Shown here in pieces: positions 1 through 64,000 of a stretch of 64,000 nucleotides of DNA. Location: the NCBI GenBank assembly GCA_903813345.2, contig CAIIXF020000001.1, positions 56,342,270 to 56,406,269 on the forward strand. The letters are read 5' to 3'. Origin of the DNA: Owenia fusiformis. Its lineage: Eukaryota; Annelida; Polychaeta; Sabellida; Oweniidae. The notes beneath the pieces are model-generated. The model was not told the DNA's origin, did not search any database, and saw nothing but the letters and a program-made list of their open reading frames with translations. Each line of letters begins with the position of its first letter. Position 1 is the stretch's first letter. The translations under genes were made by a program, and so were the position numbers.

Positions 1-569
1 ATTGCCTTTCAATGCTTTGCCAGTATTCTAGGATCTCGAATATAAGCTTTCTCACTCCAGACTTTATTCATATTGCAAGCATTCATGTACAAATCGTGTA
101 TTTCTGTACTTTTCCAAAGGATTTAAACTTTTAAAGGTTTTCAATTTTTGATCCATTTAAAGTTCAAAACAAGATTTTTGACTCTTTCCATGGTATGACT
201 GAATCAGCTAGTCTTAGTGCATTATTCATATCAAGAAAGAGAAGCGACAGAGTTTACCCTTAATTCTGATAGGGTTTCTACACTTCAATGCACAGTCTTA
301 TTTTTCCCTGACCATGATGTATGGAATAGTGAACATTCTATAAAGGGCAATCTTAAAGTGGTATTCTGCGTTAAAGTTAGCACAATTCAAAATGAGGTGT
401 ATTATAGCCTTGATCAAACATAAAATTATTTGATTTCTCTGACTTGATCAATATTGATCAATGATGATAGAATCCTATTTTGAACAATGCTTGATGTCTA
501 TTCATGGTCAATGGTGTTGATCCATATCAAATATATTAATTTAACAGGTTATTAGTCACAAAAACCATA
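1..569. other. Intergenic, nothing recognised
   Basis: AT-rich sequence downstream of the PDCL3 gene. I see no conserved protein, RNA gene or clear repeat boundary. The one open frame here (217-423, 68 codons) has no recognisable family and no splice context. Confidence 0.5.
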
Positions 570-1786
570 GAGTTCATAATAGCAAAACATTTATTTACAT
601 ATTTCTATTACAAAGTTATTCATGTACTCCAATAAATACATGCCACATTTTTCAGAAATAGTTAAAGTCCCCATATAAAGTTTAAACCACTTTGGATAAA
701 ACATGTTTTCAAACATTACACGGGGACTTTAAATATGAAATATAAAACATATGGTGTATACAAAGCAAATCATGAGGTCACTATTAATTTTCTAAAATTA
801 AATTAATTGGTTCCAAATGTACAAATTCAAAACATTTCATTACAATAGTGAGATGAGTAAAGAAAATGAGTGAACAGCCATCTATGAGTTCTAGTTCCCA
901 TTATTGTAATTCATGTTTTCACATACCAACATGGATTTAGTTAGGCATGTGATCGTATTGTGTGATGGATGCCACTAAAGATTCAGAGATTCAATGGGTT
1001 TAGAATATGAACCATTTCAGCAGTATTACCAGAACTTAATAAAAAACAATTGTTAGATCTCTGTATTGACTTGTTAACAATGGTGAAATGCAGATGTAGA
1101 AAATGTAATTGTGTTCTGGGGAAAGGCTAAATAAAATTTTCATCTTGAAAAAAAATGATGTATAGAATAAATCAACCTTTTCAATTATAGGGGGAATAGG
1201 AGGTTGACATGTCAAACTAAAACAAAGTAGTCAACATTTAAAATACTATCAGGGGCATAGCCAGAATCTCAGATAGGCGAGGTAAAAAAACAGGATAATA
1301 GACCACTATTATCTGATTATTAACTCATTTTCATGTTGTCAATTGAAAAATGTTCGTATTCTTACTTTCTGAAAATTTCGGGAAGCACTTGCCTGGCTGA
1401 GCCGATACACTCTCTTTATAACTCATATTATATTTTTTGAGCATTTAAGGATACAATTATACATCATTGGCTTATTGTCCGATTGTGTTGAAGATGATGT
1501 GATGATGCAACTTGCAAGGGGCACTGTATATTTCAATCATCCTCATGCACAGGCTTGAATCAAGCACTAAATCCGATTGAAATAAACCCTAAACATCTTC
1601 TGGACAGGGAAATGGATAATCAGGGAACAGCAACTTGATACAAGACTACCTCAGACCTGTAATTCCATTGGTCTGTATGATAAAGTGTCTCAAAAATATG
1701 AATCCATGAGAGGTTGACTGACTGACTGACATATTATGAAAACTCATGATGAAAGGAGACACACAAAACAAATCTGATGTATATTA
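570..1786 (-). other. Putative 3' untranslated region of PDCL3
   Basis: This follows the PDCL3 stop codon on the minus strand. A minus-strand AATAAA lies near 590-595 and could end the transcript around 570-580. Other AT-rich signals exist, so the true end is uncertain and the 3' UTR may be shorter. No coding potential was recognised. Confidence 0.3.
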
Positions 1787-4700
1787 TCACCAGTCATTAT
1801 CACTATCATCATTGTCTATTGCACTATTTTGCACAGCTACGCCCATCATGTCTTTAACTCCCTGCCTTGGACATTCTTTAATTTCTGTTTGTATAGCTCC
1901 ACTTTGACCTAGCTTCCATTCAAGCTCTGAAACAAAGAAAAAATCCATCAAATCTCAAAATATCCACATTGCTCCACCAGAAATCATTAATGCTCCCTTT
2001 AACTCCACCAGAAATGATTAATGCTCCCTTTAACTAAATACTGGGGCAAATAGCACTATAATACTGACGAATTTTTGGAAATTGCCATATATGGTACCTC
2101 TAGCCTTGCCCAAGTGGGTTTCTTTTACTTATCTTGATTTCTATTATAATTCAAGATCAGATTAATAAAAAAATACCGACTTGGGCAAGGCTAGGTACCT
2201 CTGACATAATATATATTATATATACATGGGCAAACATATATAGTGTTATATATCATTTTAAAGCGTATGATTTACTCTTTCAGAATGAATAGGGTTTTAA
2301 AGTCCCATTTTATAAGTTGTCATGGTTACAAGATTCCAAAAATAAACATTGGGTTTGTGCTTGGACGTGATATCACGTCCTTAGTAGTCAATATGTGCTT
2401 TATGATGTCATATCACGCCCTTCTTAGCGAATGACTTAAACATGAGTAATGATCTCGTTGTAGACAATATATGGGGTAAAAATACCAAATGAAAATTATC
2501 CAAATGAGGAACCATCAAAAATTTCTCACCATCCTGAGATAATTTTGTTCCTCCAAATTCTAGTGGTCCTATCCATTGTTTCATCATCTTGTCTTGGAAA
2601 TAGACAAATATTGTAGGAAGGTTCTTATCCGGGTAGTTAGGAATACATACAGTTGAGACACTACGTAAGAATTTGGTCGCTGGAAATTTTCTTGCTAAGT
2701 TTGTCAAGTGTTGATTAATCAGACTACAAAGGGGTATACTGGAAGAAAGAGAGGTGCAGATGTTTATTATGGCCAATTTCATACAGATGTATGAGGGTAC
2801 CCAAACACTGTTTTTGTATTTCAATACAAAATACTAATTAGTGTAGGTACTTTAGAATATAATTTATATGTTAATATTGTATAAACTACATTAAAGAACA
2901 CTTGAATTTACTGTAAAAATGTCTTATTATTAGCAAAAATACCAAAACATTAAGACAAACACCAGGTAGAACTAAATGCACCTACCCATCTTTGTATATA
3001 TGTAGTACCACCCAGACCCCCTCTCCTGCCTTATTGACTTCATCCACATAATCTTGCCTTGAAATCTCCCTGACATCTCCAAATCTTGCCTTGGCCTGCG
3101 ATGCCTGCATTTCAAGTATTCTCTTTCGCCTGTAAAAATGTATAGATTTGTAAGTTAAAGGCTCTGGGCAGCACTCTCTTAGAGACAGAATGGGAGGAGG
3201 GGGGTAAAATAAGGGTTTACAACAAGACTAAAGATTTGCAAACAATCATCAAATGTAAATTTACAAGTGCACTTAGAGTTTCTTAAGTTATTAACCCATC
3301 ATTATGTATCTGAATTCCTAAGCTAGCATACTCCTATTCCACAATAACTTTTCCAACATAACTATATTCCACTATCCACAATCAACATACCTGTTTTCAA
3401 AAAACAACAAGAACATATATGTATTCTTCAAATAATAAGCAATATATTCTTCTTAGTTTTATACCTGTATTCCAGAAATAAAAATCAAATATTGGTATAA
3501 CCAGCAATACACCTGTATTCCTTAAATATCGAGCAATATACCTCTTTAAATATCAAGCAATATACTCATACTCTTCAAATTACAAGCAAATATACCTGCA
3601 TTTTTCAAATGACATACAATATATACCTGTATTCCACAAATAACAATAAACATACCTGTATTCTTCAAATAGTCTTTCCTCTTCCTCATCAATCTCATCT
3701 TCCATCTCATCAAGTTCATCTGCATTCATCTCATCAAATGTTTTCTCTATAAAATAATTCATCCCTCATTATTACAGGTTGGGTATTCAATCACGTCATG
3801 TTGATCCACAATTGACCTACACTTACACATTATTTGAAACAAATTTCTTTTTGCTTGCTGATTGGTTGAGAAATTATCAGAACAATGGATTTAAATTGAT
3901 TTATTACCCAGTGTGTGATGGTACCAACAGTGTGGTTGGGGATGCTAAACTGTAAAATTGTTTGACCTGTTCAGAGGTAAGAATTAAAATCTGTACTCAG
4001 GGTAGCAATTTGGGAAAATTGGAAATTTTTTTGAAAATATAGGACAAAATCTTCTAAATTAAGATCCAATATTCATTGAAGGGGCAATTTATGTCAACAC
4101 TGGATATGAGTGATTTTCCTGAAGTGAAATGGAGCATCCCCCTCTAAAAAAGTGTGTATGTGATTGACAGTATTTAAAGAATACCTCTACTTTTGTCTGC
4201 AATGGACTGTTCCAACATGCCAACAATGTCATCTTCTGTGATTTCCTTCTCCTGTTTGGGAGGAAGGATTCCTTTAGACCGCAACACATCATTCCATTCA
4301 GTATCAGCATTAGGGTCCTGTGAACAAATCAGAAAGTGAACTGGATAACAGCAACGCCAAATCGTAGCAAATGCCATTGAACAACCATGGCTGCCATTTT
4401 CACAATTTTATCCTTCTACTATTTTTTCAGTAATAGAAAAAATCATTGAATAAAACACATAAAAATGGTTGCTCACAAGACAAGTTGTCATAAGAAAGTG
4501 TAGTATGCTTCTAAATAGGCAAATGTAAAATTTTAACAAAATAACATATGTATGAAATTGACGGCAAATTTTCAAAATTGCTGGCTACTAGCCAAAGTGT
4601 CATGAGACAGTTTGCCATGATTATGCTTATGAGTTTCCAAATATCAAATATGAACAAAATTGCTCCACTACTTTTCAATTATGTTACAGCAAAAATTGTA

Positions 4701-6626
4701 AAAAAGCATTTAAATGCCACCATTTTCAAGATGGCTGCAATGTGTTTCTTACATTTCTGGCTTTATTAATGTCCTGAATAACCTTTTTACATTTAACAGT
4801 TTAAAACATGTTGTTATTACAGTTTTATATATTGTTCCTAAATTACTGTAAAATCTGCACTAAAATGGCTGCCTTTTTTATGAGCAGCCAATTTGAAAAT
4901 TGGCTTTCAAGCAAAACTTCTAGCCCATAGGGCATATGTGTGCAAAATATGAACCAAATCGGACCAACGGTTTTTTTCAAATCATCCCCAAAACTTATTG
5001 TATATTGGAATCTTGAAAATCATTGTCAGTAGTTAACACAAACCTAAATTTTATATAAATAAGCACTAATCCAGTTTTTTATCTCAACTGCATCGTCGCT
5101 GATTGGTCAAATCTAGTTTGAATAATATTCTGGCGTGTAAAATCATGTGCTTGTTATTTCACTACACGATAAAGAACAATGCAAGGAATATGCTAAATTT
5201 GATTAAAACAGCACAATGAAGTGAGGTATTCTAAAACTGTCTGTTTTCTAAAAATTGAGAAAACGAAGATCAGGTTAGCAAGAGACGTAATTATGTCTGT
5301 CATCTCTAAGCTCTGGGGTTATCCCTCCTCTTGGGGGTGATTTGAAAAATCAACCCCACATTTATGCGGGTATTCTGGCCAGACAAAACTGCAAATGTGA
5401 GACTGCACTGCATCTTATTTTCGCAAATGGAACACCCAGATCATGAGATGCAATAGACTAGCCTTACTCGAGTCTCTAGCCAATACTTGTAAGGAAAATT
5501 TGATTAAAACAGCACAATGAAATGTGGTATTCTAAAACTGCCTGTTTTCTGAAAATTGAGAAAACGAAGATCAGGTAAGCAAGAGACGTAATTATGACTG
5601 TCATCTCTAAGCTCTGGGGTTATCCCTCCTCTTTGGGGTGATTTGAAAAACCAATCCCACATTTATGTGGGTATTCTGGCCAGACAAAACTGCAGATGTG
5701 AGGCTGAACTGCATCTTATTTTCGCAAATGGAACAACCAGATCATGAGACGCAATAGACTAGCCATGTAAAAATTGAGTGGGAATTTTTTATCCCGTACC
5801 AGGACTATAGTCCTGCAGTGAGAGCATTCTTTTGCCTGTACGATTACAACATGGGAGAATTTTCTACGCTTCTTACACTTAAGATACCTATTTCAATAGA
5901 TTCCTTGGTATTTTAGCATTCTTTTCTTGTAGTTGAATCCACAATTGTCTGGGTTTATCGGCAGAACAAAGAAATTTTCGTTTTTAATCACAATATTTGC
6001 GTGTAATATTTAACTTATTTCAACCGTCAAATTCCTCCATTTTTGGTGCTTCCGGGCAACATCCGGGTCAGTCAAATGGGGAATCCCCTTTTAAATCCAA
6101 CCGCCATCTTGGAAAGTGATGGAATATCTCTCGATGAAAAATAACAATGTTCCCGTTCTACCGATATACCCAGACAATTGTGGATTCAACTACACGAAAA
6201 GAATGCTAAAATACCCAGGAATCAATTGAAGTAGGTATCTTAAGTGTAAGGGGCGTAGATAATTCTCCCAAGTTGTAATCGTACAGGCAAACGAATGCTC
6301 TCAATGCAGGACTATAGTCCTGGCACGGGATAAGGAATTTTATTTATTACATGGTGTGTATATAATAAACTTATAGTAGATCTATCCGTGGTCTAGCTAC
6401 AATACCAGGGTACAATCTGACAATACAGGCAAATTGTTACTTAATCATATCATTTTACATGTTATGCCCAAATAAGGTAATGAACAGATTCCTAAAAGCA
6501 GGCTCCACAATGTAAATAGATGTGAGCGATAGAATCTAGATCAAACTACAACTTCGATTCCATCACTTCAAGAAAAGAAATATCAACCAAACTTTTAGGA
6601 ACGATATAAAAATATATTACCTGCAT
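1787..6626 (-). CDS. PDCL3: Phosducin-like protein 3 (CCT co-chaperone), complete, 6 coding exons
   Basis: Exons in transcript order: 6621-6626 (ATG CAG only), 4185-4317, 3656-3746, 2986-3129, 2530-2738, 1787-1926. The sum is 723 nt, 240 aa plus stop; human PDCL3 is about 239 aa. Every junction is GT/AG and in frame. The N-terminus matches the family signature [12 protein letters not shown], followed by a glutamate-rich helical region (F-D-E-M...L-D-E-M-E-D-E), then the thioredoxin-like domain with [28 protein letters not shown] and I-G-P-L-E-F-G-G. The last exon holds L-E-W-K-L...G-A-I and an acidic tail ending D-N-D-W. Family role: cytosolic regulator of CCT/TRiC folding of actin and tubulin; also described as an inhibitor-of-apoptosis-associated factor and a VEGFR2 chaperone in vertebrates. 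Intron 1 carries a palindromic transposon and a 301-bp duplication. PDCL2 is the nearest alternative name, but length and motifs favour PDCL3. Confidence 0.93.
2101..2193. mobile_element. 93-bp palindromic MITE with 8-bp target duplication
   Basis: Inverted ends start TAGCCTTGCCCAAGT and finish with the reverse complement CTTGGGCAAGGCTA. The element is flanked on both sides by GGTACCTC (2093-2100 and 2194-2201), a perfect 8-bp duplication of the hAT-like size class. It lies in the last intron of PDCL3, between the 1787-1926 and 2530-2738 exons. The longer element at 19835-20628 has the same ends. Confidence 0.85.
4328..5015. repeat. Interspersed repeat family A, copy 1
   Basis: Contains the phrases 'aacagcaacgccaaatcg', 'ccatggctgccatttt', 'ccaaatatgaacaaaat' and 'aaatcggaccaacggt', which recur at 45945-46640 and 53083-53380. 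It begins about 10 bp inside the PDCL3 intron, directly beside the acceptor of the second coding exon. No coding capacity. Ends are approximate. Confidence 0.6.
5195..5764. repeat. Tandem duplication, about 270-bp units offset by 301 bp
   Basis: Unit 1 (5195-5463) and unit 2 (5496-5764) are nearly identical, from 'aaatttgattaaaacagc' to 'gcaatagactagcc'. Only scattered substitutions separate them, so the duplication is recent. It lies in PDCL3 intron 1, immediately left of the 545-bp palindromic element. Confidence 0.8.
5789..6333. mobile_element. 545-bp palindromic foldback transposon, copy 1
   Basis: Almost the whole element is an inverted repeat. Both ends read TTATCCCG inward, followed by a 'ggactatagtcctg' palindrome and 'gcctgtacgattacaac'. 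It is flanked by a perfect 8-bp duplication GGAATTTT (5781-5788 and 6334-6341). It has no ORF, so it must have been moved by another element's transposase. Its sister copy is at 10819-11364. It lies in PDCL3 intron 1. Confidence 0.92.
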
Positions 6627-6730
6627 ATTGATTTGTCTTTTGGTAGTACTAGACCATGCGATTAGTGTAAAAGTTGGTGTAGATCACAGCTCTCACAAGT
6701 TGCTTCAATGATTCACTCTACTTCCGGATT
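6621..6730 (-). promoter_or_regulatory. PDCL3 first exon and 5' leader with a two-codon upstream ORF
   Basis: The first coding exon holds only ATG CAG (6621-6626), then a GT donor. The leader upstream to about 6720-6730 contains one upstream ATG in the frame ATG-GTC-TAG (6649-6657), a minimal uORF 22 nt ahead of the true start. The transcription start is inferred, not seen. Confidence 0.45.
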
Positions 6731-7252
6731 CTGCTGCGATATGCTCAACTTTTCTAATAATCGAAATATTACTTATTAACTATTTCAAATAAATATATAA
6801 AGAGAATTTTTATATAAAACAATAATTTTATATTTCATCCATGAAGAATAAATATTATAATATTAAGCATGCTATTGTAAAATGATCAGTTCATTGATTC
6901 CGTTTCGATAAAAAGTTTATTATTTAGATGTATTCTCAGAAAAATATACGTGAGTTTGTTTTCACACTTGTTTATATATTTTACTCATATTTGACATATT
7001 TCATAGCAGATATCATGATTTTCAAATGCATTTTATATGAAAGCATAAGTATGATTCGTTTTGTTGGCTCATGTTTTTCTATATTCTCTACTATTCGACA
7101 TCAAAATTGCATGTAAATCTCTATAATTTTGCATTCTCAAAATTCATTTCGTTCATTGCGTACCTTCACTACCTCTCTGACGTTGTTAAAATAGTTCTAA
7201 AATTCCCGGGGTACGATCTTAGAAAGCTTCAGAAATTAGTACTTTCCTTATC
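6731..7252. other. Intergenic, AT-rich, nothing recognised
   Basis: This stretch separates PDCL3 from the 2.5-kb inverted-repeat element. Short open frames here (for example 6928-7116) are hydrophobic, T-rich and of no recognised family. Confidence 0.5.
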
Positions 7253-9767
7253 ACGGGGGATAAGCAAAACGAGGGCGAAGCCACGGACTGCGACTCGCGT
7301 AATTCAAAACGAGGTTACAACGCATTATAGCTGAACAATGGCAGTAAGTCCAAACTTAATTTGGAAGGCATGTTAGGATTTGGGGTAGTCAAGTGAACTC
7401 GACTTAATGTTGTTGTTTCACGTTTCTTTTTGACGATTTGGATATTTGTTTTTTATTTTTGTTTTCAACATTTGCGTCGAGGATATTAAGCCCTGTATAT
7501 TGCGGTAAATGCTTTTCTGCACTCTATGCTCAACAAAAGTTACACAGATAAGATAATGGATCCAATGCTTCAACTAGAATGTATTAACTCTTACCTTAAA
7601 CACAGGAAATACTTGATAATTGAAGAAATGTAATCATTTTCGTATATGTTTGAACCAATTTCCAATATGGTTCTCAAGGTCACTCAAGGTCACTGAATAC
7701 TGTCTAAATGTGAAACCATGCAACCAAAACGAAATCGTAATTATTTATTACCAACATATCTGTTTTCGGTTTCTTCACCCTCCTTGGTGTCTGAGAAGGC
7801 GATTCAATTGTCATAAGACGATGATAAACTTTCGAGTTGAAATCTCGATCTCAATATGGCTGCTGTTTATTGTAATTTCGTTTTTCGCTTCACCTAGAGT
7901 TTTACTTTTACACAATCATTACCCAGAATGCATCTACACATGGGGAAAAAAATTGTTTCCAGAAAAATTCTTATACTTCTTCAATTATCAAGCGTTTGAC
8001 GTGTGTAAGGTAGGATTAAATACATTATCGATGAAGAGCATATTCTAATACATAATTTGTGTGATTTTGGTTGCCTAAACAGGCCAGGAAAGCATTTCCC
8101 TCAATTTACAACCGAGAAGTGTGTACGACCCTAGTATGCAAGAAAATAACAAAAAATAAATATCCAAATTATCAAAAAATAATGACAAATAAAGCATACG
8201 ATGGTCGGATTTATATGACTAGATTTGGGGTAGATTATTGGTTTGGATATTCTACAGAATAGCTAGTATGTTCCAGTCGGTGATCAACATATTCATACTC
8301 CATCTGCAATGGCATTCTTGGTGCTCGGCTGTCCAATAGTTTAGCATGAACACAAATGAATTCGAAATCTGCCACAAAAAATGTAATTTTGTCAATATGT
8401 GTCCCTAATATACCGATTTAAACAAAGGAATCAGAAATGACATCGAATTAATATAATTATTCATGTTCTGTTGTTACAATTACATCTTCGTGTGATATTT
8501 GGTAAGCGGAAAACGTACAATTACATAGAAAATTGGAATTTATAATAGTCGCAGTCCATCCATCTGCCCAACGCAGTCCGCGACTCAGTGTTGCTTTATA
8601 TCTGAAGCTGAACGCAATCACAGCCAAAGGTAGATAGCACAATGTGAGTACAGGTGTGGCCGAAATGGAGCAACTTTGGACAAAATTGAATATAAAGGGC
8701 TATTTTAATAGACCTACATCGTGTCTCAATCCATTCTGCAAATATATACAAGCTGTCAAATACAGCTGAAATCATGAATTTATGGTAGCTAGCAATATTG
8801 ATGGTCTGTTGGAAAGATCATCCAAAATTACATTAACTCACCAACTCTCCAATTATTTGATATTTTCCTGATATCTTAAATACTATTCTAGTTAATGTAC
8901 CCTTCCCCAACAGCTTTTATTGCATCATCAAAAAGTTAATTGTTTCGCATTTCTACTTCTTATAAAAAGTCTCACCACTATCCAATTATCTATATATTTA
9001 ACCCTATCCACAAATTGGTTTGTAATAAACATATTACGTTGTCATCTTGCGCTCGACTGTTCTGCCAAATACGCTATTGAATTGCCATATTTCTGGGTCT
9101 TAAACGATACAATATAGCAATTTGGGACATTGATTCAGGTAATAGATATATGTTAATCAACGTAACTTTGAATGATAATCTGGATGCTGACTTTTCTTTT
9201 CCTGAAACAATAATAGCGTAGGAATATAGTTTACACTATCTTATTTATTTCGTGTTTGCGGCTGGACTGCGTTACTTAGAATATCAATGGTGGCTGTGTT
9301 GCGTTGTTGAAATAGCTTTGTTTACTGGACTGCGTCCACTATGAATGCGCAGTTTGAATCTAATTTTCTCCTCATGAACACATTCTATTATCAAATCATT
9401 TTCACGAATTATACTTGGAGCCTCAACTAACCTTAAGATATCAGAAACGTGTTAAAACTCCTTTCAAATGTATAGTAAATTAAATAATATGCACATATTT
9501 TACAGGTAAAATCAGAACTTTGCTACTGTTTTAGCTTGATCTGGACAACTGCTTATTTTCTTATCTACAGACCAACAGTAGATACAGAGTAATATTTTGG
9601 TCACCGATTAGACACTACGATAGCATTTAAAATACCTGGATTTCTCTATTTTGTCGGAAGAAGCAGAAGGCACTGCAGGATGTCCCTCCATTTTGGCGCT
9701 GGGCTGCGGTGTAAAGTTACGCGAGTCGCAGTCCGTGGCTTCGCCCTCGTTTTGCTTATCCCCCGTG
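7253..9767. mobile_element. 2.5-kb non-autonomous element with 51-bp GC-rich terminal inverted repeats
   Basis: The left end (7253-7303) starts CACGGGGGATAAGCAAAACG and runs through 'gagggcgaagccacggactg'. The right end (9717-9767) is its reverse complement over about 51 bp with very few differences. The ends are far more GC-rich than the surroundings. Partial copies of the 'cgcagtccg' part recur inside at about 8550-8585, 9260 and 9325. I found no transposase-like frame and no clear target duplication. It could be a mobile element or an inverted pair left by other rearrangement. Confidence 0.65.
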
Positions 9768-10818
9768 TTTATTACGAAATCAAAAACGCCAAAACTTTAA
9801 TATTCCATAAATCATAACGTTTACAAATGATTTTACCATCGAAATTGGTAATCAATGTTGTATTTGATGTGTTTTTAGGTAAAAATCTCCGCGGAGCAAC
9901 AAATTGTAAAACGTCAAGATCGATAATCACTGGGTTCAACATTACTACACGATTTCAAGATGGCGGTGTCAAAATTTTCTAAAAACGCTTCAAATAATAT
10001 TATGTTAATTTCTGGCGAGTTCACCAATATCATAACTTGTTATCTAACATCAAGATAAAGAAATATGTAAGAAATTCAATTTTATTGATTAAAACATCAC
10101 ATCGACATGTGGTATTCGTTTATTAGACGTTGAAAATTACGAATATGGGGATGACGTCACTTCAAAACGAACTGCATAGCAACGGTGTTAATAAACAATT
10201 TCTGATCGATCGGAAGTCCTTGCAAATTCCGATTCACTTATTTTTAACTGTTTGTTACGAATTACTTAATATTTTTCTTACGAATGGATTCTTACTACAT
10301 TAGAAATAAACATCTTATAAAATATAACGAATAAAATTAGTAGCAACCGCAAAAAATAGATTTTCTTAAAGGGGGTTAAAATATTTAGAAGGGTAAATTT
10401 CGCGGGAATTTGAACAACTGCATGAGGTAAGGCACAGGAGGTACGGATGGCACTGGACGAAAGGCTCGGAGACTGATAATTTTGTTGAAATATTTCGAAA
10501 AATATTGGGTGATAATAGACTAGATGAGCTCTTTCCTTGTCATTTGCTCGACTATATGCCACTTCCGAATTCGGTTCAATTTAAACACTTTTCATTTTCA
10601 TCATATTCATCAACACAGCAGTCCTGTTGATTGCTCAGATCTCTCATATTTCTTAACTCCATTCTGTCTTCTATTTTTCTCTCTTTATTTAGGTGTCATG
10701 TCAGGCGTTATGTAGTCTACTTTGGAGTACTGGGTGTGTCTCCTAGGATAACCTGCATACGTTTTACCCAGTTTTTTCTTTTTCACTGTTTTTGTTGCTT
10801 TCATAAGGTTACTGCTAG

Positions 10819-11364
10819 TTATCCCGTTCCCGGACTATAGTCCTGCACTGAGCGCATTCATTTGCCTGTACGATTACAACTTGGGAGAATTATCTACGCC
10901 CCTTACACTTAAGATACCTACCTCAATGCATTATTGAACTCAAGATGTAACTTCTAATATATTGGAACCGCCGATTGTCTGGGTATATCGGCAGAACGGG
11001 AACATTTTCTCTTTTTCATCGAGAGAGATTCCATCACTTTTCAAAATGGCGGTTGGATTTAAAAGGGGAATCCCCCGTTTGGCTGTCCCGGATGTAGCCC
11101 GGAAGTACCAATATGGAGGAATTTGACGGTTGAAATAAGTTAAATGTTACACGCAAATATTGCGATCAAAAACGAAAATGTCTTCGTTCTGCCGATAAAC
11201 CCAGACAATTGTGGATTCAACTACACGAAAAGAATGCTAAATTACCAAGGAATCTATTGAAGTAGGTATCTGAAGTGTAAGATCAGTAAAAAATTCTCCC
11301 ATGTTGTAATCGCACAGGCAAAAGATTGAGATGTTCACAGGACCATAGTCCGGGAACGGGATAA
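10819..11364. mobile_element. 546-bp palindromic foldback transposon, copy 2
   Basis: It is the same family as 5789-6333, with TTATCCCG inward on both ends and the same inner sequence. It is flanked by a perfect 8-bp duplication ACTGCTAG (10811-10818 and 11365-11372). The two different target sites show that these are independent insertions. Confidence 0.92.
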
Positions 11365-11372
11365 ACTGCTAG

Positions 11373-12937
11373 TGTCTTTTAATTGCTGCCCTATTCTGTC
11401 ATCAAGTATCTCGTTTATCACTTGAATTGATTCCTTGGAGATAGACTGCTGGATAGATATGAATTTTGTTTCAATTAAGGATTTTAGATACATCAGATAT
11501 GTTTGTAATCATTTTTGAAACCTGTTCTTCTTCCAGAGAATTACATTTCAATTTGAAATCAAGGTTCACAGTCCATATAGTAGTATAGTACCAGTGCATT
11601 TTTTTGGTTATTTTGCAATGTTCCAACAAGACTTTTCTTCAAACCCTGGCATTTACAAGATTACTTCAGACAAATTTCACATTGAATTTCTGACAGTACA
11701 TTGTGACAATAGTCACAGAAATCCTTGGTATATATTGAATGCCCATGGTATATGGTCCCGTTTTTGTGTTATTTCAGTGCTCTGTTAGTTGTTGAAACGA
11801 GTAACTTGTGTCCTGACTGTTTGGTACTGTCAGGTTTACTTGCAATTTAGAGGGAGGGATGTAATTTGCATTTTTATTTCCAGCACATTTGATTTTATGG
11901 GGGCTGCCATCTTGGGTTTGGGTTATCGTAAGTTGGTCTTGGTCCCTGGTTTTATGTCATGCAGAATTTTCCATTTTGTCTTGGTAATTTCCAGAATGAC
12001 TTTGGGTGTTATTAGTCTTATAAGTTATACTTGCAACGAAGCTTTGCTTAACAGTCTGGAGAAGACTAGGATTTTTTTCCCACTGGAATTTTTCACACAC
12101 TATGTCATAAAATCCTTTGTCATTGTTTACTACACTTTTCTCAGGAGTTTGTTCTGCATGGTGGAGTATGTGGCGTCCTTTTTTCTTGCTGCAACTGTTG
12201 GAGGACACTACACTTTAGTCTTCTTGTATAGAATCAGTTCAGGTATGATACAGCTAGACAGATATGTGTTGAAAAAGGCGAAACCTTGAGCTCAGAAAAA
12301 CAGTATGGCGACTAGCCTATGTCGTAAAGGTTCACCAATGTCAAAATAAAATCAATCCACTTTATCTAGTTTATAGTTAGATGTGACTATACAGGTATCA
12401 AAAGTATATTTCACCTCCTGACTGCTGAAGAAGATACTATAAACTATATCCTGGCTCTAGTCTGAGATTGTTTTGAAATTTGGAAAGAAAATATTCAGAC
12501 TATAACCCACATATGTTGAAATTTAGAATTGGAAATTTTTGTTTTACATAGGGAGTGCTATTCAAAATGATCATGGAGTTAATTAACCCCCCTGATATCT
12601 ACAGTATAAAAATGTGGACCTACTTTTTTGCTTTCTTGAAGTATTTTTTTCTAATTAATTCTAATTCTTATAAGCTTAGTAATTTTATGACAGGAAATGT
12701 GCTTGGTCTTATTGGTTTTTATTAGATAATGTGGTGTTAGATAACAGTCTGGTCTCTACATATAATATGGCAAAAATGCAGTGAAATAGACCCCAATGGT
12801 TGTAGTGAGCACCTACCTACTGATACAGTGATGTTTTTCTTGGCAAAAAATGTACACTATACACAGGTTTTACTGTACTTGTTTCATGACATTCATTATA
12901 TCTTGTAAACTGATTATAATGATTGTGATTATTTCAG
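11373..12937. other. Region upstream of PHF20, probably 5' UTR intron or promoter
   Basis: The first PHF20 coding exon opens with an acceptor AG at 12936-12937, so at least one non-coding exon must lie upstream. I could not place it. A 166-codon hydrophobic open frame (11789-12289) is the longest here but matches no family I recognise. Its T-rich composition suggests chance. Confidence 0.4.
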
Positions 12938-12941
12938 TGAA

Positions 12942-15900
12942 ATGGAGAATATAACTAACATGGAGAATGTTGGAGGAGAATGTGAAGTGATAGAAGATAC
13001 AGAATCTGATGTTATAGTCTTAGGTGACAGTCCACTATCATCCCCTATTAAACAGAACACATCTTCTAGTATTCCAATTACACTAGGTGACAGCCCCCTG
13101 ACCCCAACCAACCCCACTATAGAGACACGGACCACAAGCCGCTCTTCTAGTAGGTCCTCTCGTCATAATACAGAACATGACTTTATTGAAGCTAACAACA
13201 CTAAAGCTTCACAACAAAGCACAGACCTTGATGTTCAGGATGTAACACCTAGAACTTCGAAGAGGAAAATATCACCTTCAGTTAAAGTGCTTGAAGCTAA
13301 ATCAAGGCGGAGGGTTTCATCAGGTGATACATCAAAGGTTCCTGATCGAACTCGAAAAAAATCGGGAAATATGGCGGGGAGCAGTGAAACACGGACAGGA
13401 CAGGAAGTAGAACTTGATGTTACACCAGATAAGATGCCACTAGATCAGTCACGGAGACCTCCTGGTAGATCCCATACACAGAGTGAGAGTTCTGAGTTAG
13501 GAATGGATGAAGGGGAGGTGGTACATGCAGGGGTGGTAAATAAAAGGTTCCCTATCAGACCTGGCATCATATGGGCAGCAGGGGGAAAAGTGGAAGCAAT
13601 GGATTATCAGAAAAAGTGGTAAGTGGTGAGGAAGATCAGCAAATAATTTAATTGGTTAGATAATTCATAAATATAATATTATGAAGAAAAAACATACAAA
13701 AACATATAGTTGTCTGCTTTGCATGTTTTACATTAGGTTTCCAGCCAAGATTATGGAGGTGGATGATAAGGAGCTTGAAGTACTTATTCATTTTGATGGC
13801 TGGAACCAAAGATACGATGAGTGGATTTCCATGGATAGCGACCGTTTACGTCCAATGGCACGGCATAGTGATCGCAAAACTGACAAGGGCAAAAAGTTCA
13901 CCAAATGTTCAGTAAGTCCATTTTCAAATATCTTATTTTTGAATAAAAAAGTAATAATGATGGAATATTAATTGTGACTCACTACTTTTAATCATAATCA
14001 CTTAATAATGGCTATGTAATATGGTTTGAATTCCGAATTTCTATTTATAGTTTCTACAAGGTGATATAGTTATTATAAATATATTTTTGCGATCCTAATA
14101 AACAGACTAAAAATAGTTACCATATTGAAGTCATCTCATTTGGAAATCATCATCAAAATCAGGAGTCGTACAATAATATCAGATATGTACTTCATTATTT
14201 ACTTCTAGTGGAATCAATTGGTGTAAGGCCCCCATAGGGACCTTGCGTTTTCATACTAAAGTTCGTTTTGGAGTTTTTTCTTATTGTTCTATGTATTTCA
14301 AGACATTTTAGCCAGACATTTTAGAAAATTCAAATTTCAACTACTTATCTCACTATCACAGGCTGGTATTGAAATATTTGTCCGCTGTGACGGAGCATGC
14401 TATTTTTCATAAAAACACTAAGAATACTTCACGATTTATTTTTTAACTCATATCTTTCGTTATACCATACAAAATTACTTACTCCATGCAATGGATATAT
14501 CATTTGCGGGTAACTTTCACTTCTGTTTGAAGTCCAATTATGCTGGGAAGAAAATCTATTGAAAATGGCGCCGGAGTATCATACTTCAAAATGTACCATT
14601 TCTTGTTTAACTTTCTAATGGCACGACATAGTGACACGATAATATTTACACATGGTTTCAGCATAACTATGAAGATATAAATGAGATGTTGATGTATTTG
14701 GTCTTTTTAATTCTTTTATAAAAAATAATGTTTGATTTTTTTGTCCGCTGTGACGGAGCAGTTGCAAATGTAAACTGTGAAAATGCTCCGTCACAGCGGA
14801 CAAAAAATATTAATATTATTTTTTATAAAAAATTTAAAAAGACCCAATGCATTAATATCTCATTAATACATTCAGAGATATGCTGAAAACATATGTTAAT
14901 ATTATCGTGTCACTATATCATGCCATTAAAAAGTTAAAAAAGAAATGGTTCATTTTAGAGTTTAATACTCTGGCGCCGTTTTCAATAGATTTTAATCCTA
15001 GCGTTATTGGACTTCAAACAGTAGTGAAGGTTACACGCAAATGATATATTCATTGCATGGAGTGAGTAATTATCTTTGATATAACGAGACATATGAGTTA
15101 AAAAATAAATCGTCAAGCATTCTTAGTGTTTTTATGAAAAATAGCATGCTCCGTCACAGCGGACAAATCTTTCGATACCAGCCTGTGACTATAATTCACC
15201 AATGGAGAATGGAAGTTGAGCAACCAAACTTGGCACAAAGTTGGACCCTAAGATAAGCTCTAATCTGAGGGGTTTGATCTTTTGTGAAATCATACATTTG
15301 CCTAGCAACCACATAGCAACCATCTAAAATAACATATTTCACAATATAAATACACTTAATATATGCTAGGATGCTATAAGACTATTACAGAAAGTCTTCT
15401 TATCCTAAAATACAACAATTCAAACATATTTACAGAAGTGACATCACCATGTTGCATAGCAACAACATGGCAATAGGTTACAATGCCCATTTTGACATTT
15501 GCAGACCATATTCCGATGATATTACTCACTTGTAATCACTTTGGATCCCTTCCACATTATTTCTTAACATACAGAAATTGTGTTAAGCATAAATGATGCA
15601 GTTACGCCTGACTATTTTCCCTAGCAACTTCCTAGCAACAGCTTGAAATAATGGTTAAATTTGCCTAGCAATGACCTAGTAACAGCTTAAAATAGCAATG
15701 TTTCTCATAAAATCTCACTATATATCCACTATTATGTACTTGAAGAAAATTAATATGTATGTCTTTTAATTTATAAAGCTTTGTTGCTGCACACTCAAAA
15801 AAATCTGTAGTCTCTTGTGTAAAGCATGATGGGACATTTCTTGTCTTATGTTTATCAAATTGCAAAAGTCCTGCAATTCATGTTTCAGTTCTGAGATAAA

Positions 15901-18900
15901 GTAAACACAAAATATTCATCGTATTTATCCTTGTTACATTTTCAGCATTGATACCCCTAAGATAATACTTTATTTGGGTTAATTGCTACAATTTCCTTTG
16001 CAGTTGCATAGTTTCGGTGCAGTAGAATGCACCATGGCATTTGCAGTTCCCTTTGCAGTCACATTTGGTGCATCAACATTTAATTATGACGTTACATGCC
16101 TCAATCTGATCTGGTTACGCACAATCCTGATGTGCTCCTAAACCATCCCCATAGGTTTGATGAAGGAAGAACTGGATCCACTATATACCATTGCCCCCAT
16201 ACATGTGCTCCTTGGAGAGTTGCTCGCATGACATGATAGAGTGCTGCATCGCATGTTGGAGGTACTCTATCGGGATCCATCTGTCATGATTGAACATGTG
16301 CCTTTGCATGGTATTGAGATTTGTCTCACTGTTTGTAGGCTGGTAAACCAGGATAATGAACCTCTCAATTATGCCCACAACTTCTGTTGTTACGGTTGAT
16401 GGGCGATCTGCTAGAGTCAAAAGGACACCTGTTAGATCATTACATAAGTTCCATTGCTTGAAAACTGTCACCTTGCTCTGATGGTAAAGTCCAGATGTGG
16501 TATCAGTTTCAGTATGGGCGTGGAACATTGGCCTAGTGCTCTAGCAATCTCATGAACTGGAATGTAGCGATACATTTTGCATTTTGAAAATGCGACATAA
16601 ATATCAATCTGTAGCTCAGAGGCACAAGCTATTAGGCTATCACATCATTACTGTCCACCGATCTTATCATAAATGTCCTGCAACCTTTTCCGACGCCATG
16701 AGACACATGCAAAAACATATATGTATCTGCCTCATGACATTGTTAATTTTCCACATTTGGATAATAATATTCCACTGAACCCAGCATATGGGGTTTGTGT
16801 ATCCCAGCAGGGCGTGTTCAAAATACTAGTATATACATTTTAAATCAAGACACCATATTTTACTGATTAAATCGTTAGGTCAAGGTTATACTTGTTAAAA
16901 GCTTAAAATCCTATCTGAGCTTTGCTGAAACATACAAGTCATTAATTTCAAAGTTTCAAGTTTTACCACTTGAGATGCTGAAGGATGTAGGAATTGTGCA
17001 AAGAGCTCTATCTTTCAAGAAAGTCTTGCCCATTGCTTGGTAGTTTGGTTTTAGGATAGGATTTCTCATAAACAATGACAATTTGTCTCAACCATTGAAG
17101 GAGAGTGCATGAGTAATCCTGCTAATTATGCCATAATAGTCCCTGCTCCCAGGAAGAGGCAGATACACATATGTTTTTGGATGTGTCTCATGGTGTTGGA
17201 AAAGGTTGCTGGACATTTAGGTTGCAGGACATTTATGATAAGATCGGTGGACAGTGATGTTGTGATAGCCTAATAGCCTGTGCCTCTGAGCTTCAGATTG
17301 AGATCAAAAGGCAAAACTAACGCTACATTCCAATTTATGAATTTGCTTGAGCACTACACTGCCAATGTTCCATGCCCTTACTGGAACTGATACCATATCT
17401 GGATTTTACCATCATAGCAAGGTGACAGTTTTCAAGCAATGGAACTTACGTAATGATCTTACAGGTGCCCTTTTGACAAGAAGCACATGTATGGGGGCAG
17501 TGGTATATAGTGGATCCAGTTCTTCAAGCCTATGGGGATGGTTAAGGAGCCCATCAGGATTGTGGGTGTCCAGATGGACAATATTGCCCAAGCGTCCAAA
17601 GCATGGAAAGTCATAATTAAATGTGGATGCACCAAATGTGACTGCAAAGGGAACTGCAAATGCCATGGTGCATTCTATTGCATCGAACTATGCACCTGTA
17701 AAGGAAATTGAAGCAATTTACCAAAATAAAGTATTATCTTAGGGGTATCAATGCTGAAAATGTATCAAGTATCAATGTGTGATGAATATTTCGTGTTTAC
17801 TTTATCTCAGAACTGAAACATGAATTTCAATTTGACATACAGAACAAATGTCCCATCATGCAAGAGACTAAAGATTTTTTAATGAGCAACTATAAATTAC
17901 AAAAGACATATATATTGATTTTCTTCAAGTACATATAGTGGATATATAGTGAAATTCTCATGAGAAACATTGCTCTTTTAAGATGTTGCTAGGTCGTTGC
18001 TAGGCAAATTTAACCTTTATTTCAAGCTGTTGCTAGGGAAAATGGTTAGACATAACTGCATCAATACATTTGCTATATGTTAAGAAATAATGTGGAAGAG
18101 ATCCAAAAACAGTGAACATATAATAGATATATGGTCTGCAAATGTCAAAATGGGCATTGTAACCTGTTGCCAAGTTGTTGCTATGCAACATGGTGATGTC
18201 ACTTCTGTTAATATGTTAAAATTGTTGTATTTTAGGATAAGAATACTTTTTTTTTGTAATGGTCTTATAGCATCCTAGCATATATTAAGTGGATTTATAT
18301 TGTAAAATATGTTATTTTAGGCGGTTGCTATGTGGTTGCTAGGCAAATATATGATATCACAAAAAATCAAAGCCTTAAGATTAGAGTTTATCCTAGGATC
18401 TAACTTTGTGCCAAGTTTGGTTGCTCAATTCCCATTCTCCATTGGTGAATTATAGTGAGATAAGGAGTTTGGAATTTGAATTTTCTGTTAAGATTGTGTT
18501 AAAAAGCAGAAATAACAGGTATCCTGTAAAATCTCAATTATTTTTCTAAAAAGGGCTTTAGAAAAAGGGCCCTGTCTCTTAAATATCTTTAAATACATAA
18601 AACTATAAGAAAAAGCTCAGAAACAAACTTTAGTATGAAAATGCAAGATCATTCGCCAATTGATTCCGCTATTCTAACTAGATTATTCAGCCACATATAG
18701 GGATGCAAGTCATAATTAAAATTGAGACAAATTAAGTCAAGTAGAATGTTATGTTCCAGGAATTCAAGCCAGGTGAACAAGTTTATGCTAAGTGGACAGA
18801 CTGCCGTTTATATCCTGCTAAAGTTATTGGACTTGACAGTAGTTCAGGTTAGTTGATCACATGTCACTTAATGTGCGACTTCGAAGATCCTCATTCAAGG

Positions 18901-21900
18901 ATGATTTTATTTTTCAGTGTATCAAAAAGATATGAGTATGGAATAATTAAGACTTACTTTTGTAAGTTGTACGAATCTGCACAGATCAATATTGACATGT
19001 AATTGTATAATTGTGATATGAAGCCATACGTTGTATATTGTTTTTCAAGAAATCCTCAAAATATTTGTTTTCCCATATAAGGGTCATATTATGGTTTATT
19101 TGTTAACAGGGTCTTACCATGTGAAGTTCTATGACGGCTTTTCAAAGTTGGTAGAACCCATGAACATACGCACAATGACAGCTGAACAGAGGAAAGAAAG
19201 TGAACCACTTATCATGCCGGCCACAGATGCAATTAAACCTAGAAGTGCAGAGAGTAAGTTGTATTGAGAAAGGCACAATTTTGAATTCCTTTAGTAAATT
19301 GTCAGCTTATTAATGTGTCCATACAGAAAATATTACAAGTTCTTCCCAGCTTCATGTAAAAACATAATTTAATCAGGGGCAAAAGTATTTCTGAATATTT
19401 AGAGTGGGCAATATTAGCCAAGTCACAAAAGAAATCACCTGGTTCTATCAGTTCTATTATGTAACCACCACAGTTGGACATATTGTTATTATTTACAACT
19501 TTTTGTGGATAGTGTTTGGCAGTTGGTGTTTGGCATTTGGTGGTCAGGGTTCAGCATCTGTAACAAATGGCAGGTGGTGACATATTGCATGTTATTGCCT
19601 TGTTCCTTCTATGTTCTGTTTTATAGCTCTTTAAATTCCATTTTTCATTGATAGTTAACTCCAGAATTTCATGTTTTTCATACTTCTCAAATCCTCTTGC
19701 ATTTTCAAATCTCTTTCAACATTTTTCATTTGGCTCCACAACCAAAGACCAAAGATGAATTAGCGATGTTATGTTCAGTTCTAGTATGTCTAGTATGTCA
19801 TGAGATAGTTTATTTGCACTTTAGTCTTGGCAAAGAAGCCTTGCCCAAGTCGGTATTTTTTTTTTACTTATCTGATCTTGAATTATTACTGCCTTGCACA
19901 ATATAATGCATCATCGCTGATATTATGATAAGTTATTCAGTGGTTTCGAGTTTTCGATAATTCCTATGCTGTCAGGGGTATCGCGAAACCGTATTGAGAG
20001 GCAAGATTGTGTGGACACGACGTTTGACTTCAGGCTGATTGACCAATCAAAATGTTATCAGGTTTACCTGCATAAACAAAGCAAACTACCCGTCTACGAC
20101 TTGAAATTTTCATCAAATATTTTCTGATCAAGTATTTCTTCAGAGTTACAATACATTCTGTAATTAATGTACATTGGAATGTAAGCAGGCATTACTATAA
20201 ATTAATTTAATGTTGATTTAAAACTGAATTCGCGATGAAAATGCACGAAGACTAGTCCATATAGTCGTCGATCTGATTCAGTGATTGATCGGAATCTCAG
20301 AGATCGTAGCTATCATGTTTGATCATTACAACGATCTTTTCAACGTTTCTTGTTGAAATCTTCTCGCCTCCGGGTATCCGATCGATGCCACCAAACTCTG
20401 ATTGACATTTATCTGGTTAAATATTTGTATTTCCATAATGAATTGTGCAAGATTTGTTTGTGAAAAGTGTATTTGTTTTGACTGTGCATAATAATTAGCT
20501 AACGATGCAGGGCCATTTTTTGATTGGTCAAATTTATTGGGTCGGTAAAGCACGTGGCTTTCTCATTGGTACAAGGCGGTCATAATAGAAATCGAGATAA
20601 GTAAAAGAGACCAACTTGGGCAAGACTATTGGTAAAGTAGATTCTGATTAAAACCTTTATTGTTCAATTAAAAATCAAATAAACATAATAAAATAAGGAA
20701 CTGTTTTCAGAAAAAAGGCTATCTACTGACAAGGAGTCCCCAGTATCATCTGATAAAGAAAAACCTACATTGACTGATAAAGAAAAACGCCTCTCTATTG
20801 AAAAAGAAAAAAGACTTTCCATTGAAAAGGAAAAGAAACCATCATCTGAAAAGCGATTATCAACAGATAAGGATAAAAGATTATCATTAGACAAGGAAAA
20901 GAGATTGTCGACTGATAAAGCTCCACTTTTAGAAAAGGACAAAAAATTGACTTCAGACAAAGAAGTGCGGCTTTCTGCTGGGAAGGATAAGACAGAGAAA
21001 CCAAAAGCTTTGGGCACCCCAGTCAAAAAAGGTATGATGTACGATAATCAAGGTATGCACAAAAGCAATATAACATATTCAGAAATCATGCATAATCTTG
21101 TATTATATAGGATTACTTCATTTTTTCATTTTAAAGTAGTTGTTTTTATGTTAAAATAACAAATTGATTTTGTTTTGCAATATTTCGATTTATTCTTTAA
21201 ATCTTTTTCAAGCAACTGAAAATTGTTGCTATAATTATGACATCATAGACTAAAACAATAGAACAAATAGACCATTATGTAATACAGGTATTTTACAGGT
21301 AAAGAACTCATTAAATTGCATTACCATAGAAACCTAATTATAAAGCACACCTGAATATCATCATAAAGCAATTTAGAATAATCTTGTAATTGTGACATCA
21401 TAGATATAAACAAAAGAGCAATTTAATTTTGATATCATACAGGTATAAGACAGGTAGATTTTAAAATTAATTATGACTTAAGTGTCATAGAAACCATATT
21501 AAAACATTTTTATATTTCTACATTCCTGAATTTATATTTAAACCACTAGGGGCTAGGGTACCTAGTTTTTTTTATCCAGAAAGCTTCCCTAGTTCTTCGA
21601 AAATGTACATTTTTTGAACCAAGGAATTCAATAGCAACTATAGAAACATCATTTATTGAGTGCCCTTTGCTATTGAAATGATTGGGGACTACCTCATCTT
21701 TGTTATGACATAACAACTGTTAGGCTTGAAAAAGATTTAAAGAATAAATCGAAATATTGCAAAACAAAATCAATTTGTTATTTTTTCATTTCAAATGATA
21801 GGCATTCCAGTAAATTTTATTTTTTGCCAAGCTTGGTAATTTTTAAAGTGGTAGTTTGGGGTTTTCCGTCTAAAACCTTTTGTATAAAGCTTTGTTTTTT

Positions 21901-24900
21901 GGTATGATTTCAAATTTTCAGGATTTCAGGAGTGAAAAAAATTGAGAACCAATTTGGGCTATGTTGTGATTTGTGCTATGTTGGCTAAAAAAAGTCATTT
22001 GGATTACCATCCTAAGATATGGTTTTCAGTGCCTTGTCTTGCTTTTCCAGGCAATCAGTTTCACAAATTCATTTGAATTGATCATTCCTGCCTTTTTACT
22101 TACAAAAAAACATGTGATTGTGAACTATCTATGTCAAAATCGTATTAATTGTTATGTTCCAGCCGTCACACCAGGAAAACAAAGGACAACTGAAGAGCAG
22201 CGAAAGCAGACCAATGCACAGTATCTGAAGAAACGCAAGTTGATAGTTGGCGGGGCTTTTCAGGAGCAATCAAAACGGATGAAAAATGCCTTAGGAAAAG
22301 ATAAGTCGAAAAAGGTACACTTCAAAGAACATTTTGAATTCTTGAGTAATTTATCAGTATCTCTCTCTTTCATACTTTATTTCAAGTTTTGTACATCCAG
22401 AGTCAATGGGTGTATGCATTGAAAAATAAATACACATTCAGACAGCCAAGATATAAAATATATTATTTAAATATCCATTTTAAGTGCTATTTTCCAATAT
22501 CATTCATTAGCAAGTTGTATTGAAAAAAACAACAACTTAGCTAAAATATTTAGTTTAGCGGGAATGAAGAATTGAATGTAGATCTAAAAAATGATGTTAA
22601 AATTAAATATGTTTTCAATATTTTTACTAGAAGGCTGTGGGCTCTCCAATGAGCAAGACAGATCTGAAGAAAAATCTTGACCTCAAGTCTCCAAAAATTT
22701 CAAGTGAGTTACTGTACAACACATTTTAAACAGGTACTCTCAAAATAACTTCTCACTGAATTCTATGCATCCATTTTAACTGCAAGACCAACCATGACTC
22801 TTCAAACAGACTTGTTTGAAGTGAGAATATATCTTATGTGGAAAAAACATAATGCTAAAAATGTGCAAAATCCTTTTATCACCAACCCATTAGATAAAAG
22901 TGATAATGTGTAGAATTCAGTGTATAAAATATGAGACAGTCCTTAAGATGTTGTCTATTGTTAAAATACACTATGGAATTTGGTAAATGAATTTTTTATT
23001 ATGCTGTCTGGTGCATGTTTTTGGATTGGTATTTTTCATTCAGTTTACCTATTATGTTTATGGTACATCGAGAGATAAAAGGTAAAAACATGATTGAAAA
23101 ACTTCCTATATTCTACAGATACTTGATTATGGAATGGTTAAATAATAGGGTCATTGAGGCAACAAAAAGTATTAATATTGATGAAGTTTTATGGAATAAT
23201 ATGAATATCCAATACAAGAAAGCCAATATATTCTTTGACACATGGATTAGTAAAGGTATTGTGAGGGTGAGAGATGTTTTGTCTGATGGTAGAGTAAAAA
23301 GTATAGAAGAAATTAAACGAATCATTGGTAACAGCCCAGCTTTGATATTAGAATACAATGTTGTAAAGAATGCGCTTATAAACTTGGTATTCACAGGGCA
23401 AGAAATTAACCCACCTAGTGAATGCAATTTGAGGTATAACAAAATATTGGTGAAAGACATTAAAGCAAAACAATTCAGAAATATGATTATTTCAAATGAT
23501 ATTGTAATTTCAAAAGCAGAAGCTAAATGGAATTTAGAGTATCAAAATCTTATTTGGAAAACAATTTGGAGCGAAATCTCAAAAATTAAAGAACCTAGAC
23601 TTAAGTCATTACAGTATAAGATCATGCACAGAATATATCCTACAAATATTTTGTTATACAAAATGAAAATTGTAAATAATGAAAATTGCAAGTATTGCAA
23701 AGATAAACTGGACACTTATGAACACTTCTTTGTTGAATGTAAATACATTGAGTCAATATGGAAACTGGCTCAGACCATTTGCCAAAAGAAGTTCAGTTAT
23801 TCAGGTAGATTTTCTACAAGAGACATTATGTTTGGAATAAAAGACAAGTGTAAAAACCATGTGCTGCTAATCGCAAAAAACTGTATAAGTAAAGTTAAAT
23901 ATGGCACATACCCGAATATAGAAATACTATTCCAACAAGAATTAGAACTAAGAAACATACTGTAAATTGTTTGTAATTGTATCATGTATTAAAACATTGA
24001 AATAAAAAAAAAAAAAAAAATGTTTATGGTACATGTAAAGTCTAATGCACATTTTGCTTGTAGTTGCACCTTTGCATTGCTTGCAATGTAATCCTTGACT
24101 TTATAATTGCTGTTCACAAAGTAAAGATAATGAACAAAAGAAAAATATTTTCCCCCTTTTCTAAAGGCTGTAATTGTACAAGTAATTTGTTTGGTTGGTG
24201 AAATTGAAAGAGTCCAAGCTTTTTCAGCACACAAAATGGGTCTATGGGATTGACTAGGTGTCCTCTATTAATCCATCTGTCCACCAATATTGGTGGTACA
24301 ATTTAAAACTCTTATCAAATCTACATTATTTTTTGAAAGGTTTAACCAGGTGGTTATTGCTAATCAAACATTTAATTTGTACAGGCTGAAACTGTTCTGT
24401 GCTGTAAATTGCTTGCTGTATGTTTTCTATATTGTTTGTCACTGTATAGTCCCCAACATTGACCAGTTGATGCTGCATACTCCACCTTGGACACCTGCCC
24501 AGCTGGCCTCCTTAAACATCCCTTCACCCAACTTAGATGTCAGGTTAACTAAAGGTTGGTTCCTAATTAAGATACATTCTGATACTCATCATTTGTTTAT
24601 GTCATATGCAAGATTCTCTGATTTAATGACCTTATGAATGTGAATTTCAAAATTTTGATCTCAGGCTTTTCAAAGATTTCCTCAGTTTATACTCAGAGAA
24701 CAGCCGACCTGGTGAAAATCATTGATTCACCCCTTTGTGTTTGAATCATGTGTTTTTTCTCTCAAGCTCTGATGATTTTTTGCTTTGTAGTTGACTAACT
24801 TGTTAAAGTTTTGAACTATAAATTGAAACCACCTTGTGAAATAGGCAAAAAATGAGAAGTTGGTTTGATATACATGGTGGCTGAAATATGTCTCCTCTAG

Positions 24901-27900
24901 TGATTACTTCATACTCCAAAGATTGTACATTTCAGATATCTCTACTTATACCTTCTGAAGGATATCTTATACCTCTTATAATGCATGAAATTCCCAGATG
25001 TGCATCTGCATAGCTTTGTAGTGCATGTAGTAATGCTTCACTTGCTAACTCTTCTTATATCTGTTGAATGTGATCTTAATGGTGTATACTGTATAATATA
25101 AAAAAGACATGGTATGTTGTATTTATATAGCTCATTCACAAGTACAAGTGATGGTATGGATTGGTATGATGGAACTATTGAAGCCCCCCCCCCTGAAAAT
25201 GGGAATAATTTAATGATCCCCTTTACCTCTTGACCAACCAGAATGACACGATTTTTGATAAAAAAACCTTGTCATAAAGGAATTGACGTCGAGTCATAGA
25301 AAGACAATTTTGCCTATAATTACTCTAACTTTGATAATTTTAATCCAAGTATCAATACCTTTTACCTTATTATTGAGCATCACATGTTGTATTTGTTTCA
25401 GTTACATGTCATAAATTGGTAAAAAGTTTTTTACCCTTATGCCTTACTATGAAATTGGCTCAAGTCAGAGGGTGGTACATTGTCCTAGCCAATGAGCTCA
25501 GGGTAATTCTTATGAGCTTGATTTTGTAGAGATGTTACGTAGGAGATCTCCACCTGCCACGCCCCCTTCTGCCACACCCACTCATAGCAAGCTGCTAGAG
25601 ATTCTTAAGAAAGGTCCCAAAGTAGAGAAAGGTTAACACAGCTTCTTAAAACTGCATCTACTGTATATTTCAGTTAATAATTACAAATCTACTATTAATA
25701 TAGCTTCTTGTTAGATTTATGGGATATTTAATTATTAACATACTTTTAGTTATAGCTCCATTTCATTCTGTCTTGCTATTCTATCTTTTTAATTTCTAGA
25801 AACCTTTTATGATTGATGAAACATAATGCAAATTGTACTATATTCTGTTCATCTTATTCCTCTGTCTCTTCTTAAAACATTCTAAATGAAGTGATATTTT
25901 GTTTAGTTCAGCGCATTGAAAAACGGTTGCCAGGCAAGAAAGTCAAGAGAGACAGGGATGGGAGACTTGTGGGGGGTGAGAACAGAGGAAGGAAGAGCAA
26001 GAAGAGGTCAGTGTCCCCAACATGCTCTGAGAGCAGCGCTACGTCACACAGTACAATCGATTATGTTGTTCCAAAGAAGAGGGCTGGAGACAGCAGGAAG
26101 CCTTCTTCAGAGAGAAGTGAGTTTAGAGAAAATTATATTTAGCACAACTTCAGCCTCAATATAGAGCATGGCTCAACTGTGTTAGTATAGCTAAGGTAAT
26201 AAGAAGTAGATTCTTTGTTTTGCGTCCTGGCAAAATCCATATCATGCAAGGGTACAAGGAAAACAAACACAAACTCAAGAAAAAACGCAAACTTGATTGC
26301 TGAGAAATGGACATTTTATGGGCATAAAAATGGGATGACATCAAGTTGCAGTGATTACAAACACTATATATTACATCTATATATCTATACGTTTAGAAAT
26401 ACAATATATTTAAACATAGCTATTATTCAAGGGTAAAAAATAAGAAAATACACAATGCATGCCAAAGTATCAATAACACTGTCAATTTTGACACACATCA
26501 AATTATCCACCATTTCATCTGATTTTGATTGAATGAAATGCGAATGGTACTTTCAGACCCTTGTGATTGTTATTTGGATGTGTTTGTTTTTTCTGATTTA
26601 CTCAAAATCGTGCAAGCAATGGGATGCAAAACAAAGAATCTACTTCTTATGGCCTAACTGAACAACTGAGGTTTGATAAGTATATGATATTATTAAGGAT
26701 ATAAATATCCTTAATATGAATATAGTTTGTTTGAGAGATGATAAATTGTTCATTGGGATGTTATCCCACGTGGAGTTCCTCATTACTGATTTTTTATAAA
26801 GTATATTTTATTATATGTCCATCCTCTTTAGGCAAGCCATATTCGTGGGAGTATGTACCTGCTACAACCCCAGCTCCCCATGAGTTTCACATAGAGGAGG
26901 ACCATAACCCCTACAAGTGCACCCACCCTGGTTGCAGTAAGGCATTCCGTAAAGAGAAGTTGCTTGCGTATCATGTGAAGTACTACCATGATGCAAGTGG
27001 CACGAATAAACCAAGAAAGAGACAGCATACAAGCAGCATGTGTGAGTCTGTATATTTGTCGTAATGTAATATAATGTCTATGTTTTATAGGAATCTTGTG
27101 TATCTTTAAATGATCACAATTCATGATTTGGGTTGAAAGTCAAATAAGATTTCATCATTCAAAAACCTAACTGCCAAACAAACAATTTTACAAACAAAAA
27201 TAAGTTTGGCAGTTTGCATTTCAAGAGATTTGTAAATTAGTGTATGCTTGCCTCACCCAGTCAACTATTACCATTTTTGTTTGTATTTTGTCTAATGCAT
27301 CCCACTAATAAGTTTGTTTGGCGGAGTTTATTTATCACACATTTCTATTATATCAGGCTCGACTGATTCGGAGGCTTCTATGACAAGTTCATCCAAGGTT
27401 CCTAAGATATCTCCTGGCAGGTCAAGACACCATTCCAGAGGGAAGAAAGGCTCAGTGTCTCAGATGTCTGAAGCTGGAGAAAATCTAGGCGACATTGGTA
27501 TGGAAGGGGTCATCATAAAGGAGGAATCAGTTGAGGGTAAGCCTGCTTAAAAAGGAGATTTTCTAATACTTCATCAATTGATGATTTGCGATCACCGGAT
27601 GGATTATATCGTCACAGTTAGGCCACCCAGCTCTAGATGTTTGATTTTGAGAGATTATCTTCCATATCTCGTGCTTTATTGATTTATTTTTCACAAAAGT
27701 GTTCGATTTGACTAGATCAACATTCATTCTAAGCACATGTCAAGTCTAAGATCCTGCTGACATGATTTAGATAGCAGTTAAGCACCCCCCGATTTTGATA
27801 AAAGTGTGGGGCTCTTATAGGCATCGATGTTTAGTATGAATTTCACCGCAACTTCACACATATAAAGATAAACTCATGATCTAGTCAAATCGGCATACCT

Positions 27901-30900
27901 GGTAAATATCCGACCCATTGCTTTCATAAAAGAAACAATAATATTTTCAGCTCAAAACTGCCATGTGTCCTCCATCATGTCTAATATCATTTTTATATGA
28001 CGTCATACCAATAAGACGAAATACATGACTACAGTATCCACAAACAAAACACTTAAAATTCTGATCGCAAAAGGTCAATTGAAAACAGTTTTAATGAATC
28101 GTGAATGTTGATATGAATCAAAATGTATACCTTTCAAAAGGTACATACAGGAACTCGAAGCATATTCACATATTGAAATATGATTCAGTAAAACTATTGA
28201 AAAATTTTTTATAGGTCAAGTCCTCCTGCTATCAGTTCCTTCTTCCAATTTGCTTTTCACCTGTTGAGTTCTTGTTTTGTTTTATTGTTGCATCAGATGC
28301 TCTTCCAAGTACATCAAGTATGACAACAGACAGTGACCTTAGAGAAAGGATGCAAGTGGTGGCTGAAGAGGAGGAGGAAGAGAGTTTGTTGGAACGGCCT
28401 CCAAGGGAGGAAGTCATTAACTGTATTTGCCAAGATGAAGATGAGAATGGCCTCATGGTGCAGGTGAGTTTTATAAATCAAAAGTTTTTATTTGTCTTGT
28501 AACATTGAGGTTGCTATTGATTTATATTATTGTGACTGTGTGTTTACCACTCATCACACATCATTTTTCTAATGTTATATTAAGATGATCAAGCAGTCAG
28601 TCCATGATATTCCTGGAGGTAGTCAATCTCATGTGCCTCTATTAGACGCTTTAGATAACATTGAATTAATTGCCTCATGTTAAATGAGATACGTTTTTTT
28701 ATACGTTTTATTATTTGAAGAAAATACTTTTAAATAGTTGCAACTAATTTTATCTGACAAAATGTGATGACAAAACATGTTGATGATGGAATGATTATTT
28801 AGCCAATAGTTAAAAAGTAAATGCAAAGTTTATAATGTAAATAACATATATATTTTCAGTGTGAGGTTTGCTTTTGTTGGCAGCATGCTCTCTGTTTTGA
28901 CCTCTCTGAGACATCTATGCCCAAGAAATACATATGTTATGTATGCCTTGATCCACCAGGTAATAAACACATTTGTTATATAAAGAATTTAGATAAGAAT
29001 TTAGAATAAAATATTAAAGGAAACATTATTGTGTAATTAAGAAAAAGGATGAATATTCATTTCGTTGAAGGAGATTCATTTTCATCATTTCTGCTGACTG
29101 ATGATGGCGAACTCCCATGCAGTGTCTCAGTATAGACACTGCGGGGGGCAGATGAAGAAAATCCCAAAAGGACGATTCTCGGTTTGGAGAACGAAGTTCA
29201 TCAATCTAAATGAGCATTATCCCTGCTTCGGACAAAGGACGATTCTCGGTTTGGAGAACGAAGTTCGTCAATCTAAATGAGCATTATCCCTGCTTCGGAC
29301 AAATTTGATTTTTTTACATAATAAAAATTTGAATGTCTTCTTTTGAATAGTCATAATTTAATTTGGGTAATATTTCTAGATTTTTTGCAAAAAAATATTA
29401 GCGCAGTACACTGATGAACTTCTTTCCCCAAATCGAGACTTGTATTTATATTGAATAGGTCTATTTGAGCATTATCCCTGCTTCAGACCAATTTGTTATC
29501 TTTACATCTTGTAGATTTAAATGTCCTCTTTTGAATATTCATAGTTTAATTTGGGTAATATTTCTATATTTTTCATGAAAACAAATATTAGCCCAGGAGA
29601 CTGTTCTCCAAACCGAGAATCGTCCTTTGATTTTTTTTTACATAATATAGATTTGAATGTCTTCTTTTGAATAGTCATAATTTAATTTGGGTAATATTTC
29701 TAGATTTTTCGCAAACAAATATTAGCGCAGTACACTGATGAACTTCTTTCTCCAAATCGAGACTTGTATTTTATTGAATCTGTCTAATTGAGCGTTATCC
29801 CTGCTTCAGACCAATTTGTTATTTTTACATATTATAGATTTAAATGTCCTCTTTTGAATATTCATAGTTTAATTTGGGTAATATTTCCATATTTTTCATG
29901 AAAAAAATTATTATCCCAGGAGACTGTTCTCCAAACCGAGAATCGTCCTTTGGTGAAAATAGTTCCCCTTTTCATCGTATATGTGGTCAATTTTCACACA
30001 ACTTATATAATATGTATTAATGAATGTTCCCCAATCATTATTTTGTCAAAATATCTCAAAATTATTTAAATATAAGAAGAAATCACCGTGGAAGGAATTC
30101 TGAGTAAAAGTTGTGTTGATGATAGTTTACCGCACGTGTTGTTTATTAGTTAATACGCGCAATTCAACCAATGAAATTGTCTAAATTTTACAATCACGCA
30201 ACCTGAGCATGGGACTAGAACCAATCACGTCAGTTGTTTATTACGACGTTACCATGCTTACGGTGAGATACCTGCCCACCGCAGTGATATCACTGCACGT
30301 TTGTGATGATGGGTAACAATTATTAAAAAAGATTAAGTAAAGGTATGTGAATGATTGGGCATAATGGTTCAATGTTATCCACATGTATATATACCATTTC
30401 CAATGCAGGTATCCGTGATAGCGCAAGGTCGATCCATGACCAAGACTGGTTCAAGTATGGCGTATTGGCAAGGTTTAACTTCCTCCCTCCACAAGATGAG
30501 GAGAGTCCTGCCATGATGAAGGCAGCACATGATCTCATGGCAGACATGATCAACATCAAATCTGTACTGACTGGTCTTAGTAGGAAACTTCTCATACTCA
30601 AGTATGTTAATACGGCTGTACATGTATATCATTTGACTGTGCTCAATTGATGTGTAAAATATTTTTGATTAGTTTTTATGGTTCATTTAATGTTGTTAAA
30701 TATGATGTACATGTAGTTTTCATTATGGAGAGTAGGGTCATGTCCTGAATATTTTACATACAGTTGGTTGTCTTCTTTTGTGATTCTATTCTATAGCATT
30801 AGTACAGCTAGATGGGTAGATTAATTCAGGGACAGCAATTCATGAGAACATGTACATGTATATCTGTAATTCTAAAGCTAATGTGTTAAATTGTTTTAAA

Positions 30901-32496
30901 TGAATTATTTGTGTTTCAGAAACAAGGAGCACCCAGACATGAAGCTGTGGGTGAAAGATTGGGACAGAGAGATGGAGCGGGAGAAAGCTTTAGCTGCTGC
31001 CATGGAGATAGACAACATCCCCATGGCAACAGATGACTTTAGTAATGTCCGCTTTACCCTAGGCGATGAACATTCCCAGCATTCCTTGTTCAGTGATGTC
31101 ATAGAGACAACAGATAATGATACTCCAACAGACAGACTTGATATTGGTGCCATCATGCAACAAGAGGATTCCAAAATGGAGCCTTCAAAGGCTTCTGTTG
31201 ACAATAAAAGCACCATTAAAGAAAACTACAGCAAAGACTCTATAACAGGAGAATTTAACATTGACTCGGCTGATAAGGAAAATATTCAGTTGATTGATAA
31301 AGACTCTGAAGCAAATATTAATGTTCTTGATGATACAGATGATGCCATTGATGTAGTTGGCACAGATAACAATATTGGTGATTCAGAAGCTACCAATCAT
31401 GTGACTATTAACTCAGATAAAGAAAGAACACTTAATGGTGGTGAAGTAGCACAAAATGGTGTGGGGGCTGACCATGAACCTAAGGGAGATAATACCACCC
31501 CCAGTGTCTCAAGTGCTGCGCCCCCTAGTACACTTAGCCTGGGACCTCCCAGTGGCCAAGACTACAAGCTGTCACCGCTGCCTAGCAGTGTACGGATTGG
31601 GAGCAGTGTTTGGACACCTGTTGCTGCTGTCAAGGTAAGAATAGTGCTACGGCAGGTTGTAAAAGCCTAGTAAGTGGGAACCCTGTCATCAAGAAGTGAA
31701 GGCATTATTTTAGCCAAAGTTTTTGTTCAGTGTTGGCACTGCACTTAATGTAACCTGCCTCATGTAGATTAACATGTTCCAGTGCACTAGTGGTGTACCA
31801 AGTGTCTCAATCATTGACTCGATTATTTATCACCAAATCCACTGCAAATGAGTACTCCAGTTGAAGAACTCAAATCAATTTGATCACATATGATGATGGT
31901 GAATGTATCCTCATTTTTCAGAATCTCACCAACTTTGATGCTCAGCAAGAAGATGATTCTATTTCTACAGTTGCCGATTCTGAGAGTAACTTTGCCAACT
32001 GTGAGAAGCACCTGACTGAACATATACAGCGGGTACAAGAGGAGCTTGATACACGGCTGGATCTTATAGAAGATCAACTAGATGGTATGTGGTGTGTTTG
32101 TGTATGTGACATGTTTTTATGTGTGTCATTCTGACACCAAATCTCTGTTTCACATGCATGATCTCATGGCTAAGAAGAATTGAGGTGTTATGATTTATGA
32201 TGGATAGATGTGATGTTTTTTATGTTGACTCTTTTTGTGCAAGACTGATTTTCTCTATGTCTACCCATATTATGCTGTCTTCATTATAATAACCTGCCAT
32301 AACTTAAACCTATAAAATGGTAACTGGACGTAAAAATTAATTTTTATATTTGTTTTTTTCAGTGCTAGAGACAGTGAGTGGAGTAAATGTTCCTTTGAAC
32401 CAAGACATTCTATCTGATGTGCCACAACTCAAGAGATCTCTTAGAACTCTGTTGTCTGACTTGGGCAAAGTGAAACACATGGCAACATACCATTAG
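12942..32496 (+). CDS. PHF20: PHF20-type chromatin reader (Tudor-Tudor-C2H2-PHD), 18 coding exons, 1302 aa
   Basis: Exons: 12942-13618, 13737-13911, 18760-18847, 19110-19253, 20711-21031, 22163-22314, 22631-22703, 24450-24554, 25530-25631, 25907-26116, 26832-27041, 27357-27536, 28297-28463, 28860-28959, 30409-30601, 30920-31634, 31922-32084, 32363-32496. The sum is 3909 nt, in frame. Order: acidic Ser-rich N-terminus; Tudor/MBT-like domain near residues 210-270 (W-F-P-A-K...V-L-I-H-F-D-G-W-N-Q-R-Y-D-E-W); second Tudor near 285-345 (V-Y-A-K-W-T-D-C-R-L-Y-P-A-K-V, V-K-F-Y-D-G); Lys/Arg-rich repeats near 362-465; C2H2 finger near 712-735 (C-x4-C-x12-H-x4-H); PHD near 855-900 (C-I-C-Q-D-E-D-E-N-G...C-W-Q-H...C-Y-V-C-L-D-P-P); coiled-coil C-terminus. 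In vertebrates PHF20 reads methyl-lysine in the MOF/NSL acetyltransferase complex in the nucleus. PHF20 and PHF20L1 are vertebrate paralogues, so this is the common orthologue. It is longer than human PHF20 (about 1012 aa), mainly in the N-terminus and acidic linkers. Confidence 0.93.
14357..15187. mobile_element. 831-bp palindromic element nested in the left arm, 5-bp target duplication
   Basis: The ends read CACAGGCTGGTAT inward and the element is itself a long inverted repeat. The motif 'tttgtccgctgtgacggagc' occurs four times, near both ends and twice at the centre. It is flanked by ACTAT on both sides (14352-14356, 15188-15192). The opposite arm of the large palindrome holds the uninterrupted site (complement of 18441-18461, ...TCTCACTATAATTC...), which proves insertion and gives the exact duplication length. 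It has no ORF. A 5-bp duplication with CAC ends recalls Transib-type elements, but this is not established. Confidence 0.9.
15965..16528 (-). pseudogene. Decayed transposon-type ORF fragment, left arm
   Basis: On the minus strand, 16181-16528 translates to a frame with F-H-A-x-T-x-T-D-T-x-S-G, V-T-V-F-K-Q-W-N, L-T-G, L-A-D-R-P-S and I-I-E-R-F-I-I-L-V-Y. These are hallmarks of a repeat-borne protein family that I recognise from invertebrate genomes by its H-A-L-T-G-C-D-T signature but cannot name. The Cys-rich tail region follows toward 15995-16080. Stops interrupt the reading, so it is not a working gene. It pairs with the copy at 17347-17711 in the other arm and retains about 200 bp that the other lost. 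Confidence 0.6.
17347..17711 (+). pseudogene. Decayed transposon-type ORF fragment, right arm, with Cys-rich tail
   Basis: A plus-strand frame begins L-P-M-F-H-A-L-T-G-T-D-T-I-S-G-F and continues V-T-V-F-K-Q-W-N and L-T-G-A-L-L-T. It then jumps by an internal deletion to the C-terminal part. Around 17615-17711 another frame gives a Cys-rich tail of repeated C-x-C and C-K-C units (C-G-C-T-K-C-D-C...C-K-C-H-G) ending in a stop. The conserved core plus Cys-rich tail is the usual layout of this unnamed repeat-associated family. Frame changes make it a pseudogene. Confidence 0.6.
19835..20628. mobile_element. 794-bp element with the same ends as the 93-bp MITE
   Basis: The left end is 'gaagccttgcccaagtcggt' and the right end 'accaacttgggcaagacta', matching the termini of 2101-2193. 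The flanks are TTGGCAAA (19827-19834) and TTGGTAAA (20629-20636), an 8-bp duplication with one difference. There is no recognised ORF. It sits in the PHF20 intron before the Lys/Arg-rich exon. Confidence 0.7.
20711..21031 (+). repeat. PHF20 exon of degenerate Lys/Arg/Ser heptad-like repeats
   Basis: This exon encodes about a dozen imperfect copies of the unit R-L-S-x-D-K-E-K (also R-L-S-I-E-K-E-K). The DNA repeat 'gataaagaaaaacg...' has period near 24-27 bp, so the stretch grew by tandem duplication within the coding sequence. It is highly basic and probably disordered, and could contact DNA or hold phosphosites (R-L-S-x). The antisense frame 20664-21026 is a shadow. Confidence 0.8.
21153..21785. 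mobile_element. About 630-bp element with about 58-bp terminal inverted repeats
   Basis: The left end near 21153-21215 ('aataacaaattgattttg...caagc') is the reverse complement of 21723-21785 ('gcttgaaaaagatttaaag...gttatt'). The inside is AT-rich and non-coding, with scattered 'gacatcatag' and 'acaggta' motifs. No certain target duplication was found. It lies within a PHF20 intron. Confidence 0.7.
23069..24019 (+). mobile_element. 5'-truncated LINE (ORF2 C-terminus) with poly(A) tail and 15-bp target duplication
   Basis: An open frame of about 295 codons runs without a stop to 23965. It ends in a zinc-knuckle region typical of LINE reverse-transcriptase C-termini: C-K-Y-C-x7-H-x4-C with L-x-T-Y-E-H-F-F-V-E-C, preceded by L-Q-Y-K-I-M-H-R-I-Y-P-T-N. 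Upstream catalytic motifs (F-x-D-D) are missing, as expected from 5' truncation. It is followed by AATAAA and a poly(A) run ending at 24019-24020. The 15-bp duplication ATGTTTATGGTACAT lies at 23054-23068 and 24020-24034. Perfect duplication plus intact frame means a recent insertion. An L1/Tx1-like clade is likely but not proven. It lies in sense orientation in a PHF20 intron. Confidence 0.92.
24450..24554 (+). CDS. PHF20: In-frame 35-codon cassette exon of PHF20
   Basis: The exon is bounded by 'ctgtatag' and the donor AAAG/GTTGGT. It is 105 nt long, enters in phase 1 and leaves in phase 1. The exons on both sides (22631-22703 and 25530-25631) would also join in frame without it, so it is an optional cassette by structure. 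The product reads I-P-N-I-D-Q-L-M-L-H-T-P-P-W-T-P-A-Q-L-A..., low in charge, unlike the basic exons around it. A competing donor at 24542 would break the frame. Confidence 0.6.
26168..26670. mobile_element. About 500-bp element with about 50-bp inverted ends
   Basis: The left end 'ctcaactgtgttagtatagc...ataagaagtagattctttg' pairs with the right end 'caaagaatctacttcttatggcctaactgaacaactgag' (26630-26670). There is no ORF of interest inside. It sits in the PHF20 intron just after 25907-26116. The target duplication is not clear. Confidence 0.7.
27537..28296. other. PHF20 intron, no element recognised
   Basis: This is the intron between the exons 27357-27536 and 28297-28463. It ends in a pyrimidine-rich tract before 'catcag'. 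I see no inverted ends, tandem array or conserved frame. Confidence 0.5.
29166..29952. mobile_element. Foldback element with internal 67-bp and 323-bp tandem duplications
   Basis: The left end 'aaaggacgattctcggtttgg' is repeated after 67 bp (29167 and 29234). The inverted right end 'ccaaaccgagaatcgtccttt' occurs twice, at about 29608-29629 and 29931-29952, as part of two units offset by 323 bp. The element is thus an inverted-end transposon that has expanded internally by unequal duplication. It lies in the PHF20 intron after the PHD exons. Confidence 0.75.
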
Positions 32497-32664
32497 GCAA
32501 AGTGAAACACATGGCAACATACCATTAGGCAAAGTGAAACACATGGCAACATACCATTAGGCAAAGTGAAACACTTGGCAACAAACCATTAGGCAAAGTG
32601 AAACACTTGGCAACATACCATTAGGCAAAGTGAAACACTTGGCAACATACCATTAGGCAAAGTA
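32464..32664 (+). repeat. 32-bp minisatellite (6 copies plus partial) grown from the PHF20 C-terminal codons
   Basis: The unit 'ggcaaagtgaaacacatggc' + 'aacataccatta' starts at 32464, 32496, 32528, 32560, 32592 and 32624, with a partial unit at 32656. Copy 1 is coding: it spells the last residues G-K-V-K-H-M-A-T-Y-H, and the stop TAG (32494-32496) spans the junction of copies 1 and 2. The rest is in the 3' UTR. Copies 4-6 share a cacttgg variant. Confidence 0.93.
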
Positions 32665-33472
32665 ATATATTAGGAGACCAGAGTTCCAAGTGGACCATAT
32701 TTTCTTATACATTCAGAATTTGTTAGATGCTGAATTGTTTGTGTACAAAGTACATTATGTTTCATATTTACATTTGTTGTTTATTAGTAATCATGTTCTC
32801 AAAATCTTTCAATTTAAAGAAATCATTTTAGTAGAAGCACTTGAACTGCACAACTAAATGTACATACCATTGTATAGTGTACTATCTATATGTAGATTAT
32901 GTTGAACACTAGATGTACTTTCATAATATATTTCTAGTTTCTAGGACATCATTAGTGTCTTGATATCTTCAATATACTGTGAATTTTCACTGCAAATTGT
33001 ATTTCAATATTGCCATAGTCTGTATTTTGCAGATTATACATTTTTTGTTGTATAACAATTTATTGTATGGATATTGCTGTAATTATGTATAGCGGGGATA
33101 GCTACAAAAAACTTTTTTGGGGTATTTGCTGTTATAATCGTATCTGAATGTTATCTGGCTGATATGATGATCATAATTTGAAGGATACTAAATTTTCATG
33201 TTTTGAATTTACTGCCTAAAGGGTTTTAATAAGAGCCTTACCTGATTGACAATTTTTCTATAAATGTGTTTCAGAATGGTGTACCAGTATATGTAATTTC
33301 TATAAGTTATTTTAGTTGAACTCAATTATCAGAATTTCTTCCATCAGATCTGGAGTACAGTAACTTTTAATGAAAAATTAGAACCCATGAGACCTCATCT
33401 AAACCATCGTGGCACTTGTATCCCTGTATATTCTTATTTCTTTACAATAAAGAATATTTTACATACTGAATC
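32497..33472 (+). other. 3' untranslated region of PHF20
   Basis: It follows the stop codon without a further coding frame. It begins with the remaining minisatellite copies and runs to an AATAAA at 33446-33451, giving a probable end near 33465-33475. Confidence 0.6.
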
Positions 33473-33579
33473 TATTTAAATGTTAAGTTTATGGTCTTGC
33501 AAGAACCAAACATTGGGTAAAGGAACTCTGACGTTAGGGATGGTCTTCAAAAGTCAACAATTGTGGAATAGACTTGATG

Positions 33580-33960
33580 CGAGTAGAAATAATATGATTT
33601 CCGTCATTAAATATTCAAAATCTAGTCAAAGTGATATCATATTTGAAGTATACATGTAAAATTACAATCATGAGAAATGTGGTTTAAAAAAGTATTTATC
33701 AACTTTTTTTTAACAAAATTTAATTTTCTTAAAAATGTGACTTCTAGTATTGGAGAGATAATTTTATTGTTTCCCTAACATATTTTCATTTGTATAATTA
33801 TCAGACACATAAGAGAAAATTGATCCAATTCAAGTTAAAGGCAATTTATATACCTGATGTTAATTGACCTGAATGAGCCACCTGGTGATGAAACTGGTAA
33901 CTACCTACTCGCATCTGAGTTATTACAAGAGGGAATAAATAATGATTTCACAGGTAGACT
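33580..33960. repeat. Interspersed repeat family B, copy 1
   Basis: It is homologous in the same orientation to 62700-63130. Shared anchors are 'gtcattaaa', 'tacatgtaaaattaca', 'gagaaatgtggttt' and 'ggtaactacctactcgcatc'. It is non-coding and the ends are approximate. Confidence 0.7.
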
Positions 33961-34528
33961 TTTTTATGAAAAATTAATTTTTAAGGCAAATCAGTATTTT
34001 TTAAATGTATGGGGAAGGACCCGGAAGGTGGATGGGTTTTAATTCTCGCAAATGTCAACATTTGGATACCATTCCAAATTTGAATCCTAAATTAGTAATA
34101 ATCAGGGTTCAATGAGATATTTAACTTCTCACTAACTGAAAATTTTGTGTATAATCCCCAGATTATCAAACCACCTCAGCACATTTTGAACAAACAAAAC
34201 AAAACTAACAATCGGCAACTCCATGGAATAGCAAACGCTATATCCATGAATCTTTATATATCAAAATGTAGTATTTATCATCTACTCTACCCTTGATTTG
34301 ATGATTGGAGATATATCAGAATTTCTCCAATTTAAGCACATGGGTGATAATTTAGGAGTTTCAAAGGCTCCAATCAAAAAGACAATATAATATTTGAGAT
34401 CTAATGTAGTGTAATGTAACCATACTCTGAAGAGATCTCTTAATTCCAGGCACGAATCAGAAAAACAATACCATACATTAATTGTGATCTACTCTGAAAT
34501 TCCTTCAATTTGAGTATAATATAGCTAT

Positions 34529-35389
34529 ATACTCCTAAAAAAAAAGTTAAGGACCTCATAGGTTTACATGTTAACCCCCATATTTGTTTAACGACTGTTT
34601 TCTAAGCGGGGAACAAAAGAAATCCCAATAAAGTAAACAAATCTGTATCTTGATTCTATTCCCTATAAAGTCCGCAATGTTTCAATGTTATATCTCCATT
34701 ACATTCTGTCAAAATTGATGAATTTCATGAAATGTAACAAAAATGGCAGATCCCATGTTAAACAAATGGGGAATGGTGGTATAGGGGCAACTCAGATTTT
34801 GGAATATCTATTCCGCAAAACATTTATTAATAAAAATACTTTCTAAATAAAGTGGAAAATTGAATGATTTTACATGCTAGATGTCTCGCTTATGTTGTTA
34901 AAATTAGCGATATGGAGCGTTAAAGTAATTTTGACCACCTCACTGAACCACCTGTGTTATTTCAATAAGAGGTTCATTAAAAAATTATTGAATTTGAAAC
35001 CATTAACTTTTGTAAAGCCTGAACAATTAAATCATATTTTTGTCGAGTAGAGAATTTAGTAAATTTAATTATCTCTTACAATCAATTTTGAGAGCAATTG
35101 GTTGGATGGATCATTCCTCATATGACTTATGGCAACCCAACCATTCCCCATTTGTTTAACATGGGATCTGCCATTTTTGTTAAATTTCATGAAATTCATC
35201 AATTTTGACCCAATGTAATGGAGATATAACATTGAAACGTTGCGGACTTTATAGTGAATAGAATCAAGATACAGATTTATTTTCTTTATTGGGATTTCTT
35301 TTGTTCCCCGCTTAGAAAACAGTCATTAAACAAATATGGGGGTTAACATGTAAACCTATGAGGTCCTTAACCTTTTTTGAGGAGTATAT
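34529..35389. mobile_element. About 860-bp mariner/Tc1-type foldback element
   Basis: The ends read TATACTCCTAAAAAA...GTTAAGGACC and its complement GGTCCTTAACC...TTGAGGAGTATA. The long arms extend hundreds of bases inward ('ccccgcttagaaaacag', 'ttgatgaatttcatgaaat'). TA sits at both borders, as in mariner/Tc1 integration. No transposase remains. Confidence 0.75.
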
Positions 35390-35404
35390 AATTCGAAGAG
35401 ATCA

Positions 35405-35530
35405 GGAAAACTTGCGAAATCCCACATTAGGCAGCCAAATTATTGTAAAATCCCACATTAGGCAGCCAAATTATTGTGAAATCCCACATTAGGCAGCCAA
35501 ATTATTGTGAAACCAACATTAAGCAGCCAT
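35405..35530. repeat. 30-bp tandem repeat, about 4 copies
   Basis: The unit is 'aaatcccacattaggcagcc' + 'aaattattgt', repeated about four times with the last copy degenerate ('accaacattaagcagccat'). It starts directly after the right end of the foldback element at 35389. Confidence 0.85.
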
Positions 35531-36304
35531 TTTGAATTTTTCATGACACTGATATCAGAAAAATCATACAAAATTTGCAATCTACTCTAAATTGCCTTTT
35601 ACATGTATTTGAGTATTATAAAACTATACTTCAGAAAGATCTCAAAATTAACAAAATTCCTGAGGGTTAGGCTTAAAAACACAGAATATGTGTGAAATAA
35701 ATATATGTTGTGAATATACTATACTAAAACTATTCACCAATATACAGCTTTCCACCAAATATGAAGAAAACCCATCCACTATTCGAGTTATTTTCTCAAC
35801 AGTCAGTCAGACATCTTTAGATTTCTGCTTGTATTGTTAGCTAAGAGTATCATTGTACTTCTATTACCGGTATTTGGAATTTTTTTATTAGCCATGTTGT
35901 ACCTCATTAATGTGCCATATCAAACCACTTTGCCACGTGTTTGGCCAATTTAAGCGACGCCTCATTCCCTGGGAACACGTCCTCCAGGCTCAGAGCTCAG
36001 CTAAAGGAGAATGGTTTGGTATGCTACATTACACAGATGGACTGACAGAGATACGGCTTCACTAATGTATATCCCTACCTAACTTTGAAACTACTTGAAA
36101 TCGATTACTTGTAGTGTAGTCTAAACATCAGAGACTGTGCCTGACATTGATCATTTCTAATCCCTCCCTTGATAGACTAATAGCTGGGTGATATTCATTG
36201 CAGAGATCTTGTTACCGAGACATAAACAAGACTATATTTAGCAAATATAGAAGGTGTGTATTTTTTATAAAAAAACGGTTTCAATAGGAAAGGTAACAGT
36301 ATTG

Positions 36305-36925
36305 AACAAATGACTTCATCAACGATTAACATAATTGTACAGTTGACTTCAGTTATAGCTTATCGTTAGTACAGTTGATTTCAGTTATCGTTACTGTACA
36401 GTTGACTTCATCAGAGATTAACATAATTGCACAGTTGACTTCAGTTATAGCTTATCGTTAGTACAGTTGATTTCAGTGATTGTTACTGTACAGTTGACTT
36501 CATCAGAGATTAACATAATTGTACAGTTGACTTCAGTTATAGCTTATCGTTAGTACAGTTGATTTCAGTGATTGTTACTGTACAGTTGACTTCATCAGAG
36601 ATAAACATAATTGTACAGTTGACTTCAGTTATAGCTTATCGTTAGAACAGTTGATTTCAGTGATTGTTACTGTACAGTTGACTTCATCAGAGATTAACAT
36701 AATTGTACAGTTGACTTCAGTTATAGCTTATCGTTAGTACAGTTGATTTCAGTGATTGTTACTGTACAGTTGACTTCATCAGAGATAAACATAATTGTAC
36801 AGTTGACTTCAGTTATAGCTTATCGTTAGTACAGTTGATTTCAGTTATCGTTACTGTACAGTTGACTTCATCAGAGATAAACAAAATTGTACAGTTGACT
36901 TCGGTTATCATTATTGTACAACTGA
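36305..36925. repeat. 92-bp tandem array, about 6.5 copies
   Basis: The anchor 'gttgacttcatcagagat' recurs at 36401, 36493, 36585, 36677, 36769 and 36861, exactly 92 bp apart, with a diverged copy at 36307. Each unit itself holds three or four 'acagttgacttca'-like subrepeats. It is intergenic. Confidence 0.92.
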
Positions 36926-37057
36926 TTGCAATATCATTTGTTATATTGTTCATGATTTTACATTGTACTCATATTACATATAAAAATAGACATCTTAATT
37001 CTAGTTGAGAAAAGCTGCACATTTTAAGCTAAATATAAACTATATTATAAAGTAACT

Positions 37058-40000
37058 AGATGTATAAGATTGCAAGCAATCTTACGGAGGCCCCGTAGGC
37101 TTTTTTGAACATTTAAAGGTCAGCCAAAGGTCAAATCTTAAAACAAGGTCATATATGAACTCCAGGCATCTTGTAGATGATTTTAAAAAAAAAGTTTGGT
37201 CAATTTGAAGCAATGTGAAATTTTACCTTGAAAAATTTCAACATTAGACCTTTTTCAGTTTTTGAGGTCCAATATCTCAAAACTGGGGCAGAATTTTAAT
37301 AGCTAATCAATTGTTAATATGTGTAAAACCTTGAGAGGAATATATATCCTGACTTTAGTTCAAAAATATTGATTTGTAGTCACAAACTTTGAGAAACTTA
37401 GAAAACACAGTTTGTGATCTTGTTTGATGACCTTGACCTTGAAAATTTTACTTTTTTAGACCTCAGTATATCTTTTCTGATTGAATAAACCTAAATTTGA
37501 ATCCAGAAAATCAATTTGAAAAATCAACTTTTTTGACATTTCGAAGGTCACTGAAGGTCAACCATAGGTCATAGGTCAAAACTAAGGTCAGATTTGAGTT
37601 TCTGAGATCTTGTAGATGCTTTTTAAAAAAAAATTGGTCAATTTAGAGCAAGTTGAAATTTGACCTTGAAAAATTTCGAAATTTGACCTTTTTTCAGTTT
37701 TTGAGTTCTAATATCTCAAAACTGGAGCAAAATTTTAGTAAATAGTCAATTGCTAATATGTGAAGAACCTTTAGAGGAATATATATTCTGTCTTTCAGTA
37801 AAAAAAATTGATTTGTGGTCTCCAATTTTGAGAAACTTAGAAAACACATTTTGTGATTTCGTTTGATGACCTTGACCTTTGACCTTGCAAATTTTACTTT
37901 TTTAGACCTTAGAAGGTCTTTTGTGAATAAATATACCTAAATTTGAATCCAGAAAATCGATTTGAAAAATCAACTTTTTTGACCTTTCGGAGGTCACTGA
38001 AGGTCAACAAAAGTTCAAAGGTCAAAAAAGAGGTCAGATTTGGAATCCTGAGAACTTGTAGATGAGTTTTAAAAAAAAATTTGGTCAATTTGAAGCAAGT
38101 TGAAATTTAGTCTTGAAAAGTTTCGAAATTTGACCTTTTTTCAGTTTTTGAGTTCTAATATCTCAAAACTGGTACACAATTTTAATGAATAGTCAATTGC
38201 TAATATGTGAAGAACCTATAGAGGAATATATATCCTGACTTTCATGAAAAAATATTGATTTGTAGTCACCAAAACTTAGAAACTTAGAAAACACAGTTTG
38301 TGATTTAGTTTGATGACCTTGACCTTTGACCTTGCAAATGTTACTTTTTTAGAACACAGTGGGTCTTTTGTGATCAAATGTACCTAAATTCGAATCCAGA
38401 AAATCAATTTGAAAAATCAACTTTTTTGACCTTTCGAGGGTCACTGAAGGTCAACCAAAGATCAAAGGTCAAAACTAAGGTCAGATTTGAGTTCCTGAGA
38501 ACGTGTAGATGATTTTTAAAAAAAAAATTGGTCAATTTGAAGCAAGTTGAAAAATGACCAATTTTTACCGTTTTTTGACGTCAATTTTCTCAAAAACGGT
38601 AAAAAATTAACGCGAACATATAGTGAGTAATTTGTAAAGAATGCTTATATCTAGTTACATTTTAATTCATCGCAAGAAATAATGAAGTATGAGGACGAAA
38701 TCTGAGAAACTTAGAAAAAACTTTGATTTGACCTAGATTTTGACCTTTGACCTTGACCTAGATAAAAATTCCTTTCCCGGTAAGTTCAACCTAGGTCCCT
38801 AGTAGGTTCATATAGTAGATAGTTGAAATCTAGTTAGAAGTAGGAGAAAAAGTGCAAAGAAGAATAAAGAATAACTAGATGTATAAGATTGCAAGCAATC
38901 GTATAAAGATTGCAAGCAATCTTACGGAGGCCCCGTAAGCTTTTTTGAACATTTAAAGGTCAGCCAAAGGTCAAATCTTAAAAACAAGGTCATATATGAA
39001 CTCCAGGCATCTTGTAGATGATTTTTAAAAAAAAAGTTTGGTCAATTTGAAGCAATGTGAAATTTGACCTTGAAAAATTTCAACATTAGACCTTTTTCAG
39101 TTTTTGAGGTCCAATATCTCAAAACTGGTGCAGAATTTTAATAGATAATCAATTGTTATTATGTGTAAAAGCTTTAGAGGAATATATATCCTGACTTTAA
39201 TTCAAAAATATTGATTTGTAGTCACAAACTTTGAGAAACTTAGAAAACACAGTTTGTGATCTTGTTTGATGACCTTGACCTTTGACTTTGAAAATTTTAC
39301 TTTTTTAGACCTCAGTATATCTTTTCTGATTGAATAAACCTTAATTTAAATCCAGAAAATCAATTTGAAAAATCAACTTTTTTGACCTTTCGAAGGTCAC
39401 TGAAGGTCAACTAAAGCTCATAGGTCAAAACTAAGGTCAGATTTGAGTTCCTGAGATCTTGTAGATGCTTTTAAAAAAAAGATTTGGTCAATTTGGAGCA
39501 AGTTGAAATTTGACCTTCAAAAATTTCGAAATTTGACCTTTTTCCAGTTTTTGAGTTCTAATATCTCAAAACTGGAGCAAAATTTTAATAAATAGTCAAG
39601 TGCTAATATGTGTAGAACCTTTAGAGGAATATATATTCTGACTTTCAGTAAAAAAAATTGATTTGTAGTCTCCAATTTTGAGAAACTTAGAAAACACAGT
39701 TTGTGATTTCGTTTGATGACCTTGACCTTTGACCTTGCAAATTTTACTTTTTTAGACCTCAGTGGGTCTTTTGTGAATAAATATACCTAAATTTGAATCC
39801 AGAAATCGAGTTGAAAAATCAACTTTTTTGACCTTTCGGAGGTCACTGAAGGTCAACCAAAGGTCAAAGGTCAAAAGTAAGGTCAGATTTGGAATCCTGA
39901 GAACTTGTAGATGAGTTTTAAAAAAAATTTGGTCAATTTGAAGCAAGTTGAAATTTAGTCTTGAAAAGTTTCGAAATTTGACCTTTTTTCAGTTTTTGAG

Positions 40001-43000
40001 TTCTAATATCTCAAAACTGGTACACAATTTTAATAAATAGTCAATTGCTAATATGTGTAGAACCTATAGAGGAATATATATCCTGACTTTCATGAAAAAA
40101 TATTGATTTGTAGTCACCAAAACTTAGAAACTTAGAAAACACAGTTTGTGATTTAGTTTGATGACCTTGACCTTTGACCTTGCAAATTTTACTTTTTTAG
40201 ACCTCAGTGGGTCTTTTGTGATCAAGATTGACCTAGATTTTGACCTTTGACCTTGACCTAGATAAAAATTCCTTTCCCGGTAAGTTCAACCTAGGTCCCT
40301 AGTAGGTTCATATAGTAGATAGTTGAAATCTAGTTAGAAGTAGGAGAAAAAGTGCAGAGAAGAATAAATAACTAGAGATCGAACGATCTAAGATTGCAAG
40401 CAATCTTACGAAGGCCCTATATTCGTTTCTGAACATTCAAAGGCCAGCCAAAGGTCAAATCTCTAATACAAGGTCATATATGAACTCCAGACAACTTGTA
40501 GATGATTTTTAAAAAAGGTTTGGTCGAATTAATGCAAGTTGAAATTTGACCTTGAAAAATTCCGAAATTTGACCTTTTTTCAGTTTTTGAGCTATAATAT
40601 CTCAAAACTGGAGCCAAATTTTAATAGATAATCAATTGCTAATATGTGTAGAACCTTTAGTAGAGGAATATATAATCTGACTTTCATTTCAAAATATTGA
40701 TTTGTAGTCTCCAATTTTGAGAAACTTAGAAAACACAGTTTGTGATTTCGTTTGATGACCTTGACCTTTGAACTTGCAAATTTTACTTTTTTAGACCTCA
40801 GAAGGTCTTTTGTGAATAAATATACCTAAATTTGAATCCAGAAAATCGATTTGAAAAATCAACTTTTTTGACCTTTCGGAGGTCACTGAAGGTCAACCAA
40901 AGGTCAAAGTTCAAAAGTAAGGTTAGATTTGGAATCCTGAGAACTTGTAGATGGGTTTTAAAAAAACAATTGGTCAATTTGAAGCAAGTTGAAATTTAGT
41001 CTTGAAAAGTTTCGAAATTTGACCTTTTTTCAGTTTTTGAGTTCCAATATCTCAAAACTGGTACACAATTTAAATAAATAGTCAATTGCTAATATGTGTA
41101 GAACCTATAGAGGAATATATATCCTGACTTTCATGAAAAAATATTGATTTGTAGTCTCCAATTTTGAGAAACTTAGAAAACACAGTTTGTGATTTAGTTT
41201 GATGACCTTGACCTTTGACCTTGCAAATTTTACTTTTTTGGACCTCTTTTGTGATTAAATACACCTGAATTTGAATCCAGAAAATCGATTTGAAAAATCA
41301 ACTTTTTGACCTTTCGGAGGTCACTAAAGGTCAACAAAAGGTCAAAAGTAAGGTAAGATTTGAAATCCTAAGAACTTGTAGATGAGTTTTAAAAAAAGTT
41401 TGGTCAATTTAGATCAAGTTGAAATTTGACCTTGAAAATTTTCGAAATTTTGACCTTTTTCAGTTTTTGAGCTCTTATATCTCAAAACTGGTGCAAAATT
41501 TTAATAGATAATCAAATGATAATATGTGAAGAAAAAGTGGAGGAATATATATTTAGACTTTCATTAAACTATATTGATTTGTAGTAACCAATTTTGAGAA
41601 ACTTGGAAAACACAGTTTGTGATTTAATTCAATGACCTTGACCCTTGACCTTGCAAAATTTACTTTTTTGGACCTCTTCGGGTCTTTTGTGATTAAATGC
41701 ACTTAAATTTTAATCCAGAAAATCGATTTGAAAAATCAACTTTTTTGACCTTTCGGAGGTCACTGAAGGTCAACAAAAGGCCAAGGGTCAAAAGTACGGT
41801 AAGATTTGGAATCCTGAGAACTTGTAGATGAGTTTTAAAAAAAAGTTTGGTCAATTTAGATCAAGTTGAAATTTGACCTTGAAAATTTTCGAAATTTGAC
41901 CTTTTCAGTTTTTGAGCTCTAATATCTTAAAACTGGTGCAAAATTTTAAAAGATGATCAATTGCTAATATGTGTAGAACCTTTAGAGGAATATATATTCA
42001 GACTTTCATCAAAAAATATTGATTTGTAGTCACCAATTTTGAGAAACTTGAACAACACAGTTTGTGATTTAATTCAATGACCTTGACCTTTGACCTTGCA
42101 AATTTTACTTTTTTGGATCCTTGGGGTCGTTTGTGATTAGATGCACCTAAATTTGAATCCAGAAAATTGATTTGAAAAATCAACTTTTTTGACCTTTCGG
42201 AGGTCACTGAAGGTCAACAAAAGGTCAAAAGTAAGGTAAGATTTGGAATCCTGAGAATTTGTATATGAGTTTTAAAAAAAAGTTTGGTGAATTTAGATCA
42301 AGTTAAAATTTGACCTTGAAAATTTTCGAAATTCGACCTTTTTCAGTTTTTGAGCTCTGATATCTCAAAACTGGTGGAAAATTTTAATAGATAATTAATT
42401 GCTAATATGTGTAGAACCTTTAGATGAATATATATTCAGTCTTTCATGGAAAAATATTGATTTGTAGTCACAAACTTTGAGAAACTTAGAAAACACAGTT
42501 TGTGATCTTGTTTGATGACCTTGAACTTTGACCTTGAAAATTTTACTTTTTTAGGCCTCAGTATATCTTTTCTGATTGAATTAACCTAAATTTGAATCCA
42601 GAAAATCAATTTGAAAAATCAACTTTTTTGACCTTTCGAAGGTCACTGAAGGTCAACTTAAGGTCATAGGTCAAAACTCAGGTCAGATTTGAGTTCCTGA
42701 GATCTTGTAGATGCTTTTTAAAAAAAAGTTTGGTCAATTTAGAGCAAGTTGAAGTTTGACCTTGAAAAATTTCGAAATTTGACCTTTTTTCAGTTTTTGA
42801 GTTCTAATATCTCAAAACAGGAGCAAAATTTTAATAAATAGTCAATTGCTAATATGTGTAGAACCTTTAGAGGAATATATATTCTGACTTTCAGTAAAAA
42901 AAATTGATTTGTAGTCTCCAATTTTGAGAAACTTAGAAAACACAGTTTGTGATTTCGTTTGATGACCTTGACCTTTGACCTTGCAAATTTTACTTTCTTA

Positions 43001-43600
43001 GACCTCAGAAGGTCTTTCGTGAATAAATATACCTAAATTTGAATCCAGAAAATTGATTTGAAAAATCAACTTTTTTGACCTTTCGGAGGTCACTGAAGGT
43101 CAACCAAAGGTCAAAGGTCAAAAGTAAGGTCAGATCTGGAATCCTGAGAACTTGTAGATGAGTTTTAAAAAAAATTGGTCAATTTGAAGCAAGTTGAAAA
43201 AAGACCTTTTTTGACCTTTTTTTGACCTTCAATATCTCAAAATCTAGGCCAAATTTCTCAGACGGCAAAAGGCTTAGACTAATAGAATACTAATATCTAT
43301 CTGTATGCAAAAATTCAGCCAAAAATATTGAAGTGTAGTGTCAGGATTTGAGAAACTTGAAAAAAACTTAGATTTGACCTAGATTTTGACCTTTGACCTT
43401 GACCTAGATATGAACTAATTTCCCGACAAGTCCAGCCCAGGTCCCTTATAAAATTATATATGAGATAAGTCAAAGCTAGCTGGAAGTTGGAGAAAAAATG
43501 CTAAAAAGAATAATAAATAAATAAATAAATAAATAAAGAAGAATAACTACAAAAATGATAGGAGGCCCCTTGAAGGGCCTCCTAATAATAAAAAATAGAC
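37058..43600. repeat. 6.5-kb array of about 440-bp units rich in AGGTCA half-sites
   Basis: It has three modules (about 37058-38880, 38881-40373, 40374-43600). Each opens with a small hairpin 'agattgcaagcaatctta' followed by 'cg(g/a)aggccc', then a variable number of units of about 440 bp. Modules end in 'gaccttgacctagata...ggagaaaaagtgc'. The last ends with the hairpin 'ggaggccccttgaagggcct' near 43561-43582. Each unit carries 'ttgacctttcggaggtcact', 'gaaggtcaacc' and 'gatgaccttgacctttgacc'. Short frames here (for example 39752-39946) come from the repeat and are not genes. Recurrence of the same start and end with differing unit number suggests a dispersed element family, not a simple centromeric satellite. 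Confidence 0.88.
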
Positions 43601-44956
43601 AATGCAACAGGTTGTAACATGTCCCCAGCTTTATATTGAGGTATTCTATGATTTATGTTTCAATGGTTTATTTCAGATTGTTAAACAAAAGAAGAATCCT
43701 TTAAACTGTGGTGATTCCTTCAACTGACTGTCTTAAAATGTAAAAACATTAAAATTCAAAATAAATAAATATCTGAGTCACCATATATAACATCTGAAAT
43801 TAGAATTACAGTGACACTTCAGAAAACACTCAAAATATCTGCAAATGAGCTAACATAACAGTTTCTGAATGAAATTCTAAAATATTGGACAAGAAATCAA
43901 CCTAATTGATTCATTGATTCAAAACAGTGTAGGCCTTGAAATGCTAAATGTTACTGGTATTCAAGAAATTCTAAAAACAATATCAAACAGACTCAGTTGA
44001 GCCTTAGGCTGTCAATATGCCCCCCCCATGCTTGCAGTGGGGACATAAGAAAGCTAAGTACTTTACTGTATAACTCCATTATATATTGAGTATTATAGTA
44101 TATTCTAGGAAATAGTCATTCAATTTAATTCATTACTTCTGAGATTTGAAATCTCATAACTCCAAATTAGATCCTTTGATGAATCAAAACATTTAGGTGT
44201 CAGGGTGTACACATTGTGAATTAAATAAACAAGTATTTCAAAATTGTAACATTTTAAAAGTTCACAACAAGAATTTTTGTCTCTTAGTGATAAATCATCT
44301 TTAATGACAGTTTTTGACAAAAACTTCTCTAAAAATAATGCTGTTAACATTTCTGACTGATCTGCAAATACTTCAGTTTAATCTGCTGAAGAAGTAACAC
44401 TTTAAAAAAGTCCTGTTAAAGAACAAATAACTTCTACACATACATTATACTACAAAGTTGAACCTTATTTCTTCTAACCCATTAACCAGGTCAATATATT
44501 GATACATGTCCACAAATGTGATTAAATACATTTTTGGGAAGTAGTCCAGTTGGTTTGCTATTGTACAATGGTTTTTGAAAGAAAACAGATTTGAAATAAA
44601 TCAATATATATTTAGTTATGTTTTGGAGGAGAAAGGGCATCAATCTAAAATTTAATAATTAATATGTTTTGTGACACCACCAAAATATTGACCGAGTCCA
44701 GATTCATGAGCTTATTGCCCCAACATTTCTATGTACATGTGGTTTTTCATTCTAACTTAAAACCACACTTTTTGCTATTTGGTGTCACTTCCTTAAAGAT
44801 TAATGACTTTATAAAAGTCAGAGATTCTACCGGGCTTCTATCTGGTTAATAATACAATTTGTGTACACTAGTTATATCTACTCTGTACTGGTTAAGATAT
44901 AATACAAGTGAGCATGTTGTCCACAGACAAAGCCTTATACGGAAAGTTGTTAAAGA
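43601..44956. other. Intergenic and probable 3' UTR of the SLC17 gene
   Basis: This AT-rich stretch lies beyond the transporter stop codon. A minus-strand AATAAA near 43668 and weaker signals could end the transporter mRNA. No gene or element boundary was recognised. Confidence 0.4.
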
Positions 44957-47900
44957 TTATGCATTGACAATAGAGTCATCTTTAAGAGGATCCCTCAAGT
45001 GTTTCTTCTCCAGTGTTTCCTCGCTGCTCTCTGTAAGTATGGTCTCTGCCTCCTTGTCCTTGTTACGAGCCCACTCTTGTTCCTCTCCCTTGGCGAACAA
45101 CAAGAATGTCAATGCCCCAAGGCCATACATTCCAGCTGTTATGAAAAACACTTTCTGCCACTGAGCTTGCGTCGGCTGTGAAAAGTTAAAAACAATGATT
45201 TTAGTGACAAGGAGTTATTAGAAAAGCATACTGACAATTTTAACCAACAAATAAATGGTTACCTAAAGTATTTGAGACTGAAATGATGTGAATTAACCTA
45301 AATGGCAAAATGTATCTGTTTAGGTTGTAATTTTATCACACATCTTCATTAAAGAGGCAGTACATTGTATATACAAGTTAATTGCACCAGCTCATAACAT
45401 TTCTATCATCATGCATAGCTTCAAAATACCAAGGAGTTCTGACTTGCATTTCAGGATGAAGAAAATGCTTTGATTTTAAAAGAATATTTCGCAATAATTC
45501 TATAAAATCAGGTCATGCCTTTTTTCATTCTTATTTCTGAATTTAGATATTTCTGAATCTTAAATAATGATATTTTCTCGACAATTTCCATTTAAGTCCA
45601 TTGGCAACCTTAAAATACCTGCTTTTCTTGTGCCACCAATTCCCCAAAAAAAATTATGAATAGAAAATTGAGTTGTTAAAAATAACCCCATCCTCTCATA
45701 CCTGTCCATTTGTGAGATACCCCACCAGGTAAGGTCCTACCATCCCACTTATGGTAGACAAAGTGTTAGCTAGACTCATAGTTGACCCTGAAGAAAACAA
45801 CCAATATGTTTAAATTGAGGTACATCTTATATGAAAAGCATTTAGATTCAATGCGTTTGATTGAATTTGTATATCAAGGGTACAACATTTATAACAAATG
45901 TTTGTTTTACCCTTGATATATGAAAATCTGTACCATCATCAGCTTCAAAACTAAACTAGACAACAGCAACACCAAAACGAAGCAAATCCCATCGAACAGC
46001 CATGGCTGTCATTTTTACAAACAAAGTATATAGACAAAATAGCCGCCTTCTACCAAAAGTGTCATTTAATAGACAGTGTGCCATGCTTATAGTATTCATA
46101 TACCAAATATGAACAAAATCGTTCCACTACTTTTCGAGTTATAGTAAAATATGTTAAAATGACGGCCATTTTTCAAAATGGCTGCCTTCTTCCAAAAGTG
46201 TCACTAGACAGTGTGCCATGCTTATAGTATTCACATATACCAAATATGAACAAAATCGCTCCACTACTTTTCGAGTTACAGCAAAAATCGTAATATAACG
46301 AGTAAAGGTCACCATTTTTCAAGATGCCTGCCATGTGCTTCTTTACTCTACATTTCTAGCTTTATTAATGTCCTATAGAATTTTTACAATTAAAATACAT
46401 GCTATTACAGTTTTACATATTGCATCTAAATTACTGTAAAATCGGCACTAAAATGGCCGGCATTTTTAAATAAGTGGCCATTTTGAAAATCAGTTTTCGA
46501 GCAGAACTTCTACCCCCATTGGGTATATTTGTACAAAATATGAACAAAATCGGGCCAACGGTATTCAAGTTATTGCCCGAACAGACGGACAGACGGAGGC
46601 GTTCCCTATATCCCTCCAAACTTTGTTTGATGGGATAAAAATGCTACGGGATAGCTATATTACTGTCAGTAATCCAATCAAATGTCTTACCTGAAAATCT
46701 TGGGGCAATATCCAGATGGTTCACCATATAACCAGGTACAGATATACCACTCATTGCCAACGCTCCCACCAATAGGACAACAGGGACCAAGTAGTCACAG
46801 CCTTTATAAAACCCTAGCACCACCAGGAATGATCCTGCACCACCCATACCTTAAATCAATGCATAATACTGTTGAAGCCTATGTATCTGTATGAATGTAT
46901 AATACAGCTGAAGCATCACTGTTAAAGCCTATGCATAATACTGGTATATCATGTAAAATGCATTTCACATAGTAATCACTCTTAATTTTTTAGATTCAAA
47001 AGTGAAATTTCAAATAATAAAAATTTCTTATTTTTACATATGGAATTAATCACAGAAAATAATTCATGTAACAACTACTGTAGTTATCCATGACTGTTTA
47101 ATTCTATCTAATATACAGAACCTTACTTAAATGTTATTCAATACATAACCACAACGCTGGACTAATACTCCAAGTTAGTCTCATGCGGTTTTGAAAGTAA
47201 AACAATAAATACAATGTTAGGAGTTAGGAGTTGTCTCAAAACTTTCGCACTAAATTCTACATGTAACTAATTTTATTAATTGCTAAATCACCTAGTCACC
47301 CTTATTACTGAAACACTTCTTGGAAGTGCATTAATTCAAACAAGGTTTTCCCAAAATGATCACATTTAGTGAGAGCCCTCAACCACCCAGGCGCCAAAAC
47401 CAAACAATTTCTTGACATTGTATGTAGTGTTTAGTGCAAACGTGAGAGTGTCTTACCTAGAGTGTTAAACAGTTTTCTTGCATTTCTGGTGCGAAGAATG
47501 CCATGTTCTCTGATATAGTCAGCAGGATAGATGATCAATAAATTCACAAAGAAGTTGACCAACCAAGGCAGAGATGAGAGAAACCCATTCTACAAATAGA
47601 AGTGTCATTTCAATAACTATTTAAAGTACTAATACTAAGTGCATTTATTTACATCAAGGTTATAGAATCAGAAATTGAGAAATCTATGAATGTGAGTGCC
47701 TATAATATAGGGTGTTCACTAAGTAATGACACTACGTCACCCATTTCTACAGTTTTTAACCAATCTTTAATATACTGCTACTGGTTAAAAACATATATTC
47801 ATATTTTATTTATTGTAAATAATGTCTGACAATTTCAGTGAGATTCTATAAAATTTATTTGACCATCAACATTCTCCAGAGTCATGTCACAGTCAGATTC

Positions 47901-50900
47901 AAATACTTCATCCTCATCAATTCATCATTCTCAAGATTTACATTCACACCCATTCACATTCTCATCCTCAGAAATTTATATACAGAAAAATCTGTATCAG
48001 TGGAACACCTTTGGTACCTCTGGTACCTTTGGTGTTCCACTTGTGAGGTGTTTCACATACAGAGGTTCATTTAACACTAAGTCAGTTGATCTTGGGGTTC
48101 TAAAAAGTGTTCCACTTTGGAGGTGTTCCACATATAGAGGTTCATTTAACACTAAGTCAGTTGATCTTGGGGCTCTAAAAAGTGTTCCACTTGGGAGGTG
48201 TTCCACTTATACAGGTTCATTTAACATTAAGTCGGTTGATCTCCGGACTCTAAAAAGTGTACCACTTACAGAGATGTTCCACTTAACAAATTTCACTGTA
48301 TATATCTTTGCAATCTTTGAGACAAGAAATTCAAACATAATGAGATTCCAATATCATATTCCAACAGTTTCATTGGTCCACATTACAAGTCACACTCAAA
48401 TTATACAGCCAATGGCATTGTTTCATAATTCATCTAAAACAGTTTTAAAGGGTGACGCATATCGTTTAGCAAATCGAACGCTCGTTTCTGGTGTTGCTCA
48501 CCATTTAGTATAAAAGGCTCGATCCCGGAATAATACTCAAGGGTTCAAAGGCTCGAGGTCGTTGTGTCAACACCTCTAACTTTTATATAACATTGGTACA
48601 GTTTAGATCGTCACACATTTATAAAAGGGAGATTTTCATTTTAACAAATATACGGGAAGCTTATCGGAACCCTTTAATCACTCATTTATTACATAAACAA
48701 GGTTAAAGTAATATGCAGTTAATTATATTTTGCGAAATGTCAAAGTTTGAATAGAAAATCATGCATTAGAGTGCACCAATAAGGCATGCCAATAGCCTAC
48801 CAAATGAGCTAAATAGTTTTCTGATTTTTCCAGTGTCAAGGATCTTATTTTGTCTCATGTAGTCTATTGGAATCGCTGCAAGAACTGAGGTTAAGGTCCA
48901 AAACAAGAATGGAGCAGCAGAAAGCAAGCCATTCTGTAAGTTCATATTCAACATTTACTCTGACAGGCCCAGTGTTTTCCTCAGAATTTTTTTCTCAAGT
49001 AGGTGCAAAAATCTTGATTTCTTAATTTAGACCAAAATTGGTCAAAATATGCCTATTTTTCATGACTTTTCTCTTCAAGTGGGTGCAAATTGATACTCAG
49101 GTGGGTGCTGGCGTATTTTTAAATTCTCATGAGGGTGCTGCGCCTACTTGCTTTAATGCTGGGGAGATCACTGAGGCCTGTATGACAATTGACTCATAAA
49201 CTGATTCGGAAATTGCTCATGGCGAAAGAGAGGTTCAACATTTTACAAGATGAAAGTATACTGATATCCATTTACATGTGAAGTAATAATTAACAATCAA
49301 AAATTCTGAAACCACCAATCTTTTAATGCACATTCAGTTTAAACACAGGTTCTAACCATAATACCAAAAGTATGCTGGTTGGTATCATAGATAAGGCTTG
49401 GAGCTAAATCAATTAACAACATGGTGATGATCAGCTCAACAAGGATTCTAAAATGCTCAGGATATGAAAAGGTCTTGTATTCACCAGTAAGTTTAGACCT
49501 TTACAAAATAAATACACATAGGAACATATTGCGCCACTTAGCAAATAATAAATACCTCTGCCAGACAATCTAACATGTAATATGTGTATATATTTTTTAC
49601 CTTTGTCATATCAAAGTGAAGCACTTGTTTCATGTATGTTGGGAGACATGTCATCAATGTGTAGAAACCAAAGTCATCACATATGGTTGCCACGATAATG
49701 GTCCAAACAGGCAATGAGGTCATCATGGCCAACCATGGGGTGGGAGGGGGCTGGAATATTTGTAGTATCAGATATTAAAGTAAAGAATATACCTATGGAC
49801 ATAATTTAACATATAAATTACATATCATCCTTGACTATTTCTACAATTTAAATGCATTATATATAATAAAGCAATATTTTACTATATTTGTCTGCACCCT
49901 CTAAAGACAAGTATTTGGCAACATTTTCATACAGACTCGCTACAATTTATGTATAATGTGAAGAGTTTGAGATGATCAAAACTGCATGACAAACCAGTTG
50001 CAATGTTATTGTTCTATGTTTAATTAAAAATAAATAAATAAATAAAAAATCAGCTTGTCTGGGTGGCCATAACTCAAACCGCTATATACATGTATGTACA
50101 TAATCAATCCACCCACCTTCTCATGCTTGACTGTACCCAAAGAGCTCTCTATGAAGAGTCTTTCGTGAGTTGAGATTAATGGATGACTAGAAGGACAGCT
50201 GTAGACAAGGAAGCACCAGGCTATGAACCACACACAGGACACTGCACCTACAACCAAAGAGTCAACCAAGGAGTCATGAGGTTGAATCAAGAGAATTAAG
50301 TGTTCATGATTAAGATGGAAGGCACATTGACATTTTTGTATTCCTGGGACTTGTCATTACATAATCAGTGAATTTTATTTTGAGAAGGATGGTCAGAGGT
50401 TCATAAATTCAACTATACATGTAACTGATCGCTTATTATGACAAATGATATCTACTAGTATTTACCCGACACCGTAATTTTCTGTTTGGTGATTAAAAAT
50501 AACATGCTTTTGAAAAACATAACTGTTAAATTTTGTAATTGCAAGAAATGCTGACATAGGAAAGAAAGATGCATAAATATCTTTACTTAATGACATATGC
50601 TGAAAAATCTAGATTCAAAGCAATATAGTACATGGAGCAATATTCAAAGACCAATCACATCTGTACTTCTATTTTATCTCAAATTCATTCATAAACAGCA
50701 CAGCAGATTGCAAAATTACAAACTTTAGATTGGCAGATCATTATCTTTTTAAAACTAATAAACATAATGAAATGAAAAAGCCAAAGGATGGAAGATTAAA
50801 GTGAAACACGACATTCAAGAATTGAGAAAAGAAACCACTTCAACTGCAAAAAAAAGATTCCCTCCATATTACTTTTTTAGCATTGTACTTCTGCTCTGAT

Positions 50901-53655
50901 TTGCAGAATGGAATGGAAGAAATTCCTTACCAGTGCAACCTCTACTATTCTGGCTCAACAGAATATCTTTATCATGTAAATACATTATTTTACAAATGAA
51001 TAGGAAATAAATAGGCTAAAAAATCATATTTAAAATTTAGATAACCTGCAATTATGGCAATTCTATTGGAGAAAATAAAATCAATAATTTTATTTTACAC
51101 TATCTGTCCTGGAACAATTTATGTAAGTAGTGTTACTAATTAAATGACTAATCTAACATAGTTTTAAGAGACATACATAATGTTTTGTAATAATGTTTTA
51201 ATGAAACAGATGATCTAGTGGCATGTTGCACGCATACACATTTTTTAAGAATATTAACGCATACACATTTTTAAGAATATTATGTGAATACATACCAAAT
51301 ACATAAAAGACAGAAGGCCAACCCCCGGCAAACCCATAGTCACATAAAAGGCCTGATACAGGCTGACTAATGATGGAACCAAAACTACAGCCTAAAATAG
51401 ATAAGAACATGGAATTGTATTGACTCCCTGAAGTGAATTAAACAATAGTTATTGTGACATCTCGTCACATGGCCAGGGATTTTAATAACAAGGTCATTAA
51501 TTCAATTGAGATATAATTGCATATATCATCTGGTGAGATATTTTTAATTGTACAATTAATCATTTTAATTTTTATTTTTTATTTTTTATTCCATTCCGTG
51601 CCCAAGTTAGCTTTCCAGATCAGCAGTCAGAAAAGGGGCTAATCTGGTTTTCTTAACCCCAAGAATGCATAAAAGATGATGGTTCCCTTTAAATAAATGG
51701 TATCAAATCTGAATTGATGTACACAATTGAAAAATGTCATAATAGTATAGAATTGTATTTAATAGCCTCTCTACCTGCAGTGACAATGCCTGCAATCTTG
51801 CTTGATTCTAGGGGAGGACACCACTTTCCTAACAATGCCCACATGGCAGGGAACAGCACACCCTGCAATGCAGTAAAATAATGCCTTGAAATACTCCAAA
51901 CTAAGTAAAGATATTTAGGCTGTTAAAATTGTCAAACTTGCAAAACTTCCCTCTTTATTCAGATTTGAAGATATTTGAGATACAAAGAGAATGATGCAAG
52001 CCTAAGTTGATAGAGTGGGGAGGGGGGGGGGGTTGCACTTTTCTGGCATTCATCTTTAAAACTTTTTTTCAACTAAAACACCTCACAATATTACACAATT
52101 TAAGAACATACATGTTGCTTCAAACTTTAAAAGCCAAGTAAAATTACTGACTGATATATTATTGATTTCATTCATTATTATAATTCACTAAACTAGCAAT
52201 AAGGGCAATATCCATTATGCTAATGAGTAGTTCCATAATTTTTGGAACATGAGGAACCAGTTCCAAAAGTCAGTTTCCAAAGGTAACATTGGACAATTGG
52301 GACAATAATCCCATTCAGTGACAGTCCTCCTTTATTGTAGTTTACCTGAGCCATTCCTTCTAGTACTCTTACAGCAATAATCAGATCTACACTTATCCTA
52401 GCTAGTACAGGGGTCAGCATTGACAAGAGGGCAGGCACAAGGACACCAATGCCAAATATCCACTTCCCACCATATCTAAAACATAGCAAGTTTCATGTTT
52501 TAATTTCAATGGTGGTTTTGACTTCTGTCCAATTTGATTAATACATGCAGGATGCATATGATAATGCAAGCTATTGACTATTCATCTTTTGTACATTGCA
52601 AAGACAATGGAAGTCAAATTTGGGAGGTATATAGAACAAGCACTATTTTTACCACAAAGTTAACAGATGCTAGAATGACTATCCTGGCTAACCTTGCTAT
52701 CTATCTTAGCAATCAATAATATAACACTTAGCAATACAATAGGACCAGATAAGGAAATTCATGAGTAATTTCTTGAGGCACTCACCTGCTTGCAAGCCAA
52801 CCTCCAGGAACATTTGTACATATGTAGCCATAGAAGAATGAGCTGAGTAAGACACCTTGAGTATACTCAGTCCAGTTAAACTCCCCTGCCTAAAAAAAAT
52901 CAAAAACAATGTTCTTAAAAATGTATTAAGGTTCCTTTGTTAGACAGAATTTGCAATAAATGCTTGATATCTCATTAATTACAATAAGATACAATGGACT
53001 TTTGTGGCCTAAATAAATGAATTATTTGTTCATCTACTAAGAAATACATTAAAAGTAGAAAATTGCAAGAATATGTATAAACTAGATAACAGCATTGCCA
53101 GGGTGTTGCAAATCCCATATATAACAGCCATGGCTTCCATTTTTACAAAATCCCTCTCCTAACTTTTTTAGTTATATCAAATATTGTAAAATAAGACACA
53201 TAAAAATGGCCACCATTCTTTAAAATGGTCGCCAAATTGTCATAAGAAATTGTAATACTGATGTTGGTCCAATGATATATGAGTTATTGCCCAGACAGAC
53301 AGATGTACAGATGGATAGATGGACGGACGTATAGATGGAGCCAGTCTCTATATCCCCCATCCTTGTTTTTGGGATATAAATCAACCTACCTGAAAGGAAG
53401 GGAAATTCAGGTTTTTTGATCCTCAGGTTTCATCAAGGGTCACTTAACCTTGTACCTGCAGTGCACCTACCTTAGCTGGTTCAGCTGTGGAATTTAGATT
53501 CTTTGGTACAGGACAATCATCTGATGTCACATTATCAACTGTTGTGTAGTTAACCATGGCAACTAAAGCTACATTGAAGTTAACTCTCAGGGAATATGCC
53601 GTCACGAACCCTAGGAAGCCCATTATGGCCAGAACATACCTCTGTGCAAGACCAC
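44957..53655 (-). CDS. SLC17A5-like: Sialin-like SLC17 anion transporter, near complete, 11 exons per transcript
   Basis: Exons in transcript order: 53471-53655, 52786-52889, 52346-52475, 51775-51862, 51296-51391, 50117-50247, 49601-49750, one of 48801-48933 or 47457-47589, 46691-46849, 45702-45787, 44957-45175. The sum is 1481 nt (492 aa plus stop) and every junction is in frame; human sialin is 495 aa. This is an MFS fold with about 12 helices. TM1 has Y-S-L-R-V-N, keeping the conserved arginine. The large lumenal loop bears N-glycosylation sites N-Y-T, N-V-T, N-S-T and N-W-T, then Y-G-Y-I-x-T-N-V-P-G-G. TM4 region reads G-V-L-F-P-A-M-W...P-P-L-E-S-S; then C-L-P-T-Y-M-K, V-N-H-L-D-I-A-P-R-F-S-G and F-A-K-G-E-x-Q-x-W-A. 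Relatives carry sialic acid, glutamate or phosphate across lysosomal, synaptic-vesicle or plasma membranes; the substrate here is unknown. The first exon with the start codon, which must end in phase 1, was not found. Which SLC17 member is meant is uncertain. Confidence 0.88.
45945..46640. repeat. Interspersed repeat family A, copy 2
   Basis: It shares 'aacagcaacaccaaaacg', 'gccatggctgtcattttta', 'accaaatatgaacaaaatcg' and 'gggccaacggt' with copies at 4328-5015 and 53083-53380. It ends in 'cagacggacagacggaggcg'. Inside it a block of about 120 bp ('ttccaaaagtgtca') is duplicated. It lies in an SLC17 intron. Confidence 0.65.
47457..47589 (-). CDS. Alternative exon 8b of the SLC17 gene (mutually exclusive candidate)
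   Basis: This 133-nt exon enters in phase 0 and leaves in phase 1, with good acceptor (TTTGTAG) and donor (GTAAGA). It encodes 44 residues starting N-G-F-L-S-S-L-P-W-L and ending R-K-L-F-N-T-L. The start matches human sialin (N-G-F-L-S-S-L-P-Y-L) more closely than 8a does. It covers the helix after the central cytosolic loop plus the following short loop. Confidence 0.85.
47995..48300. repeat. About 75-bp tandem repeat, 3-4 copies ('gttccactt' type)
   Basis: The units contain 'aggttcatttaacactaagt', 'cagttgatcttggggctc' and 'gtgttccactt'. Starts near 48064, 48140 and 48215. It lies between the two alternative SLC17 exons. Related 'gaggtgttccacttacgg' sequences occur at 56735-56820 and 57420-57610. 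The 209-codon frame 47884-48513 is produced by this repeat and is not a gene. Confidence 0.8.
48801..48933 (-). CDS. Alternative exon 8a of the SLC17 gene (mutually exclusive candidate)
   Basis: This is 133 nt, the same length and phases as 8b, with acceptor CTTACAG and donor GTAGGC. It encodes 44 residues starting N-G-L-L-S-A-A-P-F-L and ending R-K-L-F-S-S-F. Shared with 8b are N-G-x-L-S, P-x-L, P-x-D-Y-x-R, I-L-x-T and R-K-L-F. Using both or neither breaks the frame downstream. Confidence 0.85.
53083..53380. repeat. Interspersed repeat family A, copy 3 (partial)
   Basis: Matches 'agataacagcattgcc', 'aacagccatggcttccattt', 'aaaatggccaccatt' and 'ttattgcccagacagacag'. It is shorter and more diverged than the other two copies. 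It lies in the first recognised SLC17 intron. Confidence 0.6.
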
Positions 53656-55158
53656 CTGAAATAAACAATCAGTTCTGGTTCTTTATAGACAAATACAGTG
53701 GTAGAATTGTCAGAAAAGATAATTTAATAATAAAGACGAAATATTTTTTTGCAGATGCACAATCATGATACATATATTTTGTTATGATTTGGAATGAGAG
53801 GCCAATAAGATTCACATGCCATTAGAAGTCCCATCTTGTCTTTTTAAACCCCCTTTATACCAGAACTTCAAATCTCTAATAATTGAAACTTCGCTCCTAA
53901 TCAACATGATAATCACATTAAAATATTTTATGTTGCAGGAATTTTTGGAATTTCATGGAACATTCAATGGAATTTGCATTACCTGCATATAAGCCAAATC
54001 TTGATCAAATTCGCAAGACAATCACACGAATCGTGGGACTGTGGACTGTCCTGGCAGTAATACAGAAGAAAATCTTCTGCAACACTTTTGGAGTATTTTC
54101 GAAAGAAACAAAATGGACCATCTTGTATATGAAACAAAGGATTCAAATGCGAGAATCTAGGAATTTGGACACTAAAAAATCTAGGGCCTAAGTTCATCAT
54201 CATTCCTCATTTTAAATACACAATTTTATCAACTTTACTGATCATAATATCGCGGGTCAGTACAAGAAGATAAAACATGAACATCAACAAGTTCATGAGC
54301 TAAAAAACAGTAATAAAAAGGTGAAAAGACAGTACATGTATAAGATTAAGGCATGGGTGTCAGGTAGTGAGCCCTAGTCTTGAACTGTCGAACACTTTGA
54401 TGTTGGAGCAAAATAATTAATCAATAATTTGTGTGACTTTGGTAAGTATGGTTACCCAGATAAGCCAGGAAAGCGTTTCCCGCAATTTGCTAGCTATTAC
54501 AGTCGAAATGTTCTGACATGTGCAAAGCTCTATTTAGTGATATTTTCATTTCAAATATGGCGGCCAATCCGATGTCTGACCACCCTTACAAAGAATCTAG
54601 GCAGTGTGCATTTTTACCTCCTGTGAAATAACAAGTGGAATTTAGTAGTTGTTTTTTGTTTTATTATCATTCTGCATCATAATTCTATGTGATGTGGTGT
54701 TAAAATGTCAGCAGAAATAAATATCCATACGATAATCGAGTGAATTAGATAACAGATTTTTCGAAAACCGTCTCCTGCTAAATGTGTAAAAACTTGTATT
54801 AACATGCTCAAAAGTGCCAATGTGCACATCAATGTCAAGCTAAATCAATGTTGTGTCCAAAACAGGTACCTGGTCTACTCAAAACAGCTTGTCATTCATG
54901 TATACATGCTTAGCAAACACAGCGAAATGATCTGAATCTTGGAATTTCGTTCGAGAGCCAGTAATGTTTGCTCCGGTCTCCGTCATAAGTGTTCATTAGA
55001 CTTCACACATGCTCGGGAGAAAACCATCAACCGATAACGTTTATAAATCAATTTCGCGCATGCGCCTTACAAGGGTAAAGAAATTTGTATTTATAAACAA
55101 ACCAATTTGAGATGACCCGATATCAGTCGGAGAAATCTGGCGATCTACGAAACTCACC
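53656..55158 (-). other. Upstream part of SLC17 gene; candidate non-coding first exon ending at 55158
   Basis: The missing SLC17 first exon should lie at or beyond here. A strong minus-strand donor TTGAG/GTGAGT ends at 55158, but in the frame needed for 53655 it meets a stop (TGA), so it could only be a 5' UTR exon. At 54425-54510 a sequence similar to 8053-8130 ('gccaggaaagc.tttccc.ca') marks another dispersed repeat. Confidence 0.3.
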
Positions 55159-55390
55159 TCAAAAAATCAAATGCGGACTGACGGCGTATTCTACTATGCC
55201 GGGATCTAAGATTTTCAGTATAGATAAAGTCTTTTATGATCTCTCGAATGAGGTAAGTCACTAGTTCGAAAGACGATCGTATCAACTTGAACAAAAGTTG
55301 AGTTTTGAAGAAAAATTTTAACATGCGCAGAAGTCCCATTTTCGTTGTACCATATTAACTGATTATATCTACGACTGTGTTAGATGGTGA

Positions 55391-55444
55391 ACACCGCCTC
55401 TAATGTGTTCGATTGTCGTATGGAATTGCATTAGAGGCGGTGTT
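55391..55444. repeat. Short perfect-stem hairpin
   Basis: 'aacaccgcctctaatg' and its exact complement 'cattagaggcggtgtt' form a 16-bp stem around a 22-base loop. It lies between two candidate first exons of SLC17. It could be a tiny MITE or a cruciform. Confidence 0.75.
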
Positions 55445-55574
55445 TATCCTTGTAAATTCATGCCAATCTAAGTTTTTCTTGACAGTTCACTTTATTTTAA
55501 TCTTCTGCTTAGAATCTCTGCGTCATTTATAGAGAAATATAAACAAAATGGATACATTGATGATTTATACAAAA

Positions 55575-58205
55575 ACCAGGTACCGGGTAGTAAATCCTCC
55601 ATGCTGGGTTCAAACTTGGTACCCGGTCGAAAAAACCGGGTACCCAAAAAAACGAAAAATATGAATATATAACATAATAATTAGATCATTAGAAAACGTG
55701 TAAGATTTGTTTTGAATTTACAAAAATGTATGTAACTTCCTTCAAAATTGAGCTAGAAGCTTCTAATAAAAAGCATTTTAAAGCTCTTTTCTTCCTCTAT
55801 CATCATGGTCATATTTTCATTGGTTATGGCGGCGGGGGGGGGGGGGGGGGGGGGGGGCGATTTGACGATTTGAAAAACATGACAAATCAATCTTACTCTA
55901 TTTTCAATAGCTCGTATGTTGGTACGTGAATTGTTTTGATTATGATTTATGATTGTTTAGATTATGATTTAAATCTGTAAATAGCTATCGAGGTGAGGTG
56001 TGTTAATTTACATGATGCAACGTGTAAGATTTTGATTATCAATCATAATTTAAGTTATCCCAATTTCTGTTGAAACGTCCACTGAAGTGTAAATTGTTAC
56101 ATCTTACAATGTATTAGGCGTAGCCAGGAAGGGGTGCGATGGTGTGATCACCCCCCCCCCCATAACCAATGAAAATATGACCATGATGATGATAGAGGAA
56201 GAAAGGAGCCTTAAAATGCTTTTTATTTGAAGCTTCTAGCTCAATTTTGAAGGAAGTTACATACATTTTTGTAAATTCAAAACAAATCTTACATGTTTTC
56301 TAATGATCTAATTATGATATACAGGGTGTTCAGGAATAAAGATAATAATGTCATAACTTTTTTATTTGTTTATGGATTGCATTGAAAGTTTCAGAGATTA
56401 TAGTTTTAACATATTTTACCATATTGTTGGGGTTTCAGCTTCAGGTGATTTGATTGGTTGATTCTGTGGTTGTCAAAGCAACGCGAGTAGCGCTAAGGCG
56501 GGCAGGTGGAATAACTGTTTATGACTTAAAATGGATGTTTAAAGATAGTTATAACTATAAGCCTGAAATTCGTTGCCAATTTATCAATTTATTCTATATA
56601 ATTTCCTCAATTTTAGACACAAAGTCTTTGCCTCTTGAACCTTCTTCAAACACTTCACAGAATTCTTCTTGACTCATTTCCTGAAGTCCGTTTAACACAT
56701 GTGAACGTATGGCATGGGTATTCTCAAATGCATGTACAGTAGAACCTGTGTAAGGAGAACACCCTCCGTTCTGTCAAAAAACGTTCCACTTAGGAGGTGT
56801 TCCGCTAACGGAGGTTTTGCGTTCGCGGGGATTTTAAGAATATACAAGAATAAAATATAGGATTTATATATATGACTAAATATGATTCTCTCCTTCATTG
56901 CAGAGCAGGCATATACTATTAATAATCCATTTGTTTTACTCAAATAGGTATCTGACATTCATAATCCTACTCATTCTGCCAAAAATGTTTTCTGACATTC
57001 TAAATCCTCCTCATTCTGCCAGTCTCAAGTAAAAAGATTTCTCAATTAAGTTTTAAAGATTTGTACCTACTGCTAATAATACAATTGTTTTTAACTGACA
57101 TTCTTAATCTTACTTATCAAGTTTGAAACAAACAGCAAGGGGTATCAATTAGTGATAGGATCACATGTCCATCTCTACAGGAGGTTAATCCAATTTTCTG
57201 AATGATAATCCTATGAAATGCTAATTTCCTAATTATCAAACTAATTAGTGGTTGCATCACATGTTGACCTCTATAGGAGGTTATTCCAATTCGCTGAATT
57301 GTAATCAGTTCAAATCCTAATTTGTCATTATCACATTATTACCTGTTTTCATACTCATATATCACTGTAGGAGATTAATTCTGTTTAATACATGTGTCAA
57401 TATTGAAGTTTATGGAAATTGACTGTTCCACTTAGCAGGTTAATTTTTCAATATTGGGTGTTCACTGTTCAAGTTTGGAGATGTTCTACTTACAGAGGTT
57501 CAATTAACATTAAGCCAATAGGTTTTTAAAACGGGACTTTGAAAAAGTGTTCCACTTGCGAGGTGTTCCACTTACGGAGGTGTTCCACTTAGCAGGTTCT
57601 ACTGTACTCTTAAGTTACGTTTTGATTCAGCGAAGAAGTATAAATCATTTGGCGCTAGGTTGGGTGAATAAGGTGGATGCTTGAGTTGATCTACTCTCAG
57701 CTGATCAATTTTTTTTAGTGATTATGGCAGCAGTATTGGAGGGGGAATTGTCCAACGGGAAGAGAAATTGCATCCTGGGTCGCTTTCTTTGTAATGCCTG
57801 CATTAAGTCATGAAAATCCCATTGAATATCATTAAAAAAGCATTTTATTTGACTTTTATATCATAAAACAAAACAATAGAAGGATTTTATCACGGAGATG
57901 CACCAAGAAAGCTTTAAATATGGAGTCAAAATCGGTTTGCCATGCTAAATGTAACACAGAAACTACTGTAGTTATTCCATGTGCCCCGCCTTAGCGCTCT
58001 TTGCGTTGCTATGCCAACTACACAAATGACAAATCAAATCGCTTGAAGCTGAAACTCCAAATAAAGTTTAAATATGTTGAAACTACAATCCCTGCAAATT
58101 TTATTGAAATCCATGAATAAATAAAAAAGTTATGACATTATTATCTTTATTTCCTGAACACCCTGTATATTCGTATTTTTATGCACCCGGTTTTTTCGAA
58201 ATGTA
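55575..58205. mobile_element. Palindromic element with 'ccgggtaccc' ends, interrupted by a mariner copy
   Basis: The left arm runs from 'accgggtacccaaaaaaac' (about 55637) through 'attagatcattagaaaac' and 'gaagcttct' to 'ggttatggc'. The right arm starts near 56157 ('cataaccaatgaaaatatg'), runs to 56320, and resumes at 58167 ('attcgtatttttatgcaccc', 'ggttttttcga'). The centre holds a run of 24 G (55834-55857) and a matching C run near 56150. The gap in the right arm is the mariner element. Confidence 0.8.
56321..58166. mobile_element. Mariner-type element, decayed, with about 190-bp inverted ends
   Basis: The ends are ACAGGGTGTTCAGGAA and its complement TTCCTGAACACCCTGT, flanked by TA, and extend about 190 bp inward ('cgctaaggcgg' / 'ccgccttagcg'). 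On the minus strand at about 57622-57675 the frame P-Y-S-P-N-L-A-P-N-D-L-Y-F-F appears, the C-terminal DD34D-type mariner signature. The remainder is decayed and interrupted by 'gttccactt' tandem repeats. Its insertion splits the palindrome at 55575-58205. Confidence 0.85.
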
Positions 58206-58281
58206 TAGTACAGTAGGGGACATAAAGAATTACAAAAGCTATGAAAATTACATGCTGTCGCACATGTAATAAATTCTTACC

Positions 58282-58972
58282 TCAGTGTATTCAGTGCTCT
58301 ATTTTCTCCGTCCTAGTAAGTCCAGATATAGTGGAATTCGTGTCCATAATAACAAATAAGAACTTAAAAATTTAAAGTGGAATTCACACGTTAATGCTGA
58401 CTCTTCAAATGTTGAGGTGATTTTGGAGCCCGATTACGCCCCAATGTGGATTGGCTCCCAGAATGCAACATGACACGTGTCAGCTTTCAAAATGGCGGAA
58501 CGGCATCTGTCACGAGTAAATAAGGTTACCTGATGTTGCATTCTGGGAGTCAGTCCTCTTTGGATCACAAACATGGCGATTCATGGAAACATTCGTTCGA
58601 TTTGGTAGGGATTTATCCATCATTTGCAGGTATGAAGCTTTGGATTCATTTATTGTGCTACTTAAAGTAAGCGGGAATTATTTTTCTACCACTTGGGAGA
58701 GTTTGAGACACGAAACTTAGAATTTAGCTCATTGTGACAACTTTTGAGGGTTGAGATTTATTTTTGTCCCCCATTTTAGTCTACTGGTTGCGAAAGTGAA
58801 TGAAATCAACGCTGTGGAATTAAAAGTATAATAAAAAAATATATCAACAAATATTATTTATCATACTTACATGATTTTCTTGTTTTAGCGCCTAAAAGTG
58901 GAGTTTCTTCATTAGACTCAACTTTCACGGTGTCTGACATTTTGGACACCAATGTGACTGTCACGTGATAGG
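58282..58972. promoter_or_regulatory. Candidate divergent promoter between SLC17 and NRBP
   Basis: A minus-strand donor CTGAG/GTAAGA ends at 58281, and a plus-strand donor AGG/GTAAGT ends at 58972, so non-coding first exons may leave in both directions. Between them are an inverted pair CTCCCAGAATGCAACATGA (58455-58473) and complement (58531-58549), a GACACGTGTC palindrome, 'aaaatggcggaac' (YY1-like) and a TCACGTGA E-box near 58960. The GC content is locally raised. Promoter function is inferred. Confidence 0.4.
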
Positions 58973-59235
58973 GTAAGTGAATCAAAGACGAAACCAATAA
59001 TGAATCGATATAAAACGTACTTTTTGTATATATAAAATTTGTTTATACAAGGAAAATATTTATTAAAGCTACTGATGAATGTAAAATTATAAATTTGGAT
59101 TAAGTTACTAATTTATTTCGCATTTTCGAAAAAGTACATTCCTTCTTCCAATGACAACCCAAGCTTACTTCCTGAAAAATATTATTTTCTCAAAGCTGAA
59201 TTATTTTATCAAAATTCTGATGATCACTCGGTGTA

Positions 59236-62200
59236 ATGGCCAGTAAAAAGGCCAGCAGTAATGGGTCAGATACTGCTGAACCCGAGAAGAAGGATACAAG
59301 TGGCCATGATAGTGGAGAAGAGTCGGACGAAAGTGAAATCTTAGAGGAAAGTCCGTGTGGGCGATGGCAAAAAAGATGTGAAGTGGTAAGCAAGTGATTT
59401 AAATATTTCATTTTGTTTTTTGACGAAGAGGGGTAGTATTCATGTTGTATAATATCAGCTGATATGGATGTTACAAACCATGACTATAGAAATACAAATG
59501 ATGAACAAAGAGAAGTGACAGATGATGTAAAAAAATTAGACAAAAAATTATGTCAAATCATGGGCTTTCAATTAGAAGGGTATGCAACTCTGTGTAATAA
59601 CATGAGACCTTCAAAATGAGCAATGCCATGCTTCTCTGTTATGGTAATATTTCAAGAAGTATTAGATAAATGTACATGTTTTAGTATTATTTTGAATAAA
59701 AATCAATTTTCAATATGATTAAAGCATAAAATAAACGGAGTGGCTCCAGGACCGACAATTGTCGGTACTGGAGACTGACCAGGGGTATTTGCTGGGGTAC
59801 CGACAATTGTCGGCACTCTATCGTCAACTAGTAGTGCCAGATAGAGAACCGACAATTGTCGGTACGCAAGTGGCTGCTACGTGTTTTTGATAGAGAGCCG
59901 ACAATTTCATAAATAAATGCAATACTTTTACTTTGAGTAATAACCACATCACTGGTAGCATAGTGGTTAGCGAGCACGACTCAAACACACTCGGTCCCGA
60001 GTTCGAATCCCGGCAATACCTACTTTTTTCTTTTGAAGGGGGGGGGGGCATAGTGCTCCTTTTGCAGTATGGAATCGTACAGGCATTAACTTGTAGTGAG
60101 CCATAATTTGTTTCGACAAAAATTGATTCAACTTCCATCAAAATTGTCCTACAAGCTTGAATTAAAAAACATTTTAAAGCTCTTTTCTTGTTCTATCTAA
60201 TGGGTCGATATATACAGTTAGGGGAGGGGATGCTTTCGCCCCCGTCGCTCTCTACCCTTACTACGCCATGGCACAGGAGAAATATCTCATTTGGAATATA
60301 TCACTGTTTACTTTGCGTTTGGTAGCTCTCTCATGCGAGATGGAATCGTGGCCATTAACTAAAGGAGCCAAATGCAACTTCCATCAAAAATTGTGCTATA
60401 AGATTTGAGTACCGTAATCCAACACCAAATTCGAAAATTCATAACAATACTTTGCACATATGGCGTTCGTGACCAACTATGAAACGCTTACCCCCATAGT
60501 GTTATATATCAAAATGCACCTGTCCATATAGGGGTTCGATTGACCTACATCAAATTATAGGGAGTCAGGTTACTTTTTGAGATATCAGCGTCCGTTTATT
60601 GTAACTCGCGTTTGCTACCACTTCCTCAATTCTGATATGACGGGCAAACGCGTAGTAAACATGCTCACGTTCGGAACTATTTTGACCTACATCGCTATTT
60701 TCGTAATTCAAATGAAAGTTGAACTCCTCTTTATTTTGACATCAAATAGTGGCATACTAGGTACCCTAGAAAGAGAAGCCAACTATGGGTTATTTAGAAC
60801 GATACCACAGGTTTTTAAATGGACTATATAGGGGTTATACCTTTTGGCGGATGGATATTGAACCTCATACCATAAGCTTCAAATAAAAACATTCTAGCTA
60901 TTTTCTTCTATCTAATGGGTAGCAAACGCCTCTTTCTACGCCTGATCGGCTCAGGAGAAATATCCTGTCTGTTTAGAATATATATAGCCGTTTACTCTGC
61001 ATTAATAGCTCCTAATTGGGCCTTTCAACGTTTACTACCATTCCCTGTTCCCGGGCTACCATTTTTTGACTGGGTTTGGTAATCCCCGGGTAACCGGGGC
61101 TAATGCCCTCCCCGGGTTTTGCACTTGTTCCCAAAATATCCGTATGATATCTGAAATATCCCCCCGCGCATTGCGCATGTGCCAGAAAATTCGAAAATTA
61201 ATATTTGTCGGTCCTCTAGCGTGTAAACACAGCATATCTCCCGTACCGACAATTTATTTGTCGGTCCTCTAGCGTGCCACCACATCAGAGTCTAGAGTAC
61301 CGACAATTGTCGGTACTCTAGCCTTTACGTAAAATAAATTCAATCTCATATAAAAGTAAACAAAAAGACCAATAAGATTAAGAGGTATCAAGATGTTCTC
61401 TTCGAGTATTGCATTATGGGTAATTATTCAAGAACACATTCCAAAAAATATATAATTTGTGGGTGAATGTTCACTTTCTGTATTGTCATAATTACAATGA
61501 ATTCCATTTTTTGTTTAATTATCAACATGTATGTAGATGATCATGTTTTTATTTTTGAGTTATTTCTTTAAATCATCCATAAAAAGGACAAAATAAGTTT
61601 TTCTTGGAATGTGTACATTCTCCAATTTTGAAAAGCCAAAGGCAATGCTTATGTATGAAATATGGGAAGTTGCCTACCCTTCTAGTTGAAAGCCCATGGT
61701 CAAATGTCACAAAATTGGCGCGATCGTCTAAAAATAGATACTAATTTTGGATAGCTCATATACCATTGGCATTGAGTATACAACAGGACATCCTTACTTA
61801 ACAAAAACTGACCTAACTCTGATCTACAAGTTCTCCATATATCCGACAGACTGACTAAAAGTTAGTCTTTCAGCCGGACCAATGCAAAAGATCGATGTTG
61901 GATAATTAATTAAATTTTGATAGTTAGGGGGAGGGTTTTATTGTCCCAAATAGATAAGCTCTGCCGATATCGATTATTGAATTCCCGCGAATCTTCCTCA
62001 TGGTCATTTCGTCAAGTGTGGATTCCCCATTCCCCATGAAAAGAAAAAATGTTATCATAATCACATAAAATTTATGGAGTGACTCGCTTGGAGTGGGCAA
62101 GCCCATGGAGTGGGTAAGAAAGGTAAAATCGTCTTACATGCAACTGAAATTTGGAACTAAAAATGATTGCACAAAATTAATGAAATATTGTTGACGTGGT

Positions 62201-63833
62201 GCCAATAACCACGCTTTTTAAGCTCAATTGTCAATCCTTTACATCAGGCACAAGCAGGGGACAGTCCTCGGACAGCCATATGGGAAAGTCACCTGGGGAC
62301 AGTCATCTGTTTCATTCACATGTAAGACTGTCAACACTGCGGGACTGGGGTTTAAAAAACTAGTTCAAGATGTGTATACTTCTACAAAATCAATCATCAA
62401 GAATATATGGAAGTGCAAGAAATACCCTTCAATTTACTTGAACAGGGCGATATGGTGAACTCAAGTGCATTTGGATATATGTACTTTTGAAAATGCTGCG
62501 AGGATCAACATTTCTCATATTTAGTTAACAGGGGGAGGGAGGTGTCTGGGTATTAACTATCAAAATTTAGTTCATTGAACTTTTGCATTGGCCCCTTATG
62601 TACTGGTTTGTAGAAATTGCAGTGAAATTCTATGCAAACAATTATTAATTTGGAGAAGCATTGCTTCACAAAATAAACATAACATTTCAATATCCCAGAT
62701 GCAAGTAGAAATAATCTTGATTTGCGTCATTAAAAATTCACAATTCAGTCAAACTGATGTCATATTTGGAATCTACATGTAAAATTACATTGAGAAATGT
62801 GGTTTTGAAAATAGTTTATCAACTTTGAAAATTTATTTTTCGTTGAAAATGTGACTTCTAGGTCGGGGAGATTCCCGATAGACCCCATGTTGTAAAAGCA
62901 CAAAAAGTGAAATGTCTTTTCTTGTGTTGGGCAGATAATATTTTCTTTTACTGGACATATTTTTTAATTTGTATAAGTATCAGATACATAAAGGTAATAT
63001 GAAAAGTGAACCACTAAAACTGATGCATATCCAAGTTTAAGGGAATTTTGTAATACCCTGTCATGTTAATTCCCCTGAATCAGCCACATGGTGGCGAAAC
63101 TGGTAACTACCTACTCGCATCTGAGTAATTAAGTAGTAACTAAAATTAAATGCTGTAAAAAGCTGTAGCGTATTGTCAAGTAGAAAGAAAGCTAGGGGAA
63201 GTCACAAATATGCAAATAACTTCACTCCACCTGCCATTTATTTAGAACTTCTTATGCAAGGACGGGAGGATTGGCAGCCATTTATTCAAACTCAATCCTC
63301 TGTTGCCTTGCATGGAACAATTAAGTAAAAAATATTTCTTTAAGGCAGTCTTTGGACCAAGTATTTAGGTAGAAGATGGACGATGCGAATGTGGCATTCA
63401 ATCTTCTTTTGCAGTTCTAATCTTCAAAATATGAGTAATGTAACCAATTTGATCTATACCAGGCTATGGAGAATCGAGTTTTAGTATCAGCTTCCAATCT
63501 TCCTTGCTTCCTATATATTAAAAAAATGTTTTTTAATACAAAACTAATGTACTGTGGGTCTGAATATTTGCATTCCAAATTTTTAAAAAAATCAGACGAA
63601 AGAATATAGTCTAGTTCCTCCTTTGGCTAGATTATATGGCTCTATATCTATAAATCTGGACTTTTTTATATAATATTTGCAGTACAATCAACACACAAAA
63701 TGTTTTTTAGGTCCAGCAACGAGATGTGCGTGGAATTGACCAAGCATATCTTGCGATGGACACGGATGAAGGAGTGGAGGTGGTCTGGAATGAAGCCATC
63801 ATTTCTGATAAAAAGAGTTCAAAATCTCAGCTG
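59236..63833 (+). CDS. NRBP1: NRBP1/2-type pseudokinase, first two coding exons, runs off the window
   Basis: Exon 1 is 59236-59385 (50 codons): M-A-S-K-K-A-S-S-N-G, then acidic Ser/Glu sequence and E-I-L-E-E-S-P-C-G-R-W-Q-K-R. Exon 2 is 63711-63833 (41 codons): V-Q-Q-R-D-V-R-G-I-D then A-Y-L-A-M-D-T-D-E-G-V-E-V-V-W-N-E and S-S-K-S-Q-L. Both boundaries are GT/AG and phase 0. These blocks closely match the N-terminus of nuclear receptor-binding protein 1 just before the kinase-like fold. NRBP proteins lack normal catalytic residues and act as adaptors, known for links to ER-Golgi traffic, Elongin B/C-type ubiquitin ligases and tumour suppression. The kinase-homology domain lies beyond position 64000. 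Vertebrates have NRBP1 and NRBP2; an invertebrate usually has one. The start has in-frame support and a family-like N-terminus. Confidence 0.93.
59745..59895. repeat. Cluster of CCGACAATTGTCGG palindromes, first group
   Basis: Three full copies of the palindrome lie within 120 bp (near 59751, 59799 and 59849) with a half copy at 59888. The same 14-bp palindrome recurs near 61302, with a split form near 61243-61268. Surroundings differ partly ('gtactggag', 'gcactctatcg'). It lies in the NRBP intron 1. Confidence 0.8.
59953..60022 (+). repeat. tRNA-like sequence, probably a SINE head or tRNA relic
   Basis: It has an A-box-like 'tagcatagtggttag' and a B-box 'gagttcgaatccc' about 45 bases apart, the internal promoter layout of a tRNA. 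The 3' acceptor 'caatacc' does not pair with the 5' side, so it is not a working tRNA. The antisense frame includes R-D-S-N-S-G-P, common across tRNA-like repeats. Confidence 0.6.
60023..61200. other. NRBP intron 1, repetitive but unresolved
   Basis: Contains a 9-G run near 60040, two related blocks ('ttctatctaatgggt' near 60190 and 60905; 'ggagaaatat' near 60275 and 60955) and 'cccgggtaaccgggg' near 61086. These suggest a diverged duplication of about 700 bp. No gene was recognised. Confidence 0.4.
61205..61325. repeat. CCGACAATTGTCGG palindromes, second group
   Basis: Includes 'ttgtcggtcctctagcgtg' twice (about 61206 and 61258) and 'gtaccgacaattgtcggtac' near 61299. These are related to the group at 59745-59895. 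Together they may be the ends and internal repeats of one element spanning about 59745-61320. Confidence 0.7.
61878..62605. mobile_element. About 730-bp element with inverted ends
   Basis: The left end 'ccggaccaatgcaaaagatc...aattaaattttgatagtta' (61874-61926) pairs with the right end 'taactatcaaaatttagttc...cttttgcattggcc' (62554-62597). There is no transposase-like frame. It lies in NRBP intron 1 and is followed directly by repeat family B. Confidence 0.65.
62700..63130. repeat. Interspersed repeat family B, copy 2
   Basis: Co-linear with 33580-33960, from 'gcgtcattaaaaattcac' to 'aactacctactcgcatctga'. Similarity is interrupted by an insertion of about 60 bp near 62860-62930. It is non-coding. 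Confidence 0.7.
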
Positions 63834-64000
63834 GTGAGTAGAATGGTTCAGATAACACATTGATATTATAATTACCATAACAATAGCATCATAACCTCAA
63901 CACTTTTTTATTTCTTTTTTTTATTCCATAGATATACGCTACATTTTAAATACAAACAGAAGGCAGTAGGTTGCCGTTATGTGTTTCTCTGCATGGAGAA

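Follow-up and report, generated by a model that had tools for sequence, protein, structure and literature searches.

In human and fly, tandem duplicated exon substitution events, or mutually exclusive exons, consist of adjacent homologous exons of which one is used at a time (PMC9741552, PMC5740500). Solute carriers with such exons include SLC12A1 (PMC9741552), SLC39A14 and SLC25A3 (PMC5740500). In the main texts of these two surveys of human events, apart from their gene tables, the term SLC17 does not appear, in agreement with the sequence-only reading of the present DNA, which knew of no such pair in vertebrate SLC17 genes. The pair described here, exons 9a and 9b of an SLC17-family gene, shares the adjacent homologous arrangement, whereas its one-at-a-time use is predicted from the genome sequence. 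The swapped exons of SLC12A1 and SLC39A14 encode membrane segments and alter affinity, and the folds of SLC12A1, SLC39A14 and SLC25A3 are unrelated to that of SLC17. In the literature searched, no use of exclusive exons in the major facilitator fold to give transporters of different gating or ion coupling from one gene was found.

The window, namely the whole 64-kb stretch of DNA analysed, contains on its minus strand a coding gene for a 516-residue SLC17 transporter, read from 58940 to 44957. Its features are listed below, with the exons as in the gene model.

44957..58940, minus strand: SLC17-family transporter gene of 12 coding positions, the ninth in two copies, with GT-AG junctions and a single open frame
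58871..58940, minus strand: exon 1, with the start methionine
53471..53655, minus strand: exon 2
52786..52889, minus strand: exon 3
52346..52475, minus strand: exon 4
51775..51862, minus strand: exon 5
51296..51391, minus strand: exon 6
50117..50247, minus strand: exon 7
49601..49750, minus strand: exon 8, the common upstream partner of 9a and 9b, ending in phase 0
48801..48933, minus strand: exon 9a (isoform A), 133 nt, TM8 and the TM8-9 loop, the less family-like copy
47590..48800, minus strand: intron separating 9a and 9b, 1211 nt
47457..47589, minus strand: exon 9b (isoform B), 133 nt, TM8 and the TM8-9 loop, the more family-like copy
46691..46849, minus strand: exon 10, the common downstream partner, starting in phase 1; TM9-10 by inferred topology
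45702..45787, minus strand: exon 11
44957..45175, minus strand: exon 12, including the stop codon

In the alignment, E-E-T-P-L-L of exon 1 matches D-R-T-P-L-L of human sialin, which we take to be a lysosomal sorting signal. The intron between 9a and 9b harbors a repeat at 48032-48267, composed of three copies at 75-nt spacing with inverted ends near 47972-48309.

The encoded protein is similar over its full length to SLC17 members. A PDB search with isoform A retrieved human sialin (8dwi, E 1.2e-116) and VGLUT3 (1.2e-100), with VGLUT2/3 at E 9e-99 or better, and the best NCBIfam model was TIGR00894 (E 1.5e-135 and 2.2e-137), at 452 and 458 bits, below its curated cut-off of 626. Human sialin and VGLUT3 (9wix) are respectively 43% and 37% identical to isoform B (BLASTP) and have the TM8 segment and the gate Asp and Arg in common with it. 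The description of the gene as sialin-like holds as regards membership of the SLC17 family, but two other genes of the genome are closer to sialin. Human sialin is 55.1% identical to a gene at 20.6 Mb of C12 vs 47.9% to the window gene (363 common columns, without exon 9), and 53.9% identical to a C10 gene vs 46.5% (297 common columns, without exon 9); the tree also groups the C10 gene with human sialin (0.80). Moreover, the putative proton-sensing pair of sialin is kept by half, with E171 retained and E175 replaced by Gln, and the window gene also differs from human sialin in having Asn at S61. The window gene is thus neither the gene of this genome closest to human sialin nor a carrier of the E171 and E175 pair, as an SLC17A5 ortholog would be.

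The two copies of exon 9 are interchangeable in frame. Both enter in phase 0 and leave in phase 1, 9a with the acceptor cttacag|A and the donor TTTG|gtaggc, and 9b with tttgtag|A and CTAG|gtaaga; the introns at both are all GT-AG. Inclusion of 9a only or of 9b only gives 516 residues without a stop. By contrast, joining both brings a stop at residue 386, within 9b and 62 nt ahead of the next junction, and omitting both brings a stop at residue 330, within exon 10 and 123 nt ahead of the next junction, so that both kinds of transcript are candidates for nonsense-mediated decay. The earlier claims that the exons are each 133 nt with phase 0 to 1, and that inclusion of both or neither shifts the frame, were borne out at every coordinate; matching phase, compatible length and restoration of the frame by a single copy are all found in this pair. 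Devices known to enforce exclusivity include intron pairing, splice-site crowding and a U2/U12 mix of introns. With a spacer of 1211 nt, crowding is unlikely, and pairing between introns (ungapped runs among the three introns) did not exceed that of shuffles, of which 22, 5 and 25 of 40 reached the observed values.

The segments encoded by 9a and 9b are homologous along their 44 residues, as had been proposed, with 18/44 residues and 70/133 nucleotides identical (23, 30 and 16 of 44 at codon positions 1, 2 and 3). Chance similarity is rejected by a BLOSUM62 score of 84, compared to a maximum of 32 among 100,000 shuffles, none of which reached it, and duplication by the assembly is rejected by the 53% DNA identity and by flanks matching at 18 and 23 of 60 positions. 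Judging from the NG86 estimates (dN 0.63, dS 1.54), the duplication is old, with a dS of about 1.5. Both copies have a Pro at column 22, two residues before the gate Asp, unlike human sialin and VGLUT3; none of the 15 other family members has Pro there, which argues for a common origin of 9a and 9b within the lineage of the window gene. A tree of exon 9 (44 residues; C1_21.785 left out) is too short for this purpose, as FastTree joins 9a with 9b (0.836) and IQ-TREE does not. A profile built from 9a, 9b, human sialin and VGLUT3 matched exactly 9a and 9b at E<1, and no third copy was found in the 64-kb window.

Alignment assigns exon 9 to TM8 of human sialin. In the human structure paper (PMC11116495), the inner end of TM8 swings by more than 12 Å and bears the cytosolic gate, the helix is kinked at S332, Y335 holds L309, and the cytosolic side is sealed by D350 and R353 together with K197 and S196. 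The equivalents of D350 and R353 (Asp, Arg) are present in 9a and in 9b, and those of S196 and K197 (TM5 Ser and Lys) are kept in the part common to both isoforms. The upstream exon 8 contains the TM7 positions Y306 and L309, which are Tyr and Met in the window gene. By analogy with the human structure (PMC11116495), a change of substrate or gating through the helix-face difference between the copies, as the sequence-only reading had put forward, is plausible.

In the same genome, each of 14 SLC17 paralogs has one exon 9 in a profile scan of the paralog loci, indicating that the duplication is peculiar to the window gene among those. At one locus (L013), a weak second exon 9 match of about 10 bits (E 0.12 and 0.27 in two scans) is without splice sites. 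An AG stands immediately before the first exon 9 codon in 13/13 paralogs whose edges were read, suggesting that exon 9 is an old unit. The paralog closest to the window gene among the 14 (C12:20624600-20650000, 54% over matched exon columns) likewise contains a duplicated exon. Unlike in the window gene, it is exon 10 that is doubled (C12:20628803-20628958 and 20628213-20628368; 156 nt, phase 1 to 1; 27/52 residues identical), and exclusive use of its copies would not be enforced by the frame; from its sequence, it is a candidate second pair. A doubling of exon 12 in C7 was rejected as a further pair; the copies are nearly the same DNA by eye, with a simple repeat between them, and are read as a recent duplication. 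Outside this survey of duplicated exons are the SLC17-like places C1:7843877 and C1:44823103, the second C486 copy, two intronless C6 genes and the second C7 gene, of which a part was retrieved; C12:36490000-36499500 contained exons 2 to 6 only.

Could 9a be a relic of an old duplication that has dropped out of splicing, leaving 9b as the only copy in use? Its donor has 5/9 consensus matches and its acceptor 8/17 pyrimidines, each the lowest of 12, as could be expected of an exon that is seldom used or decaying, and it resembles the family less than 9b does in 11/15 comparisons, with two ties and two reversed. However, by U1 pairing energy its donor (-7.7) is not the weakest, being surpassed in weakness by those of exon 6 (-4.8), exon 1 (-5.0), exon 8 (-6.8) and exon 11 (-7.2). 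At the protein level, 9a shows the same indirect signs of constraint as 9b within this one genome. Both keep 7/7 of the columns in which at least 14/15 family members have one residue, whereas they agree at 11/37 of the remaining columns (Fisher P 8e-4), and 9a retains helix hydropathy (mean 1.8 vs 1.55 for 9b). An unconstrained exon at such divergence should lose its frame, sites or key residues. In neutral, substitution-only simulations (20,000 runs), all seven residues survived together with an uninterrupted frame and the two splice sites in 278 runs at a branch length of 0.2 and 42 at 0.3, but in 11/20,000 at 0.38 and in none at 0.5 or 0.76. Taken with this evidence, a relic is unlikely.

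Constraint on both copies also bears on whether the pair mainly switches the amount of protein through unproductive transcripts, the two isoforms being functionally equivalent. In both wrong combinations later junctions do follow the stop by over 50 nt, but such a switch has no need of a second copy that is strongly diverged yet constrained. Moreover, eight of the columns from 9 to 23 lie no more than 85 degrees from the helix face that the family conserves, a cut-off picked after the data were seen, and 9a and 9b differ at every one of these eight. We therefore regard an amount switch as quite improbable. It is very hard to credit that 9a is what survives of a second SLC17 gene, arranged in tandem, that has lost all its remaining exons. 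SLC17 tandem clusters do occur in the genome, at C12, C7 and C1, but 9a matches its neighbours' frame exactly on the same strand as 9b, so that the neighbouring second gene held up earlier as a possible refutation is not seen. Moreover, no convincing second copy of any other exon was found in the 64-kb window (tblastn, E below 0.5); the residual matches are a stretch of exon 5 (14 residues, 19488-19529, opposite strand, E 0.087), one of exon 11 (16 residues, 615-662, E 0.44), and exon 4 and 9a weakly matching each other's places (E 0.37).

The arrangement, the frame arithmetic, the homology and the signs of constraint support the reading of 9a and 9b as a mutually exclusive pair. We consider it likely that they are tandem-duplicated exons of an SLC17-family, sialin-like transporter, one or the other being used per transcript, and in this reading the isoforms would differ in gating. 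In the proposed scheme, splicing would connect exon 8 with one copy, 9a or 9b, and that copy with exon 10, and transcripts with both or neither would be degraded after their early stop. The isoforms would have the same gate residues and differ along the family-conserved helix face; the basic fold should thus be the same, and the difference should lie in gating, rate or coupling. 9b may represent the default-like copy, and 9a a derived one, probably regulated, perhaps by tissue.

Altogether, the animal can probably produce a pair of transporters distinguished solely by one moving helix. Provided that it makes both, they would offer a natural controlled swap of that helix with the rest held constant, in a fold with structurally described gating, and what TM8 does in sialin and the vesicular glutamate transporters would become directly testable. 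That two close paralogs each have a duplicated exon, and at neighbouring places, suggests that one family has drawn repeatedly on one device. We tentatively propose, while leaning slightly the other way, that the animal uses alternative splicing of helices in the C-domain to tune its SLC17 transporters. The exchanged segment would be TM8 in the window gene and TM9-10, arrived at independently, in the close paralog, such that the products of one gene may differ in gating or ion coupling.

The window lies on C1, one of 12 chromosome-size contigs in this 498-Mb animal genome. The gene model runs on the minus strand from 58940 to 44957 in 12 coding positions, with GT-AG at every junction, and encodes a product of 516 residues. 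A search of the PDB with isoform A revealed human sialin (PDB 8dwi) at E 1.2e-116 and VGLUT2/3 at E 9e-99 or lower, and on these matches the predicted product is an SLC17 transporter. Exon 9 of this gene is present in two alternative versions between exons 8 and 10:

Exon 9a (A): 48933-48801, minus strand, 133 nt, phase 0 to 1, splice sites intact
Exon 9b (B): 47589-47457, minus strand, 133 nt, phase 0 to 1, splice sites intact

The equal length and phase of the two exons, noted in the sequence-only reading, thus held on inspection, as did its claim that only one-at-a-time use yields a full protein. Either A or B alone gives 516 residues, whereas both or neither lead to an early stop: with both, at residue 386 within B, 62 nt upstream of the next junction, and with neither, at residue 330 within exon 10, 123 nt upstream of the next junction. 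The proposed homology of the encoded 44-residue segments was also borne out, with 18/44 residues and 70/133 bases alike and an alignment score of 84, compared to a maximum of 32 in 100,000 shuffles. Agreement is lowest at third codon positions (16/44), and the NG86 divergence amounts to a dN of 0.63 and a dS of 1.54. No similarity was found between the introns flanking A and B (18/60 and 23/60 bases).

SLC17 paralogs were located by genome searches with the window protein and with exon A, giving 27 stretches of paralog sequence, and a profile scan for exon 9 covered 34 stretches plus the window. Each of the 14 paralogs checked contained a single exon 9 and the window gene two, with several more SLC17-like places lying outside this count; the one further match at E<1 covered 23 residues in a fetched stretch (L013, E 0.27). 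Exon edges were read by eye in 13 of the 14 paralogs (all except C1_21.785). An AG immediately precedes the first codon in 13/13, and a phase-1 GT stands at, or a few codons past, the match end in 12/13, the remaining one (L011) having GC. As these edges recur across the paralogs read, exon 9 is, by sequence, an old, conserved unit.

When the 44-residue segment was tabulated for 15 further family members (13 paralogs plus human sialin and VGLUT3), seven columns held one residue in at least 14 of them. Both A and B keep all seven, compared to an A-B identity of 11/37 elsewhere (Fisher P 8e-4). Neutral decay was simulated from B with substitutions only, in 20,000 runs per branch length; frame, both splice sites and the seven residues survived in 278 runs at branch 0.2, 42 at 0.3, 11 at 0.38 (half the observed divergence) and none at 0.5 and 0.76. 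A and B also share departures from the family: both lack the Gly of column 20 (13/15 other members) and the Ser/Thr of column 33 (15/15), and both have a Pro at column 22 that occurs in 0/15. This common Pro suggests that the duplication arose within the lineage of the window gene. Short exon 9 trees conflict, FastTree grouping A with B (0.836) and IQ-TREE opposing it.

The segment was numbered by alignment to human sialin, with column 1 as N327, and 14/14 residues named in the sialin paper (PMC11116495) land on the correct letters. According to that paper, the cytosolic end of TM8 shifts by >12 Å around a kink at S332, L309 is held by Y335, D350 and R353 form a cytosolic seal with K197 and S196 of TM5, and R195 seals with Q273. 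Compared to human sialin, the equivalents of D350 and R353 are present in both A and B, and those of K197 and S196 in the shared part of the window protein, whereas L309 is replaced by Met and R195 by Ser. S332 corresponds to Ala in A and Ser in B, and Y335 to Phe in A and Trp in B. Family conservation shows helical periodicity over columns 9 to 27 (permutation P 0.03 for the moment at 100 degrees). At the eight columns of 9 to 23 near the conserved face (9, 12, 13, 16, 17, 19, 20 and 23; within 85 degrees, a cut-off picked after the data were seen), A-B identity is 0/8, compared to 3/7 (10, 18 and 22) at the remaining seven, which are small numbers. We infer that both isoforms would retain the gate and differ in helix packing, hence in gating or coupling; a difference in substrate is possible, not indicated.

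In 11 of 15 comparisons with family members B is the nearer copy; two are ties (VGLUT3 and the C7 paralog) and two are reversed (C6_7.35 and C1_21.77). B has donor consensus matches of 7/9 against 5/9 for A, U1 pairing energies of -9.4 against -7.7, and 10/17 against 8/17 pyrimidines ahead of the acceptor. A is the lowest in the gene in donor matches and pyrimidines; four other donors have weaker U1 energy. We would expect B to be used by default and A to be under regulation. As for exclusivity, the spacer between A and B is 1211 nt long and carries a repeat insert, the introns are ordinary GT-AG, and no pairing above shuffles was found between the introns around A and B; decay of wrong splice combinations would suffice. 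The repeat, at window 47972-48309, has GTGTTCCACTT copies spaced 75 nt with inverted ends, and a longer element in intron 1 (about 56750-57610) has ends that by eye resemble those of the repeat; possibly this is a short DNA transposon. A 216-codon open frame on the plus strand (47863-48513) spans the repeat, without sign of being a gene.

The description of the gene as a sialin-like transporter requires narrowing. Without exon 9, and with paralog rows limited to columns matching the window protein, which flatters all paralogs equally, the paralog at 20.6 Mb of C12 (C12:20.6) shares 55.1% identity with human sialin over 363 common columns, compared to 47.9% for the window gene, and the C10 gene 53.9% over 297, compared to 46.5%. 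Of the 12 remaining paralogs, eight are no closer to sialin than the window gene (C12_8.89, being equal, counted as level) and four are slightly closer, C12_8.95, C12_8.98 and C12_36.53 among them by about 2 points. In the tree, the C10 gene joins sialin (0.80), a C6 gene joins VGLUT3 (1.00), and the window gene lies beside C12:20.6, unsupported (0.087). Of the putative proton-sensing pair, the window gene keeps E171 and has Gln for E175 (last codon of exon 4, 52346-52348); C12:20.6 keeps both. Among the five of 14 paralogs compared at the E175 site, the matched stretch stopping short of it in the other nine, Gln also occurs at C6:7.35 Mb and C1:21.77 Mb, and the C12:20.6, C10 and VGLUT-like C6:9.04 genes have Glu. 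Because of the column identities, the tree and the E175 substitution, the window gene is best described from its sequence as an SLC17 member near sialin, and not as the closest relative of sialin in this genome.

The nearest SLC17 paralog, C12:20.6, itself contains a duplicated exon 10, predicted from inferred topology to encode TM9-10:

Exon 10 copy: C12:20628803-20628958 (L003 4204-4359), 156 nt, phase 1 to 1, GT-AG
Exon 10 copy: C12:20628213-20628368 (L003 3614-3769), 156 nt, phase 1 to 1, GT-AG

The copies share 27/52 residues and 89/156 bases and form a candidate second exclusive pair. Since 156 nt is a multiple of three, the frame does not force a choice; using both copies would double the segment and using neither would delete it. 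Other doublings were seen in the family. On C7, two exon-12-like last exons (L005 4039-4188 and 4891-5064), nearly identical by eye with a simple repeat between them, look like a recent duplication. On the 62-kb contig C486, an SLC17 gene at 9919-18545 recurs 40,185 bases on with identical search scores, through recent duplication or an assembly effect. Two long uninterrupted SLC17-like frames on C6 (24333992-24335194 and 27813619-27814845), within open frames of 580 and 462 aa and sharing 32% identity with the window protein, would be intronless members or old retrocopies.

Literature searches for exclusive exons in SLC17 genes, sialin or major facilitator transporters, or for SLC17 exon duplication, found no such pair, and two surveys of human events (PMC9741552, PMC5740500) do not use the term SLC17 in their main texts. 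The A/B pair would therefore be of a kind already known, in an SLC17 case that is new, and it gains interest from the candidate second pair and from what the swapped helix means structurally.
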